Made by a program: the position numbers and the translations under genes. The notes below the pieces were generated by a model. It did no database searches. It was not told where the DNA came from and saw only the letters and a list, made by a program, of their open reading frames with translations. DNA of 64,000 nt from Anaerococcus marasmi (lineage in GTDB: Bacteria; Bacillota; Clostridia; Tissierellales; Peptoniphilaceae): the NCBI RefSeq assembly GCF_900290195.1, contig NZ_OLMF01000004.1:1832943-1896942 (forward strand), in the 5' to 3' direction. This document shows, one piece after another, positions 1 to 64,000 of the stretch (position 1 is its first letter; each line of letters begins with the position of its first letter).

Positions 1-117
1 AGCAGAAGAGAGGGGAAGAATACTTTCTACTCTTTAGATAAGGATAGTTTGGATGAGATTGAAGATAGCTTAAATTCTATATTTCATATCCAAGATGATT
101 GTATTTGCAAGGAGTAA
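1..117 (+). CDS. arsR: ArsR-family arsenic-responsive repressor, 3' end only
   Basis: Thirty-eight codons run in frame from the window edge to a TAA at 115-117. The tail begins SRREGKNTFYSL, the beta-wing and C-terminal pattern of ArsR/SmtB winged-helix repressors, and ends with a Cys-x-Cys pair (CICKE) that could bind As(III). It lies directly upstream of arsD on the same strand, so it is probably the first gene of the ars operon and its autorepressor. The DNA-binding helix is outside the window, so the assignment rests on the C-terminus and context. Confidence 0.75.
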   Translation, partial: SRREGKNTFYSLDKDSLDEIEDSLNSIFHIQDDCICKE

Positions 118-145
118 ATCCAAAGCAAATATTTTTTACTCAAAT

Positions 146-173
146 ATATAGAAGTATTTAAATATATCTATAT
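146..173. promoter_or_regulatory. AT-rich inverted repeat in the arsR-arsD gap, possible operator
   Basis: ATATAGA at 146-152 is mirrored by TCTATAT at 167-173. It sits in the 98-bp gap between arsR and arsD, 42 bp before the arsD start. It could be a secondary ArsR site or only AT-rich sequence; no clear -35/-10 pair accompanies it. Confidence 0.3.
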
Positions 174-215
174 GTATTTTCACATACAGGACGATTTTAA
201 ATTAAGGAGGATTTT

Positions 216-587
216 ATGAAGAAGATGTATATATATGAAGGCGCTATGTGTTGTTCAACAGGTGTATGTGGACCAAGTCCAGATGAGGAACTTATGAGAG
301 TGTCTAGCCTAGTTGATAAGCTTAATAAAAGTGGGGCTAGCATTGAAAGATATAACTTAACTAACAATACTAAGGAGTTTGTGGAAAACAAAACTGTTAA
401 TAGTCTCCTAGAAGAAAAGGGTGAAGATGTCCTACCTCTTGTAATAGTGGATGATGAAGTTGTTATGACAGGTAAATACCCTAGCAACGAAGAGTTCTAT
501 GAAATGTTATTTTTATCTGATGATGCCAAAGAAGAGACAAGTAATGATAGTGGATCTTGCTGTTCAGGCGGAGGATGCTGCTGCTAA
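216..587 (+). CDS. arsD: ArsD arsenic metallochaperone
   Basis: A 123-residue protein of the ArsD family, which carries As(III)/Sb(III) to the ArsA ATPase and stimulates it. The ArsA-interaction cysteines are visible as Cys12-Cys13 and Cys18 (CCSTGVC). A second Cys cluster closes the protein (residues 115-116 and 121-123), matching the extra vicinal pairs of long ArsD forms. The start follows AAGGAGGA with good spacing. It lies 29 bp before arsA in a four-gene resistance operon; the ArsD-ArsA pairing is the normal arrangement. The call is firm. Confidence 0.93.
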   Translation: MKKMYIYEGAMCCSTGVCGPSPDEELMRVSSLVDKLNKSGASIERYNLTNNTKEFVENKTVNSLLEEKGEDVLPLVIVDDEVVMTGKYPSNEEFYEMLFLSDDAKEETSNDSGSCCSGGGCCC

Positions 588-616
588 TAATAAGAAGAAA
601 AAGAAAGTGAGTCTAA

Positions 617-2359
617 ATGAAACAATTTGATATCAAGGAAATTGACTTAACTAAATACTTATTTTTCACAGGAAAGGGAGGAGTCGGTAAGACTTCTACT
701 GCCTGTGCTAGCGCAATAAGCCTAGCTGATGAGGGTAATGAAGTCCTATTAATTAGTACCGACCCTGCCTCAAACCTTCAAGATGTCTTTGAAACTGAGC
801 TTGATAATAAGGGTGTGAGGATAGAAGGAGTGCCAGGTCTTACCGTTATAAACCTAGATCCTATAGAAGCTGCTAATGAATATAAGGAAAGCGTAGTAGG
901 CCCTTATAGAGGGAAGTTACCTAAGAGTGTAATAGAAAATATGGAAGAGCAATTATCTGGATCTTGTACTGTTGAGATAGCTGCCTTTAATGAATTTTCT
1001 AAGTTTATAACTGATGCTGACCTAAAGGACAAATATGATTATATAATATTTGATACTGCACCAACAGGACATACCCTAAGGATGCTCCAACTACCTTCTG
1101 CTTGGACGAGCTTTATCAGCGAATCCACCCACGGAGCTTCATGTCTAGGTCAATTATCAGGTCTAGAAGATGAGAAAGAAACTTACAAACTCGCTGTGGA
1201 TACCCTAGCTGATGGGAGTCTAACAAGCCTAGTATTAGTTACAAGAGCTGAGGAGACTCCTCTTCTTGAAGCAAATAGGGCCTCAGCTGAACTAGCAGAA
1301 TTAGATATTAACAATCAAATCCTTATTATAAATGGCCTATTAGGTTCCTACGATGATGAAGTGTCAGAAGCTTTTTATAAAAAGCAAAAAGAAGCTCTAG
1401 ATAAGATGCCAGAAGCTATCAAGGATCTTGAAAGGTACTTTATCCCACTTAGGGGATACAACTTAAATAGTATAGAAAATTTAAGGTCTCTTCTAATTGA
1501 GGATAAGGAAAACACTAGTGATGTAGATCTTGATATAAATGAAAGCACAAGTCTAAAAGATATTATAGATGACTTATACAAGAATGAGAAAAAAGTTATC
1601 TTTACCATGGGAAAGGGTGGTGTAGGAAAGACTACAATGGCATCTGCTATAGCCAAGGGACTTACAGCTAAGGGAGAGAAGGTCCATCTAACTACAACAG
1701 ACCCAGCCAACCATTTGACTGGTATGATTCGCGAAGATGACTTGTTAACTATAAGCCATATAGATGAAGAAGAGGAGCTTAGAAAATACCAAGAAGAAGT
1801 TCTAGAAAATGCTAGAAAAACCATGTCTGATGAAGACTTAGAGTATATAAAAGAAGACTTAAGATCACCATGTACCCAAGAGATTGCTGTATTTAGAGCC
1901 TTTGCGGATGTGGTTGATAGGGCGGATGATGAGATTGTTGTAATTGATACAGCTCCAACAGGCCATACACTTCTGCTCCTAGATTCTACAGAATCCTATA
2001 ATACAGAGATAGAAAAAAACCAAGGTAATGTTCCAGAATCAGCAAAGAAACTTCTCCCTAGACTAAAAAATAGTGATGAAACAGAAGTCCTAATTGTAAC
2101 CCTTGCTGAGCCTACTCCCTTCTATGAGTCTGTAAGACTTGAAGAAGACCTAAAAAGAGCGGGGATTTATAGTAAGTGGTGGATTATAAATTCATCTATA
2201 GCTAAGACTGGCTCAACTAACAAGACCCTACAAGCTAAAGCTAATAGTGAGATAGAATGGATAAATAAGGTTGATGATCGTACAGATGGAAAGTTCATAA
2301 TAATCCCATGGTCAAGTGATGAGATCAAGGGATCTAAGCTAGATAAATTAATTAAGTAG
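617..2359 (+). CDS. arsA: ArsA arsenite-transporting ATPase (two nucleotide-binding halves)
   Basis: A 580-residue tandem ATPase of the ArsA/GET3 family that powers As(III) efflux. Each half has the deviant P-loop GKGGVGKT (about residues 19-26 and 332-339) and a D-T-A-P-T-G-H-T signal-transduction motif. The three metalloid-binding cysteines of the family are present: Cys117 (SCTVEIA), Cys176 (SCLGQL) and Cys419 (PCTQEIA). Length matches the E. coli plasmid R773 protein. It sits between arsD and arsC and should couple to Acr3 in the membrane, since no arsB is present. Confidence 0.95.
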   Translation: MKQFDIKEIDLTKYLFFTGKGGVGKTSTACASAISLADEGNEVLLISTDPASNLQDVFETELDNKGVRIEGVPGLTVINLDPIEAANEYKESVVGPYRGKLPKSVIENMEEQLSGSCTVEIAAFNEFSKFITDADLKDKYDYIIFDTAPTGHTLRMLQLPSAWTSFISESTHGASCLGQLSGLEDEKETYKLAVDTLADGSLTSLVLVTRAEETPLLEANRASAELAELDINNQILIINGLLGSYDDEVSEAFYKKQKEALDKMPEAIKDLERYFIPLRGYNLNSIENLRSLLIEDKENTSDVDLDINESTSLKDIIDDLYKNEKKVIFTMGKGGVGKTTMASAIAKGLTAKGEKVHLTTTDPANHLTGMIREDDLLTISHIDEEEELRKYQEEVLENARKTMSDEDLEYIKEDLRSPCTQEIAVFRAFADVVDRADDEIVVIDTAPTGHTLLLLDSTESYNTEIEKNQGNVPESAKKLLPRLKNSDETEVLIVTLAEPTPFYESVRLEEDLKRAGIYSKWWIINSSIAKTGSTNKTLQAKANSEIEWINKVDDRTDGKFIIIPWSSDEIKGSKLDKLIK

Positions 2360-2365
2360 GTAGAT

Positions 2366-2782
2366 ATGACAGAAAAAACAAAAGTTGCCTTTATATGCGT
2401 TCACAATTCTTGCAGGTCTCAGATAGCTGAGGCCCTTGGCAAGAAATTTGCTGGAGATAAGATAGATTTTTACTCTGCAGGAACTGAGCTAGTACCTCAG
2501 ATAAACCAAGATGCAGTAAGACTTATTAAAGAAATACATGGGATAGATATGGAAGAAAGCCACTATTCCAAGCTTATAGATGACCTACCAGTGGTCGATT
2601 ATGTAATCTCTATGGGTTGCAATGTAGTATGCCCATTCCTTCCTTTCAAGCACAAAAAGTATGACTGGGGGATAGGAGATCCTACTGGCAAGTCTGATGA
2701 AGAGTTTGTCAAGGTAATAGAAGAAATCGAAGGGAAGTTAAAGGACTTAATCCGAGAGATAGATGAGGAGCTAGATAGATGA
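2366..2782 (+). CDS. arsC: Arsenate reductase, thioredoxin-coupled (LMW-phosphatase fold)
   Basis: A 138-residue protein that reduces arsenate to arsenite for export. The CX5R phosphatase loop is CVHNSCR at residues 11-17, and the redox pair lies in MGCNVVCP (Cys85, Cys89). This marks the thioredoxin-dependent class rather than the glutaredoxin class. It begins 6 bp after arsA and overlaps acr3 by 4 bp (ATGA), so the two are translationally coupled. Closely related protein-tyrosine phosphatases lack the downstream cysteine pair, and the operon makes arsenate the likely substrate. Confidence 0.92.
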   Translation: MTEKTKVAFICVHNSCRSQIAEALGKKFAGDKIDFYSAGTELVPQINQDAVRLIKEIHGIDMEESHYSKLIDDLPVVDYVISMGCNVVCPFLPFKHKKYDWGIGDPTGKSDEEFVKVIEEIEGKLKDLIREIDEELDR

Positions 2783-3819
2783 AAAAACAAGAAGATATAA
2801 GCTTTTTTGAAAAAAATCTTACACTTTGGGTTTTAATATGCATGGCTATAGGTGTTTTAATTGGACGCTTTATACCTGCTATTCCAGAGACTCTGGGAGA
2901 GTTTGAGTTTTATAATGTATCTATTCCAACAACCATACTTTTATGGATCATGATATATCCAATGATGCTAAAGATTGATTTTAATAGTATAAAAAATATC
3001 AGAAACAATCCTAAGGGTTTATTTATAACATGGATTGCCAACTGGGTTATCAAACCCTTTACTATGTACCTAATAGCTAGATTATTTTTCTTTGGGATTT
3101 ACAAAAATATCATTAGTGGAGATCTAGCATCAGAGTACCTAGCAGGAGCAGTTTTGTTAGGGGCAGCTCCATGTACAGCCATGGTTTTTGTATGGAGTAA
3201 GCTAACAAGAGGGGATAGTGCCTATACCCTAGTTCAAGTGGCGAGCAATGACCTTATTATACTAATTGCCTATATACCAATAGTAAGCTTTTTACTAAAG
3301 AGGGGCAATATCAATATACCTTGGGGGACCCTACTTTTATCAATCATACTATTTATAGTAGTTCCTCTTATATTTAGTATCTTAACAAGAAGGCGTGTGA
3401 TAAAAAATAAGGGTGAAGATTACTTAAATAATGAATTTATCCCATCATTTGATAAATACACTACGGTTGGGTTATTGCTAACTTTGATAATTATATTCTC
3501 ATTCCAAGGAATGAAAATTATCGACCAACCTCTAAATATTGCTCTTATAGCTCTACCACTTATACTTCAAACCTTCTTTATATTTGCTATAACCTTTGGA
3601 ATGGCATACCTTGCAAAATTGCCATATTCTATAGCTGCTCCATGCGGAATGATAGGAGCATCTAACTTCTTCGAACTAGCTGTAGCTGTTGCTATCTCGC
3701 TATTTGGCCTATCATCTGGTGCAACCCTTGCAACAGTAGTAGGAGTTTTGGTAGAAGTACCGGTAATGCTGCTCTTAGTAAGAATAGCAAACTCAATGGA
3801 AGATAAGTTTCACAGATAA
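2779..3819 (+). CDS. acr3: ACR3-family arsenite efflux permease
   Basis: A 346-residue polytopic membrane protein with about ten hydrophobic segments, the size and topology of Acr3. The conserved As(III)-handling cysteine lies in GAAPCTAMVFVWS (Cys132), and GASNFFELAVA near residue 295 is the second family signature. It is the last gene of the ars operon, overlapping arsC by 4 bp. With ArsA present, the pump can run as a plain antiporter or as an ATP-driven ArsA-Acr3 pair. A weak hairpin with a T-tract follows. Confidence 0.94.
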   Translation: MKKQEDISFFEKNLTLWVLICMAIGVLIGRFIPAIPETLGEFEFYNVSIPTTILLWIMIYPMMLKIDFNSIKNIRNNPKGLFITWIANWVIKPFTMYLIARLFFFGIYKNIISGDLASEYLAGAVLLGAAPCTAMVFVWSKLTRGDSAYTLVQVASNDLIILIAYIPIVSFLLKRGNINIPWGTLLLSIILFIVVPLIFSILTRRRVIKNKGEDYLNNEFIPSFDKYTTVGLLLTLIIIFSFQGMKIIDQPLNIALIALPLILQTFFIFAITFGMAYLAKLPYSIAAPCGMIGASNFFELAVAVAISLFGLSSGATLATVVGVLVEVPVMLLLVRIANSMEDKFHR

Positions 3820-3848
3820 GTATATAAATGTTTTTTAAGTTTTTTATA

Positions 3849-3885
3849 AGAATCAGTCTTAGTTGTACTAGGGCTGATTTTTATA
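3849..3885 (+). terminator. Terminator after the ars operon
   Basis: AATCAGTC at 3851-3858 pairs, with one G-T, with GGCTGATT at 3872-3879, followed by TTTTAT. It lies 30 bp after the acr3 stop. Confidence 0.55.
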
Positions 3886-3923
3886 ATTGGCTATTATTTA
3901 CTTATTTACGTAGATATAGCAAT

Positions 3924-4110
3924 GCGAGAGGCTTCTCCACTGCGGTCGAAGCAAGGGAGAGGGAGAGAAAACTTTGTTTTCTTACCCCTTATGTCGAGCG
4001 TAGTCGAGACATCTCTTATCATATACTTTAATTTTATTAAAAATCACATCATCTCGCCACCTCGAAGAAAGCCCGTCCGGCTCTGAGAGGACTACGTGAG
4101 AGGTCTACAG
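3924..4110 (+). repeat. Dispersed repeat, copy 1
   Basis: About 187 bp repeated at 4411-4595 in the same orientation. Shared stretches include CTCCACT.CGGTCGAA.CAAGG, TTATGTCGAGCGTAGTCGAG and AGCCCGTCCGGCT.TGAGAGG. It is richer in GC than the flanking AT-rich DNA. Short open frames across it have no RBS and look spurious. Confidence 0.8.
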
Positions 4111-4189
4111 AACTTTGGGGCGTGTATGATTTGAGATTTCGTTATTTAGTTATTTAGGTAGATAACTTGGACTTTTATATACACATGTC

Positions 4190-4345
4190 ATCAAATACTG
4201 TAGATCTCTCGTCGCTTCGCTCTGTCGACGGTAGTTTGCGGGCTCAGAGGTAAGCCCGTCCGGCTCTAGGAGGACTTCGCCTCGCAAAGCCTCGATTAAG
4301 GAATTTCATTAGTTCGCTATGCTCACTGTGACAATTCCATTAGAG
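4190..4345. repeat. Related repeat block between the two copies
   Basis: Contains another AGCCCGTCCGGCT (from 4253) followed by AGGAGGACT, plus CTGTAGATCTCTCGTCGCTTC and a stretch that, in reverse complement, reads ACCGCCATCTC and matches 63972-63982. It looks like a third, partly inverted member. No gene is supported anywhere in 3828-4864. Confidence 0.6.
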
Positions 4346-4410
4346 ATGGCGGTAATTATGTGAATTACTATAATTCGAAGTTTTTAATTTCTTACACTTT
4401 TACTATAAGG

Positions 4411-4595
4411 CGTGAGGTTTCTCCACTTCGGTCGAAACAAGGGAAGGAGAGAGAAAACTTCGTTTTCTTACCCCTTATGTCGAGCGTAGTCGAGACATCT
4501 CTTCTCACATACTATGTTTTTATTAAAAATTCCTCATTCCGCCAACTCGAAAAAAGCCCGTCCGGCTTTGAGAGGACTAAGTGAGAGGTCTACAG
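4411..4595 (+). repeat. Dispersed repeat, copy 2
   Basis: Direct repeat of 3924-4110 with scattered substitutions. The stretch TTATGTCGAGCGTAGTCGAG followed by ACATCTCTT is identical in both copies, and both end GAGAGGTCTACAG. Confidence 0.8.
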
Positions 4596-4776
4596 CGTAA
4601 AAAGCCTTTTTTAATTTGTGATTTGTTTTTATTTTCCTTTATTTTCCAAGGAAGTATTAGCTAATATTTTAGTTTTCTTTGTTTTGATTTTGAGCAGAAT
4701 AAACAAGGACATTTTCTAAATTATTCTAGAATAATCAAAATTTTTCCTATCTCCTCTTATATTTCTCTTAATTTTA

Positions 4777-4808
4777 TGTTAGAATATATGTAAGTGTAAA
4801 CGTTAACT
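4777..4808 (+). promoter_or_regulatory. Extended -10 promoter with an overlapping CcpA-type cre
   Basis: TGTTAGAAT at 4777-4785 is an extended -10 element; a -35 (TTATAT at 4757-4762) is poor. Immediately downstream, at the expected transcription start, lies TGTAAACGTTAACT (4795-4808). It fits the catabolite-responsive element consensus (TGWNANCGNTNWCA) at all but the last base. A cre here would let CcpA block initiation of the hydantoinase/xanthine dehydrogenase operon when sugar is available. Function is inferred from the motif only. Confidence 0.55.
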
Positions 4809-4864
4809 TATGATGGGTTGGCTATAAATGTGATATGTTACATGTTATAACTTTAGGAGTTAGG

Positions 4865-6238
4865 ATGAGTATTTTACTTAAAAATGCAAATATTATAGAA
4901 GAAGGAAACTTTATCCTTCGTGATATTTATATAGATGATGAGAAGATAAGTGAGATTAGTGATGAGATTAATCGAAGTGCCGATAGGGTGATTGATTGTA
5001 AGAAGCTTCTTACTTTGCCAGGTGGGGTGGATGTCCATACGCATTTGTCCCTGGATTTGGGCAAGTTTATTTCGATTGATGATTTCTATACGGGAACTAG
5101 GGCGGCAAGCTTTGGCGGGACTACTTCTATTGTAGATCATATAGCCTTTGGTCCGAGAGATTCTCTCGTGGGAGAGATGATTAAGAAGTATCACAAGATG
5201 GCTGATGGAGCTGCTGTGATTGATTATTCTTTCCATGGGGCTATACAGAAGGCAAGTGATGCCATTCTTGATGAGATGGAAGAGCTTTTTGGTCAAGGGA
5301 TTGTTTCTACTAAGATCTATACGACTTATGGAGGCAAGCTCGATGATGGAAAGATGCTTAAGGTTCTTAGAAAGGCTAAGGAGACTGGAACGGTAGTTTG
5401 TGTTCATTGTGAAAACGATGGCATGATAGCTGAGCTTAGGAAAGAGGCGGAAGAGGCTAAGAATTTCGCTCCGATTTTTCACGCCAAGACTAGACCTAGC
5501 GAAGCAGAAGCAGAAGCTATTAATAGGCTTATTTATTTGAGCGAGCTTGCAGGTTTCCCTAAGCTTTATATAGTCCACACTTCTTCAAAGTTAGGTCTTG
5601 AAGAGATTAGAAATGCGAGAAAACGTGGAGTGAAGAACCTCTACTGTGAGACTTGTACCCAGTATTTGACCTATACGGACAAGAAGTATGAGGAAGGCGG
5701 CCCAAGCGAAGGAGTCAAGTACATTTGTGCTCCTCCTCTTAGGAAAGATACGGATGTAGAAGCCTTGTGGGAGGGAGTAGCTGATGGGACTGTTGATGTT
5801 ATAGCAACTGATCACTGCCCTTTCTATTACGAAAGCGAGAAGCTTCCTTACAAGGATGATTTTCTAAATGCTCCAGGAGGGATTCCAGGAATCGAGGAGA
5901 GGATGGAAGTTGTACTTACAGAGGGAATCCGTAGGGGAATTAGTCCTGGAAGGCTAGTCGACTTACTTTGTACAAATCCTAGCAAGATTTTCGGTCTTTC
6001 TTATAAGAAAGGAAGTATCGAAGTAGGTAAGGATGCAGATCTTGTTGTATTTGATGAGAAGACTTACACGATTAGCCAGGAAAATAGGCATTCTGCTTGC
6101 GATTATACGACCTATGAGGGCTTTGAGTCTGACTATAAGGTAAAGCTTGTTATAGCAAGGGGTCAAGTGATTTTGGAAGATGATAAGAACTACGGCGAGA
6201 AGGGCCGAGGGAAATTTATAGATAGAAAGTTTATTTAG
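4865..6238 (+). CDS. Dihydropyrimidinase/D-hydantoinase-type amidohydrolase
   Basis: A 457-residue cyclic amidohydrolase that opens hydantoin- or dihydropyrimidine-type rings. The metal site reads DVHTHLSLD (His58, His60), then a Lys in STKIYTTY (Lys150, the usual carboxylated lysine), His in CVHCEND, His in YIVHTSS, and Asp in ATDHCPF. The ATG at 4865 is chosen because TAGGAG precedes it; an upstream in-frame ATG has no ribosome site. It starts the operon and ends 7 bp before the xanthine dehydrogenase gene, a pairing typical of selenium-dependent purine catabolism clusters. The exact substrate is unknown. Confidence 0.9.
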   Translation: MSILLKNANIIEEGNFILRDIYIDDEKISEISDEINRSADRVIDCKKLLTLPGGVDVHTHLSLDLGKFISIDDFYTGTRAASFGGTTSIVDHIAFGPRDSLVGEMIKKYHKMADGAAVIDYSFHGAIQKASDAILDEMEELFGQGIVSTKIYTTYGGKLDDGKMLKVLRKAKETGTVVCVHCENDGMIAELRKEAEEAKNFAPIFHAKTRPSEAEAEAINRLIYLSELAGFPKLYIVHTSSKLGLEEIRNARKRGVKNLYCETCTQYLTYTDKKYEEGGPSEGVKYICAPPLRKDTDVEALWEGVADGTVDVIATDHCPFYYESEKLPYKDDFLNAPGGIPGIEERMEVVLTEGIRRGISPGRLVDLLCTNPSKIFGLSYKKGSIEVGKDADLVVFDEKTYTISQENRHSACDYTTYEGFESDYKVKLVIARGQVILEDDKNYGEKGRGKFIDRKFI

Positions 6239-6245
6239 GTGAATT

Positions 6246-8879
6246 ATGACAAATATATTGGTAGGAGATAGGATTAAGGATACTGATCCTATAATTGTTA
6301 AGATAAATGGCAAAAGATACGAGACCTATGAGGATAAGACTCTTCTTAGGTTCTTGCGTGATGACTTACATATTACATCAGTGAAGGACGGTTGTTCCCA
6401 AGGTGCTTGCGGAACTTGTACTGTCCTTGTTGGAGATAGCAAGAAACCTTCTTGTACCCAGAAGCTTTCTAAGCTTAAGGATGAGGAAATCCTTACCATA
6501 GAGGGTCTCACAGAACTTGAGAAGAAGGCCTTTGTCCATGCTTTCTCTAAGGCTGGAGCGGTCCAATGTGGTTTTTGTACACCAGGAATGGTGATGAGCG
6601 GGGCTGCTATCATTAGAAAGAATCCAAATCCTAGCGAGGATGAGATTAAGGCAGGCATCAAGCAAAATATCTGTAGATGTACAGGTTATGTCAAAATCAT
6701 CGAAGGAATCAAGTTTGCTTCTGAAATCATAAATGGAAATATTGAAATTACTAGTGACGAAAAGGACAGGGTCAAGGTTGGAGATGAATTTATAAGAATC
6801 GATGCCCACGATAAGGTCCTAGGTATAGGCGAATATGTCGATGATATGATCTTTGATGATATGAAGGTAGGATCTGCTATTAGAAGCAAGTTCCCAAGAG
6901 CCAAGGTCTTAAAGATCGATACGACTAAGGCGGAGGCCCTTCCTGGAGTAATAGGAGTCCTAACTGCCAAAGATGTGCCAAACAACAAGGTAGGCCATAT
7001 CTTCCAAGATTGGGATGTCTTTATTGAAGAGGGGGATATCACAAGATATGAAGGAGATGCACTTTGTCTTGTGGTTGCAGAAAATGATAAGGTCCTTGCT
7101 GAGGCTAAAAAATTAGTTGAAATCGAATACGAAGAGCTAGAGCCAATTTCTTCAATCGAAGAAGCGGAAGATCCAGAAGCTCCTTTCATCCACCCAACTG
7201 GCAATCTCTGCCAAGAAAGACACGTGAGCCGTGGCAATGCGGAAGAAGCTTTCAAGAAATGTAAATATATAGTAGAAGAAACTTACACGACTCCTTTTAC
7301 CGAGCATGCTTTTCTTGAGCCAGAATGTGCTATCGCGGAGCCAATGGGTGATGGGGTAAAGATTTATACCACAGACCAATCTGTCTATGATACTAGAAAA
7401 GAGACCCTTATTATGTTTGGCTGGGAAGATCAGCCAGAAAGAGTTGTGGTAGAAAATAAGCTAATTGGAGGAGCTTTTGGGGGCAAGGAAGATGTATCTT
7501 GCCAGCACATTGCAGCTCTTGCAGCTTACAAGTTCCAAGAAAGGGTCAAGATTAAGTTTAGCCGTGACGAATCCTTGAAGTTCCATCCGAAAAGACACCC
7601 AATGGTTGGGACTTTCAAGCTAGGCTGTGACGAAGAGGGCAATTTCCTAGCTATGAAGGCTACGATCAAGATGGACACAGGAGCCTACGCTTCTCTCTGT
7701 GGACCAGTTTTAGAGCGAGCTTGTACCCACTCTGTAGGACCTTACCATTACGAGAATACCGAAATCGACGGCTATGGATATTATACGAACAATCCTCCAG
7801 CAGGAGCCTTCAGAGGCTTTGGAGTTTGCCAATCGAACTTTGCCTTCGAGAGCAATATCAATCTCTTGGCAGAAAAGGTGGGCATTTCTCCTTGGGAAAT
7901 AAGATACAAAAATGCCATTAGACCTGGCGAGGTCCTTCCTAATGGGCAGATCGCAGACTCCTCTACTGCCCTTGTCGAAACTCTAGAGGCGGCTAAGGAA
8001 ATCTTTGAAGAAAACGAAGACAGGGCAGGGATTGCCTGCGCTATGAAAAACGCCGGAGTCGGTGTAGGCCTTCCTGATAAGGGTAGGGCAAAGATTGTCG
8101 TTGAAGATGGATTGGCGAGAGTATATTGTGCGGCAAGTGATTTGGGCCAAGGAGCGCAAACTGTCTTTAAGCAAATGGTCCTAGATATATTAGAACTTCG
8201 TCCAGATCAAGTTAGGATAATCCATCCAAACTCAGCCAACTCACCAGATTCCGGTACATCATCAGGATCTCGTCAGACATTGATCTCTGGTGAAGCCATA
8301 AAGAAAGTTTCTGAAAAGCTTAAGAAGGACTTAGATGAGGCCTCTGATATAAGTGACCTTAATGGCAAGGAATATTTCCACGAATATTTCGATCCTACAG
8401 ATCCACTGGGATCTGAAAAGGAAAATCCAGTAAGCCACGTCGCTTACGGTTTTTCTACGAATGTGGTAATATTAAATGATGACGGGACTGTTAGAAAAGT
8501 CTTTGCTGCAACCGATGCCGGCAAGGTCATAAATCCTAAGGCTATCGAAGGTCAGCTTGAGGGAGGAATAGTAATGGGTCTAGGCTACGCCCTTACAGAA
8601 AACTTCAAGCTAGATAAATCCAAGGTCAAGGCCAAATATGGAACACTTGGCCTTTGGAGAGCGCCAATGATTCCAGAAATAGAGACTGTCTTTGTAAGTA
8701 AGCCAGACGATCGCTTGCTAGATAGGGCCTTTGGTGCCAAGGGAGTAGGAGAGATTGCGACAATTCCGATTGCTCCAGCAGCCCAAGGAGCCTACTACAA
8801 GCTTGACGGAATCCTAAGACGTGATTTTCCAATGGCTGATACGGCTTATAGCAAACCAAGGAAGAAATTTGATGACTAA
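6246..8879 (+). CDS. xdh: Selenium-dependent-type xanthine dehydrogenase, Fe-S and Mo domains fused, no FAD domain
   Basis: An 877-residue molybdenum hydroxylase. The N-terminus is a plant-type ferredoxin (Cys50, 55, 58, 70) followed by the second [2Fe-2S] domain (GFCTPG Cys108/111 and CRC Cys143/145). From about residue 180 it is the Mo-pterin domain, ending with the conserved GVGEIA glutamate. No FAD/CO-dehydrogenase flavoprotein domain or gene is present, so the electron acceptor is open. The yqeC, mocA-like, yqeB and xdhC genes follow directly, the set known from the orphan-selD molybdenum hydroxylase trait. A labile Se ligand is therefore expected; it is not Sec-encoded. Confidence 0.9.
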   Translation: MTNILVGDRIKDTDPIIVKINGKRYETYEDKTLLRFLRDDLHITSVKDGCSQGACGTCTVLVGDSKKPSCTQKLSKLKDEEILTIEGLTELEKKAFVHAFSKAGAVQCGFCTPGMVMSGAAIIRKNPNPSEDEIKAGIKQNICRCTGYVKIIEGIKFASEIINGNIEITSDEKDRVKVGDEFIRIDAHDKVLGIGEYVDDMIFDDMKVGSAIRSKFPRAKVLKIDTTKAEALPGVIGVLTAKDVPNNKVGHIFQDWDVFIEEGDITRYEGDALCLVVAENDKVLAEAKKLVEIEYEELEPISSIEEAEDPEAPFIHPTGNLCQERHVSRGNAEEAFKKCKYIVEETYTTPFTEHAFLEPECAIAEPMGDGVKIYTTDQSVYDTRKETLIMFGWEDQPERVVVENKLIGGAFGGKEDVSCQHIAALAAYKFQERVKIKFSRDESLKFHPKRHPMVGTFKLGCDEEGNFLAMKATIKMDTGAYASLCGPVLERACTHSVGPYHYENTEIDGYGYYTNNPPAGAFRGFGVCQSNFAFESNINLLAEKVGISPWEIRYKNAIRPGEVLPNGQIADSSTALVETLEAAKEIFEENEDRAGIACAMKNAGVGVGLPDKGRAKIVVEDGLARVYCAASDLGQGAQTVFKQMVLDILELRPDQVRIIHPNSANSPDSGTSSGSRQTLISGEAIKKVSEKLKKDLDEASDISDLNGKEYFHEYFDPTDPLGSEKENPVSHVAYGFSTNVVILNDDGTVRKVFAATDAGKVINPKAIEGQLEGGIVMGLGYALTENFKLDKSKVKAKYGTLGLWRAPMIPEIETVFVSKPDDRLLDRAFGAKGVGEIATIPIAPAAQGAYYKLDGILRRDFPMADTAYSKPRKKFDD

Positions 8880-9573
8880 AATAGAAGAAATATTTGATAT
8901 TCAAAAAAATGATATAATTTCAATAACAGGATCTGGGGGCAAGACGAGTCTTATGACTTATCTTGCCCTTAGCTTGTCAAGAAAGGGCAGGGTCCTTATG
9001 ACGACTTCTACCAAAATCGCCCTGCCTAAAGATCCAAACTACACGACCTATACTTCTTTTGATTCTTATGTAAATGATAGGTCAGAGAGGATAGTATCTT
9101 TGGGAGAGGAAGTTTCTGGCAAGGGGAAGCTAAAGAGTGTGGGATATGATAATCTTAAGGAAGTTCTTGATGATTTTGATTATGTCTTGATAGAAGCAGA
9201 TGGTTGTAGGAATCTTCCCCTTAAGTTTTGGTATGATTACGAGCCTGTAATTTATGATTTTACGACAAAAGCTATAGGGGTTTTGCCTATTAAAATTATA
9301 GGACGTGAGCTTAAGGAAGATTTTACTTATAATTATAAGGGCTTTTCAAAAAATATAGGGACTGGTATCATAGATTCTAAGATGATAAGAAGATTAATCG
9401 CTTATGATAAGGGTTTCTATAAGGGATTTGATGGAGGGAAATATCTTTTCCTAAACCAGGTAGAAAGCGAGAGAGACTTTGCAAATGTCCGTAAGATCAG
9501 GGAGGATTTTGATTTTCCTGATATTAAATTATCCTATGGATCGATTAAGGAGGAAAAGTTTTATGAAAATTAA
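8872..9573 (+). CDS. yqeC: YqeC, selenium-dependent hydroxylase accessory (putative P-loop protein)
   Basis: A 233-residue protein with the P-loop-like stretch ITGSGGKTSLMTYLA near its start (about residues 18-32) and DYVLIEADGCRNLPLK in the middle. This matches the YqeC family that co-occurs with selenium-dependent molybdenum hydroxylases. The start overlaps the xanthine dehydrogenase stop by 8 bp, and the end overlaps the next gene by 11 bp, so the three are translationally coupled. The family role is maturation of the Se/Mo cofactor; the biochemical step is not established. Confidence 0.85.
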   Translation: MTKIEEIFDIQKNDIISITGSGGKTSLMTYLALSLSRKGRVLMTTSTKIALPKDPNYTTYTSFDSYVNDRSERIVSLGEEVSGKGKLKSVGYDNLKEVLDDFDYVLIEADGCRNLPLKFWYDYEPVIYDFTTKAIGVLPIKIIGRELKEDFTYNYKGFSKNIGTGIIDSKMIRRLIAYDKGFYKGFDGGKYLFLNQVESERDFANVRKIREDFDFPDIKLSYGSIKEEKFYEN

Positions 9574-10135
9574 TGCCATATTAATGGCCTCAGGCCTATC
9601 TAAAAGGATGGGAGAGAACAAACTGATGTTAAAATTTAAGGGAAAGAAAATCTACGAGCATACTCTAGATCTCTTGGAGGAAGTAGGATTTGATGAGGTT
9701 ATAGTCGCCACTTCCTACGAAGAAATCCTAGAAGATGCAAGGTCTAGGGACTTTGTGGCTATTTGTAATACTGATAATGAGATCGGCAAATCTTCATCAA
9801 TCAAGCTTGGTGTAAGGGAGACCGATGAAGACGCCAACATGATGTTTTTTGTTGCAGACCAGCCCCTTCTTAGGAAAGAAACTTGCGAGAAACTAATCGA
9901 ATCCTTTAAGAAAAAGAATCTTATGACCTATCCTGTAGTAGGGATGAGAAGGGGAGCGCCGGTGATTTTTCCTGCTAGCTACAGGGATAAGCTTTTAAGC
10001 CTTGAAGATGATCAAGGAGGAATGATCTTTGCCAAAGACGGCAAGACTAACAAGGTCCCAATAGAAAACGAAGACGAGCTATTGGATATTGATACCATAG
10101 AAGCCTACGAGAATTTAAGGCGTGACCATGAATAA
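9563..10135 (+). CDS. MocA/YgfJ-like molybdenum cofactor nucleotidyltransferase
   Basis: A 190-residue nucleotidyltransferase (NTP_transf_3). The nucleotide-binding start is ILMASGLSKRMGENKL, and the metal-binding aspartate lies in FFVADQPLL. Members convert molybdopterin to the cytosine- or other dinucleotide form needed by hydroxylases. ATG 9563 is preferred because AAGGAGG lies just upstream within yqeC; the longer upstream frame is shadow. Position between yqeC and yqeB supports a role in finishing the cofactor of the upstream enzyme. CTP versus other NTP preference cannot be read from the sequence. Confidence 0.87.
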   Translation: MKINAILMASGLSKRMGENKLMLKFKGKKIYEHTLDLLEEVGFDEVIVATSYEEILEDARSRDFVAICNTDNEIGKSSSIKLGVRETDEDANMMFFVADQPLLRKETCEKLIESFKKKNLMTYPVVGMRRGAPVIFPASYRDKLLSLEDDQGGMIFAKDGKTNKVPIENEDELLDIDTIEAYENLRRDHE

Positions 10136-10931
10136 GAATCTCGTAATAGTAAGGGGCGGAGGAGATGTCGCAACAGGGACTATCCAGAAGCTTAAGAGAG
10201 TTGGCTTTGACGTCTTGGTCCTAGAAATCGAAAGACCAACCTGTATCAGAAGAAATGTCGCAGTAGCTCAGGCGATCTTTGAGGGAGAAATAAAGATCGA
10301 AGATATAAGGGCAGTTTACTCTAAAGATAGGTCTCAAATGGAAAAAGCCTTTGCAGAAGATAAGATTGCTGTAACAATTGACCCTAAGGGAAGATTCATA
10401 GAAGAGATGGAGCCTATCTGTGTGATAGATGGGATCTTAGCTAAGAAAAACCTCGGGACTAACAAGGACATGGCTCCTATAACCATAGGACTTGGACCTG
10501 GTTTTTCCGCTGGTGAAGACGTGGACTTGGTCATAGAAACCAATAGGGGCCACGATTTGGGCAGACTAATATTTGAAGGACCTGCCGCCCTAAACACCGG
10601 TAATCCTGGCAATATCAACGGATTTACGACAGAAAGAATCCTAAGATCTACAGGAGATGGTAGGCTTCATATCCTAAAAGATTTAGGCTCAGTTGTAAAG
10701 AAGGGAGAAGCGGTTGCGATAGTCTCCGGTAAGGAAATCTACGCGGGCCTTGACGGAATGGTTCGTGGTATGATCAATGAAGGGATTGAAGTGACTAAGG
10801 GGATGAAGGTCGGAGATGTCGACCCTAGAGTGATTCCTCGTAATGTGGCTACTATTTCTGATAAGGCTAGGCTAATCGGCGGAGGGAGTCTTGAGGGACT
10901 TCTCATAATGAAAAGAAGGAAGGGTCTATGA
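10128..10931 (+). CDS. yqeB: YqeB, selenium-dependent molybdenum hydroxylase system protein (EF2563 family)
   Basis: A 267-residue protein beginning NLVIVRGGGDVATGTIQKL, the Rossmann-like start of the YqeB/EF2563 family. This family is found almost only with selD-dependent molybdenum hydroxylases. It overlaps the mocA-like gene by 8 bp and xdhC by 4 bp. The function is unproven; the genomic association suggests a role in inserting Se into the Mo site. A GTG six bases upstream is an alternative start. Confidence 0.88.
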   Translation: MNKNLVIVRGGGDVATGTIQKLKRVGFDVLVLEIERPTCIRRNVAVAQAIFEGEIKIEDIRAVYSKDRSQMEKAFAEDKIAVTIDPKGRFIEEMEPICVIDGILAKKNLGTNKDMAPITIGLGPGFSAGEDVDLVIETNRGHDLGRLIFEGPAALNTGNPGNINGFTTERILRSTGDGRLHILKDLGSVVKKGEAVAIVSGKEIYAGLDGMVRGMINEGIEVTKGMKVGDVDPRVIPRNVATISDKARLIGGGSLEGLLIMKRRKGL

Positions 10932-11725
10932 AGGCAGATATTTTAGAGAAAATTTATGAAGAAAACAGAAAGGGGAAGGATGCAGCCCTGGTATTTTTGA
11001 TAGAAAACAAGGGCTCTACTCCAGGAGAAGATAACTCCCTAATGGCTGTCACATCAGATGGAAAGTCCTTCGGTACAATTGGCGGAGGCAAAATTGAGGC
11101 TGATGTCATAAGAAGGTGTATGGAAGGCTTTGCTAAGGGAGAATCCTTCGAGTTTGACTACAACCTATCCAAAAATGGAGAGCTTAAGATGAGCTGCGGG
11201 GGAAATTCGAGAGGATTTGTAAAATACTTCAAGGCAGCTAATCGCCTTATGATTTTTGGCGCAGGCCACATTTCCCAGAAGCTAGCGAGGGTTGCTACAA
11301 AGACTAACTTTGAAGTTACAGTAATAGATGATAGAAGTGAATTTAGGCAAAATCCTGACTTTAGTGAAATCAAAGACTATATCGATGATCCAATAGAAGA
11401 TGCAGTAGAAAAAATCGGCTTTGATAAGGATAAGACCTATATAGTCCTATGTAACAGAGGTCACGCCTACGATTCTAAGACCCTTAGGAAAATAATAGAT
11501 AAAGACTTCCACTACCTGGGTATGATTGCCTCAAAGGCCAAGGTTATAAGAGTATTCAATGAACTTGAAGAAGAGGGCTTTAAGAGAGAAGACTTGGATA
11601 AAATCTACACTCCTATAGGACTTGACCTAGACAATGGTTCTGTAGAGGAGATTGCAATTTCAATTATGGCAGAGATTTTGATGGTTAAAAATAAAAAGAC
11701 TGGTGAAATCCAGAAACTCCATTAA
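10928..11725 (+). CDS. xdhC: XdhC/CoxI-family molybdenum cofactor insertion protein
   Basis: A 265-residue protein. The N-terminal XdhC/CoxI domain includes KGSTPGEDNSLMAV and GTIGGGKIEADVI; the C-terminal Rossmann domain starts LMIFGAGHISQKLARVA. Members bind molybdenum cofactor, protect it, promote sulfuration and deliver it to xanthine dehydrogenase. It overlaps yqeB by 4 bp (ATGA). In this Se-type cluster it may handle a selenido rather than sulfido ligand; that is inference. Confidence 0.9.
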   Translation: MKADILEKIYEENRKGKDAALVFLIENKGSTPGEDNSLMAVTSDGKSFGTIGGGKIEADVIRRCMEGFAKGESFEFDYNLSKNGELKMSCGGNSRGFVKYFKAANRLMIFGAGHISQKLARVATKTNFEVTVIDDRSEFRQNPDFSEIKDYIDDPIEDAVEKIGFDKDKTYIVLCNRGHAYDSKTLRKIIDKDFHYLGMIASKAKVIRVFNELEEEGFKREDLDKIYTPIGLDLDNGSVEEIAISIMAEILMVKNKKTGEIQKLH

Positions 11726-11741
11726 AACGCTAAAGATAATA

Positions 11742-12100
11742 ATGCTAATAGCCTTCCTTATAGGAAGTTTTTATAATTTTAGGATGGGCTATTCAAATGA
11801 AATTAGAATTAAATAAAGGCGACTTTTCTAATAATTATAGGAGCCTATTCTATTTTGATCCTTATAATGGCTGGAAAAAAGGATGGAAGTTTATTTGGAT
11901 TCATCCTAGCCCTATCGACAATCATGCTTCTCGTAAGTATCATCCTAAGTCGAGGAGTAAGAAAAGATGGCTTTGTCGTAATGAGTGGAGCCAGTCCCCT
12001 TCTTATCCTCTTAAAGCTAAGCGATATCAAGGATATAAGCTTAGTTGAAAATAAGGCAGGAATTAAGCTTACTATCAAGCAAGGGGCAGCTATTTTGTAG
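11742..12100 (+). pseudogene. Small membrane protein gene broken by a frameshift
   Basis: Two reading frames join into one plausible protein. The first (ATG 11742, stop 11814-11816) reads MLIAFLIGSFYNFRMGYSN. The second, opening at 11813 in the -1 frame and ending at 12100, continues ATFLIIIGAYSILILIMAG, then a second hydrophobic stretch LALSTIMLLVSIIL and a soluble tail. Joined it is about 118 residues with three membrane segments and no family I recognise. The break lies in an A-rich stretch (ATTAAATAAAGG); no canonical slippery heptamer is in frame. A sequencing error, a true lesion or an unusual start in the second frame are all possible. Confidence 0.45.
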
Positions 12101-12120
12101 AATATTTTAAGAGGAAAGAC

Positions 12121-12165
12121 ATGAAAAAGCTAGAAGAATTTATTGCGGGCTTACAGAAAAAGTAA
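12121..12165 (+). CDS. Possible 14-residue peptide
   Basis: ATG at 12121 follows AGAGGAAAGAC and encodes MKKLEEFIAGLQKK before TAA. It could be a real microprotein, the remnant of a decayed gene, or chance. There is no other gene in this gap. Confidence 0.2.
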   Translation: MKKLEEFIAGLQKK

Positions 12166-12225
12166 GGCTAAAAAGCTAAGTGAATAATAATTTCGCTTTT
12201 GGTTATAAATAGACTAGGAGGATAT

Positions 12226-12606
12226 ATGAAATTTTTACACACAATGATTAGAGTTAAGGACCTTGATAAGTCCTATAAGTTTTATACAGAAGAGTTGGGT
12301 TTTGTTGAAAGTAGGAGAAAGGAATTTCCAGACAAGAAATTCGACCTTGTTTACCTAAAGCTACCTGCTTCACCTGATTATGAATTGGAACTAACTTACA
12401 ATTACGACCAAGAAGAAGCCTACGATTTAGGAAATGGCTACGGCCACATTGCAATCTCTAACCCTGATATCAAGTCTTTTAGAAAAGAGTTAAGCGATAA
12501 GGGCTATGAGGTTACAGAACTTAGAGGCCTAAGCGACAATTCAGATAAGTACTTTTTCGTAACAGATCCAGATGGATACAAGATTGAAATTATTGAGAAA
12601 AAATAA
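12226..12606 (+). CDS. VOC-family protein, lactoylglutathione lyase-like
   Basis: A 126-residue vicinal-oxygen-chelate protein with the two beta-alpha-beta-beta-beta units of glyoxalase I. The N-terminal metal-side motif is HTMIRVKDLDKSYKFYTEEL, and the C-terminal one is FVTDPDGYKIEIIE, with metal-ligand candidates His5, Glu in LELTYN, His in GYGHIAI and Glu near the end. The ATG follows AGGAGGATAT. It is monocistronic, ending at a bidirectional hairpin. Methylglyoxal detoxification is the family norm, but VOC proteins vary in substrate. Confidence 0.82.
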   Translation: MKFLHTMIRVKDLDKSYKFYTEELGFVESRRKEFPDKKFDLVYLKLPASPDYELELTYNYDQEEAYDLGNGYGHIAISNPDIKSFRKELSDKGYEVTELRGLSDNSDKYFFVTDPDGYKIEIIEKK

Positions 12607-12618
12607 TAAAAAAATTAA

Positions 12619-12650
12619 AAGGGCTGGCGGATTAAATCTGCTGGCCCTAT
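12619..12650. terminator. Bidirectional hairpin between the VOC and desulfurase genes
   Basis: AGGGCTGGCGG and CTGCTGGCCCT face each other across ATTAAAT, with A-runs on the left and ATTTATAT on the right. It can end both convergent genes. Confidence 0.6.
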
Positions 12651-13783
12651 TTATATATTTGGGATATCTCTCTTAGGGCAAGGATTGCCCTATCGACTTC
12701 CTCATTCGTGTTAAAGTATGAGAAGGAAAATCTCACTATGCCCTGTCTTTCTGTAGCAAAATGCCTATGGATTAGGGGAGCGCAATGGGAGCCGGGTCTT
12801 GTTTGGATATTGTAGTCCTCATCGAGGATGAGGGAGATTTCATCTGAGGGAATATTTCCAATATTAAAGGAAACCAGGCTTGTTTTAAGACAGGCTGGGC
12901 CCTTGGAGTAGAACTTAAGGTCAGGGATTTCTTCGATCCCTAGGTAGAATCTTTTCGCAAGCTCTCTTACTTTTTTATTTATCTTATCAATGCCCTCATT
13001 TAGGATGTAGTCGACTCCTGCCCTTAGGGCTATTTGACCTAGGAAGTTGGCCGTTCCTGCTTCAAATATTTGGGGAAAGGAAGGGGGCATGGTCTCCCTG
13101 AAAGAATCTATCCCGCTACCTCCGGCAAATACTTGATCAAAGGGAAAGTTTCCATTTTTGATAAGTCCACCCGTCCCGCTAGGCCCGTAAAGTGACTTGT
13201 GCCCTGTAAAGGCGAAGAGGGAGTTTTCATATTTTCCCATATCGATATCGATAAGGCCCAGGCTTTGGGAAGAGTCTACTATCATTATTAGCTCGTTTTC
13301 TCTGGCAAAGTCATAGACCCTATCCAGGTCCTTGACATCTCCTAAAAGATTTGATGCGGAATTTATTATTAGATATTTGGTATTTTTCCTTAAAAGCTTG
13401 GGAAGATCTTGGTATTTAAGATTGAAATTCTCATCAAAATCCACGAAGGAAATATCAGCGCCTGTTTGATAGAGGGGGCGGAGGATAGAGTTGTGTTCTG
13501 TAGTCGAGGTGATGATGTGATCATCCTTGTTTACCAAGGACTTGATGGCAAAGTTTAGGGCGAAGGTGGCATTTTCTGTAAGGAGGATATCTGAGGGATT
13601 TTCAATATGGCAAAGACTTGCCAAGGACTTTTTCGTATCAAAGATTGCCATCATGGAGTTTTGAGATAGCATGTGGCCGGACCTTGATGGATTGCCGTAA
13701 TTTCCAGACGAAATCACTTCAACTAGCTTATCTGTCACAGCCTTGGGCTTGTGGATAGTCGTAGCAGCATTATCAAAATACAT
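12647..13783 (-). CDS. Cysteine desulfurase family protein (class V aminotransferase), selD-linked copy
   Basis: A 378-residue PLP enzyme. The PLP lysine is Lys196 (FTGHKSLYGP), and the persulfide/selenide-forming cysteine is Cys334 (GSHCAPLIHR). It belongs to the EF2568-like branch that travels with selD in Se-dependent hydroxylase genomes rather than to the IscS branch. It is the last gene of selD-yedF-DUF3343-csd and overlaps DUF3343 by 11 bp. Probable role: release S or Se from cysteine/selenocysteine for selenophosphate synthesis or cofactor Se delivery. A paralogue lies at 15896-17059. Confidence 0.88.
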   Translation of the reverse strand: MYFDNAATTIHKPKAVTDKLVEVISSGNYGNPSRSGHMLSQNSMMAIFDTKKSLASLCHIENPSDILLTENATFALNFAIKSLVNKDDHIITSTTEHNSILRPLYQTGADISFVDFDENFNLKYQDLPKLLRKNTKYLIINSASNLLGDVKDLDRVYDFARENELIMIVDSSQSLGLIDIDMGKYENSLFAFTGHKSLYGPSGTGGLIKNGNFPFDQVFAGGSGIDSFRETMPPSFPQIFEAGTANFLGQIALRAGVDYILNEGIDKINKKVRELAKRFYLGIEEIPDLKFYSKGPACLKTSLVSFNIGNIPSDEISLILDEDYNIQTRPGSHCAPLIHRHFATERQGIVRFSFSYFNTNEEVDRAILALREISQIYK

Positions 13784-14036
13784 ATCTGGATATTACCCTC
13801 CTCCCATTTTTATCTCGCTCCATAAGAAAAATCCCATCATAATCACTTTCCTCTAGGATGGCTAAGGCCTTAGTTAAATCTTTTTCTCTTATTCTTAAAG
13901 CATAGCCACAGCCAGCATCGATTTCTGGAGGCAAGGGGATTAGCCTTGCCTTATCGAAATCTTTTATTTTATCGAGGGCGGCTGCAGGATCTTCGAACTT
14001 CTCGAAGGAGAAAAGTACGAAATCTTCTCCTAGCAT
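13773..14036 (-). CDS. DUF3343 protein, selD-linked copy
   Basis: An 87-residue protein with the DUF3343 core RLIPLPPEIDAGCGYALRI, whose invariant Cys is residue 43. It overlaps yedF by 7 bp and the desulfurase by 11 bp. DUF3343 proteins often lie next to selenium genes and are proposed Se carriers; the single cysteine in a Gly-rich turn fits a persulfide or selenopersulfide relay. Function is not proven. A paralogue is at 17040-17264, again beside a desulfurase gene. Confidence 0.85.
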   Translation of the reverse strand: MLGEDFVLFSFEKFEDPAAALDKIKDFDKARLIPLPPEIDAGCGYALRIREKDLTKALAILEESDYDGIFLMERDKNGRRVISRYVF

Positions 14037-14629
14037 GGACTAACTGTGTGGTAGCTTCTTAGGATTTCGACAATCTTATACATATTTGTAATCTCTCCTA
14101 CAGCAAGTTTCTCTTTTAGCTTGTAATTTCCCAGACAAAGGCCACAAGATAAGATTTCTACGCCTTTTTCTTCGAGGCTCTTGAGGTCTTCTATTGTCTT
14201 TTCATTTGCTGCTGTAAGAAAAACTCCTCTGTTGTAGAAAATTACCTTTTCTGGAAGCTTATCTTGTTCTGTAAGGGCATAGATGAAACCTTCAAGTAGG
14301 CTCTTTGAGAAGTCCTCATCGCCCTTACCCATTCTATCATCAGAGATTGCTACAACATAGGAAGATGTATCAATTTTATTTCCTTCTTCTGATACTTCTT
14401 CTTTGCTTTGGGCGTTTTTCTTAAGACTTACCCTGTAGATTCCGTCTTCGATTTTCTCAGAAGATGAGTCTATTTTAAGTTCCTTGGCCATCTTGGCTAG
14501 ATTTTGGGTTGCTACTTCGTTATCTACTAGGATTTCGAATTCTACTTCTTCTGGATTTTCCTTGATTAACTTCTTTGTTTCAATTACTGGTATTGGGCAA
14601 ACTTTGCCTAAACAATCAATTTTTTTCAT
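14030..14629 (-). CDS. yedF: YedF, sulfurtransferase-like selenium metabolism protein
   Basis: A 199-residue two-domain protein. The N-terminal TusA/SirA domain (residues 1-75) has Cys6 and the CPxP motif CLGKVCPIPVIETKK (Cys11). The C-terminal DsrE-like domain has ILSCGLCLGNY near residue 170. This architecture is the YedF family found beside selD. It likely passes Se(0) or persulfide to SelD or DUF3343. The start follows AAAGGAG; selD ends 10 bp upstream. Confidence 0.9.
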   Translation of the reverse strand: MKKIDCLGKVCPIPVIETKKLIKENPEEVEFEILVDNEVATQNLAKMAKELKIDSSSEKIEDGIYRVSLKKNAQSKEEVSEEGNKIDTSSYVVAISDDRMGKGDEDFSKSLLEGFIYALTEQDKLPEKVIFYNRGVFLTAANEKTIEDLKSLEEKGVEILSCGLCLGNYKLKEKLAVGEITNMYKIVEILRSYHTVSPC

Positions 14630-14639
14630 AATAGCTCCT

Positions 14640-15653
14640 TTATTTTACGATTATCTTGTAAGATCTTTTCCTTTTAACCTGACCTATTTGATAGATTTCC
14701 AAATTATTTTCCCTAAAGTCTGTGATTATCTTATCAGCTTCTTCTGGACTTACCGAAATGCACAAGCCACCTGATGTCTGTGGGTCAAAGAGGACTTCCT
14801 CCATGGCAAAATCATCTATCATAAATTCTACATCGCCTTCGAGGTAGTTTCTGTTATTTTGTCCACCAGAAGTATAGAGAAACTCAGCGGCAAGCTTTTT
14901 AGCAGGGGATAGGACTGGGACCTTGTCGCTTTCAAGGATGATAGTAAAGTCATCTCCTGCCATTTCTGAAAGATGACCCAAAAGACCGAATCCTGTGATA
15001 TCGGTCGCTGCGTGGATTTGATATTTGACGAAGATATCTCTGGCGTATTTGTTAAGAGTTGCCATCTGCCTTGTGCAAGCTTCAAAGTCCTCTTCATTTA
15101 CGAGCCCCTGTGCAAAGTTTGCAGTAACGAGCCCTGTGCCGATTTTTTTCGTAAGAAGGATCACGTCCCCATCTTTTGGCGTATTATTTTCCCAAATTTC
15201 CTTTTTTTTGACCTTGCCTGTGACAGAAAGGCCGTACTTGATGGTCTTATCATGAATCGAATGGCCACCGGTTAGGCTTGCCTTGGCCTCACTGACCTTA
15301 TCATTACCTCCACGGAGGATTTCTTTGAGGATAGCGAAGTCCTCTTCTAGGGGAAATGTCACGATATTAAGGGCAGAGATGACCTCTCCTCCCATAGCGT
15401 AGACATCGCTTAGGGCGTTGGCGGCAGCGATTTGACCAAAAAGATAGGGATCTTCGACCATAGTAGGGAAGAAATCCAGGGTCTGGATCACGCAAGTTTC
15501 GCCATCGACGTCTATAATTGCAGCATCGTCCTTCTTGTCAAATCCTACTAGGACATCGTGCCTCTTGTAGGGGGTAATATCCTTTAATAATTTATCCAAA
15601 TTACCTGCGGCAATCTTGGCATTGCAACCGCCGCATACTTCTAAGTTCTTCAT
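14640..15653 (-). CDS. selD: Selenide, water dikinase (selenophosphate synthase)
   Basis: A 337-residue ATP-dependent enzyme that makes selenophosphate from selenide. The active site is CGGCNAKIAAG, with Cys10 and Lys13 in the positions of E. coli Cys17 and Lys20; it is a Cys form with no in-frame UGA. GFDKKDDAAIIDVD and the LTGGHSIHD loop are typical. It heads the minus-strand operon with a good AGGAGG. No selA, selB or tRNA-Sec is in view, so here it probably serves the molybdenum hydroxylase cofactor (orphan-selD trait); their absence genome-wide cannot be judged. Confidence 0.95.
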   Translation of the reverse strand: MKNLEVCGGCNAKIAAGNLDKLLKDITPYKRHDVLVGFDKKDDAAIIDVDGETCVIQTLDFFPTMVEDPYLFGQIAAANALSDVYAMGGEVISALNIVTFPLEEDFAILKEILRGGNDKVSEAKASLTGGHSIHDKTIKYGLSVTGKVKKKEIWENNTPKDGDVILLTKKIGTGLVTANFAQGLVNEEDFEACTRQMATLNKYARDIFVKYQIHAATDITGFGLLGHLSEMAGDDFTIILESDKVPVLSPAKKLAAEFLYTSGGQNNRNYLEGDVEFMIDDFAMEEVLFDPQTSGGLCISVSPEEADKIITDFRENNLEIYQIGQVKRKRSYKIIVK

Positions 15654-15829
15654 AGGACCTCCTTCTAATATTCTACCGAATATTTTTCAAAAATACATCA
15701 AGAAAGGTTTTCGCGAATTTTAATATGCCTTTACAGGTTGATTTTGGAAGCTAGTATTATTGTTAAAGAAGTTATTTAGTCCTATACCTTCTCTCAAATC
15801 ATTAAGAAGCTTAGAAGTATGAAAAAGTT

Positions 15830-15858
15830 TTGACAAGGAAAGTAATATATTAGATAAT
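15830..15858 (+). promoter_or_regulatory. Sigma-A-type promoter for the second desulfurase operon
   Basis: TTGACA at 15830-15835 and GATAAT at 15853-15858 are separated by 17 bp. The leader to the ATG at 15896 is about 30 nt. Confidence 0.75.
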
Positions 15859-15895
15859 AGGGGCGAGGTCGATATATTTTTAAAAGAGGTTCGCT

Positions 15896-17059
15896 ATGAT
15901 TTACTTAGACAATGCCGCAACGACTTTGGTCAAGCCTGACCTGGTCAAGGAAAGACTGATAGAAAAATTTGATAAGATAGGAAATCCTTCGAGAGGCTCC
16001 AATGAAATCTCCCTAGATACAGGAAGGATGGTCCTTGCTACTAGAATTAAGCTTGCCAGGCTTTTTAATATCAAAGATCCAAGAAGACTTGCCTTTTGCT
16101 CAAATGCCACGGAGGCTTTAAACATCGCTATTTCTTCATTTATAGGAAGAGATGATCATGTAATAACGTCTCTTATAGAGCACAATTCCGTCCTCCGTCC
16201 TCTCTATCTTAAGGAAAAGGAAGGAGCTGAGCTTTCCTTTGTAGGGCTTAAGGATGAGAAGGAAGGGGTACTCAATTATGAAATGATGGAAGGGCTTGTA
16301 AGAGAAAACACTAAGGCTTTAGTTATAAGCCATGCTTCAAATGTTACTGGAAATATTACCGATCTTTCGAAAGTTTCTGACTTTTGCAAAAAGCATGAAC
16401 TCTTACTTATAGTAGATGCTGCTCAAAGTGCTGGACTTATCGATATAGATGTTGAAAAATACGGGATAGACGTCCTTTGCTTTACAGGCCACAAGGGCCT
16501 ATATGGCTTAACGGGTACTGGTGGAATTTACATAAGAGATGGACTAAATCCGCATGCCCTAAAGGTCGGAGGAAGTGGGATCAATTCATTTGACAAAGAC
16601 CATCCTCTTACCATGCCAGAAGTCCTAGAGGCAGGTACTATCAATGCCTACGGCATTCTTTCCTTAAATGCAAGCCTTGATTTTATAAATCAAATTGGCC
16701 TAGCCAATATTAGAAAAAAGGAAAAAGACCTACTTATATATTTTGAGGATAGGATAAAGCAAATACCGACTCTTACAATTTATGGAGCCAAGGATTTGGA
16801 TGAGAGAGTTGGAATACTTGCGATTAATTCCACCAAAATCCCCTCTAAGGACCTAGCCCAAATCCTTGCCGAAAAATACGACATAGCCACTAGGGCTGGA
16901 GCCCATTGCGCCCCTCTGTGCCACAAGGCTTTAAGGACAGAAGAAGATGGACTCGTACGCTTCTCCCTTTCCTACTTCACAAAAAAGGAAGAGATCGATA
17001 AGACAATTCGTGCCCTCAAGGAAATACTAGGAGATGATTATGATAGTAATAACATTTGA
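15896..17059 (+). CDS. Cysteine desulfurase family protein, double-cubane-linked copy
   Basis: A 387-residue class V aminotransferase. PLP lysine is Lys200 (FTGHKGLYGL), and the catalytic cysteine is Cys338 (GAHCAPLCHK). It is clearly paralogous to 12647-13783 but diverged across the length. It opens an operon with DUF3343, a YjiL-like activator and a YjiM-like double-cubane protein, all overlapping. That context suggests it supplies S or Se for a redox cofactor distinct from, or in addition to, the molybdenum enzyme. A general Fe-S role is an alternative, although no scaffold gene is adjacent. Confidence 0.87.
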   Translation: MIYLDNAATTLVKPDLVKERLIEKFDKIGNPSRGSNEISLDTGRMVLATRIKLARLFNIKDPRRLAFCSNATEALNIAISSFIGRDDHVITSLIEHNSVLRPLYLKEKEGAELSFVGLKDEKEGVLNYEMMEGLVRENTKALVISHASNVTGNITDLSKVSDFCKKHELLLIVDAAQSAGLIDIDVEKYGIDVLCFTGHKGLYGLTGTGGIYIRDGLNPHALKVGGSGINSFDKDHPLTMPEVLEAGTINAYGILSLNASLDFINQIGLANIRKKEKDLLIYFEDRIKQIPTLTIYGAKDLDERVGILAINSTKIPSKDLAQILAEKYDIATRAGAHCAPLCHKALRTEEDGLVRFSLSYFTKKEEIDKTIRALKEILGDDYDSNNI

Positions 17060-17264
17060 TACGACTACAGATGCCATGATGATGGAGGCATTCGCTAAGG
17101 AAAATAAACTTGCTGGAAAGATTATCCCCCTACCAAATGAAATATCCGCAGGCTGTGGCCTTGCCTTTAAGCTAGAGGAGAAAGATTTAGAAAAAATTAC
17201 AAAGACACTAGAGGAAAATTCAATCTCCTATGAGAAAATCCATAAGCTTGGAGTAGACAAATGA
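17040..17264 (+). CDS. DUF3343 protein, double-cubane-linked copy
   Basis: A 74-residue protein with the core KIIPLPNEISAGCGLAFKL; the conserved Cys is residue 39. The ATG at 17040 is preferred because TAGGAG sits six bases before it; an in-frame ATG at 17034 is too close to that site. It overlaps the upstream desulfurase by 20 bp and the downstream activator by 4 bp. It repeats the desulfurase-DUF3343 pairing of the selD operon, which implies that the two proteins act as a unit. Confidence 0.83.
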   Translation: MIVITFDTTTDAMMMEAFAKENKLAGKIIPLPNEISAGCGLAFKLEEKDLEKITKTLEENSISYEKIHKLGVDK

Positions 17265-18028
17265 ACTATGTAGGAATCGATATAGGATCAACTGCGAGCA
17301 AGGTATCTGTAATAGGAGATAGGAAGATGAACTTCGTAACCCCTACTGGCTGGTCATCTAAAGAAGTCGCAAATGATATCAAAAACAGGCTTCTCGAAAA
17401 AGGAGTCGACGTAGATAGCGATAAGACCAGGGTGACAGCGACAGGATATGGTAGGATAAGCGTCGATTTCGCTGACTTTGTAATAACAGAAATCACCTGC
17501 CACGCAAGAGGAGCGAGGGCCCTATCTGGCCTTGATGATCTTTCAGTCATAGATGTAGGAGGCCAGGATACCAAGGCTATCCTCATAGAAGATAAACTAG
17601 TATCTGAATTTCAAATGAATGATAAGTGCTCAGCGGGTACGGGCAAATTTATCGAAGTCATGGCCAATAAGCTCGGCCTAACAATTAATGAACTCTTTGA
17701 CCTAGCCCAGAAAGGAGAGGCCATCTCCATATCGTCAATGTGTACGGTCTTTGCAGAAACAGAAATCACCTCCTATGTGGGAGAAGGAAGAAAGAAAGAG
17801 GACATAGCGGCAGGAATCGTAAACTCAGTCGCTCAGAAAGTAAGCCAGATGTATAACAAGATTGGAGATAGTGACAAAGTAATCCTTACAGGCGGCTTAA
17901 GCAATGTATCTTACTTTGCCGAAATCTTATCCAAAACAATCGGATGCCAAGTTATAAATCTAAAGAACGGACAATTTGCAGGCTCAATCGGAGGAGCCTA
18001 TCTATCGAAGGAGAAGAAAAAAAGATGA
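17261..18028 (+). CDS. yjiL: YjiL-like ATPase activator (BcrA/HgdC family)
   Basis: A 255-residue ASKHA-fold ATPase, the length of E. coli YjiL. Phosphate-binding motifs are GIDIGSTASKVSV at residue 4 and VIDVGGQDTKAI in the middle. The bridging [4Fe-4S] ligands are in KCSAGTGKF and SSMCTVFAETE. Family members hydrolyse ATP to push low-potential electrons into 2-hydroxyacyl-CoA dehydratases or double-cubane proteins. It overlaps its partner gene at ATGA (18025-18028), so the two are made together. Confidence 0.9.
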   Translation: MNYVGIDIGSTASKVSVIGDRKMNFVTPTGWSSKEVANDIKNRLLEKGVDVDSDKTRVTATGYGRISVDFADFVITEITCHARGARALSGLDDLSVIDVGGQDTKAILIEDKLVSEFQMNDKCSAGTGKFIEVMANKLGLTINELFDLAQKGEAISISSMCTVFAETEITSYVGEGRKKEDIAAGIVNSVAQKVSQMYNKIGDSDKVILTGGLSNVSYFAEILSKTIGCQVINLKNGQFAGSIGGAYLSKEKKKR

Positions 18029-19176
18029 CAGATCTAATTAAAGACTTACCAGAAATATTTGAAGAGTTCGCCGATGCAAGGAAAAATGCCTTCCTAAGTG
18101 TAAAGGACCTAAAGGATAAAAACATTCCCCTAGTAGGAGCCTATTGTACATATTTTCCTGAAGAAGTAGCCTGGGCTGCGGGAGCAAGCACGGTTGGCCT
18201 ATGCTCAACAAGCGATGAAACCATGGCGGAAGCAGAAAAGGACCTCCCAGCCAATCTCTGTCCCCTTATCAAATCATCCTACGGCTTTGCCAAAACCGAC
18301 AAATGCCCATTTTTCTATTTCTCAGATGTCATAGTAGGAGAGACAACCTGCGATGGGAAGAAGAAAATGTACGAATTGATGGATGAAATAAAGCCTGTCT
18401 ACATGATGAACCTACCAAATAGGCAAGACGAAAAGGCCAAAAGATACTGGGCGGGAGAAGTAGAAGAATTCAAAGAATATATGGAAGAAAAATTTGAAAC
18501 AGAAATTACAGAAGAAAAGTTAAGAAAAGCAGTAAAGCTTGGAAATGACATAAGAGATGCCCAAAAAAACATAGCCCAAACTATGAAACTTGACCCAACA
18601 CCAATGTCAGGCCTTGACCTCTTTCATGTAACTTATGGTAGCCAATTTAATATGGACAAGGAGAAGATTCCAGGAGAGATCAACGCCCTTGCCAAAAGAA
18701 TAATCGACGAATACGATCCAGATGAGAGAGAGAAAAAGCCAAGGATAGTAGTAACAGGCTGCCCTATGGGAGGAGCTACAGAAAAGGTAATTAAGGCTAT
18801 AGAAGATAACGGCGGCGTTATAGTAAGTTTTGAAAACTGCTCCGGTGAGAAAAACTTCGATAGAAATGTAGATCTCGACCAAGAGGACATAGTAAAGGCC
18901 CTAGCAGATAGATATATAGACATAGGTTGCTCTGTAATGAGCCCAGATACCAATAGATTTGAGCTTCTAGGAAGACTAATCGACGAATACCAGGCAGACG
19001 GAGTAGTAGAAATGGATCTTGTAGCCTGCCATACCTACAATGTAGAAAGAGAAAAAATCAAAAGATTCGTCCAAGAAGAGAAAAAAATCCCATACACCTA
19101 CGTAGAAACCGACTTCGGCCAAGCAGACATAGGCCAACTAAACACAAGAATGGCCGCCTTTATTGAGATGCTTTAG
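18025..19176 (+). CDS. yjiM: YjiM-like double-cubane cluster protein (HgdB family)
   Basis: A 383-residue protein, exactly the length of E. coli YjiM. It belongs to the HgdB/BcrC-like fold. Cysteines stand in VGAYCTYFPEE, VGLCSTS, NLCPLIKSSYG, KCPFFYF, ETTCDGKKKMYE, VTGCPMGG and IGCSVMSP, enough for a double-cubane [8Fe-9S]-type cluster. Single-subunit homologues with a dedicated ATPase are called double-cubane cluster proteins and reduce small molecules at very low potential. The ATG overlaps the activator stop; a longer upstream frame has no ribosome site. The substrate is unknown, and the desulfurase/DUF3343 context is distinctive. Confidence 0.87.
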   Translation: MTDLIKDLPEIFEEFADARKNAFLSVKDLKDKNIPLVGAYCTYFPEEVAWAAGASTVGLCSTSDETMAEAEKDLPANLCPLIKSSYGFAKTDKCPFFYFSDVIVGETTCDGKKKMYELMDEIKPVYMMNLPNRQDEKAKRYWAGEVEEFKEYMEEKFETEITEEKLRKAVKLGNDIRDAQKNIAQTMKLDPTPMSGLDLFHVTYGSQFNMDKEKIPGEINALAKRIIDEYDPDEREKKPRIVVTGCPMGGATEKVIKAIEDNGGVIVSFENCSGEKNFDRNVDLDQEDIVKALADRYIDIGCSVMSPDTNRFELLGRLIDEYQADGVVEMDLVACHTYNVEREKIKRFVQEEKKIPYTYVETDFGQADIGQLNTRMAAFIEML

Positions 19177-19190
19177 GGGATATTTTTTGA

Positions 19191-19238
19191 TTGACTATTA
19201 CCTTAAAGATAATATAATGATATTACCTTAAAGGTAAT
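19191..19238 (+). promoter_or_regulatory. Toxin-antitoxin promoter with two operator copies
   Basis: TTGACT (19191-19196) and TATAAT (19213-19218) are separated by 16 bp. Between them lies ATTACCTTAAAGATAAT (19197-19213). Just after the -10 comes ATTACCTTAAAGGTAAT (19222-19238), a perfect inverted repeat around a central A. The two copies are 25 bp apart, centre to centre. This is the layout expected for autorepression by the HigA-type antitoxin. Confidence 0.8.
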
Positions 19239-19258
19239 TTGGTTTCGGAGTTTAAGAT

Positions 19259-19588
19259 TTGATAATAAATTATTCTAATAGAAAACTGATGAAAGAATGC
19301 ACTAATATTAAGATAGCGAGAAAGCATTATGGTGAGAAAATAGCTTTAAGACTTCTTAAGGCAATAAATTTTATAGAATCTTCATCTAATTTGAAAGCGT
19401 TGATTAACAACAGAATTTATAATTTTCATAAACTCTCAGGTGATAGAAAAAATCAGTATGCTATAGATATAGGTAGTAGGAGAGATGGCTACCGACTAAT
19501 ACTTGAGTTTGATCAAGATGATGTATTTGTAAAAGCTGTTGAGATTGACGAACTTACAATTAAAGAAATGGGGAATCATTATGAGTAA
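19259..19588 (+). CDS. HigB/RelE-type toxin
   Basis: A 109-residue basic protein of the HigB (plasmid killer) fold, a ribosome-dependent mRNA interferase. Recognisable parts are ARKHYGEKIALRLL, NFHKLSGDRKNQYAIDIG and DGYRLILEF. Translation appears to start at TTG 19259, eight bases after GGAG; no ATG lies near the N-terminus. It overlaps the antitoxin gene by 8 bp, toxin first, as in other HigBA loci. It lies 82 bp after yjiM with its own promoter. Activity is inferred from family only. Confidence 0.82.
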   Translation: MIINYSNRKLMKECTNIKIARKHYGEKIALRLLKAINFIESSSNLKALINNRIYNFHKLSGDRKNQYAIDIGSRRDGYRLILEFDQDDVFVKAVEIDELTIKEMGNHYE

Positions 19589-20666
19589 CTTTACAGAATA
19601 TAAAAATTTAATAGCTTTTCATCCGGGATCTTATGTAGAAGATATAGTTGCTGATTTGAATATAAGTCAAAAAGAATTCGCTAGTCGTCTTGGTGTCTCT
19701 GCAAAAACTATTAGTACTTTGATAAATGCTGAATCTAATTTATCTACTGATTTAGCCTTGAAATTGGAGAAGCTAACAGGAATAGATTATCAAACTTGGA
19801 TAAATCTTCAAAACAACTACGACAAAAAAAAGTTAGAAATTGAAAACGAAAAAATAAAAGATGAAGATATAGTTCTTGATAAGATTGATTTTAAATATTT
19901 TAAGAAAAATGGATTAGTAGAAGATAGGAAGTATAAAAGATCTGAGAAAAAAGACAGCTTATACTCTACCTTATACATTAGTAGTTTGACTTATCTATCA
20001 GCTTTCAATCCATTAGTAAGCTATAGAAATAACGATATTGATAATTTGAAGTCGGTTGTAAACTCTAACATAATGCTTTGTCTTGCTGAAAACATTGCTA
20101 GAAATATGTCGCAAAAAAAGCTTGATATAAGTAAGTTAAATGATTACTTGACTGAAATAAAGGCTATGAATTTAGAAAACTATGAAGACTTTATGCCAAG
20201 ACTTAAACAATTACTCATGGAATGTGGAATTGTGCTTGTTACTTTGCCGCACTTATCAGGATCAGGACTTAATGGAGCATGCAAGATATTTAAAAATGGT
20301 TCCGTGTTGCTTTTAATGACTGATAAAAATAAGAGGGCCGATATATTTTGGTTCTCATTAATGCATGAGTTAGGTCATATAATTAATAAAGACTTTTATA
20401 CAGATCTTTATGATATAGAAACCTATAAGAAAAAAGAAAAAATAGCAGATAAGTTTTCTGAAGAATTCTTCTTAAGTGAAAGCGAGTATGAGGAGTTTAA
20501 AATTGCGGGAGATTACTCCTATGGATCTTTAGTCGAATTTGCGAAAAGAAAGTCAATAATGCCAAGTATTTTAATTGGTAGGTTAAAAAATGATAAGCTG
20601 ATAGAACAAAATAAATTAAATGACTTAAACAAATATTATAAATTTTCAATTGATATAAACAAATAA
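19581..20666 (+). CDS. HigA-type antitoxin fused to an ImmA/IrrE-like metallopeptidase
   Basis: A 361-residue protein with an N-terminal XRE helix-turn-helix (about residues 22-70, QKEFASRLGVSAKTISTLIN) typical of HigA. The C-terminal half is a zinc peptidase domain with HELGH at residues 262-266 in FWFSLMHELGHIINKD. The ATG at 19581 lies inside the toxin's end. The HTH should bind the twin operators at 19197-19238. The peptidase could cleave the antitoxin or another repressor on a signal; that is inference from ImmA/IrrE biology. Confidence 0.85.
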   Translation: MSNFTEYKNLIAFHPGSYVEDIVADLNISQKEFASRLGVSAKTISTLINAESNLSTDLALKLEKLTGIDYQTWINLQNNYDKKKLEIENEKIKDEDIVLDKIDFKYFKKNGLVEDRKYKRSEKKDSLYSTLYISSLTYLSAFNPLVSYRNNDIDNLKSVVNSNIMLCLAENIARNMSQKKLDISKLNDYLTEIKAMNLENYEDFMPRLKQLLMECGIVLVTLPHLSGSGLNGACKIFKNGSVLLLMTDKNKRADIFWFSLMHELGHIINKDFYTDLYDIETYKKKEKIADKFSEEFFLSESEYEEFKIAGDYSYGSLVEFAKRKSIMPSILIGRLKNDKLIEQNKLNDLNKYYKFSIDINK

Positions 20667-20681
20667 ATATATTAAACATTT

Positions 20682-20714
20682 AAGCCTCACTAACTAGTAC
20701 CTAGTGAGGCTTTT
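20682..20714 (+). terminator. Terminator after the toxin-antitoxin pair
   Basis: GCCTCACTA (20684-20692) and TAGTGAGGC (20702-20710) form a perfect 9-bp stem, followed by TTTT. Confidence 0.85.
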
Positions 20715-20797
20715 GAGCTTTTATGGAACAAATATTTAAATGTACTTACTAAGTAAATCATTGATGTAAAATAAAGTTAAATGCGAAGGAGGTAGAC

Positions 20798-20956
20798 GTG
20801 GAAAATAATACTAAGAAACTTTCTTACTGGCTTTCTTTAGGAGCCTTGTTTGGGATGATTTTTGGAGGACTTTTTGATAAACTTGCTCTAGGAATTTGCC
20901 TGGGGTCTGTTTTTGGAATTTTGTTGGGCTTATCTAATAGCAAAGGGGGAAAATAA
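20798..20956 (+). CDS. Small glycine-zipper membrane protein, 52 residues
   Basis: GTG at 20798 follows AAGGAGG with good spacing. The peptide has two hydrophobic segments rich in spaced glycines (GALFGMIFGGLF and LGICLGSVFGILLGL) with a charged KLSYW start and a GGK end. It resembles small Gly-zipper membrane proteins but matches no family I can name. It lies 57 bp upstream of cdaA on the same strand and may share its transcript. Confidence 0.6.
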   Translation: MENNTKKLSYWLSLGALFGMIFGGLFDKLALGICLGSVFGILLGLSNSKGGK

Positions 20957-20961
20957 TTTAT

Positions 20962-21012
20962 CTTCCTCCTACCAATAAGCCTGTTAAATAGTACATTAAT
21001 AGAAGGAGGAAG
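20962..21012 (+). promoter_or_regulatory. Hairpin that would mask the cdaA ribosome binding site
   Basis: CTTCCTCCT (20962-20970) is the exact complement of AGGAGGAAG (21004-21012), the Shine-Dalgarno of cdaA. The loop is 33 nt. Folding would close the ribosome site, so cdaA translation may depend on translation of the upstream small gene or on a ligand or factor. Confidence 0.5.
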
Positions 21013-21013
21013 T

Positions 21014-21850
21014 ATGAATTTTTTGGAAAATATTATTACGTCTTTGATGTTGATTAGGGTGACGGATATTATTGATATTGCAATTGTTGCCTTTGTTATT
21101 TATAAACTTTTCTCACTTCTAAGAAACACCAGGGCCGAACAGGTGCTTAAGGGGCTAATTTTTGTTTTGTTTTTCGCATCTATTGCGGATATGTTAAATC
21201 TTAATACAGTCTCTTGGGTGATGAATCAATTCTTGACAGTTGCTTTAGTCTTTATCATAGTTGTCTTTCAGCCAGAGCTTAGGAGTGCTCTTGAAAGGCT
21301 CGGTAGAGGTAGGAGTTTGTTTTCTAGTGAGAAGATCCAGAGGGATGAGAGAAGTATAGATGAGCTAGTTTCTGCTATGAGCTCTCTTTCTAGACAAAAG
21401 ATCGGAGCCCTCGTGGTTTTGGAAAGGGAGGTTGGTCTGTCTGATATTATAGAAAGTGGGACCAAGCTTGATAGTGATATCTCTTCAGAGCTTCTTATCA
21501 ATATCTTTATTCCCAACACTCCTCTTCACGATGGAGCTGTGATTATTAGGAAAAACACCATTGCTGCTGCAGCATGTTATTTGCCTTTGTCTTCTTCAAA
21601 TACTATAGCCAAGGAGCTTGGTACAAGGCATAGGGCTGCTATTGGAATTTCTGAAAAGAGCGATTGTCTTGTGGTAATTGTATCAGAAGAGACGGGAAGT
21701 ATTTCTGTGGCAGAAAATGGCAAGATCAATAGGTATTTTGATGAAGAAAGTCTAAGGATAAGGCTAAAAAATGAGCTTGTAAATACTGATAGTGCAAGCG
21801 AGGTATTGAAGAAAGAGAAGAAGGGAGAGGGAAATGAAAAAGAAAAATGA
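21014..21850 (+). CDS. cdaA: Diadenylate cyclase CdaA
   Basis: A 278-residue membrane enzyme that makes c-di-AMP from two ATP. Three hydrophobic segments fill residues 1-80; the DAC domain follows, with the catalytic DGA motif in LHDGAVIIRKNTIAAA and the RHR motif in GTRHRAAIGISE. It is followed by cdaR, overlapping by 17 bp, as in most Firmicutes. The usual third gene, glmM, is replaced here by cca. The ribosome site is strong but can be masked by an upstream complementary stretch. Confidence 0.95.
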   Translation: MNFLENIITSLMLIRVTDIIDIAIVAFVIYKLFSLLRNTRAEQVLKGLIFVLFFASIADMLNLNTVSWVMNQFLTVALVFIIVVFQPELRSALERLGRGRSLFSSEKIQRDERSIDELVSAMSSLSRQKIGALVVLEREVGLSDIIESGTKLDSDISSELLINIFIPNTPLHDGAVIIRKNTIAAAACYLPLSSSNTIAKELGTRHRAAIGISEKSDCLVVIVSEETGSISVAENGKINRYFDEESLRIRLKNELVNTDSASEVLKKEKKGEGNEKEK

Positions 21851-22769
21851 TGTGCAATTGATAGTCCTATCTGTTATCCTTGCTATTGTCATGTGGGCCT
21901 TTGTAGTTACTTCGACCAACCCTTCTGTGAATAGAACTTTTAGAAATGTACCTATCCTCGTCCAAAACAAGGACGCCCTAGAAGCTAGAGGCTATACGAT
22001 TATTGGCCTCGATGAGACAAGTAATGTCAATATCAGAGTTGAAGGCACTAGGGATAGGATTGTTGGAACTAAGCAAAACGACATCCAAGCAAGTATTGAT
22101 GTCAAAGATGTGAAGGAAGGTATCCAATCCGTTGGGGTCAAGGTAGATACACCAAGCGGGGTTGGGATTTCCATGGTAGATCCTCCTTCAATAAATATCA
22201 ATGTTCAAAAAAAGGTGGAAAAGGCCCTACCTATCAATATTGTGATAAAGGATAGCCTCAAGGACGGAAGATCTGTGGAAATTAACGAACAATCAATTAA
22301 GGAAGTTACAGTAAAGGGACCTGTATCTGCTATCAATCAAATCGATAGGGTTGAGGTAAATATCGACGAAGAAAGCTATCTAGATGGCAAAATCCACAAT
22401 CTCGATATTCATATTTTGGATAAGGATGGTAAGGAAGTCACTGGCATCGAGAAGTCTAACGATGATATAAATATTTCCTTTAGGGCAGAGGAGACTAAAA
22501 GAGTTCCCATAAAAATGAGTTATTATGGTGAGCCAGCTTCTGGCTTCGAGATTAAAAATATAAGTCTATCTCAGAAGGAATGTGTCATAAAGGGAGATAG
22601 CGAGTCTCTTAAGTCAGTCGATCAAATCGAAACTTATCCAGTAAATGTAACTGAGATTAAATCTGAGAAAGACGGTGAAATTAAGCTTAATATTCCAGAT
22701 GGGGTAAGTCTCTATGATGGGAAGGATCCTGTATCCTACAAGATAGAAGTAGATAAAAAAGAGAAGTGA
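21834..22769 (+). CDS. cdaR: CdaR, YbbR-domain regulator of CdaA
   Basis: A 311-residue protein with an N-terminal membrane anchor (LIVLSVILAIVMWAFVV) and three or more YbbR repeats on the outside. These are marked by recurring V-x-V-E/K-G patterns (IRVEGTRDRIVG, VTVKGPVSAINQ, CVIKGDSESLKS). CdaR binds CdaA and tunes c-di-AMP synthesis. It overlaps cdaA by 17 bp. The call is firm from domain repeats and neighbour. Confidence 0.92.
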   Translation: MKKKNDVQLIVLSVILAIVMWAFVVTSTNPSVNRTFRNVPILVQNKDALEARGYTIIGLDETSNVNIRVEGTRDRIVGTKQNDIQASIDVKDVKEGIQSVGVKVDTPSGVGISMVDPPSININVQKKVEKALPINIVIKDSLKDGRSVEINEQSIKEVTVKGPVSAINQIDRVEVNIDEESYLDGKIHNLDIHILDKDGKEVTGIEKSNDDINISFRAEETKRVPIKMSYYGEPASGFEIKNISLSQKECVIKGDSESLKSVDQIETYPVNVTEIKSEKDGEIKLNIPDGVSLYDGKDPVSYKIEVDKKEK

Positions 22770-24121
22770 TGAGACTTAATACAAAGATAAATTACGAAAA
22801 TATAATAGATAGATTGAATGAGGCTGGCTTTAAATCTTTTCCTGTGGGAGGAGCTGTTAGAGACAGCCTTCTTTCTAGGGAAGTTTCTGACATAGATATC
22901 ACAACTGATGCAAGGCCAGGAGAGATCGAGGAAGTCTTTAGGGACTTTAAGCTAATCGATATAGGAAAGAGATTTGGAACTATCAAGGTCATAGTAAAAG
23001 GTGAAGCATTTGAGATTACGACTTTTAGGAAGGAAAGTGCCTACAGGGACGGGAGACACCCTACAGAAGTTAGCTTTTCTGATAATTTGATAGATGATTT
23101 AGAAAGAAGAGACTTTACAATAAATGCTATAGCCTTTGATAAGGGAGAGATTATAGATCCCTTTGGGGGTCGTGAGGACCTTTCAAGAAAGGTCATAAGG
23201 GCTGTAGGAAATCCTAGAGAAAGAATTGATGAAGATCTCTTAAGATGCCTTAGGGCGGTACGCTTTGCCAATCGCTTGGGCTTTACTATAGAAGAATCCT
23301 TGAAGGAAGCTATTAGAGAAAATGCAGGAAAAATCAATTTACTATCAAAGGAGAGGATAGCCAGTGAATTAAGTGAAATCCTTACTTCAGCTACTCCTTC
23401 CAGGGGTATAAGGCTTATGGATGAAGTAGGTCTCTTAGCTGAAATTTTCCCTGAAGTAAAAAGAACAATAGGCTTTGACCAACATTCAAGTTATCACGCA
23501 GATGATGTCTACGATCATAGCCTTAAGGTTCTTGATAGAAGCTATCCAGATCTTACAATAAGGTTTGCAGCCCTCTATCATGATGTAGGCAAGGTCGATA
23601 CATTTTTCTTAGATGAAAGAGGAGAGGGGAGATTCTTCGGCCATCAAAATCTTTCTGAGGAGATGTTAAGGAAAAGGCTTAAGGAGCTAAAGTTTTCCAA
23701 TAAATTCATAAGTGATGCGACAAGCCTTGTCAAAAGACATATGGACTGTTCAAATACTTACACGAAAAAGTCCATCAGAAAGCTTCTAAGAAGAATAGGT
23801 GAAGAAAATCTTAGACGCTTATTCGACCTACAAAGGGCGGATATCCTTTCAACCAAGCATCCTGATCCCAGTAATATAGACCTTGGAGAAAAGCTCCTTG
23901 CTGAGGTCTTGGCAGATGATATACCGAAGAAAAGATCAGATCTTGCCATTGATGGCAATGATCTAATAAGGATGGGCTATCCTCAAGGAAAGATTATAGG
24001 AGATCTTCTAAGAATAATAGAAGAAGAAATACTAGAAGAAAATTTAAAAAATAATAAAAAAGCAATCGAAGACTTTTTGACTAGAATGGGTGAAAACCTT
24101 GATAGCTTGACAAAGAAGTAG
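22769..24121 (+). CDS. cca: CCA-adding tRNA nucleotidyltransferase with HD domain
   Basis: About 450 residues of the class II poly(A) polymerase/CCA family. The head domain has VGGAVRDSLL and the metal-binding DIDITTDA; RRDFTINAIAF and a RxxRF-type segment (RCLRAVRFANRLGF) follow. An HD phosphohydrolase domain (ALYHDVGKVDTFF) sits in the C-terminal half. It repairs tRNA 3' ends. ATG 22769 touches the cdaR stop; GTG 22766 is an alternative. It is co-directional with tig. Confidence 0.93.
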   Translation: MRLNTKINYENIIDRLNEAGFKSFPVGGAVRDSLLSREVSDIDITTDARPGEIEEVFRDFKLIDIGKRFGTIKVIVKGEAFEITTFRKESAYRDGRHPTEVSFSDNLIDDLERRDFTINAIAFDKGEIIDPFGGREDLSRKVIRAVGNPRERIDEDLLRCLRAVRFANRLGFTIEESLKEAIRENAGKINLLSKERIASELSEILTSATPSRGIRLMDEVGLLAEIFPEVKRTIGFDQHSSYHADDVYDHSLKVLDRSYPDLTIRFAALYHDVGKVDTFFLDERGEGRFFGHQNLSEEMLRKRLKELKFSNKFISDATSLVKRHMDCSNTYTKKSIRKLLRRIGEENLRRLFDLQRADILSTKHPDPSNIDLGEKLLAEVLADDIPKKRSDLAIDGNDLIRMGYPQGKIIGDLLRIIEEEILEENLKNNKKAIEDFLTRMGENLDSLTKK

Positions 24122-24159
24122 TATATTATTTCAATGAGTAAGAACACCAGGAGGAAAAA

Positions 24160-25515
24160 ATGACAGAATTAAAATCACACGAAAATAACATAGCAAAATT
24201 CGAATTCAACGTGCCTTATGATGAGTTCAAAAAGGCAACTGACACTGTATATAAAAGAAACAAATCTAGATATAGGGTAGATGGCTTCAGACCTGGTCAC
24301 GTTTCTAGAAAAGTACTTGAAAAAATGTACGGACCAGAAATCTTCTACGATGAAGCAATCCAAATAGTTTTCCCTAAACCATATGAAGAAGCTGTAGAAG
24401 AACTTGATCTTGAAGTAATCGACCAACCATCTGTAGACCTTGATGATATCGAAAAAGGAAAAGATATCACATTCAAGGTTGAAGTTGAAACAAAACCACA
24501 CCCAGAACTAGGAGACTATTCAGAATTAATCGTTGAAGAGGTATCTAGTGAAGTAACAGATGAAGATGTTGAAGCAGAACTTAAAAAACAACAAGATGAA
24601 AATGCAAGACTTGTTCCAGTTGAAGACGATGAAGCAAAAGAAGGCGATACAGTAAATATCGACTTTGATGGTTTCCTTGATGGAGAAAGATTCGAAGGCG
24701 GTAAGGCAGAAAATTACGACCTAGTTCTTGGATCAAATACCTTTATCGAAGGTTTTGAAGGACAAGTAGCAGGCCACAAAGTTGGAGATAAGTTCGATGT
24801 TAATGTAACCTTCCCAGAAGATTACCAAGCTAAAGAATTCCAAGGAAAAGATGCAAAGTTCGAAGTTGAAATCAACTCAATTACCAGAAAAGAACTTCCA
24901 GAACTAGACGATGAGTTCGCAAAAGACATCTCAGAATTTGATACGCTTGATGAATTAAAAAACAGCCTAAGAGAAAAACTTGCTGAAGATAAGAAAGATT
25001 ACGCTAAAAACCTAATCCAAAACCAAGCTATCGAAGCTCTAGTAAACAAGTCTGAAGTAAGCGCACCAAGACCAATGGTTGATGCTGAAATCGACTACGA
25101 ACTACAAAACCTAGACCAAAGACTTCAACAAATGGGTATGACCCTAGCTCAATATATCGAGATGACAAAGATGGATATCAACGAAATCCGCGACCAATAC
25201 AGAGCTCAAGCAGAAGCTAGAGTTAAGGCAAATCTCGTTATAGATGAAGTTGCTCTTAAAGAAGGCATTGAAATTACAGAAGAAGAAAAAGAAAACGAAA
25301 TCAAAGAAGCAGCAGAAAATTATGGAGTAGATGATCTTGAGAAATTCAAAGAGCTTTTCGCTAAAAACATCTCTGATAAGACTCTAGAAGAAAATATCAT
25401 GAGAAGAAAAGCAGTTGAACTTCTTACAGAAAATGCTAAAGCTCTTCCTCACGAAGAATACCACAAGGCAGTTGGTGAAGCAAACCACGACCACGAGGAA
25501 GGCGAAGATAAATAA
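24160..25515 (+). CDS. tig: Trigger factor, ribosome-associated prolyl isomerase/chaperone
   Basis: A 451-residue three-domain chaperone. The ribosome-binding loop near residue 45 reads GFRPGHVSRKVLEKMYG; the usual motif is GFRxGxxP, so the loop is slightly altered. The FKBP domain covers about 155-245 (EGDTVNIDFDGFLDGERFEGG), and the remainder is the helical arm domain with a His/Glu-rich tail. Codon use is strongly biased, in line with high expression. It is followed by clpP and clpX, the common Firmicute order. Confidence 0.95.
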   Translation: MTELKSHENNIAKFEFNVPYDEFKKATDTVYKRNKSRYRVDGFRPGHVSRKVLEKMYGPEIFYDEAIQIVFPKPYEEAVEELDLEVIDQPSVDLDDIEKGKDITFKVEVETKPHPELGDYSELIVEEVSSEVTDEDVEAELKKQQDENARLVPVEDDEAKEGDTVNIDFDGFLDGERFEGGKAENYDLVLGSNTFIEGFEGQVAGHKVGDKFDVNVTFPEDYQAKEFQGKDAKFEVEINSITRKELPELDDEFAKDISEFDTLDELKNSLREKLAEDKKDYAKNLIQNQAIEALVNKSEVSAPRPMVDAEIDYELQNLDQRLQQMGMTLAQYIEMTKMDINEIRDQYRAQAEARVKANLVIDEVALKEGIEITEEEKENEIKEAAENYGVDDLEKFKELFAKNISDKTLEENIMRRKAVELLTENAKALPHEEYHKAVGEANHDHEEGEDK

Positions 25516-25539
25516 GCTCCATTTAGATAAGGAGATAAA

Positions 25540-26133
25540 ATGATTTCTAAAAATTATTTAGTACCAACAGTTGTAGAACAAACAAATAGAGGCGAGAGAG
25601 CCTATGATATATATTCAAGACTTCTAAAAGATAGGATAATCTTCCTATCAGGTGAAGTTCGTGATGAAATTTCAGATATAATCATAGCCCAATTGCTCTT
25701 CTTAGAAAGCGAAGACCCTGACAAGGACATCCAATTTTACATCAACTCTCCTGGTGGAGTTGTAACAAGTGGACTTGCCATATACGATACAATGAACTAC
25801 ATCAAACCAGATGTATCCACAATTTGTATAGGACAAGCTGCGTCAATGGCGGCAGTCCTTTTATCATCAGGAGCTAAGGGAAAGAGATACTCCCTTCCTA
25901 GCTCAAATATCATGATTCATCAACCTTCTGGTGGGGCCCAAGGTCAAGCTAGCGATATTGTGATACAAGCTGAGCAAATAATTAAGATAAAAGAAAGACT
26001 AAACAAAATCCTTTCTGATAATACAGGACAAAGTCTAAAGAAGATAGAAAAAGATACCGATAGGGACTTTGCTATGACAGCAGCTGAAGCGAAAGAGTAC
26101 GGTCTTATCGATAAAGTAATTGAAAGTAAGTAG
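25540..26133 (+). CDS. clpP: ATP-dependent Clp protease proteolytic subunit
   Basis: A 197-residue serine protease subunit that forms the tetradecameric chamber with ClpX. The catalytic triad is visible: Ser102 in [11 protein letters not shown], His127 in [12 protein letters not shown], and an Asp in DTDRDFAM. It lies 24 bp after tig and 6 bp before clpX in a protein quality-control run that also includes lon. Confidence 0.96.
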
Positions 26134-26139
26134 GAATAA

Positions 26140-27354
26140 ATGTCTGATTACGAACAAAAAGAAATAAGATGTTCTTTTTGTGGCAAGGATAGCTCACAAG
26201 TTAAAAGAATTATAGCTGGTCCTAATGCTTATATTTGTAACGAATGTGTCGACTTATGTCACGAGATTATAGCCCAAGAGACTAATTCGGCCTCTGAGTT
26301 TTCGGCTGATATCGACCTATCGACACCAAAAGAGATCAAGGACTTCCTTGACTCTTATGTTATAGGTCAAGATGATGCCAAAAAGACCCTTTCCGTTGCA
26401 GTATATAACCACTACAAAAGAATTAATAGCAATGAAGAAGATAGCGACATAGAGCTACAAAAATCAAATATATTAATGCTAGGACCAACTGGTTCAGGAA
26501 AGACCCTCCTTGCCCAAACCCTTGCTCGCAAGCTAAATGTACCTTTTGCTATAGCAGATGCGACAAGCCTTACAGAGGCAGGTTATGTAGGTGAGGATGT
26601 GGAAAATATTATCCTAAAACTCGTCCAAGCCGCAGATTACGATATAGACATAGCAGAACGTGGAATTATCTATGTAGATGAGATAGATAAGATCACAAGA
26701 AAAAGTGAAAATCCATCTATAACCCGAGATGTATCAGGTGAAGGAGTCCAACAAGCCCTTCTTAAGCTAATCGAGGGAACAGAAGCGAATGTCCCTCCTC
26801 AAGGAGGAAGGAAGCATCCTAGCCAAGAGTATATCCAGGTTGATACGACAAATATCCTCTTTATCCTAGGAGGAGCCTTCGATGGAATTGAAGATATTAT
26901 AAATAGGAGACTATCTGAAAAGACCATAGGCTTTGGGGCAAGTGTTACGAAAAATGCTAGTGCTAGCCTTAAGGAAGTTAATACAGAAGACCTCCTTAAG
27001 TACGGGCTCATTCCAGAATTTATAGGAAGGGTGCCTATAGTTGTAAGCCTTGATGCTCTTGAAGTTGACTCTTTAGTCAAAATCCTAAAGGAGCCAAAAA
27101 ACTCCTTCGTAAGACAATACCAAAAGCTCTTCGAGCTAGATGGTGTTAAGCTTACATTTGAGGATGAGGCATTGGAAAAGATTGCCGAAAAGGCCTACAA
27201 TCAAAAAACTGGTGCCAGAGGACTAAGGACCATAATGGAAAATCTCCTCCTAGATCTCATGTTTGAAATTCCTTCAATAGATAATCTAGAAGAAGTGATT
27301 GTCACAAAAGAGTCTATAGATGATAAGGAAAAATTAGTTTATAAGAAAAGATAG
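26140..27354 (+). CDS. clpX: ClpX unfoldase subunit
   Basis: A 404-residue AAA+ unfoldase. The N-terminal C4 zinc-binding domain is CSFCGKDSS...CNECVDLC (residues 11-41). Walker A is [15 protein letters not shown], and Walker B is [10 protein letters not shown]. It recognises tagged substrates and feeds ClpP. A palindromic repeat (27359-27470) separates it from lon. Confidence 0.96.
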
Positions 27355-27358
27355 AAAG

Positions 27359-27470
27359 ATGGGGTTGTTGCCGAATGAACAATCGTCCAGATATCATTAA
27401 CGAATCTCTATTAATTTAAGATTATGTTTAATGAATGACGATAGTATTCATAAATTTGCAACAGCCCCAT
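27359..27470. repeat. Palindromic mobile-element-like repeat, copy A (112 bp)
   Basis: Its ends are ATGGGGTTGTTGC and GCAACAGCCCCAT, inverted with one mismatch. The arms continue with weaker symmetry (GAATGAACAATCGTCC on the left; the right arm reads ATGAATACTATCGTC on the opposite strand). The same arms occur at 57451-57648. It sits in the clpX-lon gap and would fold as a long hairpin in mRNA, perhaps as an attenuator or processing site. It holds no gene. Confidence 0.7.
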
Positions 27471-27488
27471 TTTATAGCGAGGTAAAAG

Positions 27489-29819
27489 ATGACAGATGTT
27501 TATGAAAAAGTTAATAATAAATATCCTCTTATAGCCCTAAGGGGCTACTGGCCAATGCCAACCACCTTCCTAAGTTTCGATGCCAAAAGAAGTATTTCGG
27601 TAAATGCAGTTGAAGATGCAAGGCTTAGAAATACCAATCTATTTTTGGTAAACCAAAAGGATGTCTTCGATGACAATCCCAAAAAGGAAGGCCTCTACGA
27701 ATTTGGTATAGTTGCAAGCATAAAAGATACCTTCGAGCTTCCAAATGGTGTGACAAGAGTCTTTGTAGATCCAATAGGAGTGGCAAGACTTGATGATCTA
27801 GAGGTATCTGAAGGCTTTCTAAAAGCTAATGTATGCGAATACCACTACAAGGAAGAAGAGGAAAAAGATAAGGAAAATCTCCTATCACTAAAGAAGATCT
27901 TGATAGATGACTTCAAGGAATATATCAGCCTTGATAACAATGCTCTTGATGAAATAGCCTATAGTTTGATAGAGATTGACAACTTCCACAGGTTAGTTGA
28001 TGTGATAACCTTCCACCTAGAGCTTGCTCCAAAAGAGTATTACCAAATACTCGAGACTATCGACACAGAAAAGAGGATGCTTGCTCTCCACGAGATACTA
28101 AGTAAGGAAATTAGCCTTAAGAAGCTATCCAAGGAGATAGAAAAACAGGTTCAAGATAATATCAACAAGAGCCAAAAGGACTATTATCTAAGAGAGAAGA
28201 TGGAAGTCCTAAAGAAAGAAATCAACGAAAATAACGGAGAGGCCAAGTCTGAGGCTGACTATTATAGGAAAAAAATAAAGGCTATTAAGCTTGATAAGGA
28301 AAGCAAGAAGTCACTAGAAAAGGATATCGAAAGAATCGACTCCCTACCAGAGATGAGCCCTGACTATGGAGTTTTGTCTGCCTATCTTGACTTTGTGGTA
28401 TCCCTTCCTTGGAATAAGCTAAGCAAGGATGTAATAGACATCAATAGGGCAGAGAAAATCCTAGACGAAGACCACTACGGCCTAAGAGATGTAAAGGAAA
28501 GAATCCTAGAATCTATCGCAGTTCGACAAAAAAATAAGAACTCAAAGGGATCTGTTATTTGCCTAGTAGGACCTCCTGGTGTGGGAAAGACTTCTATAGC
28601 TAAATCCATAGCCCGAGCCCTTGATAGGAAGTTTGTCTCTATGAGGCTTGGTGGAGTAACCGATGAATCAGAAATCAGAGGTCATAGGAGAACTTATGTA
28701 GGAGCTATGGCAGGAAGGGTTCTTGCAAATATCGACAGGATCAATGTCAAAAACCCAGTCTTTCTCCTAGATGAGATCGACAAATTAGGATCAGATTTTA
28801 GGGGAGACCCATCAAGTGCCCTCCTGGAAGTCCTAGACCCAGAACAAAACGATAAGTTTATCGATAGATACCTAGATATACCTTTCGACCTATCAGATGT
28901 CTTCTTCATCACAACGGCAAACGACATGAATGAAATTCCTGATGCCCTCTACGACAGACTAGAAGTAATAGAGCTATCAGGCTATACAATAAGCGAGAAG
29001 GAATCTATAGCTAAGAAATATTTAGTAGCGAAAGAAATGGAAAACAATGGACTTAAGGAAGATGAAATTACTATATCAGATTCAGTAATTGAAAAAATCA
29101 TCAAAAACTACACTAGAGAAGCAGGGGTCAGAGAACTTGAAAGACTTATTGCCAAGATTTGTAGAAGAGCAGTCAAAGAAATCCTTGCAGGCAAAGATAA
29201 GGTTCGTGTTACGATGCAAAACTACACGAAATACCTAGGCAGGGAGAGATTCCTCGACGATGCTATAGAAAAAGAAGACCAAGTAGGCCTTGTAAATGGA
29301 CTCGCTTGGACCTCTGTTGGAGGCACTATGCTATCTGTTGAGGCAAATGTCATGGAAGGTAAGGGCAATGTAGAAATGACAGGATCCTTAGGAGATGTAA
29401 TGAAAGAATCCGGCCAAGTAGCCATGGCCTATATTAGATCAAAGCAAAGTGAACTTGGAATCCGTGGGAAGTTCTACGAAAATAAGGACATCCACGTCCA
29501 CTTTCCAGAAGGAGCAACACCAAAAGACGGTCCTTCTGCAGGAATTACTATGACCACTGCAATGGTATCAGCCCTTACTGGCAAGAAAGTAAGAAGCGAT
29601 ATAGCTATGACTGGAGAAGTTACAATCCGTGGTAATGTCCTCCCAATAGGAGGCCTTAAGGAAAAGGCTCTAGCAGCCTATTCTTACGGAATCAAAAACG
29701 TCATAATTCCAAAAGAAAATGAAAGAGATACAGAAGATATTCCAAAGGAGATTAGAGATAAGATTAACTTCATCACCGTCTCCAAGGTATCTGAAGTCAT
29801 AGAAAAGGCCCTAGTATGA
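27489..29819 (+). CDS. lon: ATP-dependent Lon protease
   Basis: A 776-residue LonA protease. It has an N-terminal substrate domain ([15 protein letters not shown]), a long coiled region (residues 200-300), an AAA+ module with Walker [16 protein letters not shown] and Walker [12 protein letters not shown], and a C-terminal Ser/Lys protease domain. The catalytic Ser is in [11 protein letters not shown] and the Lys in [14 protein letters not shown]. It overlaps engB by 4 bp, a common lon-ysxC arrangement. Confidence 0.96.
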
Positions 29820-30403
29820 AGATAAAAAATATTGAACTAGAACAAGTTGCAGGCTTTAGAGAACAATGGCCAAGGGAAGACCTTCCAGAGCTTGCCTTTG
29901 TAGGTAGAAGTAACGTAGGTAAGAGCTCCTTTATCAATTCCTTACTAGGCAGAAAAAAGCTTGCCAAGACTTCCTCTGTTCCAGGCAAGACTAGGACGAT
30001 CAACTTCTATAGGATAAATGATAAGTTTAGGCTAGTAGACTTACCTGGCTACGGCTATGCCAAGGTCAGCAAGAAGGAGAAGGCCAAGTGGGATAAGCTA
30101 ATTAATGAATACCTCCACCAAAGAGAAGCCCTAAGAGAAGTCTTCCTCCTAGTTGATATCAGACACGAGCCAACTAGCCTAGACAAGCAGATGTATGATT
30201 GGATAAGAGAAACTGGCTTTACAGGCTTTGTAATAGCAACCAAGTTTGACAAGATTAAGAAAAGCCAGACCCAAAAACATATCAATCAAATCATGAAAAA
30301 ACTAGAGATCGACGACGAAGGCCTAATATTTGCCTACTCTTCAGAGACTAAACACAACAAGGATGTCCTAGAAGAACAAGTCGATGTGATAATTAATTAT
30401 TAA
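29816..30403 (+). CDS. engB: Ribosome biogenesis GTPase EngB/YsxC
   Basis: A 195-residue small GTPase for 50S assembly. G1 is GRSNVGKSSFINSLL, G3 is VDLPGYGYAKVS, and G4 is ATKFDKIKKS. Length and motifs are standard. It is coupled to lon by ATGA and is the last gene of the housekeeping run. Insertion elements begin about 30 bp after its stop. Confidence 0.95.
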   Translation: MKIKNIELEQVAGFREQWPREDLPELAFVGRSNVGKSSFINSLLGRKKLAKTSSVPGKTRTINFYRINDKFRLVDLPGYGYAKVSKKEKAKWDKLINEYLHQREALREVFLLVDIRHEPTSLDKQMYDWIRETGFTGFVIATKFDKIKKSQTQKHINQIMKKLEIDDEGLIFAYSSETKHNKDVLEEQVDVIINY

Positions 30404-30427
30404 AGTCTAACCCCAAAGTCTAGACAT

Positions 30428-30452
30428 AAGGTGACCCCAAAAAGTTGGACCT
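30428..30452. repeat. Terminal inverted repeat of the IS3/IS150-like element (one end)
   Basis: GGTGACCCCAAAAAGTTGGAC is the tip typical of IS150-group elements. A look-alike (AACCCCAAAGTCTAGAC) lies just outside, at about 30409-30425, and may be a remnant of another end. The matching opposite end was not found. Confidence 0.65.
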
Positions 30453-30490
30453 AATACCAGGACTGGTAGTTTACTAGTTCTGGTATTAGT
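30453..30490. terminator. Hairpin inside the IS3-like element end
   Basis: TAATACCAGGACT and the facing AGTTCTGGTATTA form a stem between the IS tip and its transposase gene. A second palindrome, CCACCCCTAGGGGTGG followed by ATTTTTT, lies at about 30502-30524. They may stop outside transcription and end orfB. Confidence 0.5.
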
Positions 30491-30521
30491 TTATTACTTT
30501 CCACCCCTAGGGGTGGATTTT

Positions 30522-31450
30522 TTAAGCCGCATTCTTTTCTCTATATTCCACCGGACTTAAATATCCTAACTTTTCTTTTATTCTGTATTTATTGTAATAT
30601 TCGATATATTCTTCTAATTTTTCTTTTAAGTCTTCATATGAATAGAATTTATTTCCATAGTATATTTCTTGTTTTAATATCCCAAAGAAGTTTTCCATTG
30701 GTGAGTTATCTAGACAGTTTCCTTTTCTTGACATTGACTGGATTATTCCTTCATCGTCTAGTCTTGATGTGTATTGTTTTACTTGATAGGCCCATCCTTG
30801 GTCTGAATGAAATATTCTATTACTCTTGTTCACACTTGTTATTTCTATTGCTTCATCTAAAGCTTTTAGTATTGGTTCTAGTGTCGGTTTTTTTGATATT
30901 TCATAGCTTATGATTTCACTATTGTACATATCTAGATATGGGTTTAGGTAAAGTTTTTTTACTTGGTAATTTCCTTTTTTGTCTTTTTCTAAGTATTTAA
31001 ATTCTGTTGTGTCTGTTGTTATTTGTGTATATGGTATTTCTCATTTGAATTTTCTATTTATTTCATTATCGGCAATTTTACCTATTGTTCCTTTGTATGA
31101 GGAATATTTTCTTGTTTTCCTTGAGAAGTTTGTTACTTGAAGTTTTAATTTTTGTATTAGTTTTTGTACTTTCTTCTTGTTTATTAGTAGCCATTGTCTT
31201 CTCAATATACCTGTGATTCTTCTATATCCATAGTTTGGATTGTTTTTTCTAATTTCTATTATTTTCCTCTCTAGATGCTCATCCTTATTTGGTCTGTCTA
31301 AGCGTTTTTGCCAATACATGTAGGTTGATTTTGGCATTTTGAAATATTCTAACAAGTCTTTTAGTTTAAATTTATCTCTTAGTGATTTAATGATCTTAGA
31401 TATTCGTCTATTTCTGATTCTGTCATTTGAGAGAATTGAATCTTTTTTTT
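30522..31450 (-). pseudogene. IS3-family (IS150 group) transposase orfB, interrupted by a stop codon
   Basis: The rve integrase-core frame. N-terminal residues LLEYFKMPKSTYMYWQKRL are followed by an HTH_21-like region; the DDE residues are in QITTDTTEF, FHSDQGWAYQ and NSPMENFFG. An in-frame TGA at 31041-31043 stands where IS150-type proteins have Trp (…NRKFK-stop-EIPYTQITTD), splitting the gene in two. Upstream, an A9G run at about 31442-31451 is a plausible -1 frameshift site joining orfA to orfB. The element is unlikely to transpose by itself. Confidence 0.8.
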
Positions 31451-31919
31451 TAGAATTTCTACTTCCATTTGAAGGTGGTAATTTTCTTCTCTTAGTTTTT
31501 CTATTTCACTTATATCTTCTTTAATTTCAGTTTTTTTAATAGGTTTCTTCTTACCATCTCTTTCCATTTTTGAAGGCCTCCCTCTCTTTTTAGGTTTTAG
31601 TCCTTCAATTCCTTCTTCTCTAAATTCTTTTACCCATCTAACTATTATGCTTGGGTTATTGATTTTCATTTCATTAGCGATGCTTTGATAGGATATTTCT
31701 CCAGTTAAGTACAATTTTACTACTTTTAATTTAAACTCTAAAGAGTAACTATTATTCCTTCTTGATACTTTTAGTTCATCATAACCTTGAGATTCGTAAG
31801 CATTAACCCACACTCTAATAGTTTTCTTATCTCGGATACTATATTTTTTAGCTAATTCATTGTAGCTTATCTTACTTTCAAGATATTCTTTTACTAATTT
31901 ATATTTAAATTCTAGTCAA
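31379..31919 (-). pseudogene. IS3-family (IS150 group) orfA, 5' end cut off by an IS256 insertion
   Basis: Encodes two helix-turn-helix segments (KISYNELAKKYSIRDKKTIR and EISYQSIANEMKINNPSIIV) and a GRPSKM linker, then a coiled coil. The frame runs back to EFKYKLVKEYLESK, then meets a stop at the IS256 boundary. The missing start (MTKYSTEF) lies on the far side of that insertion at 33217-33247. The gene ends overlapping orfB in the -1 frame. Confidence 0.8.
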
Positions 31920-33216
31920 GTCCATAATATTGTGTAAATTAAACTAGCACAATATTTACTATTTCATTCTAATATATATTTTAGAAGATGTTATCCAATC
32001 CTCATTGATATCAATGAGGATTGCGCCTATTAGACGCATGGCTGAATCTTCATTAGGAAATATTCTAACGACTTTTTCTCGCCTTCTAACTTCTTGATTT
32101 AATCTTTCTAAGCAATTTGTTGACCTAAGTCTGCTATGAATTACATCATTAGCTAGATATGCAAAAGCATCTTCAAATCCTTCATCTAAGGTGTTTAAGG
32201 AGTTTTGAAATTTCTTTTCGGTTTCATATTTTAAGAATATTTCATCTTTCATTTTTCTTGCCAAGTTTATATCTTGGATTTTAAACAGTGTTTTGATATC
32301 AGTTCTAAATTCTTCAGTGTTTTTCTTTGGTGCCTTTGATAGGATGTTTCTTAGAAAGTGTACCTGACATCTTTGCCATATTACATTTACGAATGTTTCT
32401 TTTATTGCTTTTACTAGTCCTTTGTGAGCATCTGATATTACCATTTTGAGTCCAGATAGTCCTCTAGATTTTAAATATTCAAAGAAGTTTGACCAGGAGT
32501 ATTCACTCTCGCTAGAGCTTAGGTCTAAGCCTATGATTTCTCTATTTCCTTTTTCATTTATTCCTATTGCAATATGACAAGCCTTTGATACTACACGATT
32601 GTTTTCCCTTACTTTTATATATACAACATCCACAATTAGATAAGGATATTTTATCGTACTTAGGTCGCTATTTCTCCGTAGTTTTACTTCTTCGTCAAGT
32701 TCTTTAGTTAGGGATGATACAAAGGATTTAGAATATGTTTTTCCGCACATATTTTCTATTACCTTGGATACTTTTCTTGTTGATACTCCTTGAACATACA
32801 TTTCTAGCATTGTTGTAAGTAGAGCTTTTTCATTTCTTTGGTAGCTTTCAAAAACTTCTGTCGAGAATTTACCGTCTCTTGTTCTAGGAACTCTTAGAGT
32901 TAAAGTCCCTATCTTTGTTGTGTAGTCACGTTCGTAGTATCCGTTGCGGTAAGTGCTCCTATTAGGATCCCTTTGATAGGCTTTATTTTCTAAGTATTCA
33001 TCTCTTTCTTTTTCCATTAGCTCATTAAAAACTTTTGTTAAGATAGATCTAGCAATTTCATTGTCTACAGATTTATTAATTAAATTTTGTATTTCTTCTT
33101 GATTAATTGTAAAGTGTAATTGGGTCATTTGTTTCTCCTAGTTGGTTTTTGTCGTTGAAAACATTGTACTAGTTTAGGTTCCAAATGACCTTTTCTTTTT
33201 ACACAATTATACGGAC
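31920..33216 (-). mobile_element. IS256-family insertion sequence, apparently complete (1297 bp)
   Basis: The ends GTCCATAATATTGTGTAAA and, on the opposite strand, GTCCGTATAATTGTGTAAA are inverted repeats matching at 16 of 19 positions. They flank one intact transposase gene. The element sits inside the IS150-like orfA. Direct flanks TCTAGTCAA and TCTATCTAA match at only 6 of 9 bases, so no clean target duplication is seen. Confidence 0.85.
31959..33128 (-). CDS. IS256/Mutator-family transposase
   Basis: A 389-residue full-length Mutator-type transposase. Catalytic Asp residues are in LIVDVVYIKV and VISDAHKGL, and the Glu is probably in TNCLERLNQEVRRREK. CQVHFLRNIL is the family's C-x-H signature. 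The frame is uninterrupted with ATG after an AGGAG site. It is probably active or recently so. Confidence 0.93.
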   Translation of the reverse strand: MTQLHFTINQEEIQNLINKSVDNEIARSILTKVFNELMEKERDEYLENKAYQRDPNRSTYRNGYYERDYTTKIGTLTLRVPRTRDGKFSTEVFESYQRNEKALLTTMLEMYVQGVSTRKVSKVIENMCGKTYSKSFVSSLTKELDEEVKLRRNSDLSTIKYPYLIVDVVYIKVRENNRVVSKACHIAIGINEKGNREIIGLDLSSSESEYSWSNFFEYLKSRGLSGLKMVISDAHKGLVKAIKETFVNVIWQRCQVHFLRNILSKAPKKNTEEFRTDIKTLFKIQDINLARKMKDEIFLKYETEKKFQNSLNTLDEGFEDAFAYLANDVIHSRLRSTNCLERLNQEVRRREKVVRIFPNEDSAMRLIGAILIDINEDWITSSKIYIRMK

Positions 33217-33247
33217 TCTATCTAAATTCTGTACTATATTTTGTCAT
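33217..33247 (-). pseudogene. Orphan start of the IS150-like orfA
   Basis: ATG at 33247 (minus strand) encodes MTKYSTEFR before a stop at the IS256 edge. IS150-type orfA proteins often begin MTKYSTEFKYKLV, and the continuation EFKYKLV is on the other side of the IS256. No IS tip precedes the ATG; the neighbouring gene's terminator abuts it, so the outer end of the old element is lost. Confidence 0.65.
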
Positions 33248-33250
33248 TAA

Positions 33251-33277
33251 AACCGACCTTAACTGGCCGATTTTTAA
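33251..33277 (-). terminator. Terminator of the sigma/anti-sigma operon
   Basis: On the minus strand, AAAATCGGCC and GGTCGGTTTT form a stem around AGTTAA just after the DUF4179 gene stop. Confidence 0.6.
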
Positions 33278-33281
33278 TTTC

Positions 33282-34271
33282 TTATTTTGAAGACAAGGTA
33301 AATTCTTCGATTTTTTCATAGTTACCATTTGTTAGTTTGCCGGAGGATTCATTTAATTTTGCTCCTAATAGGGTAAATTCTATTTCTCTACCATCTTTTA
33401 TTTCATCTAGACTTAGGTCTGAGAATGTTGAATTGTAGATGAAGGTTGCCACTCCATCAGAGACTGTTCTTAGGTCTAAGGAGACTTCTTTGCCTTCTTG
33501 GTCAACACCTTTGATTTGATAATCATAGTTTGAATCTAATCCTTCAATTACAGCGGTCATAGCTATTGGATTTACCTTCATCATTCTAATGTTTGCACCA
33601 TTTTCTAGTTTATAGTTTTCTGCAAGTATTTTATTGTCTTTGTTTACTATATTTGAGCTTGCTTTGATTGATACAATTTCATTTGAAGTGCCACTTCCAA
33701 TATAAAGGTCAATATTTGCATCTTCTAGTTCTGGGAAAGTCTTTTCGAATGTTGTCATGTATTCAGAAACAAAGGCCTTGCCGTCATCTGACATGCCTGT
33801 TGATCCGCTTTGCCCCCATGCCTTGTAGGTCTCACCGTTTATTACTACTTTATAGATATTTGTGGTATTAGAAACGTCTTCCTCAAGGCTTCTTCCTTTT
33901 GGATCTCTGAGTATTGTTGAATAGATCTTGTCATCTTCGATTACAAGATTTTCGAGAATAATAGATTCATCACCTATTTCTATTGGCTTATGAAGTTCTG
34001 TTACATACTTATAGGATTCTGGGCTTGCTCCGATTGTTTCCATCATAGATACTTTAAGGTCTGTGAAAGTCTTAGAAACACCTGCCCTTACAGGAGGCAT
34101 TGTTAGTCCTGCTGCAAGGAGGAGAGCGGCTGCTACTGCTATATATTTTTTCTTAGAATTTTTCTTGTAGGATTTTGCTGTCATATATAATTTCTCTCTT
34201 TCTATATCATCGAGCTTAAATTCGCTAGTTTCAAAGTCTAGGTCATTTATCTTATCATAAACATTTTTCAT
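33282..34271 (-). CDS. DUF4179 membrane-anchored anti-sigma-like protein
   Basis: A 329-residue protein with a cytoplasmic N-terminus (residues 1-42, Asp/Glu-rich), one membrane segment (YIAVAAALLLAAGLTMPPV) and an extracellular DUF4179 domain plus C-terminal beta domain. It overlaps the upstream sigma-factor gene by 17 bp. Such pairs work as sigma and anti-sigma, with the outer part sensing envelope stress or a ligand. The signal is unknown. IS elements have landed just beyond its terminator without damaging it. Confidence 0.8.
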   Translation of the reverse strand: MKNVYDKINDLDFETSEFKLDDIEREKLYMTAKSYKKNSKKKYIAVAAALLLAAGLTMPPVRAGVSKTFTDLKVSMMETIGASPESYKYVTELHKPIEIGDESIILENLVIEDDKIYSTILRDPKGRSLEEDVSNTTNIYKVVINGETYKAWGQSGSTGMSDDGKAFVSEYMTTFEKTFPELEDANIDLYIGSGTSNEIVSIKASSNIVNKDNKILAENYKLENGANIRMMKVNPIAMTAVIEGLDSNYDYQIKGVDQEGKEVSLDLRTVSDGVATFIYNSTFSDLSLDEIKDGREIEFTLLGAKLNESSGKLTNGNYEKIEEFTLSSK

Positions 34272-34779
34272 TTTCTATATCCTTTCTAATTTTTTTCTTG
34301 CCTCGGGATACTCTGTTATAAAGCCCAGCCTTTGATATGTCGTAGATTTTGGCAAGGTCATCATAGGAGTAGCCTTCTATAAATAATTTACTAAAAATTT
34401 CTCGGTCTTTTTCGTCTAGGATCTTTAGAATTTCATCTGTTTCGTCTAAGTTAATCCCACTTTCATCTTCTAAATAGTTTTCTACTTCATCAAAATCCAC
34501 ACTTTTGTGTCTGATTTCTTTTCTTAGGGCGTCGATTGCCTTATATCTTGCAACACCTGCGCACCAGTTTTTAAAGCTTGATCTTTTAGGGTCAAAGGAA
34601 TCTATATTATCCCAAACTGCAAGGATGCTGTCATTTAGGACTTCCATCCTTATATTTTCGTTAAAGGTTAATACCTTATAAATAGATGCTTTCATAACTG
34701 GGCCATAGGTGTCGATAAAAATCGTTAAGGCTTTTTCATTTCTTTTTTTCATGCCCTTTATTATTTTTTCTTCACGCAT
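34255..34779 (-). CDS. ECF-type RNA polymerase sigma factor
   Basis: A 174-residue sigma-70 family factor. Region 2 includes EVLNDSILAVWDNIDSFDPKRSSFKNWCAGVARYKAIDALR, here cited only by its ends (EVLNDS to DALR). Region 4 has the helix-turn-helix IFIEGYSYDDLAKIYDIS-like turn near residue 140. ATG 34779 is used because AAGGAGGA precedes it; a longer GTG start would run through that site. It is likely held by the DUF4179 partner and may activate its own operon. Confidence 0.85.
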   Translation of the reverse strand: MREEKIIKGMKKRNEKALTIFIDTYGPVMKASIYKVLTFNENIRMEVLNDSILAVWDNIDSFDPKRSSFKNWCAGVARYKAIDALRKEIRHKSVDFDEVENYLEDESGINLDETDEILKILDEKDREIFSKLFIEGYSYDDLAKIYDISKAGLYNRVSRGKKKIRKDIENEKCL

Positions 34780-34806
34780 CTTATCCTCCTTCACCTATAT
34801 ATTCGT

Positions 34807-34820
34807 AACAAGATCTTGTT
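34807..34820. promoter_or_regulatory. 14-bp perfect palindrome upstream of the sigma gene
   Basis: AACAAGATCTTGTT lies 27 bp before the sigma-factor ATG. TATAAT for that strand sits at about 34832-34837. The palindrome would overlap the transcription start and may be an operator. Confidence 0.4.
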
Positions 34821-34952
34821 TTCTATCAAAAATTATATTATTTTTCTAATAATAATTATTCACCAAATTCTATTAAAATCTACTTTTTACTGAATATTTG
34901 ATATAAAGCATAAGTATTTATAGAAAATACTTTAACCCGCTATTTTAAGGAC

Positions 34953-34981
34953 TTGCAAACATTATCATAATTTGTTATCAT
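34953..34981 (+). promoter_or_regulatory. Promoter for the flavin reductase lipoprotein
   Basis: TTGCAA (34953-34958) and TATCAT (34976-34981) lie 17 bp apart, with an extended -10 TG at 34973-34974. The ATG is at 35011. Confidence 0.65.
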
Positions 34982-35010
34982 TTATAAGCAGTATTAAAAA
35001 GGGAGGATAT

Positions 35011-36786
35011 ATGAAGAAGAATAAAATTTTGCCAATTCTTTTATCAGCAGCTATGCTTTTTACTGCATGTGGCAATAATACAGCTGATAATAAGGATGGA
35101 GCTAAGGAAGAAAATGCTAAAGTAGAAAGCGTTAAGACTACAAAAGCAGGACACAACGGAGACATAGAAGCTACAGTTAATTTCGATGGAGATAAGATAG
35201 CTTCAATTGATCTAGTACATAAGGAAACAGAAGGCTTAGGAGATGAAGCAGCTGATAAAATCGTAAAAGAAATTGTAGATAAACAATCTATAAATGTAGA
35301 TACTGTTTCAGGAGCTACAGTTACTTCAACTGCCCTAATCGAAGCAGTAAAGGCTGCCATTGAAGAAAGTGGTCGTGATCTTAAGCTTTATGAAAAGGAA
35401 AGTGACGAAGCTAACAAGGAAACAGAAACTAAGGATTATGATGTAGTAGTTGTAGGTGGTGGTGGAGCAGGATTTGCTGCTGCAGTAACTGCCAAAGAAG
35501 CAGGTGCTAATGTCCTACTTCTTGAAAAACTTGGCCAAGTTGGTGGTAATACCCTAATTTCTGGTGGAGAATACGCAGCTCCAGTTAACGAACTTCAAGA
35601 AAAAGAAGGAATCGAAGATAGCAAAGAACTATTCGCCAAAGACGTTGAAGAAGCAGGCGGAAATAAGGAGTTAATCGAAGTATTAGCTGATAAGGCAACA
35701 GATGGTGCCCACTGGCTAAGAGATGACATCGGAGTAGAATGGCTAGATAGTTTGATGTTCTTCGGTGGACACTCAGTTAAGAGATCTTACATTCCTAAAA
35801 ACCACACAGGAAACGAATTAATTTCAAAATACAAGACAAAAGCAGAAGAGCTAGGAATCGACCTAATGACAAACACAGACGTTAAGGAAATTCTTACAAA
35901 AGACGGAGTAGTGTGCGGAGTTAGGGCAGAAGGAAGCGATAAAAACTACGAAATCAACGCTAAATCAGTAGTTCTTGCTACAGGTGGATTTGGTGCAAAT
36001 GATGAGATGACTTATGAGAACGACCATGAAATCGACGAACATGTCCTATCAACTAACTCTCCAGGAGCAACAGGAGATGGTATCGTAATGGCACAAGCTC
36101 TTGGTGCAGATACTGTAGATATGGACAAGATCCAACTTTACCCAATATGTGACGTTGAAACAGGTAAGCTTCTATATGTTGGAGATACAAGACTAGTAGG
36201 TGGAGCACTTCTAGTAAACAAAGAAGGTAAGAGATTCGTAGAAGAGCTTGATACAAGACGTGCTATCTCAATGGCTATCAAAGATCAAACAGACTATGTA
36301 GGATACCTAATTTGGGATGAAAAATCAAACGAAAAAACTGGTACAATGAAATCTAACCCAGAAGAAGCTAAGAGCCTATTTGATAGAGGCCTTCTATACA
36401 AGGCTGACACAATAGAAGAGCTTGCAGACCACTTTGGTATCGACAAAGAAGCTTTAGTAGAAACAGTAAATACTTTCAACGAAAACTCTAAAAATGGAGA
36501 AGACCCAGAATTTAATCTAAGAATGCTAGGTTGGACAATCGATGAAGGTCCTTACTACATGCTAAAGGCAGCTCCAGCAGTTCACCACACAATGGGTGGT
36601 CTAGTAATAAACACTGACGCAGAAGTTCAAACAGAAGATGGCAAGTCTATCGAAGGACTTTACGCAGCAGGAGAAGTAACAGGTGGAATCCACGGCAAAA
36701 ACAGGCTTGGTTCTGTAGCTATGGCTGACATCACAGTTTACGGAAGAATAGCAGGAGAAAATGCAGCAAAACACGCTGGAAAATAA
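35011..36786 (+). CDS. Secreted lipoprotein flavin reductase (FMN-binding plus FAD-binding fumarate-reductase-like domains)
   Basis: A 591-residue protein with a lipoprotein signal (lipobox LFTAC, Cys20). An FMN-binding domain at about residues 40-130 carries the ApbE flavinylation motif DTVSGATVTS. The FAD-binding domain follows (DVVVVGGGGAGFAAAV, then GGNTLISGGEYAAP), with the active-site segment GGIHGKNRLGSVAMAD near the end. This architecture is the extracellular fumarate/urocanate/acrylate-type reductase that takes electrons from a membrane flavin chain. The substrate cannot be told from sequence. ATG 35011 follows GGGAGG. It is monocistronic. Confidence 0.88.
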   Translation: MKKNKILPILLSAAMLFTACGNNTADNKDGAKEENAKVESVKTTKAGHNGDIEATVNFDGDKIASIDLVHKETEGLGDEAADKIVKEIVDKQSINVDTVSGATVTSTALIEAVKAAIEESGRDLKLYEKESDEANKETETKDYDVVVVGGGGAGFAAAVTAKEAGANVLLLEKLGQVGGNTLISGGEYAAPVNELQEKEGIEDSKELFAKDVEEAGGNKELIEVLADKATDGAHWLRDDIGVEWLDSLMFFGGHSVKRSYIPKNHTGNELISKYKTKAEELGIDLMTNTDVKEILTKDGVVCGVRAEGSDKNYEINAKSVVLATGGFGANDEMTYENDHEIDEHVLSTNSPGATGDGIVMAQALGADTVDMDKIQLYPICDVETGKLLYVGDTRLVGGALLVNKEGKRFVEELDTRRAISMAIKDQTDYVGYLIWDEKSNEKTGTMKSNPEEAKSLFDRGLLYKADTIEELADHFGIDKEALVETVNTFNENSKNGEDPEFNLRMLGWTIDEGPYYMLKAAPAVHHTMGGLVINTDAEVQTEDGKSIEGLYAAGEVTGGIHGKNRLGSVAMADITVYGRIAGENAAKHAGK

Positions 36787-36796
36787 GATAAGAATT

Positions 36797-36829
36797 AAGG
36801 AGTCAGAGAAATCTGGCTTCTTTTTTTGC
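36797..36829 (+). terminator. Terminator after the flavin reductase gene
   Basis: GAGTCAGA, then GAAA, then TCTGGCTTC, followed by seven T. Confidence 0.75.
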
Positions 36830-36901
36830 TTTCTTTGGGTATAGATTAAGATGAAAAACGTGATAGACTTTTCTAAAGTTAAGATAAAGAAAGGATAAAA
36901 T

Positions 36902-37621
36902 GTGAAGCTTGAAATATGTATAGATTCCTATGAATCTTTTATAAATGCGAAAGAAGCTGGTGCTAATAGAGTAGAAATATGCTCCGCCCTAGATCTTGAT
37001 GGTATAAGTCCCTCTGTGGGACTTGTTAGTAAAATTGCAGGAGATAAAAATATAGAAAAAGTTGTCATGATTAGACCAAGGCCCTACGATTTTTCCTATA
37101 ATGATGAGGAATTTGAGATGATGAAAGAAGAGATAAGGATCTACAAGGACTTCGATATAGATGGCTTTGTCTTTGGACTTCTCAAAAAGGATGGGAGGAT
37201 TGATCTAGCTAGGACAAAAGAATTGGTTGAGCTTTCTAGGCCAAAGGAAGCTATATTCCACAGGGCCTTTGATTACTCCAAGGATGGGGAGGAAGTGATA
37301 GATGATTTGATAGAAATTGGGATCAAGAGAATCCTTACTTCAGGGAAAAGCCCCACAGCTATAGAAGGAATTGAGCTTTTATCAAGGATTAATCACAAAT
37401 ACAAGGACAGGATCGAAATTATGGCAGGATCTGGAATAAACTATTCAAATATCTACGAAATCTATAGGAAAAGTGGAATTGAAAACTTCCATATGTCGGC
37501 TAAAAACAAAAGAAAAACAGAGATGGTCTATCTTAAAGAATCGAAACTATATCAAGATATAGGCTTTAGTGATAGATCGCTTATAAGAAAAGCCAAAGAG
37601 ACAATAGAGAAATTATCTTAA
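36902..37621 (+). CDS. cutC: CutC-family protein
   Basis: A 239-residue TIM-barrel of the CutC family. LEICIDSYESFINAKEAGANRVEIC opens it (cited by ends: LEICIDS to VEIC); VVMIRPRPYDFSY and IMAGSGINYSNI are further family motifs. CutC was named for copper homeostasis in E. coli, but a direct copper role is weakly supported. It starts at GTG 36902, after AAAGGATAAAAT. It stands alone, closed by the hairpin at 37664-37690. Confidence 0.85.
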   Translation: MKLEICIDSYESFINAKEAGANRVEICSALDLDGISPSVGLVSKIAGDKNIEKVVMIRPRPYDFSYNDEEFEMMKEEIRIYKDFDIDGFVFGLLKKDGRIDLARTKELVELSRPKEAIFHRAFDYSKDGEEVIDDLIEIGIKRILTSGKSPTAIEGIELLSRINHKYKDRIEIMAGSGINYSNIYEIYRKSGIENFHMSAKNKRKTEMVYLKESKLYQDIGFSDRSLIRKAKETIEKLS

Positions 37622-37663
37622 AATCAGCTTAAAAAAGTGGCCTAAAGATAAAAAAAATAAACT

Positions 37664-37690
37664 AAAAAGGAGCTTTCTGGCTCCTTTTTT
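37664..37690. terminator. Bidirectional terminator between cutC and xpt
   Basis: AAAAAGGAGC and GGCTCCTTTTTT pair around TTTCT; A-run and T-run on both sides serve the convergent genes. Confidence 0.85.
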
Positions 37691-37698
37691 AGCTTATT

Positions 37699-38277
37699 TT
37701 ATTCTTCAACAAAAGTAATCTTGCCGTCTTCTAATTTTGCAATTCTTGCTAGGGAGTATACTTCTAGTCCCATTTCGTTCTCGATTACGCTACGACCTTC
37801 AGAGAAGGACTTTTCTATTACTATACCAAAGCCTACTGGGTTGGCGCCTGCTTGTCTTACTAGAGCAACCATTCCCTTGGCTGCTTGACCATTTGCCAAG
37901 AAGTCGTCTATCATGAGGACGTTTTCGTCTTCTTTGATGAAGTTTTTGGAAACTATAAGCTCATTTGTAACTTGTTTGGTGAAGGAGTATACGCTTGAAT
38001 GATAAACATCATCTCCGGTTGTAAGGGATTGTTGTTTTCTTGCGAATACACACTTTACTCCAAGCTCTAGGGCTGTAGCAAGGGCTGGGGCTATACCTGA
38101 TGATTCTACTGTTAGAACCTTATCTATCTTTTGATCTTTGAAATGCTCAGCAAATTCCTTGCCCATTTGTTGGATAAGCTTACAGTCTATTTGTTGGTTG
38201 AGGAAGGAGTCTACCTTTAGGATATTAGGTCCAATAACGATTCCTTCTTCTAATATTTTTTCTTCAAGTTCTTTCAT
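37699..38277 (-). CDS. xpt: Xanthine phosphoribosyltransferase
   Basis: A 192-residue type I PRTase that salvages xanthine to XMP. The PRPP loop reads VLMIDDFLANGQAAKGM, and KVLTVESSGIAPALATAL is the N-terminal substrate motif. ATG 38277 is five bases after AAGGAG; a GTG six bases earlier overlaps that site. In many Firmicutes xpt follows a purine riboswitch; none is visible in this short leader. It is monocistronic and complements the xanthine-degrading enzymes of the 5-12 kb block. Confidence 0.92.
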   Translation of the reverse strand: MKELEEKILEEGIVIGPNILKVDSFLNQQIDCKLIQQMGKEFAEHFKDQKIDKVLTVESSGIAPALATALELGVKCVFARKQQSLTTGDDVYHSSVYSFTKQVTNELIVSKNFIKEDENVLMIDDFLANGQAAKGMVALVRQAGANPVGFGIVIEKSFSEGRSVIENEMGLEVYSLARIAKLEDGKITFVEE

Positions 38278-38313
38278 GTTCACTCCTTATGTAGAATTTA
38301 TACGCTTTTAATA

Positions 38314-38341
38314 ATTATAGTGTTTTTAAGAAATTAGTCAA
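38314..38341 (-). promoter_or_regulatory. xpt promoter
   Basis: On the minus strand, TTGACT and TATAAT are 16 bp apart, giving a leader of about 30 nt. Confidence 0.75.
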
Positions 38342-38377
38342 ATTCAGATAAGTTAGAAGGGTTTTGAAGGAATATGA

Positions 38378-38406
38378 TTGATTTTGAATGAAAATGATGA
38401 TATAAT
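38378..38406 (+). promoter_or_regulatory. fruR operon promoter, placed for a leaderless transcript
   Basis: TTGATT (38378-38383) and TATAAT (38401-38406) are 17 bp apart. The fruR ATG is at 38413, six bases after the -10, where transcription should begin. No Shine-Dalgarno precedes the ATG. Confidence 0.6.
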
Positions 38407-38412
38407 ATCAGC

Positions 38413-39102
38413 ATGATAGTAGAAGAAAGACTCGATATGATATTGGATGTGCTTTTTAAGGAAAAGAAGATATCCAACAGATATTTAACTAAGAAGCTAC
38501 ATGTCAGTGAGTCAACCCTAAGACGCGACCTCGACATCTTGGAGGAAGCTGGAAAGATAAGGAGGGTCCACGGGGGAGCTGTATTAAATATAAAGACAGA
38601 TGAGAGAAGTTTCACTGATAATGAGCAAAGCATGTTAGAAGAGAAGAAATCTATAGGAAGAAAGGCCGCAAAGTTAGTCACTGACAAGAGCTTGGTTTTC
38701 TTAGATGCTGGATCTACAACAAATATGATGATCGACTTTCTAGAAGCCAAGGATATAAGGATTGTGACAAATGGTCTAATGCATACCAGTAAACTAATTG
38801 AGAAAGGGTTCGATACGATAATTATCGGAGGAAGGCTTAAGGCAAAAACCAGGGTCACTACTGGGGTAATTGCTATGAATGAGCTTTGCGATTTTAATTT
38901 CGACCTAGCTTTTATTGGTGCAAATGGCTTTGATGATGAGTATTTCTATACCGCTGATATAAACGAGGCTCTTATAAAGAGAAAGGCGATTGAGCTTTCC
39001 AACAAGGCCTATATCCTAGCAGATTCTTCTAAGGACCAAGAGTTATATCATGCGAAGATTATAAAAAGAAGTGAAGTAGAACTGATTGAGGAGGACAGAT
39101 GA
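38413..39102 (+). CDS. fruR: DeoR-family fructose operon regulator
   Basis: A 229-residue DeoR/GlpR repressor. The N-terminal winged helix is ISNRYLTKKLHVSESTLRRD with the family RVHGG turn at residues 50-54; the C-terminal sugar-phosphate sensor domain includes VFLDAGSTTNMM and FIGANGFD. It probably responds to fructose-1-phosphate. The start abuts the predicted transcription start. It overlaps fruK by 4 bp. Confidence 0.9.
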   Translation: MIVEERLDMILDVLFKEKKISNRYLTKKLHVSESTLRRDLDILEEAGKIRRVHGGAVLNIKTDERSFTDNEQSMLEEKKSIGRKAAKLVTDKSLVFLDAGSTTNMMIDFLEAKDIRIVTNGLMHTSKLIEKGFDTIIIGGRLKAKTRVTTGVIAMNELCDFNFDLAFIGANGFDDEYFYTADINEALIKRKAIELSNKAYILADSSKDQELYHAKIIKRSEVELIEEDR

Positions 39103-40007
39103 TTTATACATTAACAACGAATCCATCAATAGATTATATAATGAGGATAGAGGACTTTGCCCACGGAGCTACCCTTCGCAGCAAGGCAAGCGAAATGTAT
39201 CCAGGCGGTAAGGGAATCATGGTCTCAAAGCTACTTAAGAACTTGGGAGATGATCCGGTAAATATTGGCTTTCTTGGTGGCTTTACTGGAGATTTTATAA
39301 AAAATGAGCTAGAAAAGCTAGGCATTAAGGAAAACTTTACAGAAATTAAGGAAGATTCTAGGATCAATGTCAAATTAAAATACCAAGATGAGACAGAGAT
39401 CAATGCAGAAGGACCTCATATAGAAGAGACGGAAGTAGAGAAGTTTTTTGCTAGTCTCACGGAGGTTAAAGAAGATGACCTTCTAGTAATCTCAGGATCT
39501 TTACCAAAAAGTCTAGATAAAGACTTCTATAAGGAAGTAATAAGAAGGATTTCTTGTAAGTTTACAATAGATATAGCAAACAAGGAAGTCCTAGATTATC
39601 TAAAATATAAGCCAGTTCTTGTGAAACCAAACAAAGAAGAGCTGGGAAGGATATTTGAAACTGAGATAGAAACAGATGAGGACATAATCTCTTACGCAAG
39701 AAAGCTTAATGAACTTGGGGCAGAAAATGTAATCGTATCTCTAGGAGGAGAGGGATCTATCTTTGTAGATAAGGATAGGGTCCTTAAGGCGAGCCCAATT
39801 ACAGGAAAGCTTGTAAACTCCGTTGGAGCGGGAGATTCCATGGTGGCAGGATTTGTCTACGGCCTAAGCCATGGCTTATCTAAGAAAGACGCCTATAAGC
39901 TAGCGGTAGCTTGTGGAACAGCGACAGCCTTTAGCCCTGATATAGGAAGTAAGGAAAAAATTGATGAGATTTTAGAAAAAGTGGAGGTAAAGGAAAGTGG
40001 AAATTAG
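39099..40007 (+). CDS. fruK: 1-phosphofructokinase
   Basis: A 302-residue PfkB-family kinase converting fructose-1-phosphate to fructose-1,6-bisphosphate. TLTTNPSIDYIM at the start and NSVGAGDSMVAGFVYG at about residue 245 (catalytic Asp, anion hole) are typical. It sits between fruR and the fructose PTS gene, overlapping both, which fixes the substrate. Confidence 0.93.
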   Translation: MIYTLTTNPSIDYIMRIEDFAHGATLRSKASEMYPGGKGIMVSKLLKNLGDDPVNIGFLGGFTGDFIKNELEKLGIKENFTEIKEDSRINVKLKYQDETEINAEGPHIEETEVEKFFASLTEVKEDDLLVISGSLPKSLDKDFYKEVIRRISCKFTIDIANKEVLDYLKYKPVLVKPNKEELGRIFETEIETDEDIISYARKLNELGAENVIVSLGGEGSIFVDKDRVLKASPITGKLVNSVGAGDSMVAGFVYGLSHGLSKKDAYKLAVACGTATAFSPDIGSKEKIDEILEKVEVKESGN

Positions 40008-41859
40008 AGACTTACTCAAGCCTGAACTGATGATATTTGACCTTCAGGCAAATGATAAGAAAAGTGCAATCGATGAAATAGCCTCAAAGTTTTTCGAAAA
40101 AGGCTATGTAAAAGACAAAGAAGACTTCAAAAATGGACTTATAGCAAGAGAAGAAGAAGGATCAACTGCCCTAGGTGAGTCAGTAGCTATCCCTCACACC
40201 AAAAACGAAACTGTCAAAGAACCTGCAGTTTTGTTTGCAAGAAAAATGGGAGGACTTGACTACGAAGCCCTAGATGGCGAGCCTACAGAAATATTCTTCT
40301 CCATAGGTGCACCTGCTGGAGAAAACAACCTCCACGTAGAAACCCTAGCCGAGCTTTCAAAAATGATTATGAAAGAAGGCTTCATAGATGACCTTAAAAA
40401 ATGCTCAAACCCAGAAGAAGTTTACGCTATAATCGACAAATACTCAGAGAAAAAGAAGGCCCCAGTAGTAGAAGAAGCAACAAACAGCGATATCAAATTG
40501 CTAGCAGTAACAGCTTGTCCAAACGGTATAGCCCACACTTATATGGCCCAAGAAGCTCTAGAAAAAGCAGCCAAAAAAGCAGGAGTTTCAATCAAGGTCG
40601 AGACAAATGGGTCTGATGGAATAAAAAATAGACTAACTGCCAAGGAAATCGAAGAAGCTGACGCTATAATCATTACAGCTGATAAGAAAGTCGAAACAAA
40701 TAGGTTCGATGGCAAAAGACTTATCCAAAGACCAGTATCTGACGGAATCAGAAAAAGTGATGAACTAATCGAAAAGGCCATCAAGGGTGAAGGAAGAATC
40801 TTTACTGCAGAAGAAGGAGCAAGTAAGGAAAGCTCTGACGATGGTGAAGGTCAAAGCTTCTGGCAAAAGATTTACGGAGACCTAATGAATGGAATAAGCC
40901 ACATGTTACCATTTGTAATCGGTGGTGGAATCCTTATGGCAATCTCCTTCCTAGTAGAAAGATTCGCAGGAGATAGCTCCCTTGCCTTCACCTTCCTAAA
41001 TGGTCTTGGTGGAGATGCCTTTAGCTTCCTAATACCAATCCTTGCAGGCTTTATTGCCATGTCTATTGGAGATAGACCAGCCCTAATGCCAGGTATGGTT
41101 GCAGGACTTATGGCAAGCCGTGGAGCAGGCTTTATCGGTGGACTAATCGGAGGTTTCCTTGCTGGTTACGTAGTTAATTTACTAAAGAAAGCCTTCAGAA
41201 ATCTTCCAAAATCAGTCGAAGGCCTAAAGCCAATGCTAATCTATCCAGTATTTGGTCTTCTAATTGTTGGAGCCTTGATGTTCTTTATCATAGACCCAAT
41301 ATTTACTGGAATTAATACCTTCATTAACAACTGGTTAATGAGCCTATCAGGGGCTAATATGCTTCTTCTAGGAGCAATCCTTGCAGGCATGATGGCAATA
41401 GACATGGGTGGTCCTATCAATAAGGCTGCTTACGCCTTTGCAATCGGAGCCTTCACAGATACAGGAATAGGAACCTTTATGGCAGCTGTAATGGTTGGAG
41501 GAATGGTTCCACCAATTGCAATAGCAATAGCAACAACATTTTTCAAAGGTAAATTTACAGAAGATCAAAAGAAGACTACAATTACAAACTACATCCTAGG
41601 ACTAAGCTTTATCACAGAAGGAGCAATTCCTTTCGCAGCTGCGGAACCAACTAAGGTAATCCCAGCAAGTGTTATAGGATCTGTCATAGCAGGAGCAATA
41701 GTTGGAGGCTTTAACATATCAGCCCCAGCCCCACACGGAGGAATCTTCGTATTGCCAGCTATGTCAAGCCTAAGCCAAGCCCTAATCTTTGTAGGAGCTG
41801 TATTAGTAGGTGCAATTGTTGGTGGTCTAATCTACGGATTTATCAAAAAGAAAGACTAA
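39997..41859 (+). CDS. fruA: PTS fructose transporter, fused EIIA-EIIB-EIIC
   Basis: A 620-residue fused permease. EIIA (residues 1-150) has the phospho-His in ESVAIPHTKNE; EIIB (about 165-270) has the phospho-Cys in VTACPNGIAHTYMAQ; EIIC (about 285-615) is polytopic with GGIAAMAIDMGGPINKAAYA-like core near residue 465. It imports fructose as the 1-phosphate and feeds FruK. GTG/ATG usage: the gene opens at GTG 39997, eleven bases inside fruK. Confidence 0.94.
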   Translation: MEIRDLLKPELMIFDLQANDKKSAIDEIASKFFEKGYVKDKEDFKNGLIAREEEGSTALGESVAIPHTKNETVKEPAVLFARKMGGLDYEALDGEPTEIFFSIGAPAGENNLHVETLAELSKMIMKEGFIDDLKKCSNPEEVYAIIDKYSEKKKAPVVEEATNSDIKLLAVTACPNGIAHTYMAQEALEKAAKKAGVSIKVETNGSDGIKNRLTAKEIEEADAIIITADKKVETNRFDGKRLIQRPVSDGIRKSDELIEKAIKGEGRIFTAEEGASKESSDDGEGQSFWQKIYGDLMNGISHMLPFVIGGGILMAISFLVERFAGDSSLAFTFLNGLGGDAFSFLIPILAGFIAMSIGDRPALMPGMVAGLMASRGAGFIGGLIGGFLAGYVVNLLKKAFRNLPKSVEGLKPMLIYPVFGLLIVGALMFFIIDPIFTGINTFINNWLMSLSGANMLLLGAILAGMMAIDMGGPINKAAYAFAIGAFTDTGIGTFMAAVMVGGMVPPIAIAIATTFFKGKFTEDQKKTTITNYILGLSFITEGAIPFAAAEPTKVIPASVIGSVIAGAIVGGFNISAPAPHGGIFVLPAMSSLSQALIFVGAVLVGAIVGGLIYGFIKKKD

Positions 41860-41870
41860 GCATAATAATT

Positions 41871-41913
41871 AAAGAAAAAGAAGTTTTCTATTTAGGAAAG
41901 CTTCTTTTTCTAT
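41871..41913 (+). terminator. Terminator of the fructose operon
   Basis: AAAAAGAAGTTTTC and GGAAAGCTTCTTTTT pair around TATTTA, ending in a T-run. Confidence 0.7.
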
Positions 41914-41999
41914 TTGCAGTATTTAACGTTATTTGAGAGATAAGTAAAAAAAATAGAGAAGAAATGAAAATCATCAAATCTTCTCTATAGATCAAGTTT

Positions 42000-42320
42000 C
42001 TAATTTATACTGGAAAGATATTTGTAAACATATATAGGAGCAATCAAAGCGCCTATTACACTGTGAAATCTAAATAATATCCAACTTTCCGCCTTACCTT
42101 TATCTGTAGAAATATGGAGGGCTGGAAATATATAAGGGATTGTTACAATAAAAAGTATTCGTAGAAATAGGACTAAATACTTATTTAAACTAGTAGTTCT
42201 TAAAAATACATTGACTGCGGAAACTACAACTATTACGACAATCCAAGCTATAACTGTGGCTATGTAATCGCCGGTTTTCTCAGGTTTTTCAACAGATTGC
42301 CACAAGGCTGCTTTTAACAC
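42000..42320 (-). CDS. Hypothetical small membrane protein
   Basis: A 106-residue protein with three hydrophobic segments (IATVIAWIVVIVVVSAV; YLVLFLRILFIVTIPYIF; a weaker one near IGALIAPIYVYKYL). I recognise no family. The start is uncertain: GTG 42320 is the first in-frame candidate, about 18 bases after AAGGAGGG, which is far. It is isolated between convergent/divergent neighbours. Confidence 0.5.
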   Translation of the reverse strand: MLKAALWQSVEKPEKTGDYIATVIAWIVVIVVVSAVNVFLRTTSLNKYLVLFLRILFIVTIPYIFPALHISTDKGKAESWILFRFHSVIGALIAPIYVYKYLSSIN

Positions 42321-42507
42321 TTTTTATCTATTAAGCCCTCCTTAAATCTCAAAATATCGTTTAATATTTTCTTACCCTAAATTTTCTTATATAAATTTAA
42401 TTAGCTAATAAAAAATATTGTAAAGATTATGTAAAATGTTTTCCTATATATTCTAATCTAGGTCAAAATATCTTATAATATATATAAGAACTATTTGGGA
42501 GGCTTTT

Positions 42508-43446
42508 ATGAAGAGAAAACTTAAGATTGGGCTTGGTGTGATTGTAGCTATAATCATAATTCTTTTTATTGCTTTTTCTATCTTTATCGGCAAGGCTACC
42601 TTCGATGGGATGACTGAAAATGTAAGCAGGGATGTGACTAATAAGGAGCTTATTTCTTATAAAGAAGTTTACGATGACTTTGCTCGAGGAAAAGATAGCA
42701 AAGAAATCAAGATAAAATCAAGCGAAGATGGACATGAAATTCCTGCTGTATTTATCAAAAATCCACAAGCTAAGGGGATTTGCATCATGGTTCACGGGAT
42801 GGGAGGGACTAAGTATTCTCTTTATCCTCAAGGTCAGATTTTCTATGATTTAGGATATTCTCTTATATTCTATGATCAGAGAAATTCTGGGGATAATCTA
42901 GCACCTTACAATACCTATGGGGTTCTTGAATCCTTTGATTGTCTGGATGCGATTTCTTATATAAAAGAGGATTATCCAGATGAGAAGATTATCCTTTATG
43001 GCGAATCCTATAGAGGAGCGACTAGTCTTATTGCTGCTAGTAGGGATAGTTCAAATATTGACTACCTGATCTTAGACTGCCCTCTAGGAGATAGTAGAGA
43101 AATGGTAGATAAGGTCTTAGCTAAAGTAGAAGAAGAGGAGAAGATCCCTCAAAGTTACATGAAATTTTTGGGAAATATCTTCCTAAAGATGAAATTAGGC
43201 TTTGGCCTAGAAGATATTGACTCTACTGAGTGGGCGAGACAGGCAGATATCTCAAACCCTGTCCTTGTAATAAATTCAAAGATAGATACTATGACCCCTT
43301 ATCATATGGGATATGAAGTATATGAGTCTATAAACTCAAGCAAGAAAGAAATCTATACAGGAGAGGACTTCGGCCACTGTGAGTTTTCTAAGATTGATCC
43401 CGAAGGCTTTAAGGATCTTATAGGAACTTTCCTAGCTAAATATTAA
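42508..43446 (+). CDS. Membrane-anchored alpha/beta hydrolase with an unusual nucleophile elbow
   Basis: A 312-residue protein: one N-terminal membrane segment (VIVAIIIILFIAFSIFI) then an alpha/beta-hydrolase domain. The oxyanion segment is MVHGMGGTKYS, and the nucleophile turn is LYGESYRGATS. In relatives the turn is GxSxG; here the second Gly is Arg, although the Ser is kept. Asp and His candidates are in NSKIDTMTPYH and GHCEFSKID. Likely an outward-facing esterase or peptidase-like enzyme. It stands alone after TATAAT at 42474-42479. Confidence 0.75.
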   Translation: MKRKLKIGLGVIVAIIIILFIAFSIFIGKATFDGMTENVSRDVTNKELISYKEVYDDFARGKDSKEIKIKSSEDGHEIPAVFIKNPQAKGICIMVHGMGGTKYSLYPQGQIFYDLGYSLIFYDQRNSGDNLAPYNTYGVLESFDCLDAISYIKEDYPDEKIILYGESYRGATSLIAASRDSSNIDYLILDCPLGDSREMVDKVLAKVEEEEKIPQSYMKFLGNIFLKMKLGFGLEDIDSTEWARQADISNPVLVINSKIDTMTPYHMGYEVYESINSSKKEIYTGEDFGHCEFSKIDPEGFKDLIGTFLAKY

Positions 43447-43515
43447 AATTATTACAATCACCAAGCTTATCTTATTTCAAAATGAAGGAAGGATAATTTT
43501 GGGTATGATATAAGT

Positions 43516-44790
43516 ATGAATAGTTTAGAATTTAGTAAAGATTTAATAAAATTTATTGATGATAGTCCAGTTTCCTATTATGCAGTAGAAAATGCTCGTA
43601 AGATATTAAAGGAAAAGGGCTACACAGAACTTTTTGAAAATGAAAAGTGGGATATTAAGGAAAAGGGCAAATATTTTGTAGTTCGTGACGGGACTGCTCT
43701 TTTTGCCATAAATCTCGGAAAAGATTTAAGAGATGGCTTTGATATAATTGGTTCCCACACAGAAAGTCCAACTTTTAAAGTAAAATCCAATCCTGAAATG
43801 GCAGAAAATGGATATCTCAAGCTAAATGTTGAAGCATATGGAGGGATGATTTATTCGACATGGCTTGATAGGACTTTATCACTTGCGGGAAAAGTAGTTT
43901 ATGAAAAAGAAGTCAAGCTATTATCTAGTCTAATAAATATAGATAAGGACCTTCTAACAATACCAAATGCTGCAATTCATATGAATAGGGCTGTAAACAA
44001 GGACTTTTCTTACAATCCACAGGACAATTTGTATCCTATCATTACTACTATCAAAGATAGGGCCCAAAAGGACGGCTACATTCAAAAGCTTATAGGAGAA
44101 GAGCTAGGAATTGACCCAAAATCCATAATAGATTATGATTTATCCTTATACGATAGACAAAAAGGAACAATTATAAATGACATGTATCAGATAGGTAGAA
44201 TTGACAACCTAGGATCTGTCCACGCCTCTCTTATGGCCTTTGTAAATGCTGATTCTACAAAGACAAATGCCTTAATTTTAAATGATAACGAGGAGATTGG
44301 TTCAAGGACAAGAACAGGGGCCTTCTCACCATTTTTAGGAGATTGCCTAAAGAGATTTACCCTTTTAAGTGGAGGAAATGAGGAAGATTATCAAATAGCA
44401 ATTGAAAACTCATTTTTGATAAGTGCTGACCAAGCTCACGCAATCCATCCAAACTTCAAAGGAATCTCTGACCCAACTAACGAAGTTAGGATGAATGAGG
44501 GACTTGTGATAAAAATTGCAGCAAATGGTGCCTATAGTACAAATATCGAAAGCAAGGCAAGAATTATTAAAATTGCAAGAGACTTAGGCTTAAAGCTTCA
44601 AACTTTCCATAATAGAAACGACAAACAAGGTGGTTCAACTATTGGTCCAATAGCTTCAGCAAATTTGGGTATAAGAAGTATAGATGTAGGCGAGCCTATC
44701 CTTGCCATGCATTCTATAAGAGAGCTTGGAGGAACCTATGATCACTTTGACGCTTATAAGATTTATAAAAGATTTTACGAGGAGGATTAG
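43516..44790 (+). CDS. M18-family aminopeptidase (ApeB/DNPEP-type)
   Basis: A 424-residue zinc aminopeptidase. Metal ligands and catalytic residues are in IGSHTESPTFKVK, LNDNEEIGSRTRTGA, ISADQAHAIHPNF and LAMHSIRELGG. M18 enzymes prefer acidic N-terminal residues. The DUF77-type gene begins at the next base, within one operon. A second, more diverged M18 gene lies at 60353-61735; this one is closer to the classic aspartyl aminopeptidase. Confidence 0.92.
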   Translation: MNSLEFSKDLIKFIDDSPVSYYAVENARKILKEKGYTELFENEKWDIKEKGKYFVVRDGTALFAINLGKDLRDGFDIIGSHTESPTFKVKSNPEMAENGYLKLNVEAYGGMIYSTWLDRTLSLAGKVVYEKEVKLLSSLINIDKDLLTIPNAAIHMNRAVNKDFSYNPQDNLYPIITTIKDRAQKDGYIQKLIGEELGIDPKSIIDYDLSLYDRQKGTIINDMYQIGRIDNLGSVHASLMAFVNADSTKTNALILNDNEEIGSRTRTGAFSPFLGDCLKRFTLLSGGNEEDYQIAIENSFLISADQAHAIHPNFKGISDPTNEVRMNEGLVIKIAANGAYSTNIESKARIIKIARDLGLKLQTFHNRNDKQGGSTIGPIASANLGIRSIDVGEPILAMHSIRELGGTYDHFDAYKIYKRFYEED

Positions 44791-45087
44791 ATGGCAGTAG
44801 TAGAAGTATGCCTAATACCAATAGGAACAAAAGAAACATCAGTAAGCAAATACGTAGCAGAAGCAGAGAAAATCCTAATGGCAGAAGGTGTAAAATATAA
44901 ACTAAACCCTATGGGAACAGTGATAGAAGCAGATGCCGACAAGGCACTTGAAGTTATCAGAAAAATGCAAGAATCTGTCTTTGATAAAGGGGCAGATAGG
45001 GTGTATTCTGTAATCAAAATGGACGATAGAAGAGATAAAAACGCAAGTATGGAACAAAAAATCAAATCAGTAGAAGATAAACTATAA
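44791..45087 (+). CDS. MTH1187/YkoF-like thiamine-binding protein (DUF77)
   Basis: A 98-residue ferredoxin-like protein: AVVEVCLIPIGTKETSVSKY at the start and YKLNPMGTVIEADADKALE in the middle are the DUF77 signature. Members form tetramers and some bind thiamine. The ATG follows GAGGAGG and directly abuts the M18 stop. A strong terminator follows, so it is not co-transcribed with the peptide transporter. Confidence 0.85.
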   Translation: MAVVEVCLIPIGTKETSVSKYVAEAEKILMAEGVKYKLNPMGTVIEADADKALEVIRKMQESVFDKGADRVYSVIKMDDRRDKNASMEQKIKSVEDKL

Positions 45088-45093
45088 ATCAGG

Positions 45094-45124
45094 AATGAAC
45101 CCTCTAGTGGTTCATTCTTTTTTT
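45094..45124 (+). terminator. Terminator after the DUF77 gene
   Basis: GAATGAACC and GGTTCATTC pair around CTCTAGT, followed by seven T. Confidence 0.88.
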
Positions 45125-45133
45125 GAAAAAATC

Positions 45134-45162
45134 TTGTTATAAATTTAACTATTTGTTACAAT
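45134..45162 (+). promoter_or_regulatory. Promoter of the peptide transporter operon
   Basis: TTGTTA (45134-45139) and TACAAT (45157-45162) are 17 bp apart, with an extended -10 TG. Confidence 0.65.
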
Positions 45163-45174
45163 AATAGTAAATAA

Positions 45175-45296
45175 TGTTGGATAGATGCTGGTAAATTTTT
45201 TGTAATTAAATAGTCAAATCTAGGTGGTGTTTATAGCTTAAGATAAAATTTCTACCTAGATTAGCTCATATGGTTATGAATAGGGATTTGCCAACA
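45175..45296 (+). ncRNA. Structured 5' leader of the peptide transporter operon, class unknown
   Basis: TGTTGG (45175-45180) pairs with CCAACA (45291-45296), closing a domain. Inside, AATCTAGGT (45217-45225) pairs perfectly with ACCTAGATT (45254-45262), extended by TTTAT/ATAAA; TCATA/TATGA (45266-45279) makes a small tetraloop hairpin. A closing stem with internal hairpins is riboswitch-like. It matches no class I know, and no terminator stem is obvious before the ribosome site. Confidence 0.4.
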
Positions 45297-45319
45297 CAGA
45301 GAAAATTCTAGGAGGAATT

Positions 45320-46831
45320 ATGAAAAAGAGAAACATATTCGTAAGCCTTGCCCTTGCAGGTCTTTTGCTTACTTCTTGCGGTAATAAGGATACGAAGGAA
45401 AATGCAGAAACTAGCGATAAGCCACTTAAAGTAGCCATGTATACAGAAATCGATTCTCTCGATCCTTTCAATGCTACTGCAGGAGATACCAAGACTATCA
45501 TGGATCAAGTCTTTGATGGACTCTTCGATGTGGATGAAGATGGAAATCTAGTTCCTGACCTTTGTGAATCTTACGAGATAAGTGGAGATGGCCTTACTTA
45601 TGATTTCAAATTAAAAGAAGGGGTCAAATTCCACAATGATAAGGACTTTACTGCAGATGATGTCTACTACACTTATGATATCCTAGCAGGACTAACAAGC
45701 GGAGAGCCAAAGTCTTCTAAGTTTGCCCAAATAGAATCAATGGAAGTAGTATCTCCTACAGAAATTAAAATCAAACTAAAGGAAAAATCTAATTCCTTTA
45801 TTTTCTTAAATACCCAACCAATAGTTCAAAAAGACTATGAGGACAATCAGACAAAGCCAATAGGAACTGGTCCCTTCGAGTTTGTTTCCTACACACCAGG
45901 TGAGGGAATGAAGCTAAAAAGATTTGACGACTATCACAGAAAAGACCACCTTGCGAAGTTTGCTGACGTAGAGATTTTAAGAATTGCCGACAGACAAACC
46001 CTAATCATGGCCCTAAATAACAAGGACGTAGACCTTGCTACAGGACTTACTAATGATGAGCTAAGCCAAATAGAAGAAACTTGTGATATCCATTCCTTCC
46101 CACAAAACTTAGTTCAAGTCCTAGGTCTTAATAACGATGTTAAACCTTTCGATGATATGAGGGTAAGGCAAGCTATTGCCTACGCAATCGATAAGGATGA
46201 GATCATAAACACAGCAGCAGGTGGCAGGGCAAGTAAGCTTGTATCAAACTTCTCCCCAGCCCTTAAAGAATACTACAATGATATGGAAGAAAAATACCCA
46301 TACAATCCAGAAAAGGCCAAGGAACTTCTAAAAGAAGCAGGTCTTGAGGATGGATTTTCTGTAAAACTAACTGTGCCAAGTGATTACAAATATCATATGG
46401 ACACAGCAGAATTAATCCAAGCCCAACTAGGCAAGGTAGGAATTGATGTAACACTTGATCCAATCGAGTTTTCTACTTGGCTAAGCAAGGTATACAAGGA
46501 TAAGGACTATGAGGCTACAGTTTCAGGCTTTATAGGCTATGTTGATCCAATCAGAGTAATCGATAGATATGTATCAACTAATGACAAAAACTTCATTAAC
46601 TACAAGTCAGAAGCCTATGACGAGGCTATAAAGGCAGCCCAAAGTGCAGATACTGAGGAAGATATAATCCAAAATGTAAAAGAAGCCCAAGAATTTATGG
46701 CAGAAGATGCAGGATCAGTCTTCTTAACAGACCCTGACAACAACCAAGCTCTAAACAAGGACCTTACAGGACTTAAGTCCTATCCAGTACAAAAGATAAA
46801 TCTAGAGGATATAGAAAAGAAAAATGACTAA
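45320..46831 (+). CDS. Peptide/nickel-type ABC transporter substrate-binding lipoprotein
   Basis: A 503-residue family 5 solute-binding protein. Lipobox LLTSC puts the lipid on Cys20. EIDSLDPFNATAGDT, YTYDILAGL and MRVRQAIAYAIDKDEI are typical of the DppA/OppA/NikA group. It heads a five-gene transporter operon. Substrate (di- or oligopeptide, metal chelate, glutathione) cannot be assigned. Start follows AGGAGG. Confidence 0.9.
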   Translation: MKKRNIFVSLALAGLLLTSCGNKDTKENAETSDKPLKVAMYTEIDSLDPFNATAGDTKTIMDQVFDGLFDVDEDGNLVPDLCESYEISGDGLTYDFKLKEGVKFHNDKDFTADDVYYTYDILAGLTSGEPKSSKFAQIESMEVVSPTEIKIKLKEKSNSFIFLNTQPIVQKDYEDNQTKPIGTGPFEFVSYTPGEGMKLKRFDDYHRKDHLAKFADVEILRIADRQTLIMALNNKDVDLATGLTNDELSQIEETCDIHSFPQNLVQVLGLNNDVKPFDDMRVRQAIAYAIDKDEIINTAAGGRASKLVSNFSPALKEYYNDMEEKYPYNPEKAKELLKEAGLEDGFSVKLTVPSDYKYHMDTAELIQAQLGKVGIDVTLDPIEFSTWLSKVYKDKDYEATVSGFIGYVDPIRVIDRYVSTNDKNFINYKSEAYDEAIKAAQSADTEEDIIQNVKEAQEFMAEDAGSVFLTDPDNNQALNKDLTGLKSYPVQKINLEDIEKKND

Positions 46832-47771
46832 AGCAATTGTAAAAAAGCTCTTGTCTATAATATTGACTTTGTTTTTTGTATCTGTCCTAATATTTCTAGT
46901 ATTTCAAATAATTCCAGGTAACCCTGCCGAAATAATACTAGGAACAGAGGCAGATCCAGCCCAGATAAAGGCTCTCGAAAGGGAGCTTGGGCTTGATAAG
47001 TCAATGTTTCAAAGATATATATCCTGGATAGGAGGGCTTTTGAGATTAGATATGGGAGAAAGCCTTAAGTACAGGATGCCTGTAAGCACACTCTTTCTAA
47101 GAAAGCTTCCAGTAACCCTAACCCTAACTCTTTACTCCCTAATCCTATCGATAATAATAGCAATCCCACTTTCAATTCAAATCACCTTGAAGTCTGATAA
47201 GTGGTATTCATCAATCATTACGGCTATAACCCAACTTGGTATTTCCATACCTTCATTTTGGTTGGCCTTTTTGCTAATTTATGTATTTGCAGTAAAGCTT
47301 GATATATTTGATACCCTCTCCTACAATGCCATGGCGGGAGGCTTCTTTGAGAGACTTAAGAGCTTCTTTCTTCCTTCCCTTGCCATAGCCATACCTAATA
47401 TTGCTACCATAATTAGATATATGCAGGCGGCAATCTTAGATGAAATCAACAAGGACTATGTAAGAACAGCGAGGATGAAGGGGATGACCCTTAAGGAAAT
47501 CTTATACAAACACGTTCTAAAAAACGCCCTAATTCCTGTAATTACAGTAATAGGAATGAGTCTTACATCAAGTGTTGGAGGATCTTTAATCATAGAAAAT
47601 GTTTTCGCCCTACCGGGGATTGGCTCTTTGATAGTAGCATCTATCTCATCGAGAGACTTTCCTTTGATCCAGTCAGTCGTAATAGCTGTGGCCTTCTTGG
47701 TAATTTTTATAAACTTCATCATAGACATAGCCTACGGCCTAATTGACCCAAGAATAAGAGGTGGAAAATGA
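46824..47771 (+). CDS. Peptide ABC transporter permease (DppB/OppB type)
   Basis: A 315-residue inner permease with six membrane segments and the EAA-loop region DYVRTARMKGMTLKEILYKH. FQIIPGNPAEIILG at the start is the DppB-class signature. It overlaps the binding-protein gene by 8 bp and its partner by 4 bp. Confidence 0.92.
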   Translation: MTKAIVKKLLSIILTLFFVSVLIFLVFQIIPGNPAEIILGTEADPAQIKALERELGLDKSMFQRYISWIGGLLRLDMGESLKYRMPVSTLFLRKLPVTLTLTLYSLILSIIIAIPLSIQITLKSDKWYSSIITAITQLGISIPSFWLAFLLIYVFAVKLDIFDTLSYNAMAGGFFERLKSFFLPSLAIAIPNIATIIRYMQAAILDEINKDYVRTARMKGMTLKEILYKHVLKNALIPVITVIGMSLTSSVGGSLIIENVFALPGIGSLIVASISSRDFPLIQSVVIAVAFLVIFINFIIDIAYGLIDPRIRGGK

Positions 47772-48586
47772 TAAAGAATAACAAAATAACAATTAATATA
47801 GGAAAATTTATCATAGGCTTCTACTTTTTAGTCTTTATCGTATCCATATTTTGGACTCCCTATGATCCAAATGCCATCGAGACTAGCCAGAAACTTTTAT
47901 CTCCAAGCCTCGCCCATCCCTTTGGGACTGATAATATGGGTAGAGACATCCTATCAAGACTTATGGAAGGAAGTAAGTACGCCATAGTTCTTTCCTTTGG
48001 GACGGTAGGACTTGCCCTAATCCTAGGTTCTATTATAGGAGCTTGTGCAGGTTATTTTGGAGGAAGGGTTGACGAGATCCTCATGCGTTTTATAGATTCC
48101 CTTATGGCCTTTCCTGGAATACTTTTTGCCATGATGCTGGTATCTGTATTTGGTTCAGGCTTAATTAATACAATTTTTGCTATAGGAATCATGTCTATTC
48201 CTTATTTTGCAAGAGTTGTAAGAAGTGGCTTCCTCCAAGTTAAAAACGCCCAGTTCGTAAAATCAGCTGTAGTAAAGGGAGCAGGACCTGTCTATATAGC
48301 TATAAATCACATCATGCCTAATATCAAAAACCAAGTCATGGTTGCCATAGTCCTTTCCATATCCCAAGCCATCCTTGCAGAAAGTGGATTGTCCTACCTA
48401 GGTCTTGGAGTTAGGCCGCCAGATCCATCTTGGGGAAGGATGCTAAAGGAGAGCCAAATTTACTTTAACCAGGCCCCTTATTATTTTATAGCGACAGGAA
48501 TTTGTCTAAGCCTCTTGGTTTTAGGATTTACCCTCTATGGAGAGAAGTTTAGAAATGAAAGATTAAAGGAGAAGGCAGAAAGATGA
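47768..48586 (+). CDS. Peptide ABC transporter permease (DppC/OppC type)
   Basis: A 272-residue permease. HPFGTDNMGRDILSRLMEG near residue 50 is the DppC signature, and FVKSAVVKGAGPVYIAINH is the coupling loop. It overlaps the first permease and the ATPase gene by 4 bp each. Confidence 0.92.
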   Translation: MIKNNKITINIGKFIIGFYFLVFIVSIFWTPYDPNAIETSQKLLSPSLAHPFGTDNMGRDILSRLMEGSKYAIVLSFGTVGLALILGSIIGACAGYFGGRVDEILMRFIDSLMAFPGILFAMMLVSVFGSGLINTIFAIGIMSIPYFARVVRSGFLQVKNAQFVKSAVVKGAGPVYIAINHIMPNIKNQVMVAIVLSISQAILAESGLSYLGLGVRPPDPSWGRMLKESQIYFNQAPYYFIATGICLSLLVLGFTLYGEKFRNERLKEKAER

Positions 48587-49554
48587 AATTATTAGAAGTA
48601 AAAGACCTTACGGTAGCCTTTCCCACAGAAAATGGGGATAAGAACGCAGTAAATCACCTATCCTTTGATCTTCATGAAAATGACTTCGTGGGTCTTGTAG
48701 GAGAAAGTGGCTGTGGCAAGACCGTTGCTACCCAAACCATCCTAGGAATCCAGGCCCAAGCGGCCTTAGTTAAGTCAGGGTCAGTTAAGCTAAGGGACAT
48801 AGAAGTTCTGGGCTTAAGTGATAAGGAGTGGAAGAAGTACAGGTCACGTAACATAGCAACAGTCTTTCAAGAGCCAGGCTCCGCCCTAAATCCCTTGATG
48901 AAGGTCGGTAAGCAAATCGAAGAAGTCCTTAAGATCCACTATGATTTTGATAAGGAAAAAAGAAAGAAACTTGTCCTAGAAACTATGGAAAAATGTGGGC
49001 TAAAAGATGTAGAAAGCCTCTATAATAAGTATCCCCACGAGCTATCTGGAGGAATGCAACAAAGGATAATCATAGCTATGAGCCTTATAGCAAATCCCAA
49101 TGTCCTTATAGCAGATGAGCCGACTACAGCCCTTGATGCCAAGGTCCAAGCCCAGATTATAGATCTCTTCAAAGAAATCTCTATGATCTACAAGGGAGCT
49201 ATAGTTTTTATTAGCCATGACCTTAACTTAATAGAGCGAATCTCAAAGACTGTAATGATAATGTATGCGGGAAGGATTGTCGAAAGAGGGAAGACAAGCG
49301 ATGTAATAGCAAATCCCCTCCATCCTTATACTAGGGCCCTCCTAAAGGCTGTGCCAAACTTTAGAAAAAGAGGAGAGAAGCTATACAATATCAAAGGCCA
49401 TGTTCCAGACCTTAAAAATAGGCCTAACACAGGCTGTCCTTTCGCCGACAGATGTGACCATGTTATGGATATTTGTAGGGAAAGCTTCCCAGAAACAACG
49501 AGAGAAGGGGACCACGAGGTAAACTGTCATCTTTATGGAGGAAACAATGGATGA
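48583..49554 (+). CDS. Peptide ABC transporter ATPase (DppD/OppD type)
   Basis: A 323-residue ATPase. Walker A GESGCGKTVATQTIL, signature LSGGMQQRIIIAMSL, Walker B VLIADEPTTALD. The C-terminal oligopeptide extension holds CPFADRCDHVMDIC, the Cys pattern that binds an Fe-S cluster in relatives. It works with the second ATPase as a heterodimer. Confidence 0.93.
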   Translation: MKLLEVKDLTVAFPTENGDKNAVNHLSFDLHENDFVGLVGESGCGKTVATQTILGIQAQAALVKSGSVKLRDIEVLGLSDKEWKKYRSRNIATVFQEPGSALNPLMKVGKQIEEVLKIHYDFDKEKRKKLVLETMEKCGLKDVESLYNKYPHELSGGMQQRIIIAMSLIANPNVLIADEPTTALDAKVQAQIIDLFKEISMIYKGAIVFISHDLNLIERISKTVMIMYAGRIVERGKTSDVIANPLHPYTRALLKAVPNFRKRGEKLYNIKGHVPDLKNRPNTGCPFADRCDHVMDICRESFPETTREGDHEVNCHLYGGNNG

Positions 49555-50320
49555 GATTTTAAGAATTGATCATATTACAAAAATCTTCAAGGATTCCTCC
49601 CTGCTTTTTAGGAAAAAAGATAAAGTCGCCCTAGATGATGTAAGTTTTGCTGTAAAAAAGGGCGAAATCTTTGGCCTTGTAGGAGAAAGCGGATCTGGTA
49701 AGACTACTCTGTCAAATATTATCCTAAGGCTAGTCAAAGAAACTAGTGGGTCGATTTACTTTAAGGATAAGGATATTAGTAAATTCACCAAGGAAGAGCT
49801 TAAGGAATACAGGAAAAATGTCCAAGTGGTCTTCCAAAATCCCTACCAAGCTCTTAATCCCAAAAAGACTATAGGCTTTTCCCTAAGGGAAATCCTTAAA
49901 ATCCACGACCTCTATGAGGATGGAGGAGAGGAGAAGATAAGGGAAATACTTGAAGAAATCGAGATGGAAGTAGACGTCCTAGACTATCTTCCTAGTAAGC
50001 TTTCTGGAGGACAGAAACAGAGGATTGCTATAGCCGCAGCCCTTCTTATAGATCCTGAGTTTCTTATAATAGACGAGGGAGTAAGCGCACTTGATGTAAG
50101 TATCCAGGCCCAAATCCTAAATCTTATCAAAGAACTTCAAGATATCCACCAATTTACTACATTTTTCATATCCCACGACCTTAATGTAATAGCCTATCTA
50201 TCAGATAGGATAGGGGTCCTCTACAATGGGAAATTGGTAGATCTCTTCAAGACAGAAGATATAGGAAAAGAAGAAAGGGCAGACTATACCAAGGAGCTTT
50301 TTAAGGCTATTAGAATTTAA
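49547..50320 (+). CDS. Peptide ABC transporter ATPase (DppF/OppF type)
   Basis: A 257-residue ATPase. Walker A GESGSGKTTLSNIIL, signature LSGGQKQRIAIAAAL, Walker B FLIIDEGVSALD. It lacks the Cys-rich C-terminal extension of its partner. ATG 49547 follows GGAGG and overlaps the previous gene by 8 bp. Last gene of the operon. Confidence 0.92.
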   Translation: MDEILRIDHITKIFKDSSLLFRKKDKVALDDVSFAVKKGEIFGLVGESGSGKTTLSNIILRLVKETSGSIYFKDKDISKFTKEELKEYRKNVQVVFQNPYQALNPKKTIGFSLREILKIHDLYEDGGEEKIREILEEIEMEVDVLDYLPSKLSGGQKQRIAIAAALLIDPEFLIIDEGVSALDVSIQAQILNLIKELQDIHQFTTFFISHDLNVIAYLSDRIGVLYNGKLVDLFKTEDIGKEERADYTKELFKAIRI

Positions 50321-50389
50321 GAAAATATAGACTATTCTATGAAGAAAAGATAAATTTAATATTCTAGCTTTTTTAGAGATAAATAAGCA

Positions 50390-50433
50390 AAACAAAACGA
50401 GGTCTTAGAAATTTGTTTCTTGGGACCTCGTTA
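50390..50433 (-). terminator. Terminator after trpP
   Basis: On the minus strand, AACGAGGTC and GACCTCGTT form a perfect 9-bp stem followed by TTGTTTTG. It also closes the transporter operon region from the other side. Confidence 0.75.
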
Positions 50434-50439
50434 TTCTCT

Positions 50440-50934
50440 TCAAATCATTTTTTCTATTTTCTTGTAAGCATTCATAAGCATCAAGCCAAAAATCGAATTA
50501 ACTACCATAGCTACGAGAACTACTGGAAGGGATGGGACAAATAGATTCATTTGTTTAGTTATACCTAAAGCTAGAAGCAAAAATAATACTCCGCTTAGGA
50601 GGGTGCCGAAGGCGTAGATAAAGACTGTTTGGTATTTGTTTAAGCTTTTGCCAAATTTTTGGATAAGAAAAAATATTGTTACAGCTACTATAATTTTTTC
50701 TATAAAATTTGGTATTTGTCCTCCAGGAAAGCTTGTTGTAAGAGCGCTCATTATCCCACCCGCTACTCCAATAAGGATAGCCTCCTTGATATCACCTGCT
50801 ATGATAAGGGATATAAACATCATGGATAAGAGAAAGTCAGGTTTTACTCCTCCAAAGATTGGTGGGACCAAAAAGTGCATTACAAGTCCAAGTGCCATAA
50901 ATATTGCCGATATAGTTAAGTTTCTAGTTTTCAT
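50440..50934 (-). CDS. trpP: Tryptophan transporter TrpP
   Basis: A 164-residue membrane protein with five to six hydrophobic segments. MKTRNLTISAIFMALGLVMH and GGVKPDFLLSMMFISLI fit the TrpP family. The T-box leader upstream carries a Trp (UGG) specifier, which ties the gene to tryptophan supply independently of the protein similarity. It is monocistronic. Confidence 0.88.
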   Translation of the reverse strand: MKTRNLTISAIFMALGLVMHFLVPPIFGGVKPDFLLSMMFISLIIAGDIKEAILIGVAGGIMSALTTSFPGGQIPNFIEKIIVAVTIFFLIQKFGKSLNKYQTVFIYAFGTLLSGVLFLLLALGITKQMNLFVPSLPVVLVAMVVNSIFGLMLMNAYKKIEKMI

Positions 50935-50948
50935 AATTTCCTCCTAAT

Positions 50949-51160
50949 AAAAAAAGCCCGCTCCATATAGGAGCGAGCATAGGCCCACGGTGCCATCCTT
51001 CTTGCCTTACTAAGGCGCTTTAGATACATACATATCCTATCCCTGTAAGGTGGGAAGACCCGCCGGCTACTAGATTCACCATTGATCTGATAGATCCATT
51101 CACAAGTTAAAATCCAGAAATTCTCATCAACCATTTCCTTTCTGTAGGTCTTTTAATCTT
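50949..51160 (-). ncRNA. T-box leader, Trp specificity, controlling trpP
   Basis: On the minus strand, GGATGGCACCGTGGG (50984-50998) is the T-box sequence that pairs with the tRNA acceptor end. It is followed by a terminator stem (GCTCGCTCC, TATAT, GGAGCGGGC, then T7; 50949-50978). In Stem I the specifier loop reads GAA-TGG-A, with the UGG codon at 51096-51098. Uncharged tRNA-Trp would stabilise the antiterminator and turn trpP on. Confidence 0.92.
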
Positions 51161-51194
51161 CTTACTACTTCTATCTACGATTATTATTGTTATA

Positions 51195-51223
51195 ATTATA
51201 AAGCTATTTTAAACTTTTGTCAA
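51195..51223 (-). promoter_or_regulatory. trpP/T-box promoter, perfect consensus
   Basis: On the minus strand, TTGACA and TATAAT are 17 bp apart. It begins six bases from the end of the purine permease gene. Confidence 0.88.
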
Positions 51224-51228
51224 ATATT

Positions 51229-52542
51229 CTAGAAAAGTGGCAATAGATATCTTAGGATAAATACTAGTGAAAGTACATAAACTAGTGGTGAAACTTCCTT
51301 GCCCTTTCCTGTTAGAAGCTTAATTAGTGCATAAGAGATCATTCCAAATGATATACCTTCTGCTATAGAATATGTTAGTGGCATCATTAGGATTGTCATG
51401 AAGGCTGGGAAGGCTTCTGATATATCTGAGAAGTCAATATCCACAACTGTAGTAATCATGAATAATCCTACTGTAACTAAGGCTGCCGCTGTAGCTGAAG
51501 CTGGTATTATTGAAAATACTGGAAAGAAGAAGGCTGCAATTACAAAGCATACTGCTGTAGCAAGGGCTGTAAGGCCAGTTCTTCCACCTTCTGCAACTCC
51601 TGATGATGATTCAACGAAAGTTGTTACTGTACTTGTTCCAACCATAGATCCTAGTGTAGTTCCTATAGCATCTGATAAAAGTGCCTTTTTAATCTCTGGT
51701 AAGTTTCCATCCTCATCGAGCATATCTGCCTTAGTAGCAACTCCTGTAAGTGTTCCTAGAGTGTCGAAAATATCGACAAAGAGGAAGGAGAAGAGTACTG
51801 AGAACATTTCAAGTGAGAATACACTTGAAAAGTCTAGCTTAAAAAATACTGGTGCAATTGATGGTGGTAGACTTACTATATGAGAGTCAGGAAAGTGGGT
51901 TACGCCGAGGACTAGTGAGAGAATTGTAGATACTAAGATTCCCCATAACAAGGCTCCCTTAACCTTTCTTGCTGTAAGAACTACCATTATGATAAGTGCA
52001 AAGAAAAAGATAAATCCATTTGCATTAGTTAACTCTCCAAGAGATAGTGAGATATCGCCGACCTTTAGGATTCCTGCATTTAGTAGACCGATTTCTGCGA
52101 TAAATAAACCGATACCTACTGACACTGCCTTTTTGAGGTTAATAGGAATTGAATTAAAGATAGCTTCTCTGACACCTACGAAAGATAAAAGTAAGAATAT
52201 AAGGCCTTCTAAAAATACTGCTGTGAGTGCGAATTGCCAAGTTTTTCCCATTTGCATAACAACTGTGTAGGTAAAGAAAGCATTAAGTCCCATACCTGCT
52301 GATAGACCAAATGGAAGATTGGCATAAAAAGCCATAAATAGCATTGCTATCACGCTTGCGATGATAGTGCCTGTAAAAACTGCTCCGTAATCCATACCGG
52401 ATTCTGATAGAATCTGAGGATTTACTGCTAGAATATATGACATGGTCATAAATGTAGTAATACCTGCCATTATTTCTGTTCTAGTGTCTGTACCATGCTT
52501 TTTTAGTTTAAAAGCTTTTTCGAAAAATGAATTTTCTGCCAT
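51229..52542 (-). CDS. NCS2/AzgA-family purine permease (guanine/hypoxanthine type)
   Basis: A 437-residue polytopic transporter of the AzgA/PbuG branch. EIMAGITTFMTMSYILAVNP, GLSAGMGLNAFFTYTVV and VDIFDTLGTLTGVATKAD are its signatures. It imports hypoxanthine, guanine or related purines. No purine riboswitch is visible in the 110-bp leader. It may feed the xanthine pathway elsewhere in the window. Confidence 0.9.
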   Translation of the reverse strand: MAENSFFEKAFKLKKHGTDTRTEIMAGITTFMTMSYILAVNPQILSESGMDYGAVFTGTIIASVIAMLFMAFYANLPFGLSAGMGLNAFFTYTVVMQMGKTWQFALTAVFLEGLIFLLLSFVGVREAIFNSIPINLKKAVSVGIGLFIAEIGLLNAGILKVGDISLSLGELTNANGFIFFFALIIMVVLTARKVKGALLWGILVSTILSLVLGVTHFPDSHIVSLPPSIAPVFFKLDFSSVFSLEMFSVLFSFLFVDIFDTLGTLTGVATKADMLDEDGNLPEIKKALLSDAIGTTLGSMVGTSTVTTFVESSSGVAEGGRTGLTALATAVCFVIAAFFFPVFSIIPASATAAALVTVGLFMITTVVDIDFSDISEAFPAFMTILMMPLTYSIAEGISFGMISYALIKLLTGKGKEVSPLVYVLSLVFILRYLLPLF

Positions 52543-52655
52543 TTTTTCCTCCCTTATTTATGATACACATCTATTATATACTTAAATTACATAAATTCAT
52601 ATTTTCCCCTTTTAATTTATTAAAATCTATCTTATAATATAATAAGGAGGACGTT

Positions 52656-53900
52656 TTGACTACTATCAATATAATTCAGCTGATTCTTATAATTTTGGGA
52701 GTGATGTTTTCGGCATTTTTCTCCTCATCAGAAACAGCTCTTACAAGTATTAATACATTTAAAATCAGACAAATGGAAAAAAATGGAATTAAAAACTCCC
52801 ATATCCTTAAAAAATTAGTAGATAATATCACCAAGGTACTTACTACTATCCTTATTGGAAATAATATAGTAAATATTGTAACGACCACCATAGCGACCAT
52901 ATTTTTTACAGATGTTTTTGGACCTAAGGGTGCTGTGATTTCACCTATAATTTTAACAATAGTTGTTCTAATTTTTGGAGAAGTAACTCCCAAAAATATA
53001 GCTGCATCAAACCCAGAAAGATTATCCCTAAAGGTTGCTAAGCCTATTAGGTTTTTTAATATAATCCTAACTCCCTTATCCTTTATCCTTGGTCTAATTA
53101 CAAATTCAATCGGAAAACTTTTTATAAGCGATAGTGGAGATAATGACAGAGTAACAGAAGAAGACCTTAAGACTATAGTCGATGTGTCTGAAGAGCAGGG
53201 AGTAATCAATAACGAAGAAAGCGAAATGATAAATAATGTTTTCGAATTTGGTAACTCCGATGTTTCAGATATCATGACAGCAAGGACCAATATGGAAGCT
53301 ATACCAGTAGATCTTCCGATTGATGAGCTTAAGGCCTTCCTTAAAGAATCCAACCATTCTAGAATTCCTGTTTATGGCAAAAACATAGACAATATCCTAG
53401 GCATCCTTCATATGAAAGATCTGGTAAGTCATATGGTTCAGGAAAATGACCTAAGCCTTATAGATTGCATAAGACCTGCCTATTATGTCTACGACAATAT
53501 GCACATCTTCGACTTATTTACAACCATGAGAGGGGAGAATCTTTCCCTTGCTATTGTAATCGATGAATACGGCGGAACAAGCGGACTTGTAACCATAGAA
53601 GATATAGTAGAAGAGCTTGTAGGAGAGATCGATGACGAATACGATTCTGCCTACGAGACTATTTATAAGATAAATGACAAGGAATATTTGGTCAATCCTT
53701 CAATCCACTTAAATGATTTCAACGACTATTTTGATACGGATCTAGAGGAGATCAAAAACGACTCTATTGGAGGTTTTGTGATTGATAATCTTTCTAGGAT
53801 TCCTAACAAGGGAGATTCTATCAAAATTAACAACATGACTATCACAGTCCTTCAAGTCGACAGGTATAAAATCGAGATGCTCAAAGTAAATTTTATATAA
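52656..53900 (+). CDS. HlyC/CorC-family membrane protein (CNNM, CBS and CorC domains)
   Basis: A 414-residue protein. DUF21/CNNM membrane domain at residues 1-190 (FSAFFSSSETALTSIN), a CBS pair at about 205-325 (MTARTNMEAIPVDLP; VIDEYGGTSGLVTIED), and the CorC_HlyC C-terminal domain. Members are implicated in Mg2+/Co2+ efflux or resistance; the haemolysin name is historical. Starts at TTG 52656, eight bases after AGGAGG. Confidence 0.88.
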   Translation: MTTINIIQLILIILGVMFSAFFSSSETALTSINTFKIRQMEKNGIKNSHILKKLVDNITKVLTTILIGNNIVNIVTTTIATIFFTDVFGPKGAVISPIILTIVVLIFGEVTPKNIAASNPERLSLKVAKPIRFFNIILTPLSFILGLITNSIGKLFISDSGDNDRVTEEDLKTIVDVSEEQGVINNEESEMINNVFEFGNSDVSDIMTARTNMEAIPVDLPIDELKAFLKESNHSRIPVYGKNIDNILGILHMKDLVSHMVQENDLSLIDCIRPAYYVYDNMHIFDLFTTMRGENLSLAIVIDEYGGTSGLVTIEDIVEELVGEIDDEYDSAYETIYKINDKEYLVNPSIHLNDFNDYFDTDLEEIKNDSIGGFVIDNLSRIPNKGDSIKINNMTITVLQVDRYKIEMLKVNFI

Positions 53901-53910
53901 AGGAGTTATT

Positions 53911-55563
53911 ATGAGAGAAGTAGTTTATATCACAGGCCATAAGAATCCAGATACAGATTCTATAATGAGTGCCTTAGCCTATGCTGACCTTAAGAACAGA
54001 CTCGGTGAAGTCAAGGCAATTCCAATTAGATTAGGCAAGCTCAACCCAGAAAGTAAGTTTGTCCTAGACTATTTTGGCCTTAAGCCACCAAAGCTTAAGG
54101 AATCGATCAAGCTTCAAGTCAAAGACCTTGATATTGATAAGGGTAATATCATAGACCCTTCTATTGCTATAAGGTCTGCTTGGGAAATCTTCCAAAAGGG
54201 AGATGCCAACTCGCTTTCTGTTGTCGATGCTAATGGGAAAATTGCAGGAATCGCATCTCTTTCTAACATCACCCGTGCCTATATGGACGTTTGGGATGAC
54301 AAGATTTTGGGAAGGAGCAAGACTCCAATCGATAATATAATAGACGTACTTGCCGCCAAAATCATCAACCTACCAGAAAATACAAGGGCCTATGATGGAA
54401 AGATGACAGTCTTTGCCATGAATGATGAGGATGGAGAGACTTTGGATGAAGTTTTCCTCGAAGGAGATATTATTATCTCAGGTAACAGGGAAGATTATTA
54501 TGAATATATTCTAAATAAGAAAATCGCCCTCCTAATCCTAACCCATGGGGCAGAGATGAATGATGAAATGGTTGAACTTGCCAGGAAAAATGAAGTCGCA
54601 GTCCTATCTACAGAATACAATTCTTTTATGACAGCTAGACTTCTGCCAATGACTATTCCAGTTAGCCACGTTATGACTACAGATAATCTAATTTATTTTA
54701 CTGAGGATGATAATCTAGATACAGTAAGAGATGCCATGGCCAAGTCAAGATTTAGGTCATATCCAGTAGTGGACTCAACAAAAAGAGTCGTAGGATCTGT
54801 ATCAAGATACCATCTTATCTCATCTGATAAGAAGAAATTGATCCTAGTAGATCACAACGAGAGAAACCAATCAATCGAGGATATAGAAGAAGCAGAAATC
54901 CAAGAGATAATCGACCACCACAGGGTAGCCAATATCTTAACTACAGGGCCAGTATTCTTTAGGGCAGAGCCAGTAGGGTCAACTGCAACCATAATATCTG
55001 AGATGTATCTAGAAAGTGGAATCAGACCAAGCAAGGAAATTGCAGGGATTCTTTGTGCTGCTATGATTTCCGACACACTTTTGTTTAGGTCTCCAACAAC
55101 AACAGATACCGATAGGAGAATTCTAGATAGGATGAGTAAGATTGCCGACATTAATCCAGAGGAGTTTGCCGATAAGATGTTCAGAGCAGCAACTTCCCTA
55201 AAGGGAAAATCCGCCAGCGATTTGGTAGAAGGAGATGTAAAGACCTTCAATATAGCAGGAGAGGACTTTAGAGTTGGTCAAGTTATGACAATGAATCCAG
55301 AAGAGCTCCTTCCAATTATGGATGAGCTAAAAGACTTGATGGATAAGAAAATCAAATCCAAAAACGAATCTACCTTCGTCCTAGTCCTTACAGATATCTT
55401 TAACGAGAGAAGTGAGCTTCTTGTAGTAGGAGAACATTTCGATTCTATAAAAGACGAATTTGGAGAAATCACAGACAAGGGCACTATCAACGCACCAGGT
55501 GTCCTAAGTCGTAAGAAACAAGTAATACCAAGAATAACAGCAGCTGTAATGGCTGACAAATAG
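53911..55563 (+). CDS. ppaC: Manganese-dependent inorganic pyrophosphatase with CBS and DRTGG domains
   Basis: A 550-residue family II pyrophosphatase. The DHH catalytic core opens with GHKNPDTDSIMSALAYADL and continues after an insert with LVDHNERNQS and IIDHHRVAN. The insert (about 65-300) holds two CBS modules around a DRTGG domain, the regulatory arrangement that binds AMP/ATP and diadenosine polyphosphates in clostridial enzymes. The family contains KKQ-type C-terminal substrate residues (SRKKQVIPRI). It lies 10 bp after the CorC gene. Confidence 0.94.
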   Translation: MREVVYITGHKNPDTDSIMSALAYADLKNRLGEVKAIPIRLGKLNPESKFVLDYFGLKPPKLKESIKLQVKDLDIDKGNIIDPSIAIRSAWEIFQKGDANSLSVVDANGKIAGIASLSNITRAYMDVWDDKILGRSKTPIDNIIDVLAAKIINLPENTRAYDGKMTVFAMNDEDGETLDEVFLEGDIIISGNREDYYEYILNKKIALLILTHGAEMNDEMVELARKNEVAVLSTEYNSFMTARLLPMTIPVSHVMTTDNLIYFTEDDNLDTVRDAMAKSRFRSYPVVDSTKRVVGSVSRYHLISSDKKKLILVDHNERNQSIEDIEEAEIQEIIDHHRVANILTTGPVFFRAEPVGSTATIISEMYLESGIRPSKEIAGILCAAMISDTLLFRSPTTTDTDRRILDRMSKIADINPEEFADKMFRAATSLKGKSASDLVEGDVKTFNIAGEDFRVGQVMTMNPEELLPIMDELKDLMDKKIKSKNESTFVLVLTDIFNERSELLVVGEHFDSIKDEFGEITDKGTINAPGVLSRKKQVIPRITAAVMADK

Positions 55564-55569
55564 ATATGT

Positions 55570-55608
55570 CCTAGGCTGATTCTCACTAGAGGATAGGCCT
55601 AGGTTTTT
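55570..55608 (+). terminator. Terminator after ppaC
   Basis: CCTAGGC and GCCTAGG form a stem around a 20-nt loop, followed by TTTTTT. The next gene's ribosome site is just beyond. Confidence 0.7.
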
Positions 55609-55619
55609 TGCGAGGAAAA

Positions 55620-56135
55620 ATGGAAATATTAGACTTATATGATGAAAACAGGATAAAGACAGGTGGGACCTACATAAGAGGGGAGAAGATGCCTGAAAAT
55701 ACCTTTAGGCTCATAGTTCATTTATTGATATATGATGATTGGGGTAATCTTCTCATCCAGAAAAGACAAAAGACAAAGTCTATGGCAAACTTGTGGGACA
55801 TCACTTGTGGAGGAGCAGCAAGCGCTGGAGAGACCAGCAAGGAAGCTATAGCTAGAGAGCTTAGAGAAGAGCTAGGTATTAACTTAGATTTTACAAATAC
55901 GAGACCCATCATCACAGCCAACTTCAAATATGGCTTCGATGATTTCTACCTAGTAAGGAAAAATATAAATCTAGATGAAGTAAGTCTCCAGGAAGAAGAA
56001 GTAGCTGCTTGTAAGTGGGCAAACTTTGATGAAGTAATGGATCTTATGGAAAGGGAGAGATTTGTAAGATACAAGAAAAACTTTATCAAGCTTCTCTTTG
56101 ACTTAAATTCCGATATGAGAGTAGTAGAAATCTAG
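55620..56135 (+). CDS. Nudix hydrolase
   Basis: A 171-residue Nudix protein. The box GAASAGETSKEAIARELREE continues LGI and fits GX5EX7REUXEEXGU. The preceding segment LLIQKRQKTKSMANLWDITC resembles isopentenyl-diphosphate isomerase-like Nudix enzymes. The substrate is unknown. ATG 55620 follows GAGG; a TTG twelve bases upstream lacks a site. Confidence 0.85.
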   Translation: MEILDLYDENRIKTGGTYIRGEKMPENTFRLIVHLLIYDDWGNLLIQKRQKTKSMANLWDITCGGAASAGETSKEAIARELREELGINLDFTNTRPIITANFKYGFDDFYLVRKNINLDEVSLQEEEVAACKWANFDEVMDLMERERFVRYKKNFIKLLFDLNSDMRVVEI

Positions 56136-56216
56136 GAAAATTAAGAGAAAATTCGCTAACAAATTGCAAAGTAAATATATTTTATGATATATTTATAAGA
56201 AGAAAAGGAGGAACAT

Positions 56217-57446
56217 ATGTCAGAAAAGAAAGTGAAAAAGAAATCGAATCTTACAAGAAACATCCTAATCGCCCTAGTCTCGGCGGTTATCCTAGGTCTA
56301 TTACTGCAAAGTAAGGCAGAGATTTTAAATCAGTATATCAAACCCTTCGGTGATATATTTTTAAATCTAATCAAATTTATAGTAACTCCGATAGTATTTT
56401 TCTCAATCATTGGAGGAATTGTCTCCATGAGAGATATCAAAAAGGTCGGAGAAGTCGGAATTTTTACCATAGTTTATTATTTCCTAACCACATCCTTTGC
56501 CATAGTGATAGGACTTGGCTTTGCCAATTTATTTAAGAAAATATTTCCAGTAATAGCTACGACCAACTTGGAATATGAAGTTGGAGAGCAAGTTTCCTTT
56601 ATGGATACCCTAGTAAACATCTTTCCTAAAAACTTCCTAAGCCCGATGGTAGAAGCTAATATGCTCCAGATAATCGTAGGGGCAATGATTGTTGGTTTTT
56701 CTATCCTACTTATCAAAAAAGAAAGCCAAGCTAAGGCCATTGATGGAGTTGATGTCTTAAATGAAATATTTATGAAGGCAATGGAATTAATCCTAAGCCT
56801 ATCGCCAATAGGTGTATTTTGCTTGCTCGTTCCAGTAATAGCAGAAAATGGTGCAATGATTATAGGATCTCTCGCATCAGTATTGCTTGTAGCCTATCTT
56901 GCCTATCTCCTACATGGACTTGTAGTCTACTCATTTACCATAAAGACCTTGGCTAAAATGAGCCCTATTGAGTTTTTCAAGGGCATGGCACCAGCTATAA
57001 TGTTTGCCTTCTCATCAGCATCTTCAGTAGGAACTATTCCAATCAACATCAAATGCTGCGAAGAGCTTGGAGCAGATCATGACGTAACAAGCTTCGTCCT
57101 ACCCTTAGGAGCTACTATAAATATGGACGGAACAGCAATCTACCAGGGAGTGTGCGCAGTATTTATCGCTTCTTGTTATGGAATCGACCTAACACTTGGC
57201 CAGATGATAAATATAGTTCTTACAGCAACGCTCGCATCCATAGGAACAGCAGGAGTTCCAGGAAGCGGAATGATAATGCTTGCTATGGTCCTTCAATCAG
57301 TAGGTCTTCCAGTAGAAGGAATCGCCCTAGTAGCAGGAATCGATAGGATATTTGACATGGGAAGAACTACCCTAAATATCACAGGAGATGCAACTGCTGC
57401 TATAATAAATACCGAAAGACTTAGAAGAAAAGGGAAAATTGCATAA
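56217..57446 (+). CDS. Dicarboxylate/amino acid:cation symporter
   Basis: A 409-residue DAACS (SLC1-like) transporter with eight hydrophobic segments and two re-entrant loops. FAFSSASSVGTIPINIKC (serine-rich HP1 tip), GATINMDGTAIYQGV, GTAGVPGSGMIMLAM and MGRTTLNITGDATAA are the transport-core motifs. It moves glutamate, dicarboxylates or small neutral amino acids with Na+ or H+. Own promoter region and AGGAGG; the next DNA is a palindromic element. Confidence 0.92.
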   Translation: MSEKKVKKKSNLTRNILIALVSAVILGLLLQSKAEILNQYIKPFGDIFLNLIKFIVTPIVFFSIIGGIVSMRDIKKVGEVGIFTIVYYFLTTSFAIVIGLGFANLFKKIFPVIATTNLEYEVGEQVSFMDTLVNIFPKNFLSPMVEANMLQIIVGAMIVGFSILLIKKESQAKAIDGVDVLNEIFMKAMELILSLSPIGVFCLLVPVIAENGAMIIGSLASVLLVAYLAYLLHGLVVYSFTIKTLAKMSPIEFFKGMAPAIMFAFSSASSVGTIPINIKCCEELGADHDVTSFVLPLGATINMDGTAIYQGVCAVFIASCYGIDLTLGQMINIVLTATLASIGTAGVPGSGMIMLAMVLQSVGLPVEGIALVAGIDRIFDMGRTTLNITGDATAAIINTERLRRKGKIA

Positions 57447-57450
57447 AAAA

Positions 57451-57648
57451 AGGGGCAGTTGCAAAACTATGAATAATCATCGTACCATCGTTAGAAGGTT
57501 CTCTTAGGGAATTTTACCTCTGCTGGCCGGTGGGCCTATTGGCGCCTGCCGGCTGATGGAGGCGGTTAGCCTGTCGGCTTATTGAGACTTTCCGTGGAGG
57601 TTCTTCTAACGATAATGGTACGATTTATTCATTCTGCAATAGCCCCTT
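57451..57648. repeat. Palindromic mobile-element-like repeat, copy B (198 bp)
   Basis: Outer arms are inverted: GGGGCAGTTGCA at the left, GGGGCTATTGCA at the right read on the minus strand. Both arms then share ATGAATAA, ATCGTACCAT and ATCGTTAGAAG. The right arm aligns with copy A's left arm (27361 onward). The 100-bp interior is GC-rich, with AGCC-TGTC-GGCT and GCCGG/CCGGC pairings, unlike the rest of the window. No coding frame is evident. Confidence 0.75.
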
Positions 57649-57655
57649 CAAATAA

Positions 57656-57684
57656 ATAAATCCACCTTCAGGGGTGGATTTACT
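57656..57684. terminator. Bidirectional terminator between the symporter and DUF1858 genes
   Basis: AAATCCACC and GGTGGATTT pair around TTCAGG, with A/T runs on both sides. Confidence 0.8.
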
Positions 57685-57685
57685 T

Positions 57686-57913
57686 TTATTTATTCAATTC
57701 TTCAAGTAGGTAGTCGCAATCCATTCCGTGTACCATGCAAGCTTCTTCGAGGCTTTCATAGAGGGAAGATGGACATGCGATACAACCCATTCCTGCCATC
57801 AAAAGTGTATTGATAGCTTCAGGTTTTATTTGAATTATCTCGCCTATAATCATATCACGAGTGATTTTCTTTTCACTAGTTTTATCAGTTGTTTTATTTT
57901 CTTCTAAAGCCAT
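57686..57913 (-). CDS. DUF1858 (hybrid-cluster-associated redox disulfide) protein
   Basis: A 75-residue protein with the DUF1858 core DMIIGEIIQIKPEAINTLLM followed by GMGCIACPSS (CxxC) and a third Cys in EEACMVHGMDCD. Such proteins occur with or fused to hybrid cluster proteins and are thought to be small redox partners. Here it stands alone with a clean AAGGAGG. The first 17 residues are a Lys/Thr-rich tail. Confidence 0.85.
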   Translation of the reverse strand: MALEENKTTDKTSEKKITRDMIIGEIIQIKPEAINTLLMAGMGCIACPSSLYESLEEACMVHGMDCDYLLEELNK

Positions 57914-58014
57914 ATAGACCTCCTTCTTGCTAGTATTATTTTACTACAAAAACAAAACGATTCAAAGTGTTTTACTAGGGATTGATTTATTATATAATAA
58001 ATATAGGAGGAAAT

Positions 58015-58359
58015 ATGGACAAAAAGAAAAAAATATTAGAAGATATAAGCGAAGATAGGAAGAAGCTTTTTAGGATAAATGAAGAGATAGAAGGATTAAA
58101 TAAGGAAGTTTCCTTTTGGAAGATTTTCCTTTTCCCATTGCTGATTTCTCTTATAGTCTTTTTACTAGCAGGGCAAATGGGATTAAGTGATGGACAAAAG
58201 ATCGGGATTTTTATTATAACTTTTGCCCTAGCCTTGATTCTTCTTACGAGAAGGTCTAAAAAGATTATTAGCCAAGAGAAGGAAATCTTGATTGAGAAAA
58301 GAAAAAATATCCAACATGAGATCTTTGAAAAGACTAAGAGATTAAGAGAGGATGAGTAA
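58015..58359 (+). CDS. Hypothetical membrane protein with coiled-coil ends
   Basis: A 114-residue protein: charged heptad-like N-terminus (EDRKKLFRINEEIEGLNKE), two adjacent hydrophobic segments (FLFPLLISLIVFLLAG and IGIFIITFALALILL), and a charged C-terminal helix. I recognise no family. ATG 58015 follows AGGAGG; an upstream frame has no site. Confidence 0.7.
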   Translation: MDKKKKILEDISEDRKKLFRINEEIEGLNKEVSFWKIFLFPLLISLIVFLLAGQMGLSDGQKIGIFIITFALALILLTRRSKKIISQEKEILIEKRKNIQHEIFEKTKRLREDE

Positions 58360-58425
58360 GAGTAAGCTAAAGAAATTTCTCTAAGGCTATTTTGCTATAT
58401 TAGTGATATCGGCTAGGCTTTTGGA

Positions 58426-58453
58426 TTGAAAAATCGCAAGAGCTTAGTATAAT
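58426..58453 (+). promoter_or_regulatory. htpG promoter
   Basis: TTGAAA (58426-58431) and TATAAT (58448-58453) are 16 bp apart. No CIRCE inverted repeat is seen. Confidence 0.7.
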
Positions 58454-58490
58454 ATTAGCAGTCAGATACAAAGAGTGCTAAGGAGGATAA

Positions 58491-60344
58491 ATGAAAAAAG
58501 AATTTAAAGCTGAAGCCAAAAAAGTAATGGATCTTATGATCAACTCCATCTATACAAACAAGGAAATCTTCCTAAGAGAGTTGATATCCAATGCTTCAGA
58601 CGCACTAGATAAATTATATTACAAGGATTTAAAAAGCGATAATTCTACCGACAAGAGTGATTATTATATAGAACTAATTCCAAACAAGGATGAAAGAAGC
58701 CTAACCATCAGGGATACGGGAATTGGTATGAATGAGACCGACCTTACAGAAAATCTCGGAACAATTGCCAAATCTGGTACAGAAGCCTTCAGAAAATCAG
58801 TTGAGGATTCAGATATCAAGGACCTCATAGGCCAATTCGGTGTAGGATTTTACTCTGCCTTTATGGTAGCAGATAAGATCGAAGTTCTTACTAAAAAGTT
58901 CGGCGAGGATGAGGCTTACTTGTGGGAGTCAGTAAATGCAGAATCTTACGAGATCAAGGAAGCGACTAAGGAAGGTCACGGAACTGATATCAAGCTTTTC
59001 TTTAAGGAAAATACAGAAGATGACAACTACGATGACTTCCTCGACCAATATAGGATTAAGTCTCTTGTAGAGAAATATTCTAACTACATCAGATACCCTA
59101 TAAAGATGCTTGTAACAAAGACAAGGCAAAGCGAGGATTCTACAGAAGATGAACCTAAATATGAAGATTACAAAGACTATGATATCCTAAATTCCAACGA
59201 GCCAATCTGGAAAAAGAAAAAGACCGACCTTAAGGATGAGGATTATATTAACTTCTACAGGGAAAGCCACTATGGTTTTGATGAGCCACTTTCCTGGGTA
59301 CACTTCGCAGTTGAAGGTCTAGTAAGCTTTAAGGCTCTCTTATATATACCAAAGAAGGCTCCATTTGACTTCTACTCCAAAGATTACAAGAAGGGGCTTG
59401 AGCTATACTCCCACGGGGTCAAGATTATGGATAGGTCAGAAGACCTCCTAGATGACAGCTTCTCTTTTGTAAAGGGTGTGGTAGACAGTGATGATATTAG
59501 CCTAAATATCTCAAGAGAGACCCTCCAACAAGACCGCCAAGTTAGACTTATTGCTAAGCAAATCAACAAGAAGATCAAACAAGCCCTAGAAGACTTGATG
59601 AAAAATGACAGGGAAAAATACGAGACCTTCTTTAAGGAATTTGGCAATAGCCTAAAGGTAGCAATCTATGAATCATATGGAGCAAATAAGGCTGATCTTG
59701 AAGATCTCTTGCTCTTTAATTCAAGAAAGGAAGATAAGCTAATAAGTCTAGCTGAGTATAAGGAAAATATGAAGTCTACTGATGAAGAAATCCTCTACGC
59801 AGTGGGAGATAATCTCGAAAAGATTAAGAACTCCCCAGCCCTAGCTCTAGTAGATCAAGATAAAGATGTCCTTCTCCTAGATGAAAAGCTAGATGAATTC
59901 CTAATCAAGATGCTAAAAGACTACAAGGACCTTCCTTTCAAATCAATCAACCAAGAAGAAGAAAAAGAAAGTGAAGAAAAGGACGAAGCCCTTACCAAAC
60001 TAGTAGACTTTGTTAAAGAAAATACCCCGGAAGATGTAGTAGATGTAAGATTTACTGACAAACTTGCTGACCTACCATCAATGATCAAGCAAAGGGGAGA
60101 AGTCTCAATCGAGATGGAAAAGACCTTGAAGGACCAACCACAAGCCATGGGCATCAAGGCAGACAAGGTACTTGAGATAAACAAAGGGACCAAAGCCTTT
60201 GATATCCTAAAAGAAAATATGGATAAGGATGAGGATAAGGCAAAGATGATTGTAAATCTCTTATTAGATCAAGCAAGACTAATGGAAGGCCTAGAAATAG
60301 ATGACCCAGTAGCCTATACTAAAAATATATGGAAATTAATTTAG
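58491..60344 (+). CDS. htpG: Hsp90-family chaperone HtpG
   Basis: A 617-residue Hsp90. The ATPase domain has ELISNASDALDKL, IRDTGIGMNETDL, GTIAKSGTEAF and GQFGVGFYSAFMVAD. The middle domain holds the catalytic Arg in NISRETLQQDRQV; a C-terminal dimerisation domain follows. Length is standard. Sigma-A promoter upstream; the next gene begins 8 bp after the stop. Confidence 0.95.
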   Translation: MKKEFKAEAKKVMDLMINSIYTNKEIFLRELISNASDALDKLYYKDLKSDNSTDKSDYYIELIPNKDERSLTIRDTGIGMNETDLTENLGTIAKSGTEAFRKSVEDSDIKDLIGQFGVGFYSAFMVADKIEVLTKKFGEDEAYLWESVNAESYEIKEATKEGHGTDIKLFFKENTEDDNYDDFLDQYRIKSLVEKYSNYIRYPIKMLVTKTRQSEDSTEDEPKYEDYKDYDILNSNEPIWKKKKTDLKDEDYINFYRESHYGFDEPLSWVHFAVEGLVSFKALLYIPKKAPFDFYSKDYKKGLELYSHGVKIMDRSEDLLDDSFSFVKGVVDSDDISLNISRETLQQDRQVRLIAKQINKKIKQALEDLMKNDREKYETFFKEFGNSLKVAIYESYGANKADLEDLLLFNSRKEDKLISLAEYKENMKSTDEEILYAVGDNLEKIKNSPALALVDQDKDVLLLDEKLDEFLIKMLKDYKDLPFKSINQEEEKESEEKDEALTKLVDFVKENTPEDVVDVRFTDKLADLPSMIKQRGEVSIEMEKTLKDQPQAMGIKADKVLEINKGTKAFDILKENMDKDEDKAKMIVNLLLDQARLMEGLEIDDPVAYTKNIWKLI

Positions 60345-60352
60345 GAGAAATA

Positions 60353-61735
60353 ATGGAATACAAAAGAAAAAATGTTTGGTTAAACATTGACCAAGCCAAA
60401 AAAGACGAGCTAGAAAACTTTTCTTCCGACTACATGGACTTTATGAATAAGTCCAAGACAGAAAGGCTCGCAGTAAAAGAAATCGTAAAAAGGGCAGAAG
60501 AAGCTGGCTTTAGAAATATAGACGAGGTCATAGAAGAAGGAAGGCTTGAAGCAGGAGATAAGGTCTATGCCATAAATAGGCAAAAGGCCGTAGCCCTTTT
60601 CGTAATCGGAAGCGAGGACTTCGAGGCTGGAATGAATATTGTAGGAAGCCACCTGGATAGCCCAAGACTTGACCTAAAGCCTGTTCCTCTTTACGAATCA
60701 AAAAACATAGCCTACCTTAAGACCCACTATTATGGAGGAATCAAAAAATACCACTGGATCAATATTCCCCTAGCCCTCCATGGTGTAGTATACAATAAGG
60801 ATGGCGAGAAAATCGAAGTATCTATTGGAGAAGAAGCAGATGAGCCAGTATTTTTCATCTCAGAGCTTCTAGTTCACCTTTCCAAAGACCTAAACCAAAA
60901 AAAGGCAGCTGAAGTTATAGAAGGCGAACAATTAAATATCATGGTTGGATCAATCCCATTAGAAGATGAGAAGGATAATCCAGTTAAGAAAAACATCCTA
61001 CAAATCTTAAATGATAAATACAATATAGAAGAAGAGGACTTCCTCACAGCAGAATTTGAAGTAGTTCCTGCAGATAAGGCAAGACTAGTTGGTCTAGATT
61101 CATCAATGATTATGGCCTACGGTCACGACGATAAGGTATGTGCCTACACTTCCCTTCGTGCTATTTTGGAAAGTGAAAATCCTAAAAAGACCCTAGTGGG
61201 ACTATTTGTCGACAAGGAAGAGATAGGTTCAGTAGGAGCTACAGGAATGAGCTCACAATTTTTCGAAAACACTGTAGTTGAGCTTATGAACCTAAGAGGG
61301 GGAGTAGATCTTGTAAGCTTTAAAAGAGCTATGAAAAACTCAAAAGTCCTCTCAGCAGACGTAACGCTTGCAGAAGATCCAAACTTCCTCGAAGCTACAG
61401 AAGAAAATAACACTGCCAAACTCGGTCACGGAGTTTGTCTAACTAAATATACAGGAGCAAGAGGTAAGGGTGGATCAAACGACGCCGACGCAGAGTTCCT
61501 CCAAGAAGTAAGACTTGCCTTCGATAAGGGAGAAGCTATTTGGCAAACAGGAGAGCTAGGAAGAATCGATCAAGGTGGTGGCGGAACCATAGCCTACATC
61601 CTCGCAGAATACGGCATGCAGGTAGTAGACTGCGGAACACCAGTAATCTCCATGCACGCTCCACTAGAGCTTGTAAGCAAAGCCGATGTTTACGAGACTT
61701 ACAGAGCCTACAAATCTTTCTACGAAAATATTTGA
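60353..61735 (+). CDS. M18-family aminopeptidase 1 (Lap4-like)
   Basis: A 460-residue zinc aminopeptidase. Metal and catalytic motifs: VGSHLDSPRLDLKP, GHDDKVCAYTSLRA, FVDKEEIGSVGATG and VISMHAPLELVSKAD. The central His/Gly-rich segment TKYTGARGKGGSNDAD marks the aminopeptidase 1 branch. It is distinct from the M18 gene at 43516. ATG 60353 follows TTAGGAG in the htpG tail. Its stop codon is part of the first veg -35 box. Confidence 0.9.
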   Translation: MEYKRKNVWLNIDQAKKDELENFSSDYMDFMNKSKTERLAVKEIVKRAEEAGFRNIDEVIEEGRLEAGDKVYAINRQKAVALFVIGSEDFEAGMNIVGSHLDSPRLDLKPVPLYESKNIAYLKTHYYGGIKKYHWINIPLALHGVVYNKDGEKIEVSIGEEADEPVFFISELLVHLSKDLNQKKAAEVIEGEQLNIMVGSIPLEDEKDNPVKKNILQILNDKYNIEEEDFLTAEFEVVPADKARLVGLDSSMIMAYGHDDKVCAYTSLRAILESENPKKTLVGLFVDKEEIGSVGATGMSSQFFENTVVELMNLRGGVDLVSFKRAMKNSKVLSADVTLAEDPNFLEATEENNTAKLGHGVCLTKYTGARGKGGSNDADAEFLQEVRLAFDKGEAIWQTGELGRIDQGGGGTIAYILAEYGMQVVDCGTPVISMHAPLELVSKADVYETYRAYKSFYENI

Positions 61736-61759
61736 CAAGGTCACTAAAGAGCGTATAAT
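61732..61759 (+). promoter_or_regulatory. veg promoter P1, perfect consensus
   Basis: TTGACA (61732-61737) and TATAAT (61754-61759) are 16 bp apart; the -35 overlaps the upstream stop codon. Confidence 0.85.
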
Positions 61760-61766
61760 TATAAAT

Positions 61767-61795
61767 TTGACATTACTTATGATTCATAGTATAAT
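61767..61795 (+). promoter_or_regulatory. veg promoter P2, perfect consensus
   Basis: TTGACA (61767-61772) and TATAAT (61790-61795) are 17 bp apart, 35 bp after P1. The expected transcript would start with a small hairpin (CTCAT/ATGAG, 61800-61814). Confidence 0.88.
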
Positions 61796-61825
61796 AGTAC
61801 TCATAACGAATGAGAGGATGATTAA

Positions 61826-62062
61826 ATGGCACATAAATCAGTTCAAGATATTAGAGATGAAGTAAGAAGTAATGTGGGTAAGGAAGTTATTCTCAAAGCA
61901 GATATGGGAAGAAAAAGAATCAAAACTAAGACTGGTGTCATAGTTAATGCCTTCCCAAGCGTGTTTACAGTTCGAGTTAACAATGATTTCGATGTAGAAA
62001 GGACAGTGTCCTACACTTATTCAGATATATTGACATCAACAGTTAAACTCGTAGCTAATTAA
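61826..62062 (+). CDS. veg: Veg family protein
   Basis: A 78-residue protein of the Veg (DUF1021) family. VQDIRDEVRSNVGKEVILKA and VFTVRVNNDFDVERTVSYTY are its core. Veg in Bacillus affects biofilm matrix gene expression through SinR; the role in anaerobes without that pathway is open. Tandem consensus promoters suggest very high transcription, as in B. subtilis. Confidence 0.92.
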   Translation: MAHKSVQDIRDEVRSNVGKEVILKADMGRKRIKTKTGVIVNAFPSVFTVRVNNDFDVERTVSYTYSDILTSTVKLVAN

Positions 62063-62067
62063 AGATT

Positions 62068-62104
62068 AGACCTTGTTGCATGATTGCACAGGGTCTTATT
62101 TTTA
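62068..62104 (+). terminator. Terminator after veg
   Basis: GACCTTGTTGCA and TGCACAGGGTC pair, followed by TTATTTTT. Confidence 0.75.
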
Positions 62105-62124
62105 TGATTTATAAAGGAGAAAAA

Positions 62125-62955
62125 ATGAAAGAAATATATGCAGACCTACACTCCCATACTAACCACTCTGATGGACTCTTGGAAATAGAAGAGCTTCTAA
62201 AGCTTGCGAAGAAAACTCAAATCGAAGTCCTTGCCATAACAGATCACGATACGACAGACCAGTATGAAGAAATAAGAGAAAAGGCAAAAGAAATTGGCAT
62301 AAAAACAATCAAGGGAGTCGAGATAAGCTGCTATGATTATGAAGTAGACAAAAAAGTCCATATAGTAGCCCTCTTCCTTCCTGATAAGACCCCTCATATA
62401 GACAAAGTCTGCAAGGCTTTTCTAGAAAAAAGAGGTGCCAATCACAGGAAATTAATAAAAGACTTACAAGATAAAGGCTATGACATAGACTATAAGGCAT
62501 GCAAGAAGTTCTCACCATATTCGATAGTCTTTAAGTCTAATATCCTTGAGGCTCTTAATGAAAGATATCCAGAAGAAGACTTTACCTTCAAGGAAGTCTT
62601 CGGTTCAATGAAAGATAAAAAGAAAAACCTAGAAATGGGCTATATAGATGTAGAAGATGGAATAAGAGCAGCCCTAGCCGATGGAGCAATTCCCATCCTT
62701 GCCCATCCCTGCCAGTACGAAAACTACCCAGAAGTCGAAAAATACGTTTCTTTTGGCCTAAGGGGAATAGAAATATCCCACAGACTAATGAAAGAAGAAG
62801 ACTTTGAACTAACAAAAGACCTGGCAGAAAAGTATGATCTCATTGGTTCAGGAGGATCTGACTTTCACGACCCAGCAAAACACAAGCTAGGAGACTTTGG
62901 CCTAAGCAAGGAAGAATTCGATAGGCTTCTAGAAAAGTCAGGAAAGAAATTATAA
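62125..62955 (+). CDS. PHP-domain metal-dependent phosphoesterase
   Basis: A 276-residue PHP protein of the YciV/RnaAM-like group. Metal motifs: YADLHSHTNHSDG, AITDHDTTDQYEE, GVEISCYDY, LAHPCQYEN and GSGGSDFHDP. Relatives hydrolyse 3'-5' phosphoadenosine or act as 5'-to-3' exonucleases on short RNA. ATG 62125 follows AAAGGAG. Read-through from veg is possible. Confidence 0.85.
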   Translation: MKEIYADLHSHTNHSDGLLEIEELLKLAKKTQIEVLAITDHDTTDQYEEIREKAKEIGIKTIKGVEISCYDYEVDKKVHIVALFLPDKTPHIDKVCKAFLEKRGANHRKLIKDLQDKGYDIDYKACKKFSPYSIVFKSNILEALNERYPEEDFTFKEVFGSMKDKKKNLEMGYIDVEDGIRAALADGAIPILAHPCQYENYPEVEKYVSFGLRGIEISHRLMKEEDFELTKDLAEKYDLIGSGGSDFHDPAKHKLGDFGLSKEEFDRLLEKSGKKL

Positions 62956-62967
62956 ATAAAATTGTTC

Positions 62968-63010
62968 ACAAAAAAGGTAATCCAGAAATATTCCTGAGAT
63001 TACCTTTTAA
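62968..63010. terminator. Bidirectional terminator between the PHP and DUF3783 genes
   Basis: AAAAAAGGTAATC and GATTACCTTTTAA pair around a short loop. Confidence 0.78.
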
Positions 63011-63018
63011 TTTATCTA

Positions 63019-63588
63019 TTATTCATTTTCCTTCTCTACTCTTAGGGTTTCGTCTAGGAGGGTTAGGTAGTATTTTTTGGCTGTTTCTATTTCAAAGATT
63101 GAAGAGTCGTTGAAGTAGTCGCCAATTTCTCCTATTAGTTTGGTGATTTTTTCATCTTCTCCGTATTTGTCGGCGAGGGTTTCTGATTTTTCTATAAGTT
63201 GGTTAATCTTATAGATTAGTCCCATGGTCTTGGCTTCTCTGTCGTTTTCCTTGAGAAGTTCCCTTAGGGTCCATTTTACGTTGTTTTCTGTAATACCTGC
63301 CTTATGTTGAACACTTGCATTATTTTCTCTTAGGGTATCTAGAAGGTCGAAAAGCTCTTCGTTTTCGAAGCCATTAAATAAGGTAAAGTCAAAGTCTAGA
63401 TCGTAATCGTCATCAGTAACTTCCTTTTTATCTCCGCTAAAACCCTCGATGCCTAGAAGGTGACCTATTGTATAGTCCAGATCATTTTTTCCCACTTCGA
63501 TTATCTCTATGTCATTTTCCTCAGCGATTTTCTTAAATCTATCGTATTTATCCATATCTATAGGATTGTAAAATAAAATTTCTGCCAT
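63019..63588 (-). CDS. DUF3783-containing protein
   Basis: A 189-residue acidic soluble protein. The middle segment FTLFNGFENEELFDLLDTLR followed by ASVQHKAGITENNVKWTLREL fits DUF3783. The N-terminus EILFYNPIDMDKYDRFKKIAE has a response-regulator-like beta start; the C-terminus is a charged helical hairpin. Function is unknown. It is monocistronic. Confidence 0.72.
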   Translation of the reverse strand: MAEILFYNPIDMDKYDRFKKIAEENDIEIIEVGKNDLDYTIGHLLGIEGFSGDKKEVTDDDYDLDFDFTLFNGFENEELFDLLDTLRENNASVQHKAGITENNVKWTLRELLKENDREAKTMGLIYKINQLIEKSETLADKYGEDEKITKLIGEIGDYFNDSSIFEIETAKKYYLTLLDETLRVEKENE

Positions 63589-63687
63589 ATTTACCTCTCT
63601 TCTTATTATATATCATAAGTATACTAATATGGGAGGAATAAGACAAATTATAGGATTTTGTTACAGTGTAAACTATCTATGATCTTA

Positions 63688-64000
63688 CTCGAGAAAAGCC
63701 CGTCCGGCTCGTGGAGGACAAGCCCGTCCGGCTAATAGAGGACTGGAGAAATCTCACGCCATTCGTCGTTCTTTTGACCTTTTTTTCTAAGAAACAAAAA
63801 GTCACTGCACTATTTGTTTTTCAGACAAACAGTGGCCCAACAGGAGGGCAACCTTACCTCGACATTCCCTTTCCCTTGCTTCGACCGAACGGAGTGAGTG
63901 GAGAAGCCTTTCGAGGAATAGTAAAATTATAATTCTTCTAATCCTAGAATTGCAGCAATTCACACAATTACCGCCATCTCGAACGAATGTGAGAGATCTA
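63688..64000 (-). repeat. Dispersed repeat cluster running off the window edge
   Basis: Contains AGCCCGTCCGGCT at 63697 and 63721, each followed by GGAGGAC or AGAGGACT. The reverse complement of 63870-63908 reads GGCTTCTCCACT...CGGTCGAAGCAAGGGA, matching copies 1 and 2 at 3.9-4.6 kb. The end (ATTCACACAATTACCGCCATCTC) matches the inverted block at 4315-4380. A 73-codon frame across it is judged spurious. 63589-63687 holds no gene. Confidence 0.75.

Follow-up and report, generated by a model that had tools for sequence, protein, structure and literature searches.

Double-cubane-cluster proteins (DCCP) occur almost exclusively in genomes that also encode the selenophosphate synthetase SelD (132 of the 134 DCCP genomes in two pooled samples, versus 124 of the 213 genomes without DCCP), and in Anaerococcus marasmi the DCCP gene closes a tight four-gene operon located beside selD. 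Both gene groups lie in the window, by which we mean the whole stretch of 64,000 nucleotides that was analysed. We put at about even the chances that DCCP and its activase form an ATP-driven reductase in the supply of selenium to SelD, with help from an enzyme resembling selenocysteine lyase and from a carrier with one cysteine; the substrate in this proposal is putative.

The operon consists of four intact genes (15896-19176), each of which overlaps the next, start to stop, as a sequence-only reading of this DNA had described. The first gene (15896..17059, + strand) encodes a DCCP-linked cysteine desulfurase or selenocysteine-lyase-like protein of 387 amino acids (P0001, TIGR01977, 415.8 bits, cut-off 377). 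It is followed on the same strand by genes for the putative Se/S carrier DUF3343 (P0002, 76 amino acids with Cys41, 17034..17264, PF11823, 89.3 bits, cut-off 25), a YjiL-like ATP-dependent activase (P0003, 255 amino acids, 17261..18028, TIGR00241, 219.0 bits, cut-off 125.4) and the double-cubane-cluster protein DCCP or YjiM (P0009, 383 amino acids, 18025..19176, NF040772, 506.2 bits, cut-off 350). By these scores the family assignments of all four are unambiguous. The desulfurase and DUF3343 genes overlap by 26 bp, or by 20 bp if DUF3343 starts at the second ATG (17040); an ATGA is common to the end of DUF3343 and the start of the activase gene, and another (18025-18028) to the end of the activase gene and the start of the DCCP gene. 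The DCCP start at 17944 in the ORF list was rejected as an over-extension, the 383-residue protein being likelier. A promoter-like TTGACA-17-GATAAT element on the + strand (15830..15858, 11/12 consensus positions), by itself no evidence of function, ends 37 bp before the desulfurase start. Neither Rfam nor tRNA scans found anything in the window.

The best PDB match of DCCP is 6eno (E 1.5e-73). The activase hits 1hux as well as the activase chain in the DCCP complex 7yyl (E 7.5e-35 to the activase of the 6eno/7yyl system). We take 6eno and 7yyl to be the DCCP and activase of Carboxydothermus hydrogenoformans. Eight conserved cluster-region cysteines of the window DCCP line up with this system, C246 does not; in the DCCP alignment C41, C60, C79, C109, C272 and C302 are present in 108/108 rows, C94 in 106/108 and C335 in 107/108. 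A label as (R)-2-hydroxyacyl-CoA dehydratase (HadC/HgdB) was rejected (NF052456, 104.1 bits, cut-off 700). The window operon differs from the Carboxydothermus system, known here from its proteins alone, in containing a desulfurase and DUF3343 and in lying beside selD.

Divergent from the operon, on the opposite strand, is a selD-yedF-DUF3343-desulfurase group of which the selD start is 242 bp away. It comprises selD (Cys form, P0008, 14640..15653, TIGR00476, 350 bits, cut-off 125), yedF (P0007, 14030..14629, TIGR03527, 215 bits, cut-off 110), a second DUF3343 (P0006, 13773..14036, PF11823, 43.7 bits, cut-off 25), which shares 47% identity with P0002 across 49 aligned columns, and a second desulfurase or Sec-lyase-like protein (P0005, 12647..13783, TIGR01977, 341.4 bits, below the cut-off of 377). 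The claim that the operon has a dedicated desulfurase-DUF3343 pair is borne out, as the two desulfurases are 44% identical and fall in separate groups; by the cut-off P0001 is a member of the EF2568 family (TIGR01977) and P0005 is not. The SclA label (NF040779, cut-off 525) fits neither P0001 (324.8 bits) nor P0005 (275.8 bits). A Se-dependent molybdenum hydroxylase set on the + strand (6246..11725) comprises Se-dependent XDH, yqeC, mocA-like, yqeB and xdhC-like genes, with TIGR03311, TIGR03172 and TIGR03309 above and the mocA and xdhC models below cut-off. SelA and SelU gave no match in the host genome, which carries SelD, YqeB/YqeC and Se-XDH of the Se-dependent molybdenum hydroxylase trait, in this case without SelA or SelU.

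The desulfurase-DUF3343-activase-DCCP order is common to three related loci (L005, L006, L011), which rules out a strain-specific operon; the tight overlap of the four genes is found in the window, L005 and L006, and in L011 a 10 bp gap separates DUF3343 and activase. Four further Anaerococcus loci (L007-L010) carry DCCP-SelD-YedF-DUF3343-desulfurase on one strand, with DCCP 9-13 bp before selD and, in three of them, preceded by the activase. At L151 DUF3343 is fused to SelD within the order DCCP-DUF3343-activase-desulfurase-[DUF3343-SelD]-YedF; an alignment that put this fusion together with SelD and DUF3343 as separate proteins was discarded, the carrier rows having spread over SelD. The order DCCP-DUF3343-desulfurase occurs in the other DCCP clade (L111, L115, L116, L121, L126), and physical links to SelD, YedF and DUF3343 exist in both clades of what is a quick, midpoint-rooted tree with a long-branch warning. 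This tree was built from 19 of the 80 contig-derived loci, E. coli, the window and those of the L085-L161 rows with at least 400 bits, L001-L003 being excluded as window copies. Among 157 DCCP loci the recurring neighbour clusters, each named from a single representative, include MtaA-like (18), LysR (12, the representative being a selenium LysR) and YedE (6). DUF3343 lies within 3 kb of DCCP in 18 of 66 DCCP genomes, where about 0.4 are expected when averages are assumed for gene numbers and genome size. Because of this excess and the recurrence of the order in L005, L006 and L011, chance does not explain the DUF3343-DCCP pairing. In only 26 of the 66 DCCP genomes does any of DUF3343, desulfurase, YedF and SelD lie 6 kb or less from DCCP, in searches that end at contig ends; gene distances in the class sample, computed from part of the coordinates, are lower bounds.

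Co-occurrence was surveyed in two even samples, 199 genomes of the phylum of the window and 148 genomes of the class of an Adlercreutzia locus. Presence was taken from genome tables and DCCP was counted from matches above cut-off in lists that extend below it. SelD is found in 65/66 DCCP genomes of the phylum sample (p 5.5e-12; median p 1e-5 with one genome for each of 95 families) and in 67/68 of the class sample (p 8.5e-9), and only 2 of the 91 SelD-negative genomes carry DCCP. A set selected for DCCP (50 of 81 loci chosen, 49 searched, the E. coli locus left out) gave SelD in 47/49 genomes; one of the 49 (G199) is shared with the class sample. For DCCP, for DUF3343 and for SelD (E 1e-60) alike, the matches among 14 named control genomes are confined to E. 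coli and M. jannaschii. In the 40 of 66 DCCP genomes where DUF3343, desulfurase, YedF and SelD are all absent within 6 kb of DCCP, SelD is encoded in 40/40, by which physical linkage alone is ruled out as the source of the co-occurrence; 10 of these have an MtaA-like, LysR or YedE cluster neighbour and 30 have none. DCCP is optional, being absent from 74 of 139 SelD-positive genomes of the phylum sample, among them 3 of the 5 SelD-positive genomes that are SelA-negative. The exceptions with DCCP and no SelD are G166, G378, G211 and G224. YedF and desulfurase lie beside DCCP at L137 (G166) and L043 (G224), which hints at, and does not prove, a missing contig in these two genomes. SelD can be missed in assemblies: G064 and G177 have SelA without SelD.

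Shared lifestyle or co-inheritance could also bring the two genes together if DCCP reduced an unrelated small molecule in anaerobes that likewise retain selenium use. Acetylene, hydrazine and azide serve DCCP as substrates of reduction in vitro, a reactivity whose physiological relevance is described as unclear in the cited part of PMC11971306. Some lifestyle effect exists, because DCCP tracks NifH-type ATPases (p 1e-5). As the explanation of the whole pattern it is nevertheless unlikely: the matched controls do not follow SelD (p 0.38 in the phylum and 1 in the class sample for sub-cut-off HGD-D homologs, p 0.58 for NifH-type ATPases), and among genomes with NifH-type ATPases DCCP is present in 0/12 without SelD versus 28/34 with it. 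Moreover, the signal holds with one genome per family and repeats in the second sample, and the physical links occur in both DCCP clades.

The gene order itself would suit a role in cluster maturation, in which desulfurase and DUF3343 supply sulfur to build the [8Fe-9S] cluster of DCCP and selenium is incidental. The tight overlap and the DCCP-DUF3343-desulfurase order of the other clade both agree with this, but a need of DCCP for SelD does not follow from maturation, the 40 DCCP genomes without these neighbours speak against it, and within SelD-positive genomes of the phylum sample DUF3343 is just weakly commoner with DCCP (58/65 vs 58/74, p 0.11). We consider this role doubtful to the same degree as shared lifestyle. 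Somewhat less probable again is that DCCP itself is a selenium enzyme, with Se put into the double-cubane cluster or onto it by desulfurase and DUF3343. The co-occurrence with SelD fits equally, and the cluster family is chalcogen-flexible, for example with a [4Fe-5S] cluster in HAD and thiouridine-monophosphate desulfidase counted as a partial relative (PMC11971306, cited passages). However, the same passages give the DCCP cluster as [8Fe-9S] with Se unmentioned, cluster Se fed by desulfurase and DUF3343 has no obvious need of SelD, and these two neighbours are absent in the 40 genomes mentioned.

Cys41 of DUF3343 is invariant (71/71 aligned rows); a sequence search for a solved relative found none, and Pfam's own name for PF11823 (Se_S_carrier) includes the word putative. 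DUF3343 is present in 12/60 SelD-negative genomes of the phylum and 3/31 of the class sample, and at six such loci (L165, L167, L168, L170, L171, L172) a desulfurase is near, so a role in sulfur handling is open to both carrier and lyase. That the whole module handles persulfide or polysulfide, selD adjacency being a by-product of homologous parts, would agree with these six loci but is very improbable given the near absence of DCCP from SelD-negative genomes. In SelD-negative genomes the DUF3343 motif is GCA in L165, L167 and L170, VCS in L168 and L171 and SCS in L169, with CG kept in L164 and L172; the sequences are too few for use of this difference as a mark of SelD-negative DUF3343.

In the preferred reading, that of a reductase in selenium supply, the desulfurase (selenocysteine-lyase-like, EF2568 family) would draw on selenocysteine or cysteine for Se or S, taken up as perselenide or persulfide and then carried by DUF3343 on its single cysteine. 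The activase, using ATP, would push low-potential electrons into DCCP, whose [8Fe-9S] cluster would reduce a Se compound (carrier-bound, or small organic or oxidised) toward selenide. SelD uses selenide as its substrate, and its product would pass to the Se-dependent molybdenum hydroxylase. We infer both the direction of Se flow and the reduction of a Se species by DCCP. The evidence linking DCCP to Se is correlation, not chemistry. Reduction of selenite or persulfide has no obvious need for very low potential electrons.

Among known systems, E. coli K-12 yjiM-yjiL-ytiA is similar in that DCCP (NF040772, 531 bits), activase and DUF3343 adjoin, with a PF11823 match in the E. coli control genome and a DUF3343 profile match at ytiA; the order differs (DCCP-activase-DUF3343) and no desulfurase or selD is annotated adjacent within 18 kb. 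In Slackia heliotrinireducens (Shel_25420-25470) activase, DUF3343, Sec lyase family, YedF and HGD subunit are listed as linked in the table of PMC5322559 from which the region is known; unlike the genome of the window, with no SelA match, this organism has all Sec-decoding genes. Enterococcus faecalis EF2566-EF2568 combines YedF, SelD and a TIGR01977 enzyme, SelD serving the molybdenum hydroxylase trait, but HGD-type proteins go unmentioned in the cited part of Haft and Self 2008 (PMC2276186). The MtaA-like cluster that recurs beside DCCP here is a point of similarity to type I mlp gene clusters with DCCP (PMC10418091, in part), whereas no MtaA-like gene was seen next to the window operon (ORFs, 8-28 kb). 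Lin et al. 2015 list as STRING partners the activase for DUF3343 and an HGD subunit for YedF (PMC5322559, cited part), and in 2023 a dicubane cluster protein was called provisionally linked to selenium metabolism (PMC10418091, cited part). With that link already in print as provisional, the operon is a better-supported variant and not a new kind of system. The word undescribed in the sequence-only reading is not supported in that form. Its dedicated pair, recurrent order and selD dependence stand: an order unique to this strain and a YjiM-like distribution independent of selD, the testable outcomes it named against itself, are contradicted because the order recurs and the DCCP distribution depends strongly on selD.

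As late as 2025, the cited text of a structural paper gives the biological function of DCCPs as unknown (PMC11971306). The near-obligate presence of SelD in DCCP genomes, together with the recurrent SelD, YedF and DUF3343 links, narrows the search for this function to selenium metabolism, and the role of DCCP becomes directly testable, in E. coli K-12. A bolder proposal, which we rate as rather improbable, is that DCCPs are reductive deselenases, in which an exchangeable bridging chalcogen of the [8Fe-9S] cluster would strip Se from organic or carrier-bound selenium, releasing selenide to SelD, with DUF3343 as the shuttle. If true, the archetype of the benzoyl-CoA reductase/hydroxyacyl-CoA dehydratase family would gain its missing physiological function. 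The finding bears on how selenium reaches SelD from its source, and on the question whether trace-element supply is served by an ATP-driven electron system of the nitrogenase-like kind.

The four genes at 15896-19176 (forward strand) encode a class-V aminotransferase-family desulfurase (P0001), a DUF3343 protein (PF11823, a putative selenium or sulfur carrier), an ATP-dependent YjiL-like activase and a YjiM-like double-cubane-cluster protein (DCCP, NF040772). Each gene overlaps the next end to start, as the sequence-only reading had described, and the overlaps are repeated in the related loci L005 and L006. Translation of the DCCP most likely begins at 18025, inside the ATGA that also holds the activase stop; position 17944, given as its start in the ORF list, was rejected as an over-extension. 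Its closest relative, from an Anaerococcus sp., is 97% identical. Divergent from the operon run selD, yedF, a second DUF3343 gene and a second desulfurase gene (P0005; 15653 down to 12647), and upstream lie the genes for a selenium-dependent xanthine dehydrogenase, yqeC, a mocA-like gene, yqeB and an xdhC-like gene (6246-11725). The amidohydrolase gene immediately 5' of the xanthine dehydrogenase (4835-6238) perhaps belongs to this purine/selenium hydroxylase set. Since the genome (99.7% complete) gave no match to SelA or SelU, the molybdenum hydroxylase is its recognised selenium use. Upstream of the selenium region, an arsenic resistance set (216-3819) comprises ArsD, ArsA, a low-molecular-weight phosphatase-fold protein and an SBF-family transporter, the last two of which we take to be ArsC-like and ACR3-like, respectively. 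On the 3' side of the operon, a 109-aa gene without Pfam match at E 1e-6 and a gene for a helix-turn-helix protein (19259-20666) show a toxin-antitoxin-like layout.

The four-gene operon is a real unit, and its order is not confined to one strain, being found also in L005, L006 and L011. In L011 it is followed on the same strand by selD-yedF-DUF3343-desulfurase. The two desulfurases of the window share 44% identity and fall into separate groups, P0001 with those of L005, L006 and L011 and P0005 with SelD-linked desulfurases; the first desulfurase-DUF3343 pair is therefore a dedicated second pair, as had been proposed. Loci L007-L010 have the order DCCP-SelD-YedF-DUF3343-desulfurase, in which DCCP and SelD are 9-13 bp apart; the activase precedes DCCP in L007-L009 and was not found by profile search in L010. 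Such close spacing on one strand argues for DCCP acting in the same pathway as SelD. In L151, DUF3343 is fused in frame to SelD (4869-6167, 432 aa) within an operon-like row DCCP-DUF3343-activase-desulfurase-[DUF3343-SelD]-YedF, which argues that the carrier hands selenium to SelD. DUF3343 matches also occur inside open frames of 432-463 aa in eight genomes (G004, G034, G036, G047, G080, G111, G137 and G161), the size expected of DUF3343-desulfurase fusions, for which they are candidates; G080 and G111 are without SelD.

The sequence-only reading had asked whether DUF3343 next to HgdB/YjiM genes correlates with selD across genomes; for DCCP itself the correlation proved strong. Across 199 evenly sampled genomes of the phylum, each at least 90% complete, DCCP exceeded its curated cut-off in 66, DUF3343 was present in 128 and SelD exceeded its cut-off in 139. 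DCCP and SelD occurred together in 65 genomes, DCCP without SelD in 1, SelD without DCCP in 74 and neither in 59 (Fisher p 5.5e-12; median p 1e-5 over 2000 draws of one genome from each of 95 families). A class sample of 148 genomes, reached via an Adlercreutzia locus, gave 67, 1, 50 and 30, respectively (p 8.5e-9). Pooled, SelD is present in 132/134 DCCP genomes versus 124/213 without DCCP; it was also found in 47/49 genomes of a DCCP-selected set, one of which is in the class sample as well. In the 14 named controls, matches to DCCP, to DUF3343 and to SelD (E 1e-60) were confined to the same two genomes, E. coli and M. jannaschii. DCCP was seen without SelD in G166, G378, G211 and G224. At the loci of G166 (L137) and G224 (L043) a desulfurase and YedF adjoin DCCP, and the lack of SelD there may reflect a missing contig; SelD can be missed, since G064 and G177 have SelA and no SelD match. 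DCCP is optional in selenium users (65/139), and its presence in 2 of the 5 genomes with SelD and without SelA (G000, G065, G153, G184, G190) means that it is not required for such selenium use.

Shared lifestyle plays some part in the association, because DCCP also correlates with NifH-type ATPases (E 1e-40; p 1e-5). These ATPases themselves do not track SelD, occurring in 34/139 genomes with SelD versus 12/60 without (p 0.58), and among their carriers DCCP is present in 28/34 with SelD and 0/12 without. The wider hydroxyacyl-CoA dehydratase family (HGD-D) shows no such link: in genomes without DCCP, the weaker homologs do not track SelD, either in the phylum (32/74 with SelD versus 21/59 without, p 0.38) or in the class sample (6/50 versus 4/30, p 1). 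Physical linkage does not account for the co-occurrence: DUF3343, desulfurase, YedF or SelD lies within 6 kb of DCCP in 26/66 genomes, and the other 40 all have SelD (40/40; MtaA-like, LysR or YedE neighbours in 10 of them, none in 30).

DUF3343 lies within 3 kb of DCCP in 18/66 DCCP genomes of the phylum sample, versus roughly 0.4 expected, and, from part of the coordinates, in at least 31/68 of the class sample. The 108 DCCP rows split in a tree into two deep clades; E. coli YjiM and the window protein belong to one, and the order DCCP-DUF3343-desulfurase is frequent in the other. Both clades include members with DUF3343 no more than 400 bp away (2 and 17 rows), an adjacency that requires a minimum of 4 changes on starred branches. 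Paralogs of both clades adjoin in L099, L114 and L126, one beside the activase and one beside DUF3343, and might act as a pair. Clustering of neighbours at 157 loci, with names checked on one representative apiece, gave MtaA-like corrinoid methyltransferases (18/157), LysR regulators (12/157; representative selenium-associated) and YedE (6/157); ABC-transporter ATPases are commoner (33/157) and likely unspecific. An expression table on a LysR regulator lists E. coli K-12 yjiM and yjiL alongside genes of formate hydrogenlyase and of hydrogenase maturation (PMC9068703).

Cys41 is the single invariant residue of DUF3343 (71/71 rows). Eight cysteines of DCCP are kept across both clades, six in 108/108 rows, C94 in 106 and C335 in 107. 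No in-frame stop is listed in the DCCP matches over cut-off of the phylum and class samples, so they show no sign of being selenocysteine proteins. The chemistry we infer is probably as follows: the desulfurase would make a persulfide or perselenide, DUF3343 would carry it, the activase, fuelled by ATP, would reduce DCCP, and DCCP would supply SelD with selenide by reducing a selenium compound. The selenocysteine lyase SclA, below whose model cut-off both window desulfurases fall, is described in a review as preferring Sec over Cys (PMC13188914). Because DCCP is optional, a role tied to a particular selenium source or condition is more likely than one in a step needed by all users. One such source may be organic or methylated selenium, as the recurrence of MtaA-like genes beside DCCP suggests; this agrees with PMC10418091 (2023), which describes the dicubane cluster protein as having a provisional link to selenium metabolism.

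In Lin et al. (2015), the STRING partners given for these genes include the activase and an HGD subunit. PMC11971306 (2025) continues to describe DCCP as having no known biological function and names acetylene, hydrazine and azide as molecules it reduces. The limited collection of literature searched (best-ranked matches where numerous) yielded no study that tested DCCP for a role in selenium metabolism. New here are the dependence of DCCP on SelD, quantified with controls in two samples, the carrier fused to SelD, the co-directional DCCP-selD order and the example of a genome that has neither a SelA nor a SelU match. The four-gene arrangement is confirmed, and its proposed reading as a Se/S redox system is supported in part: the operon is a recurrent selenium-linked module with a putative reduction substrate.
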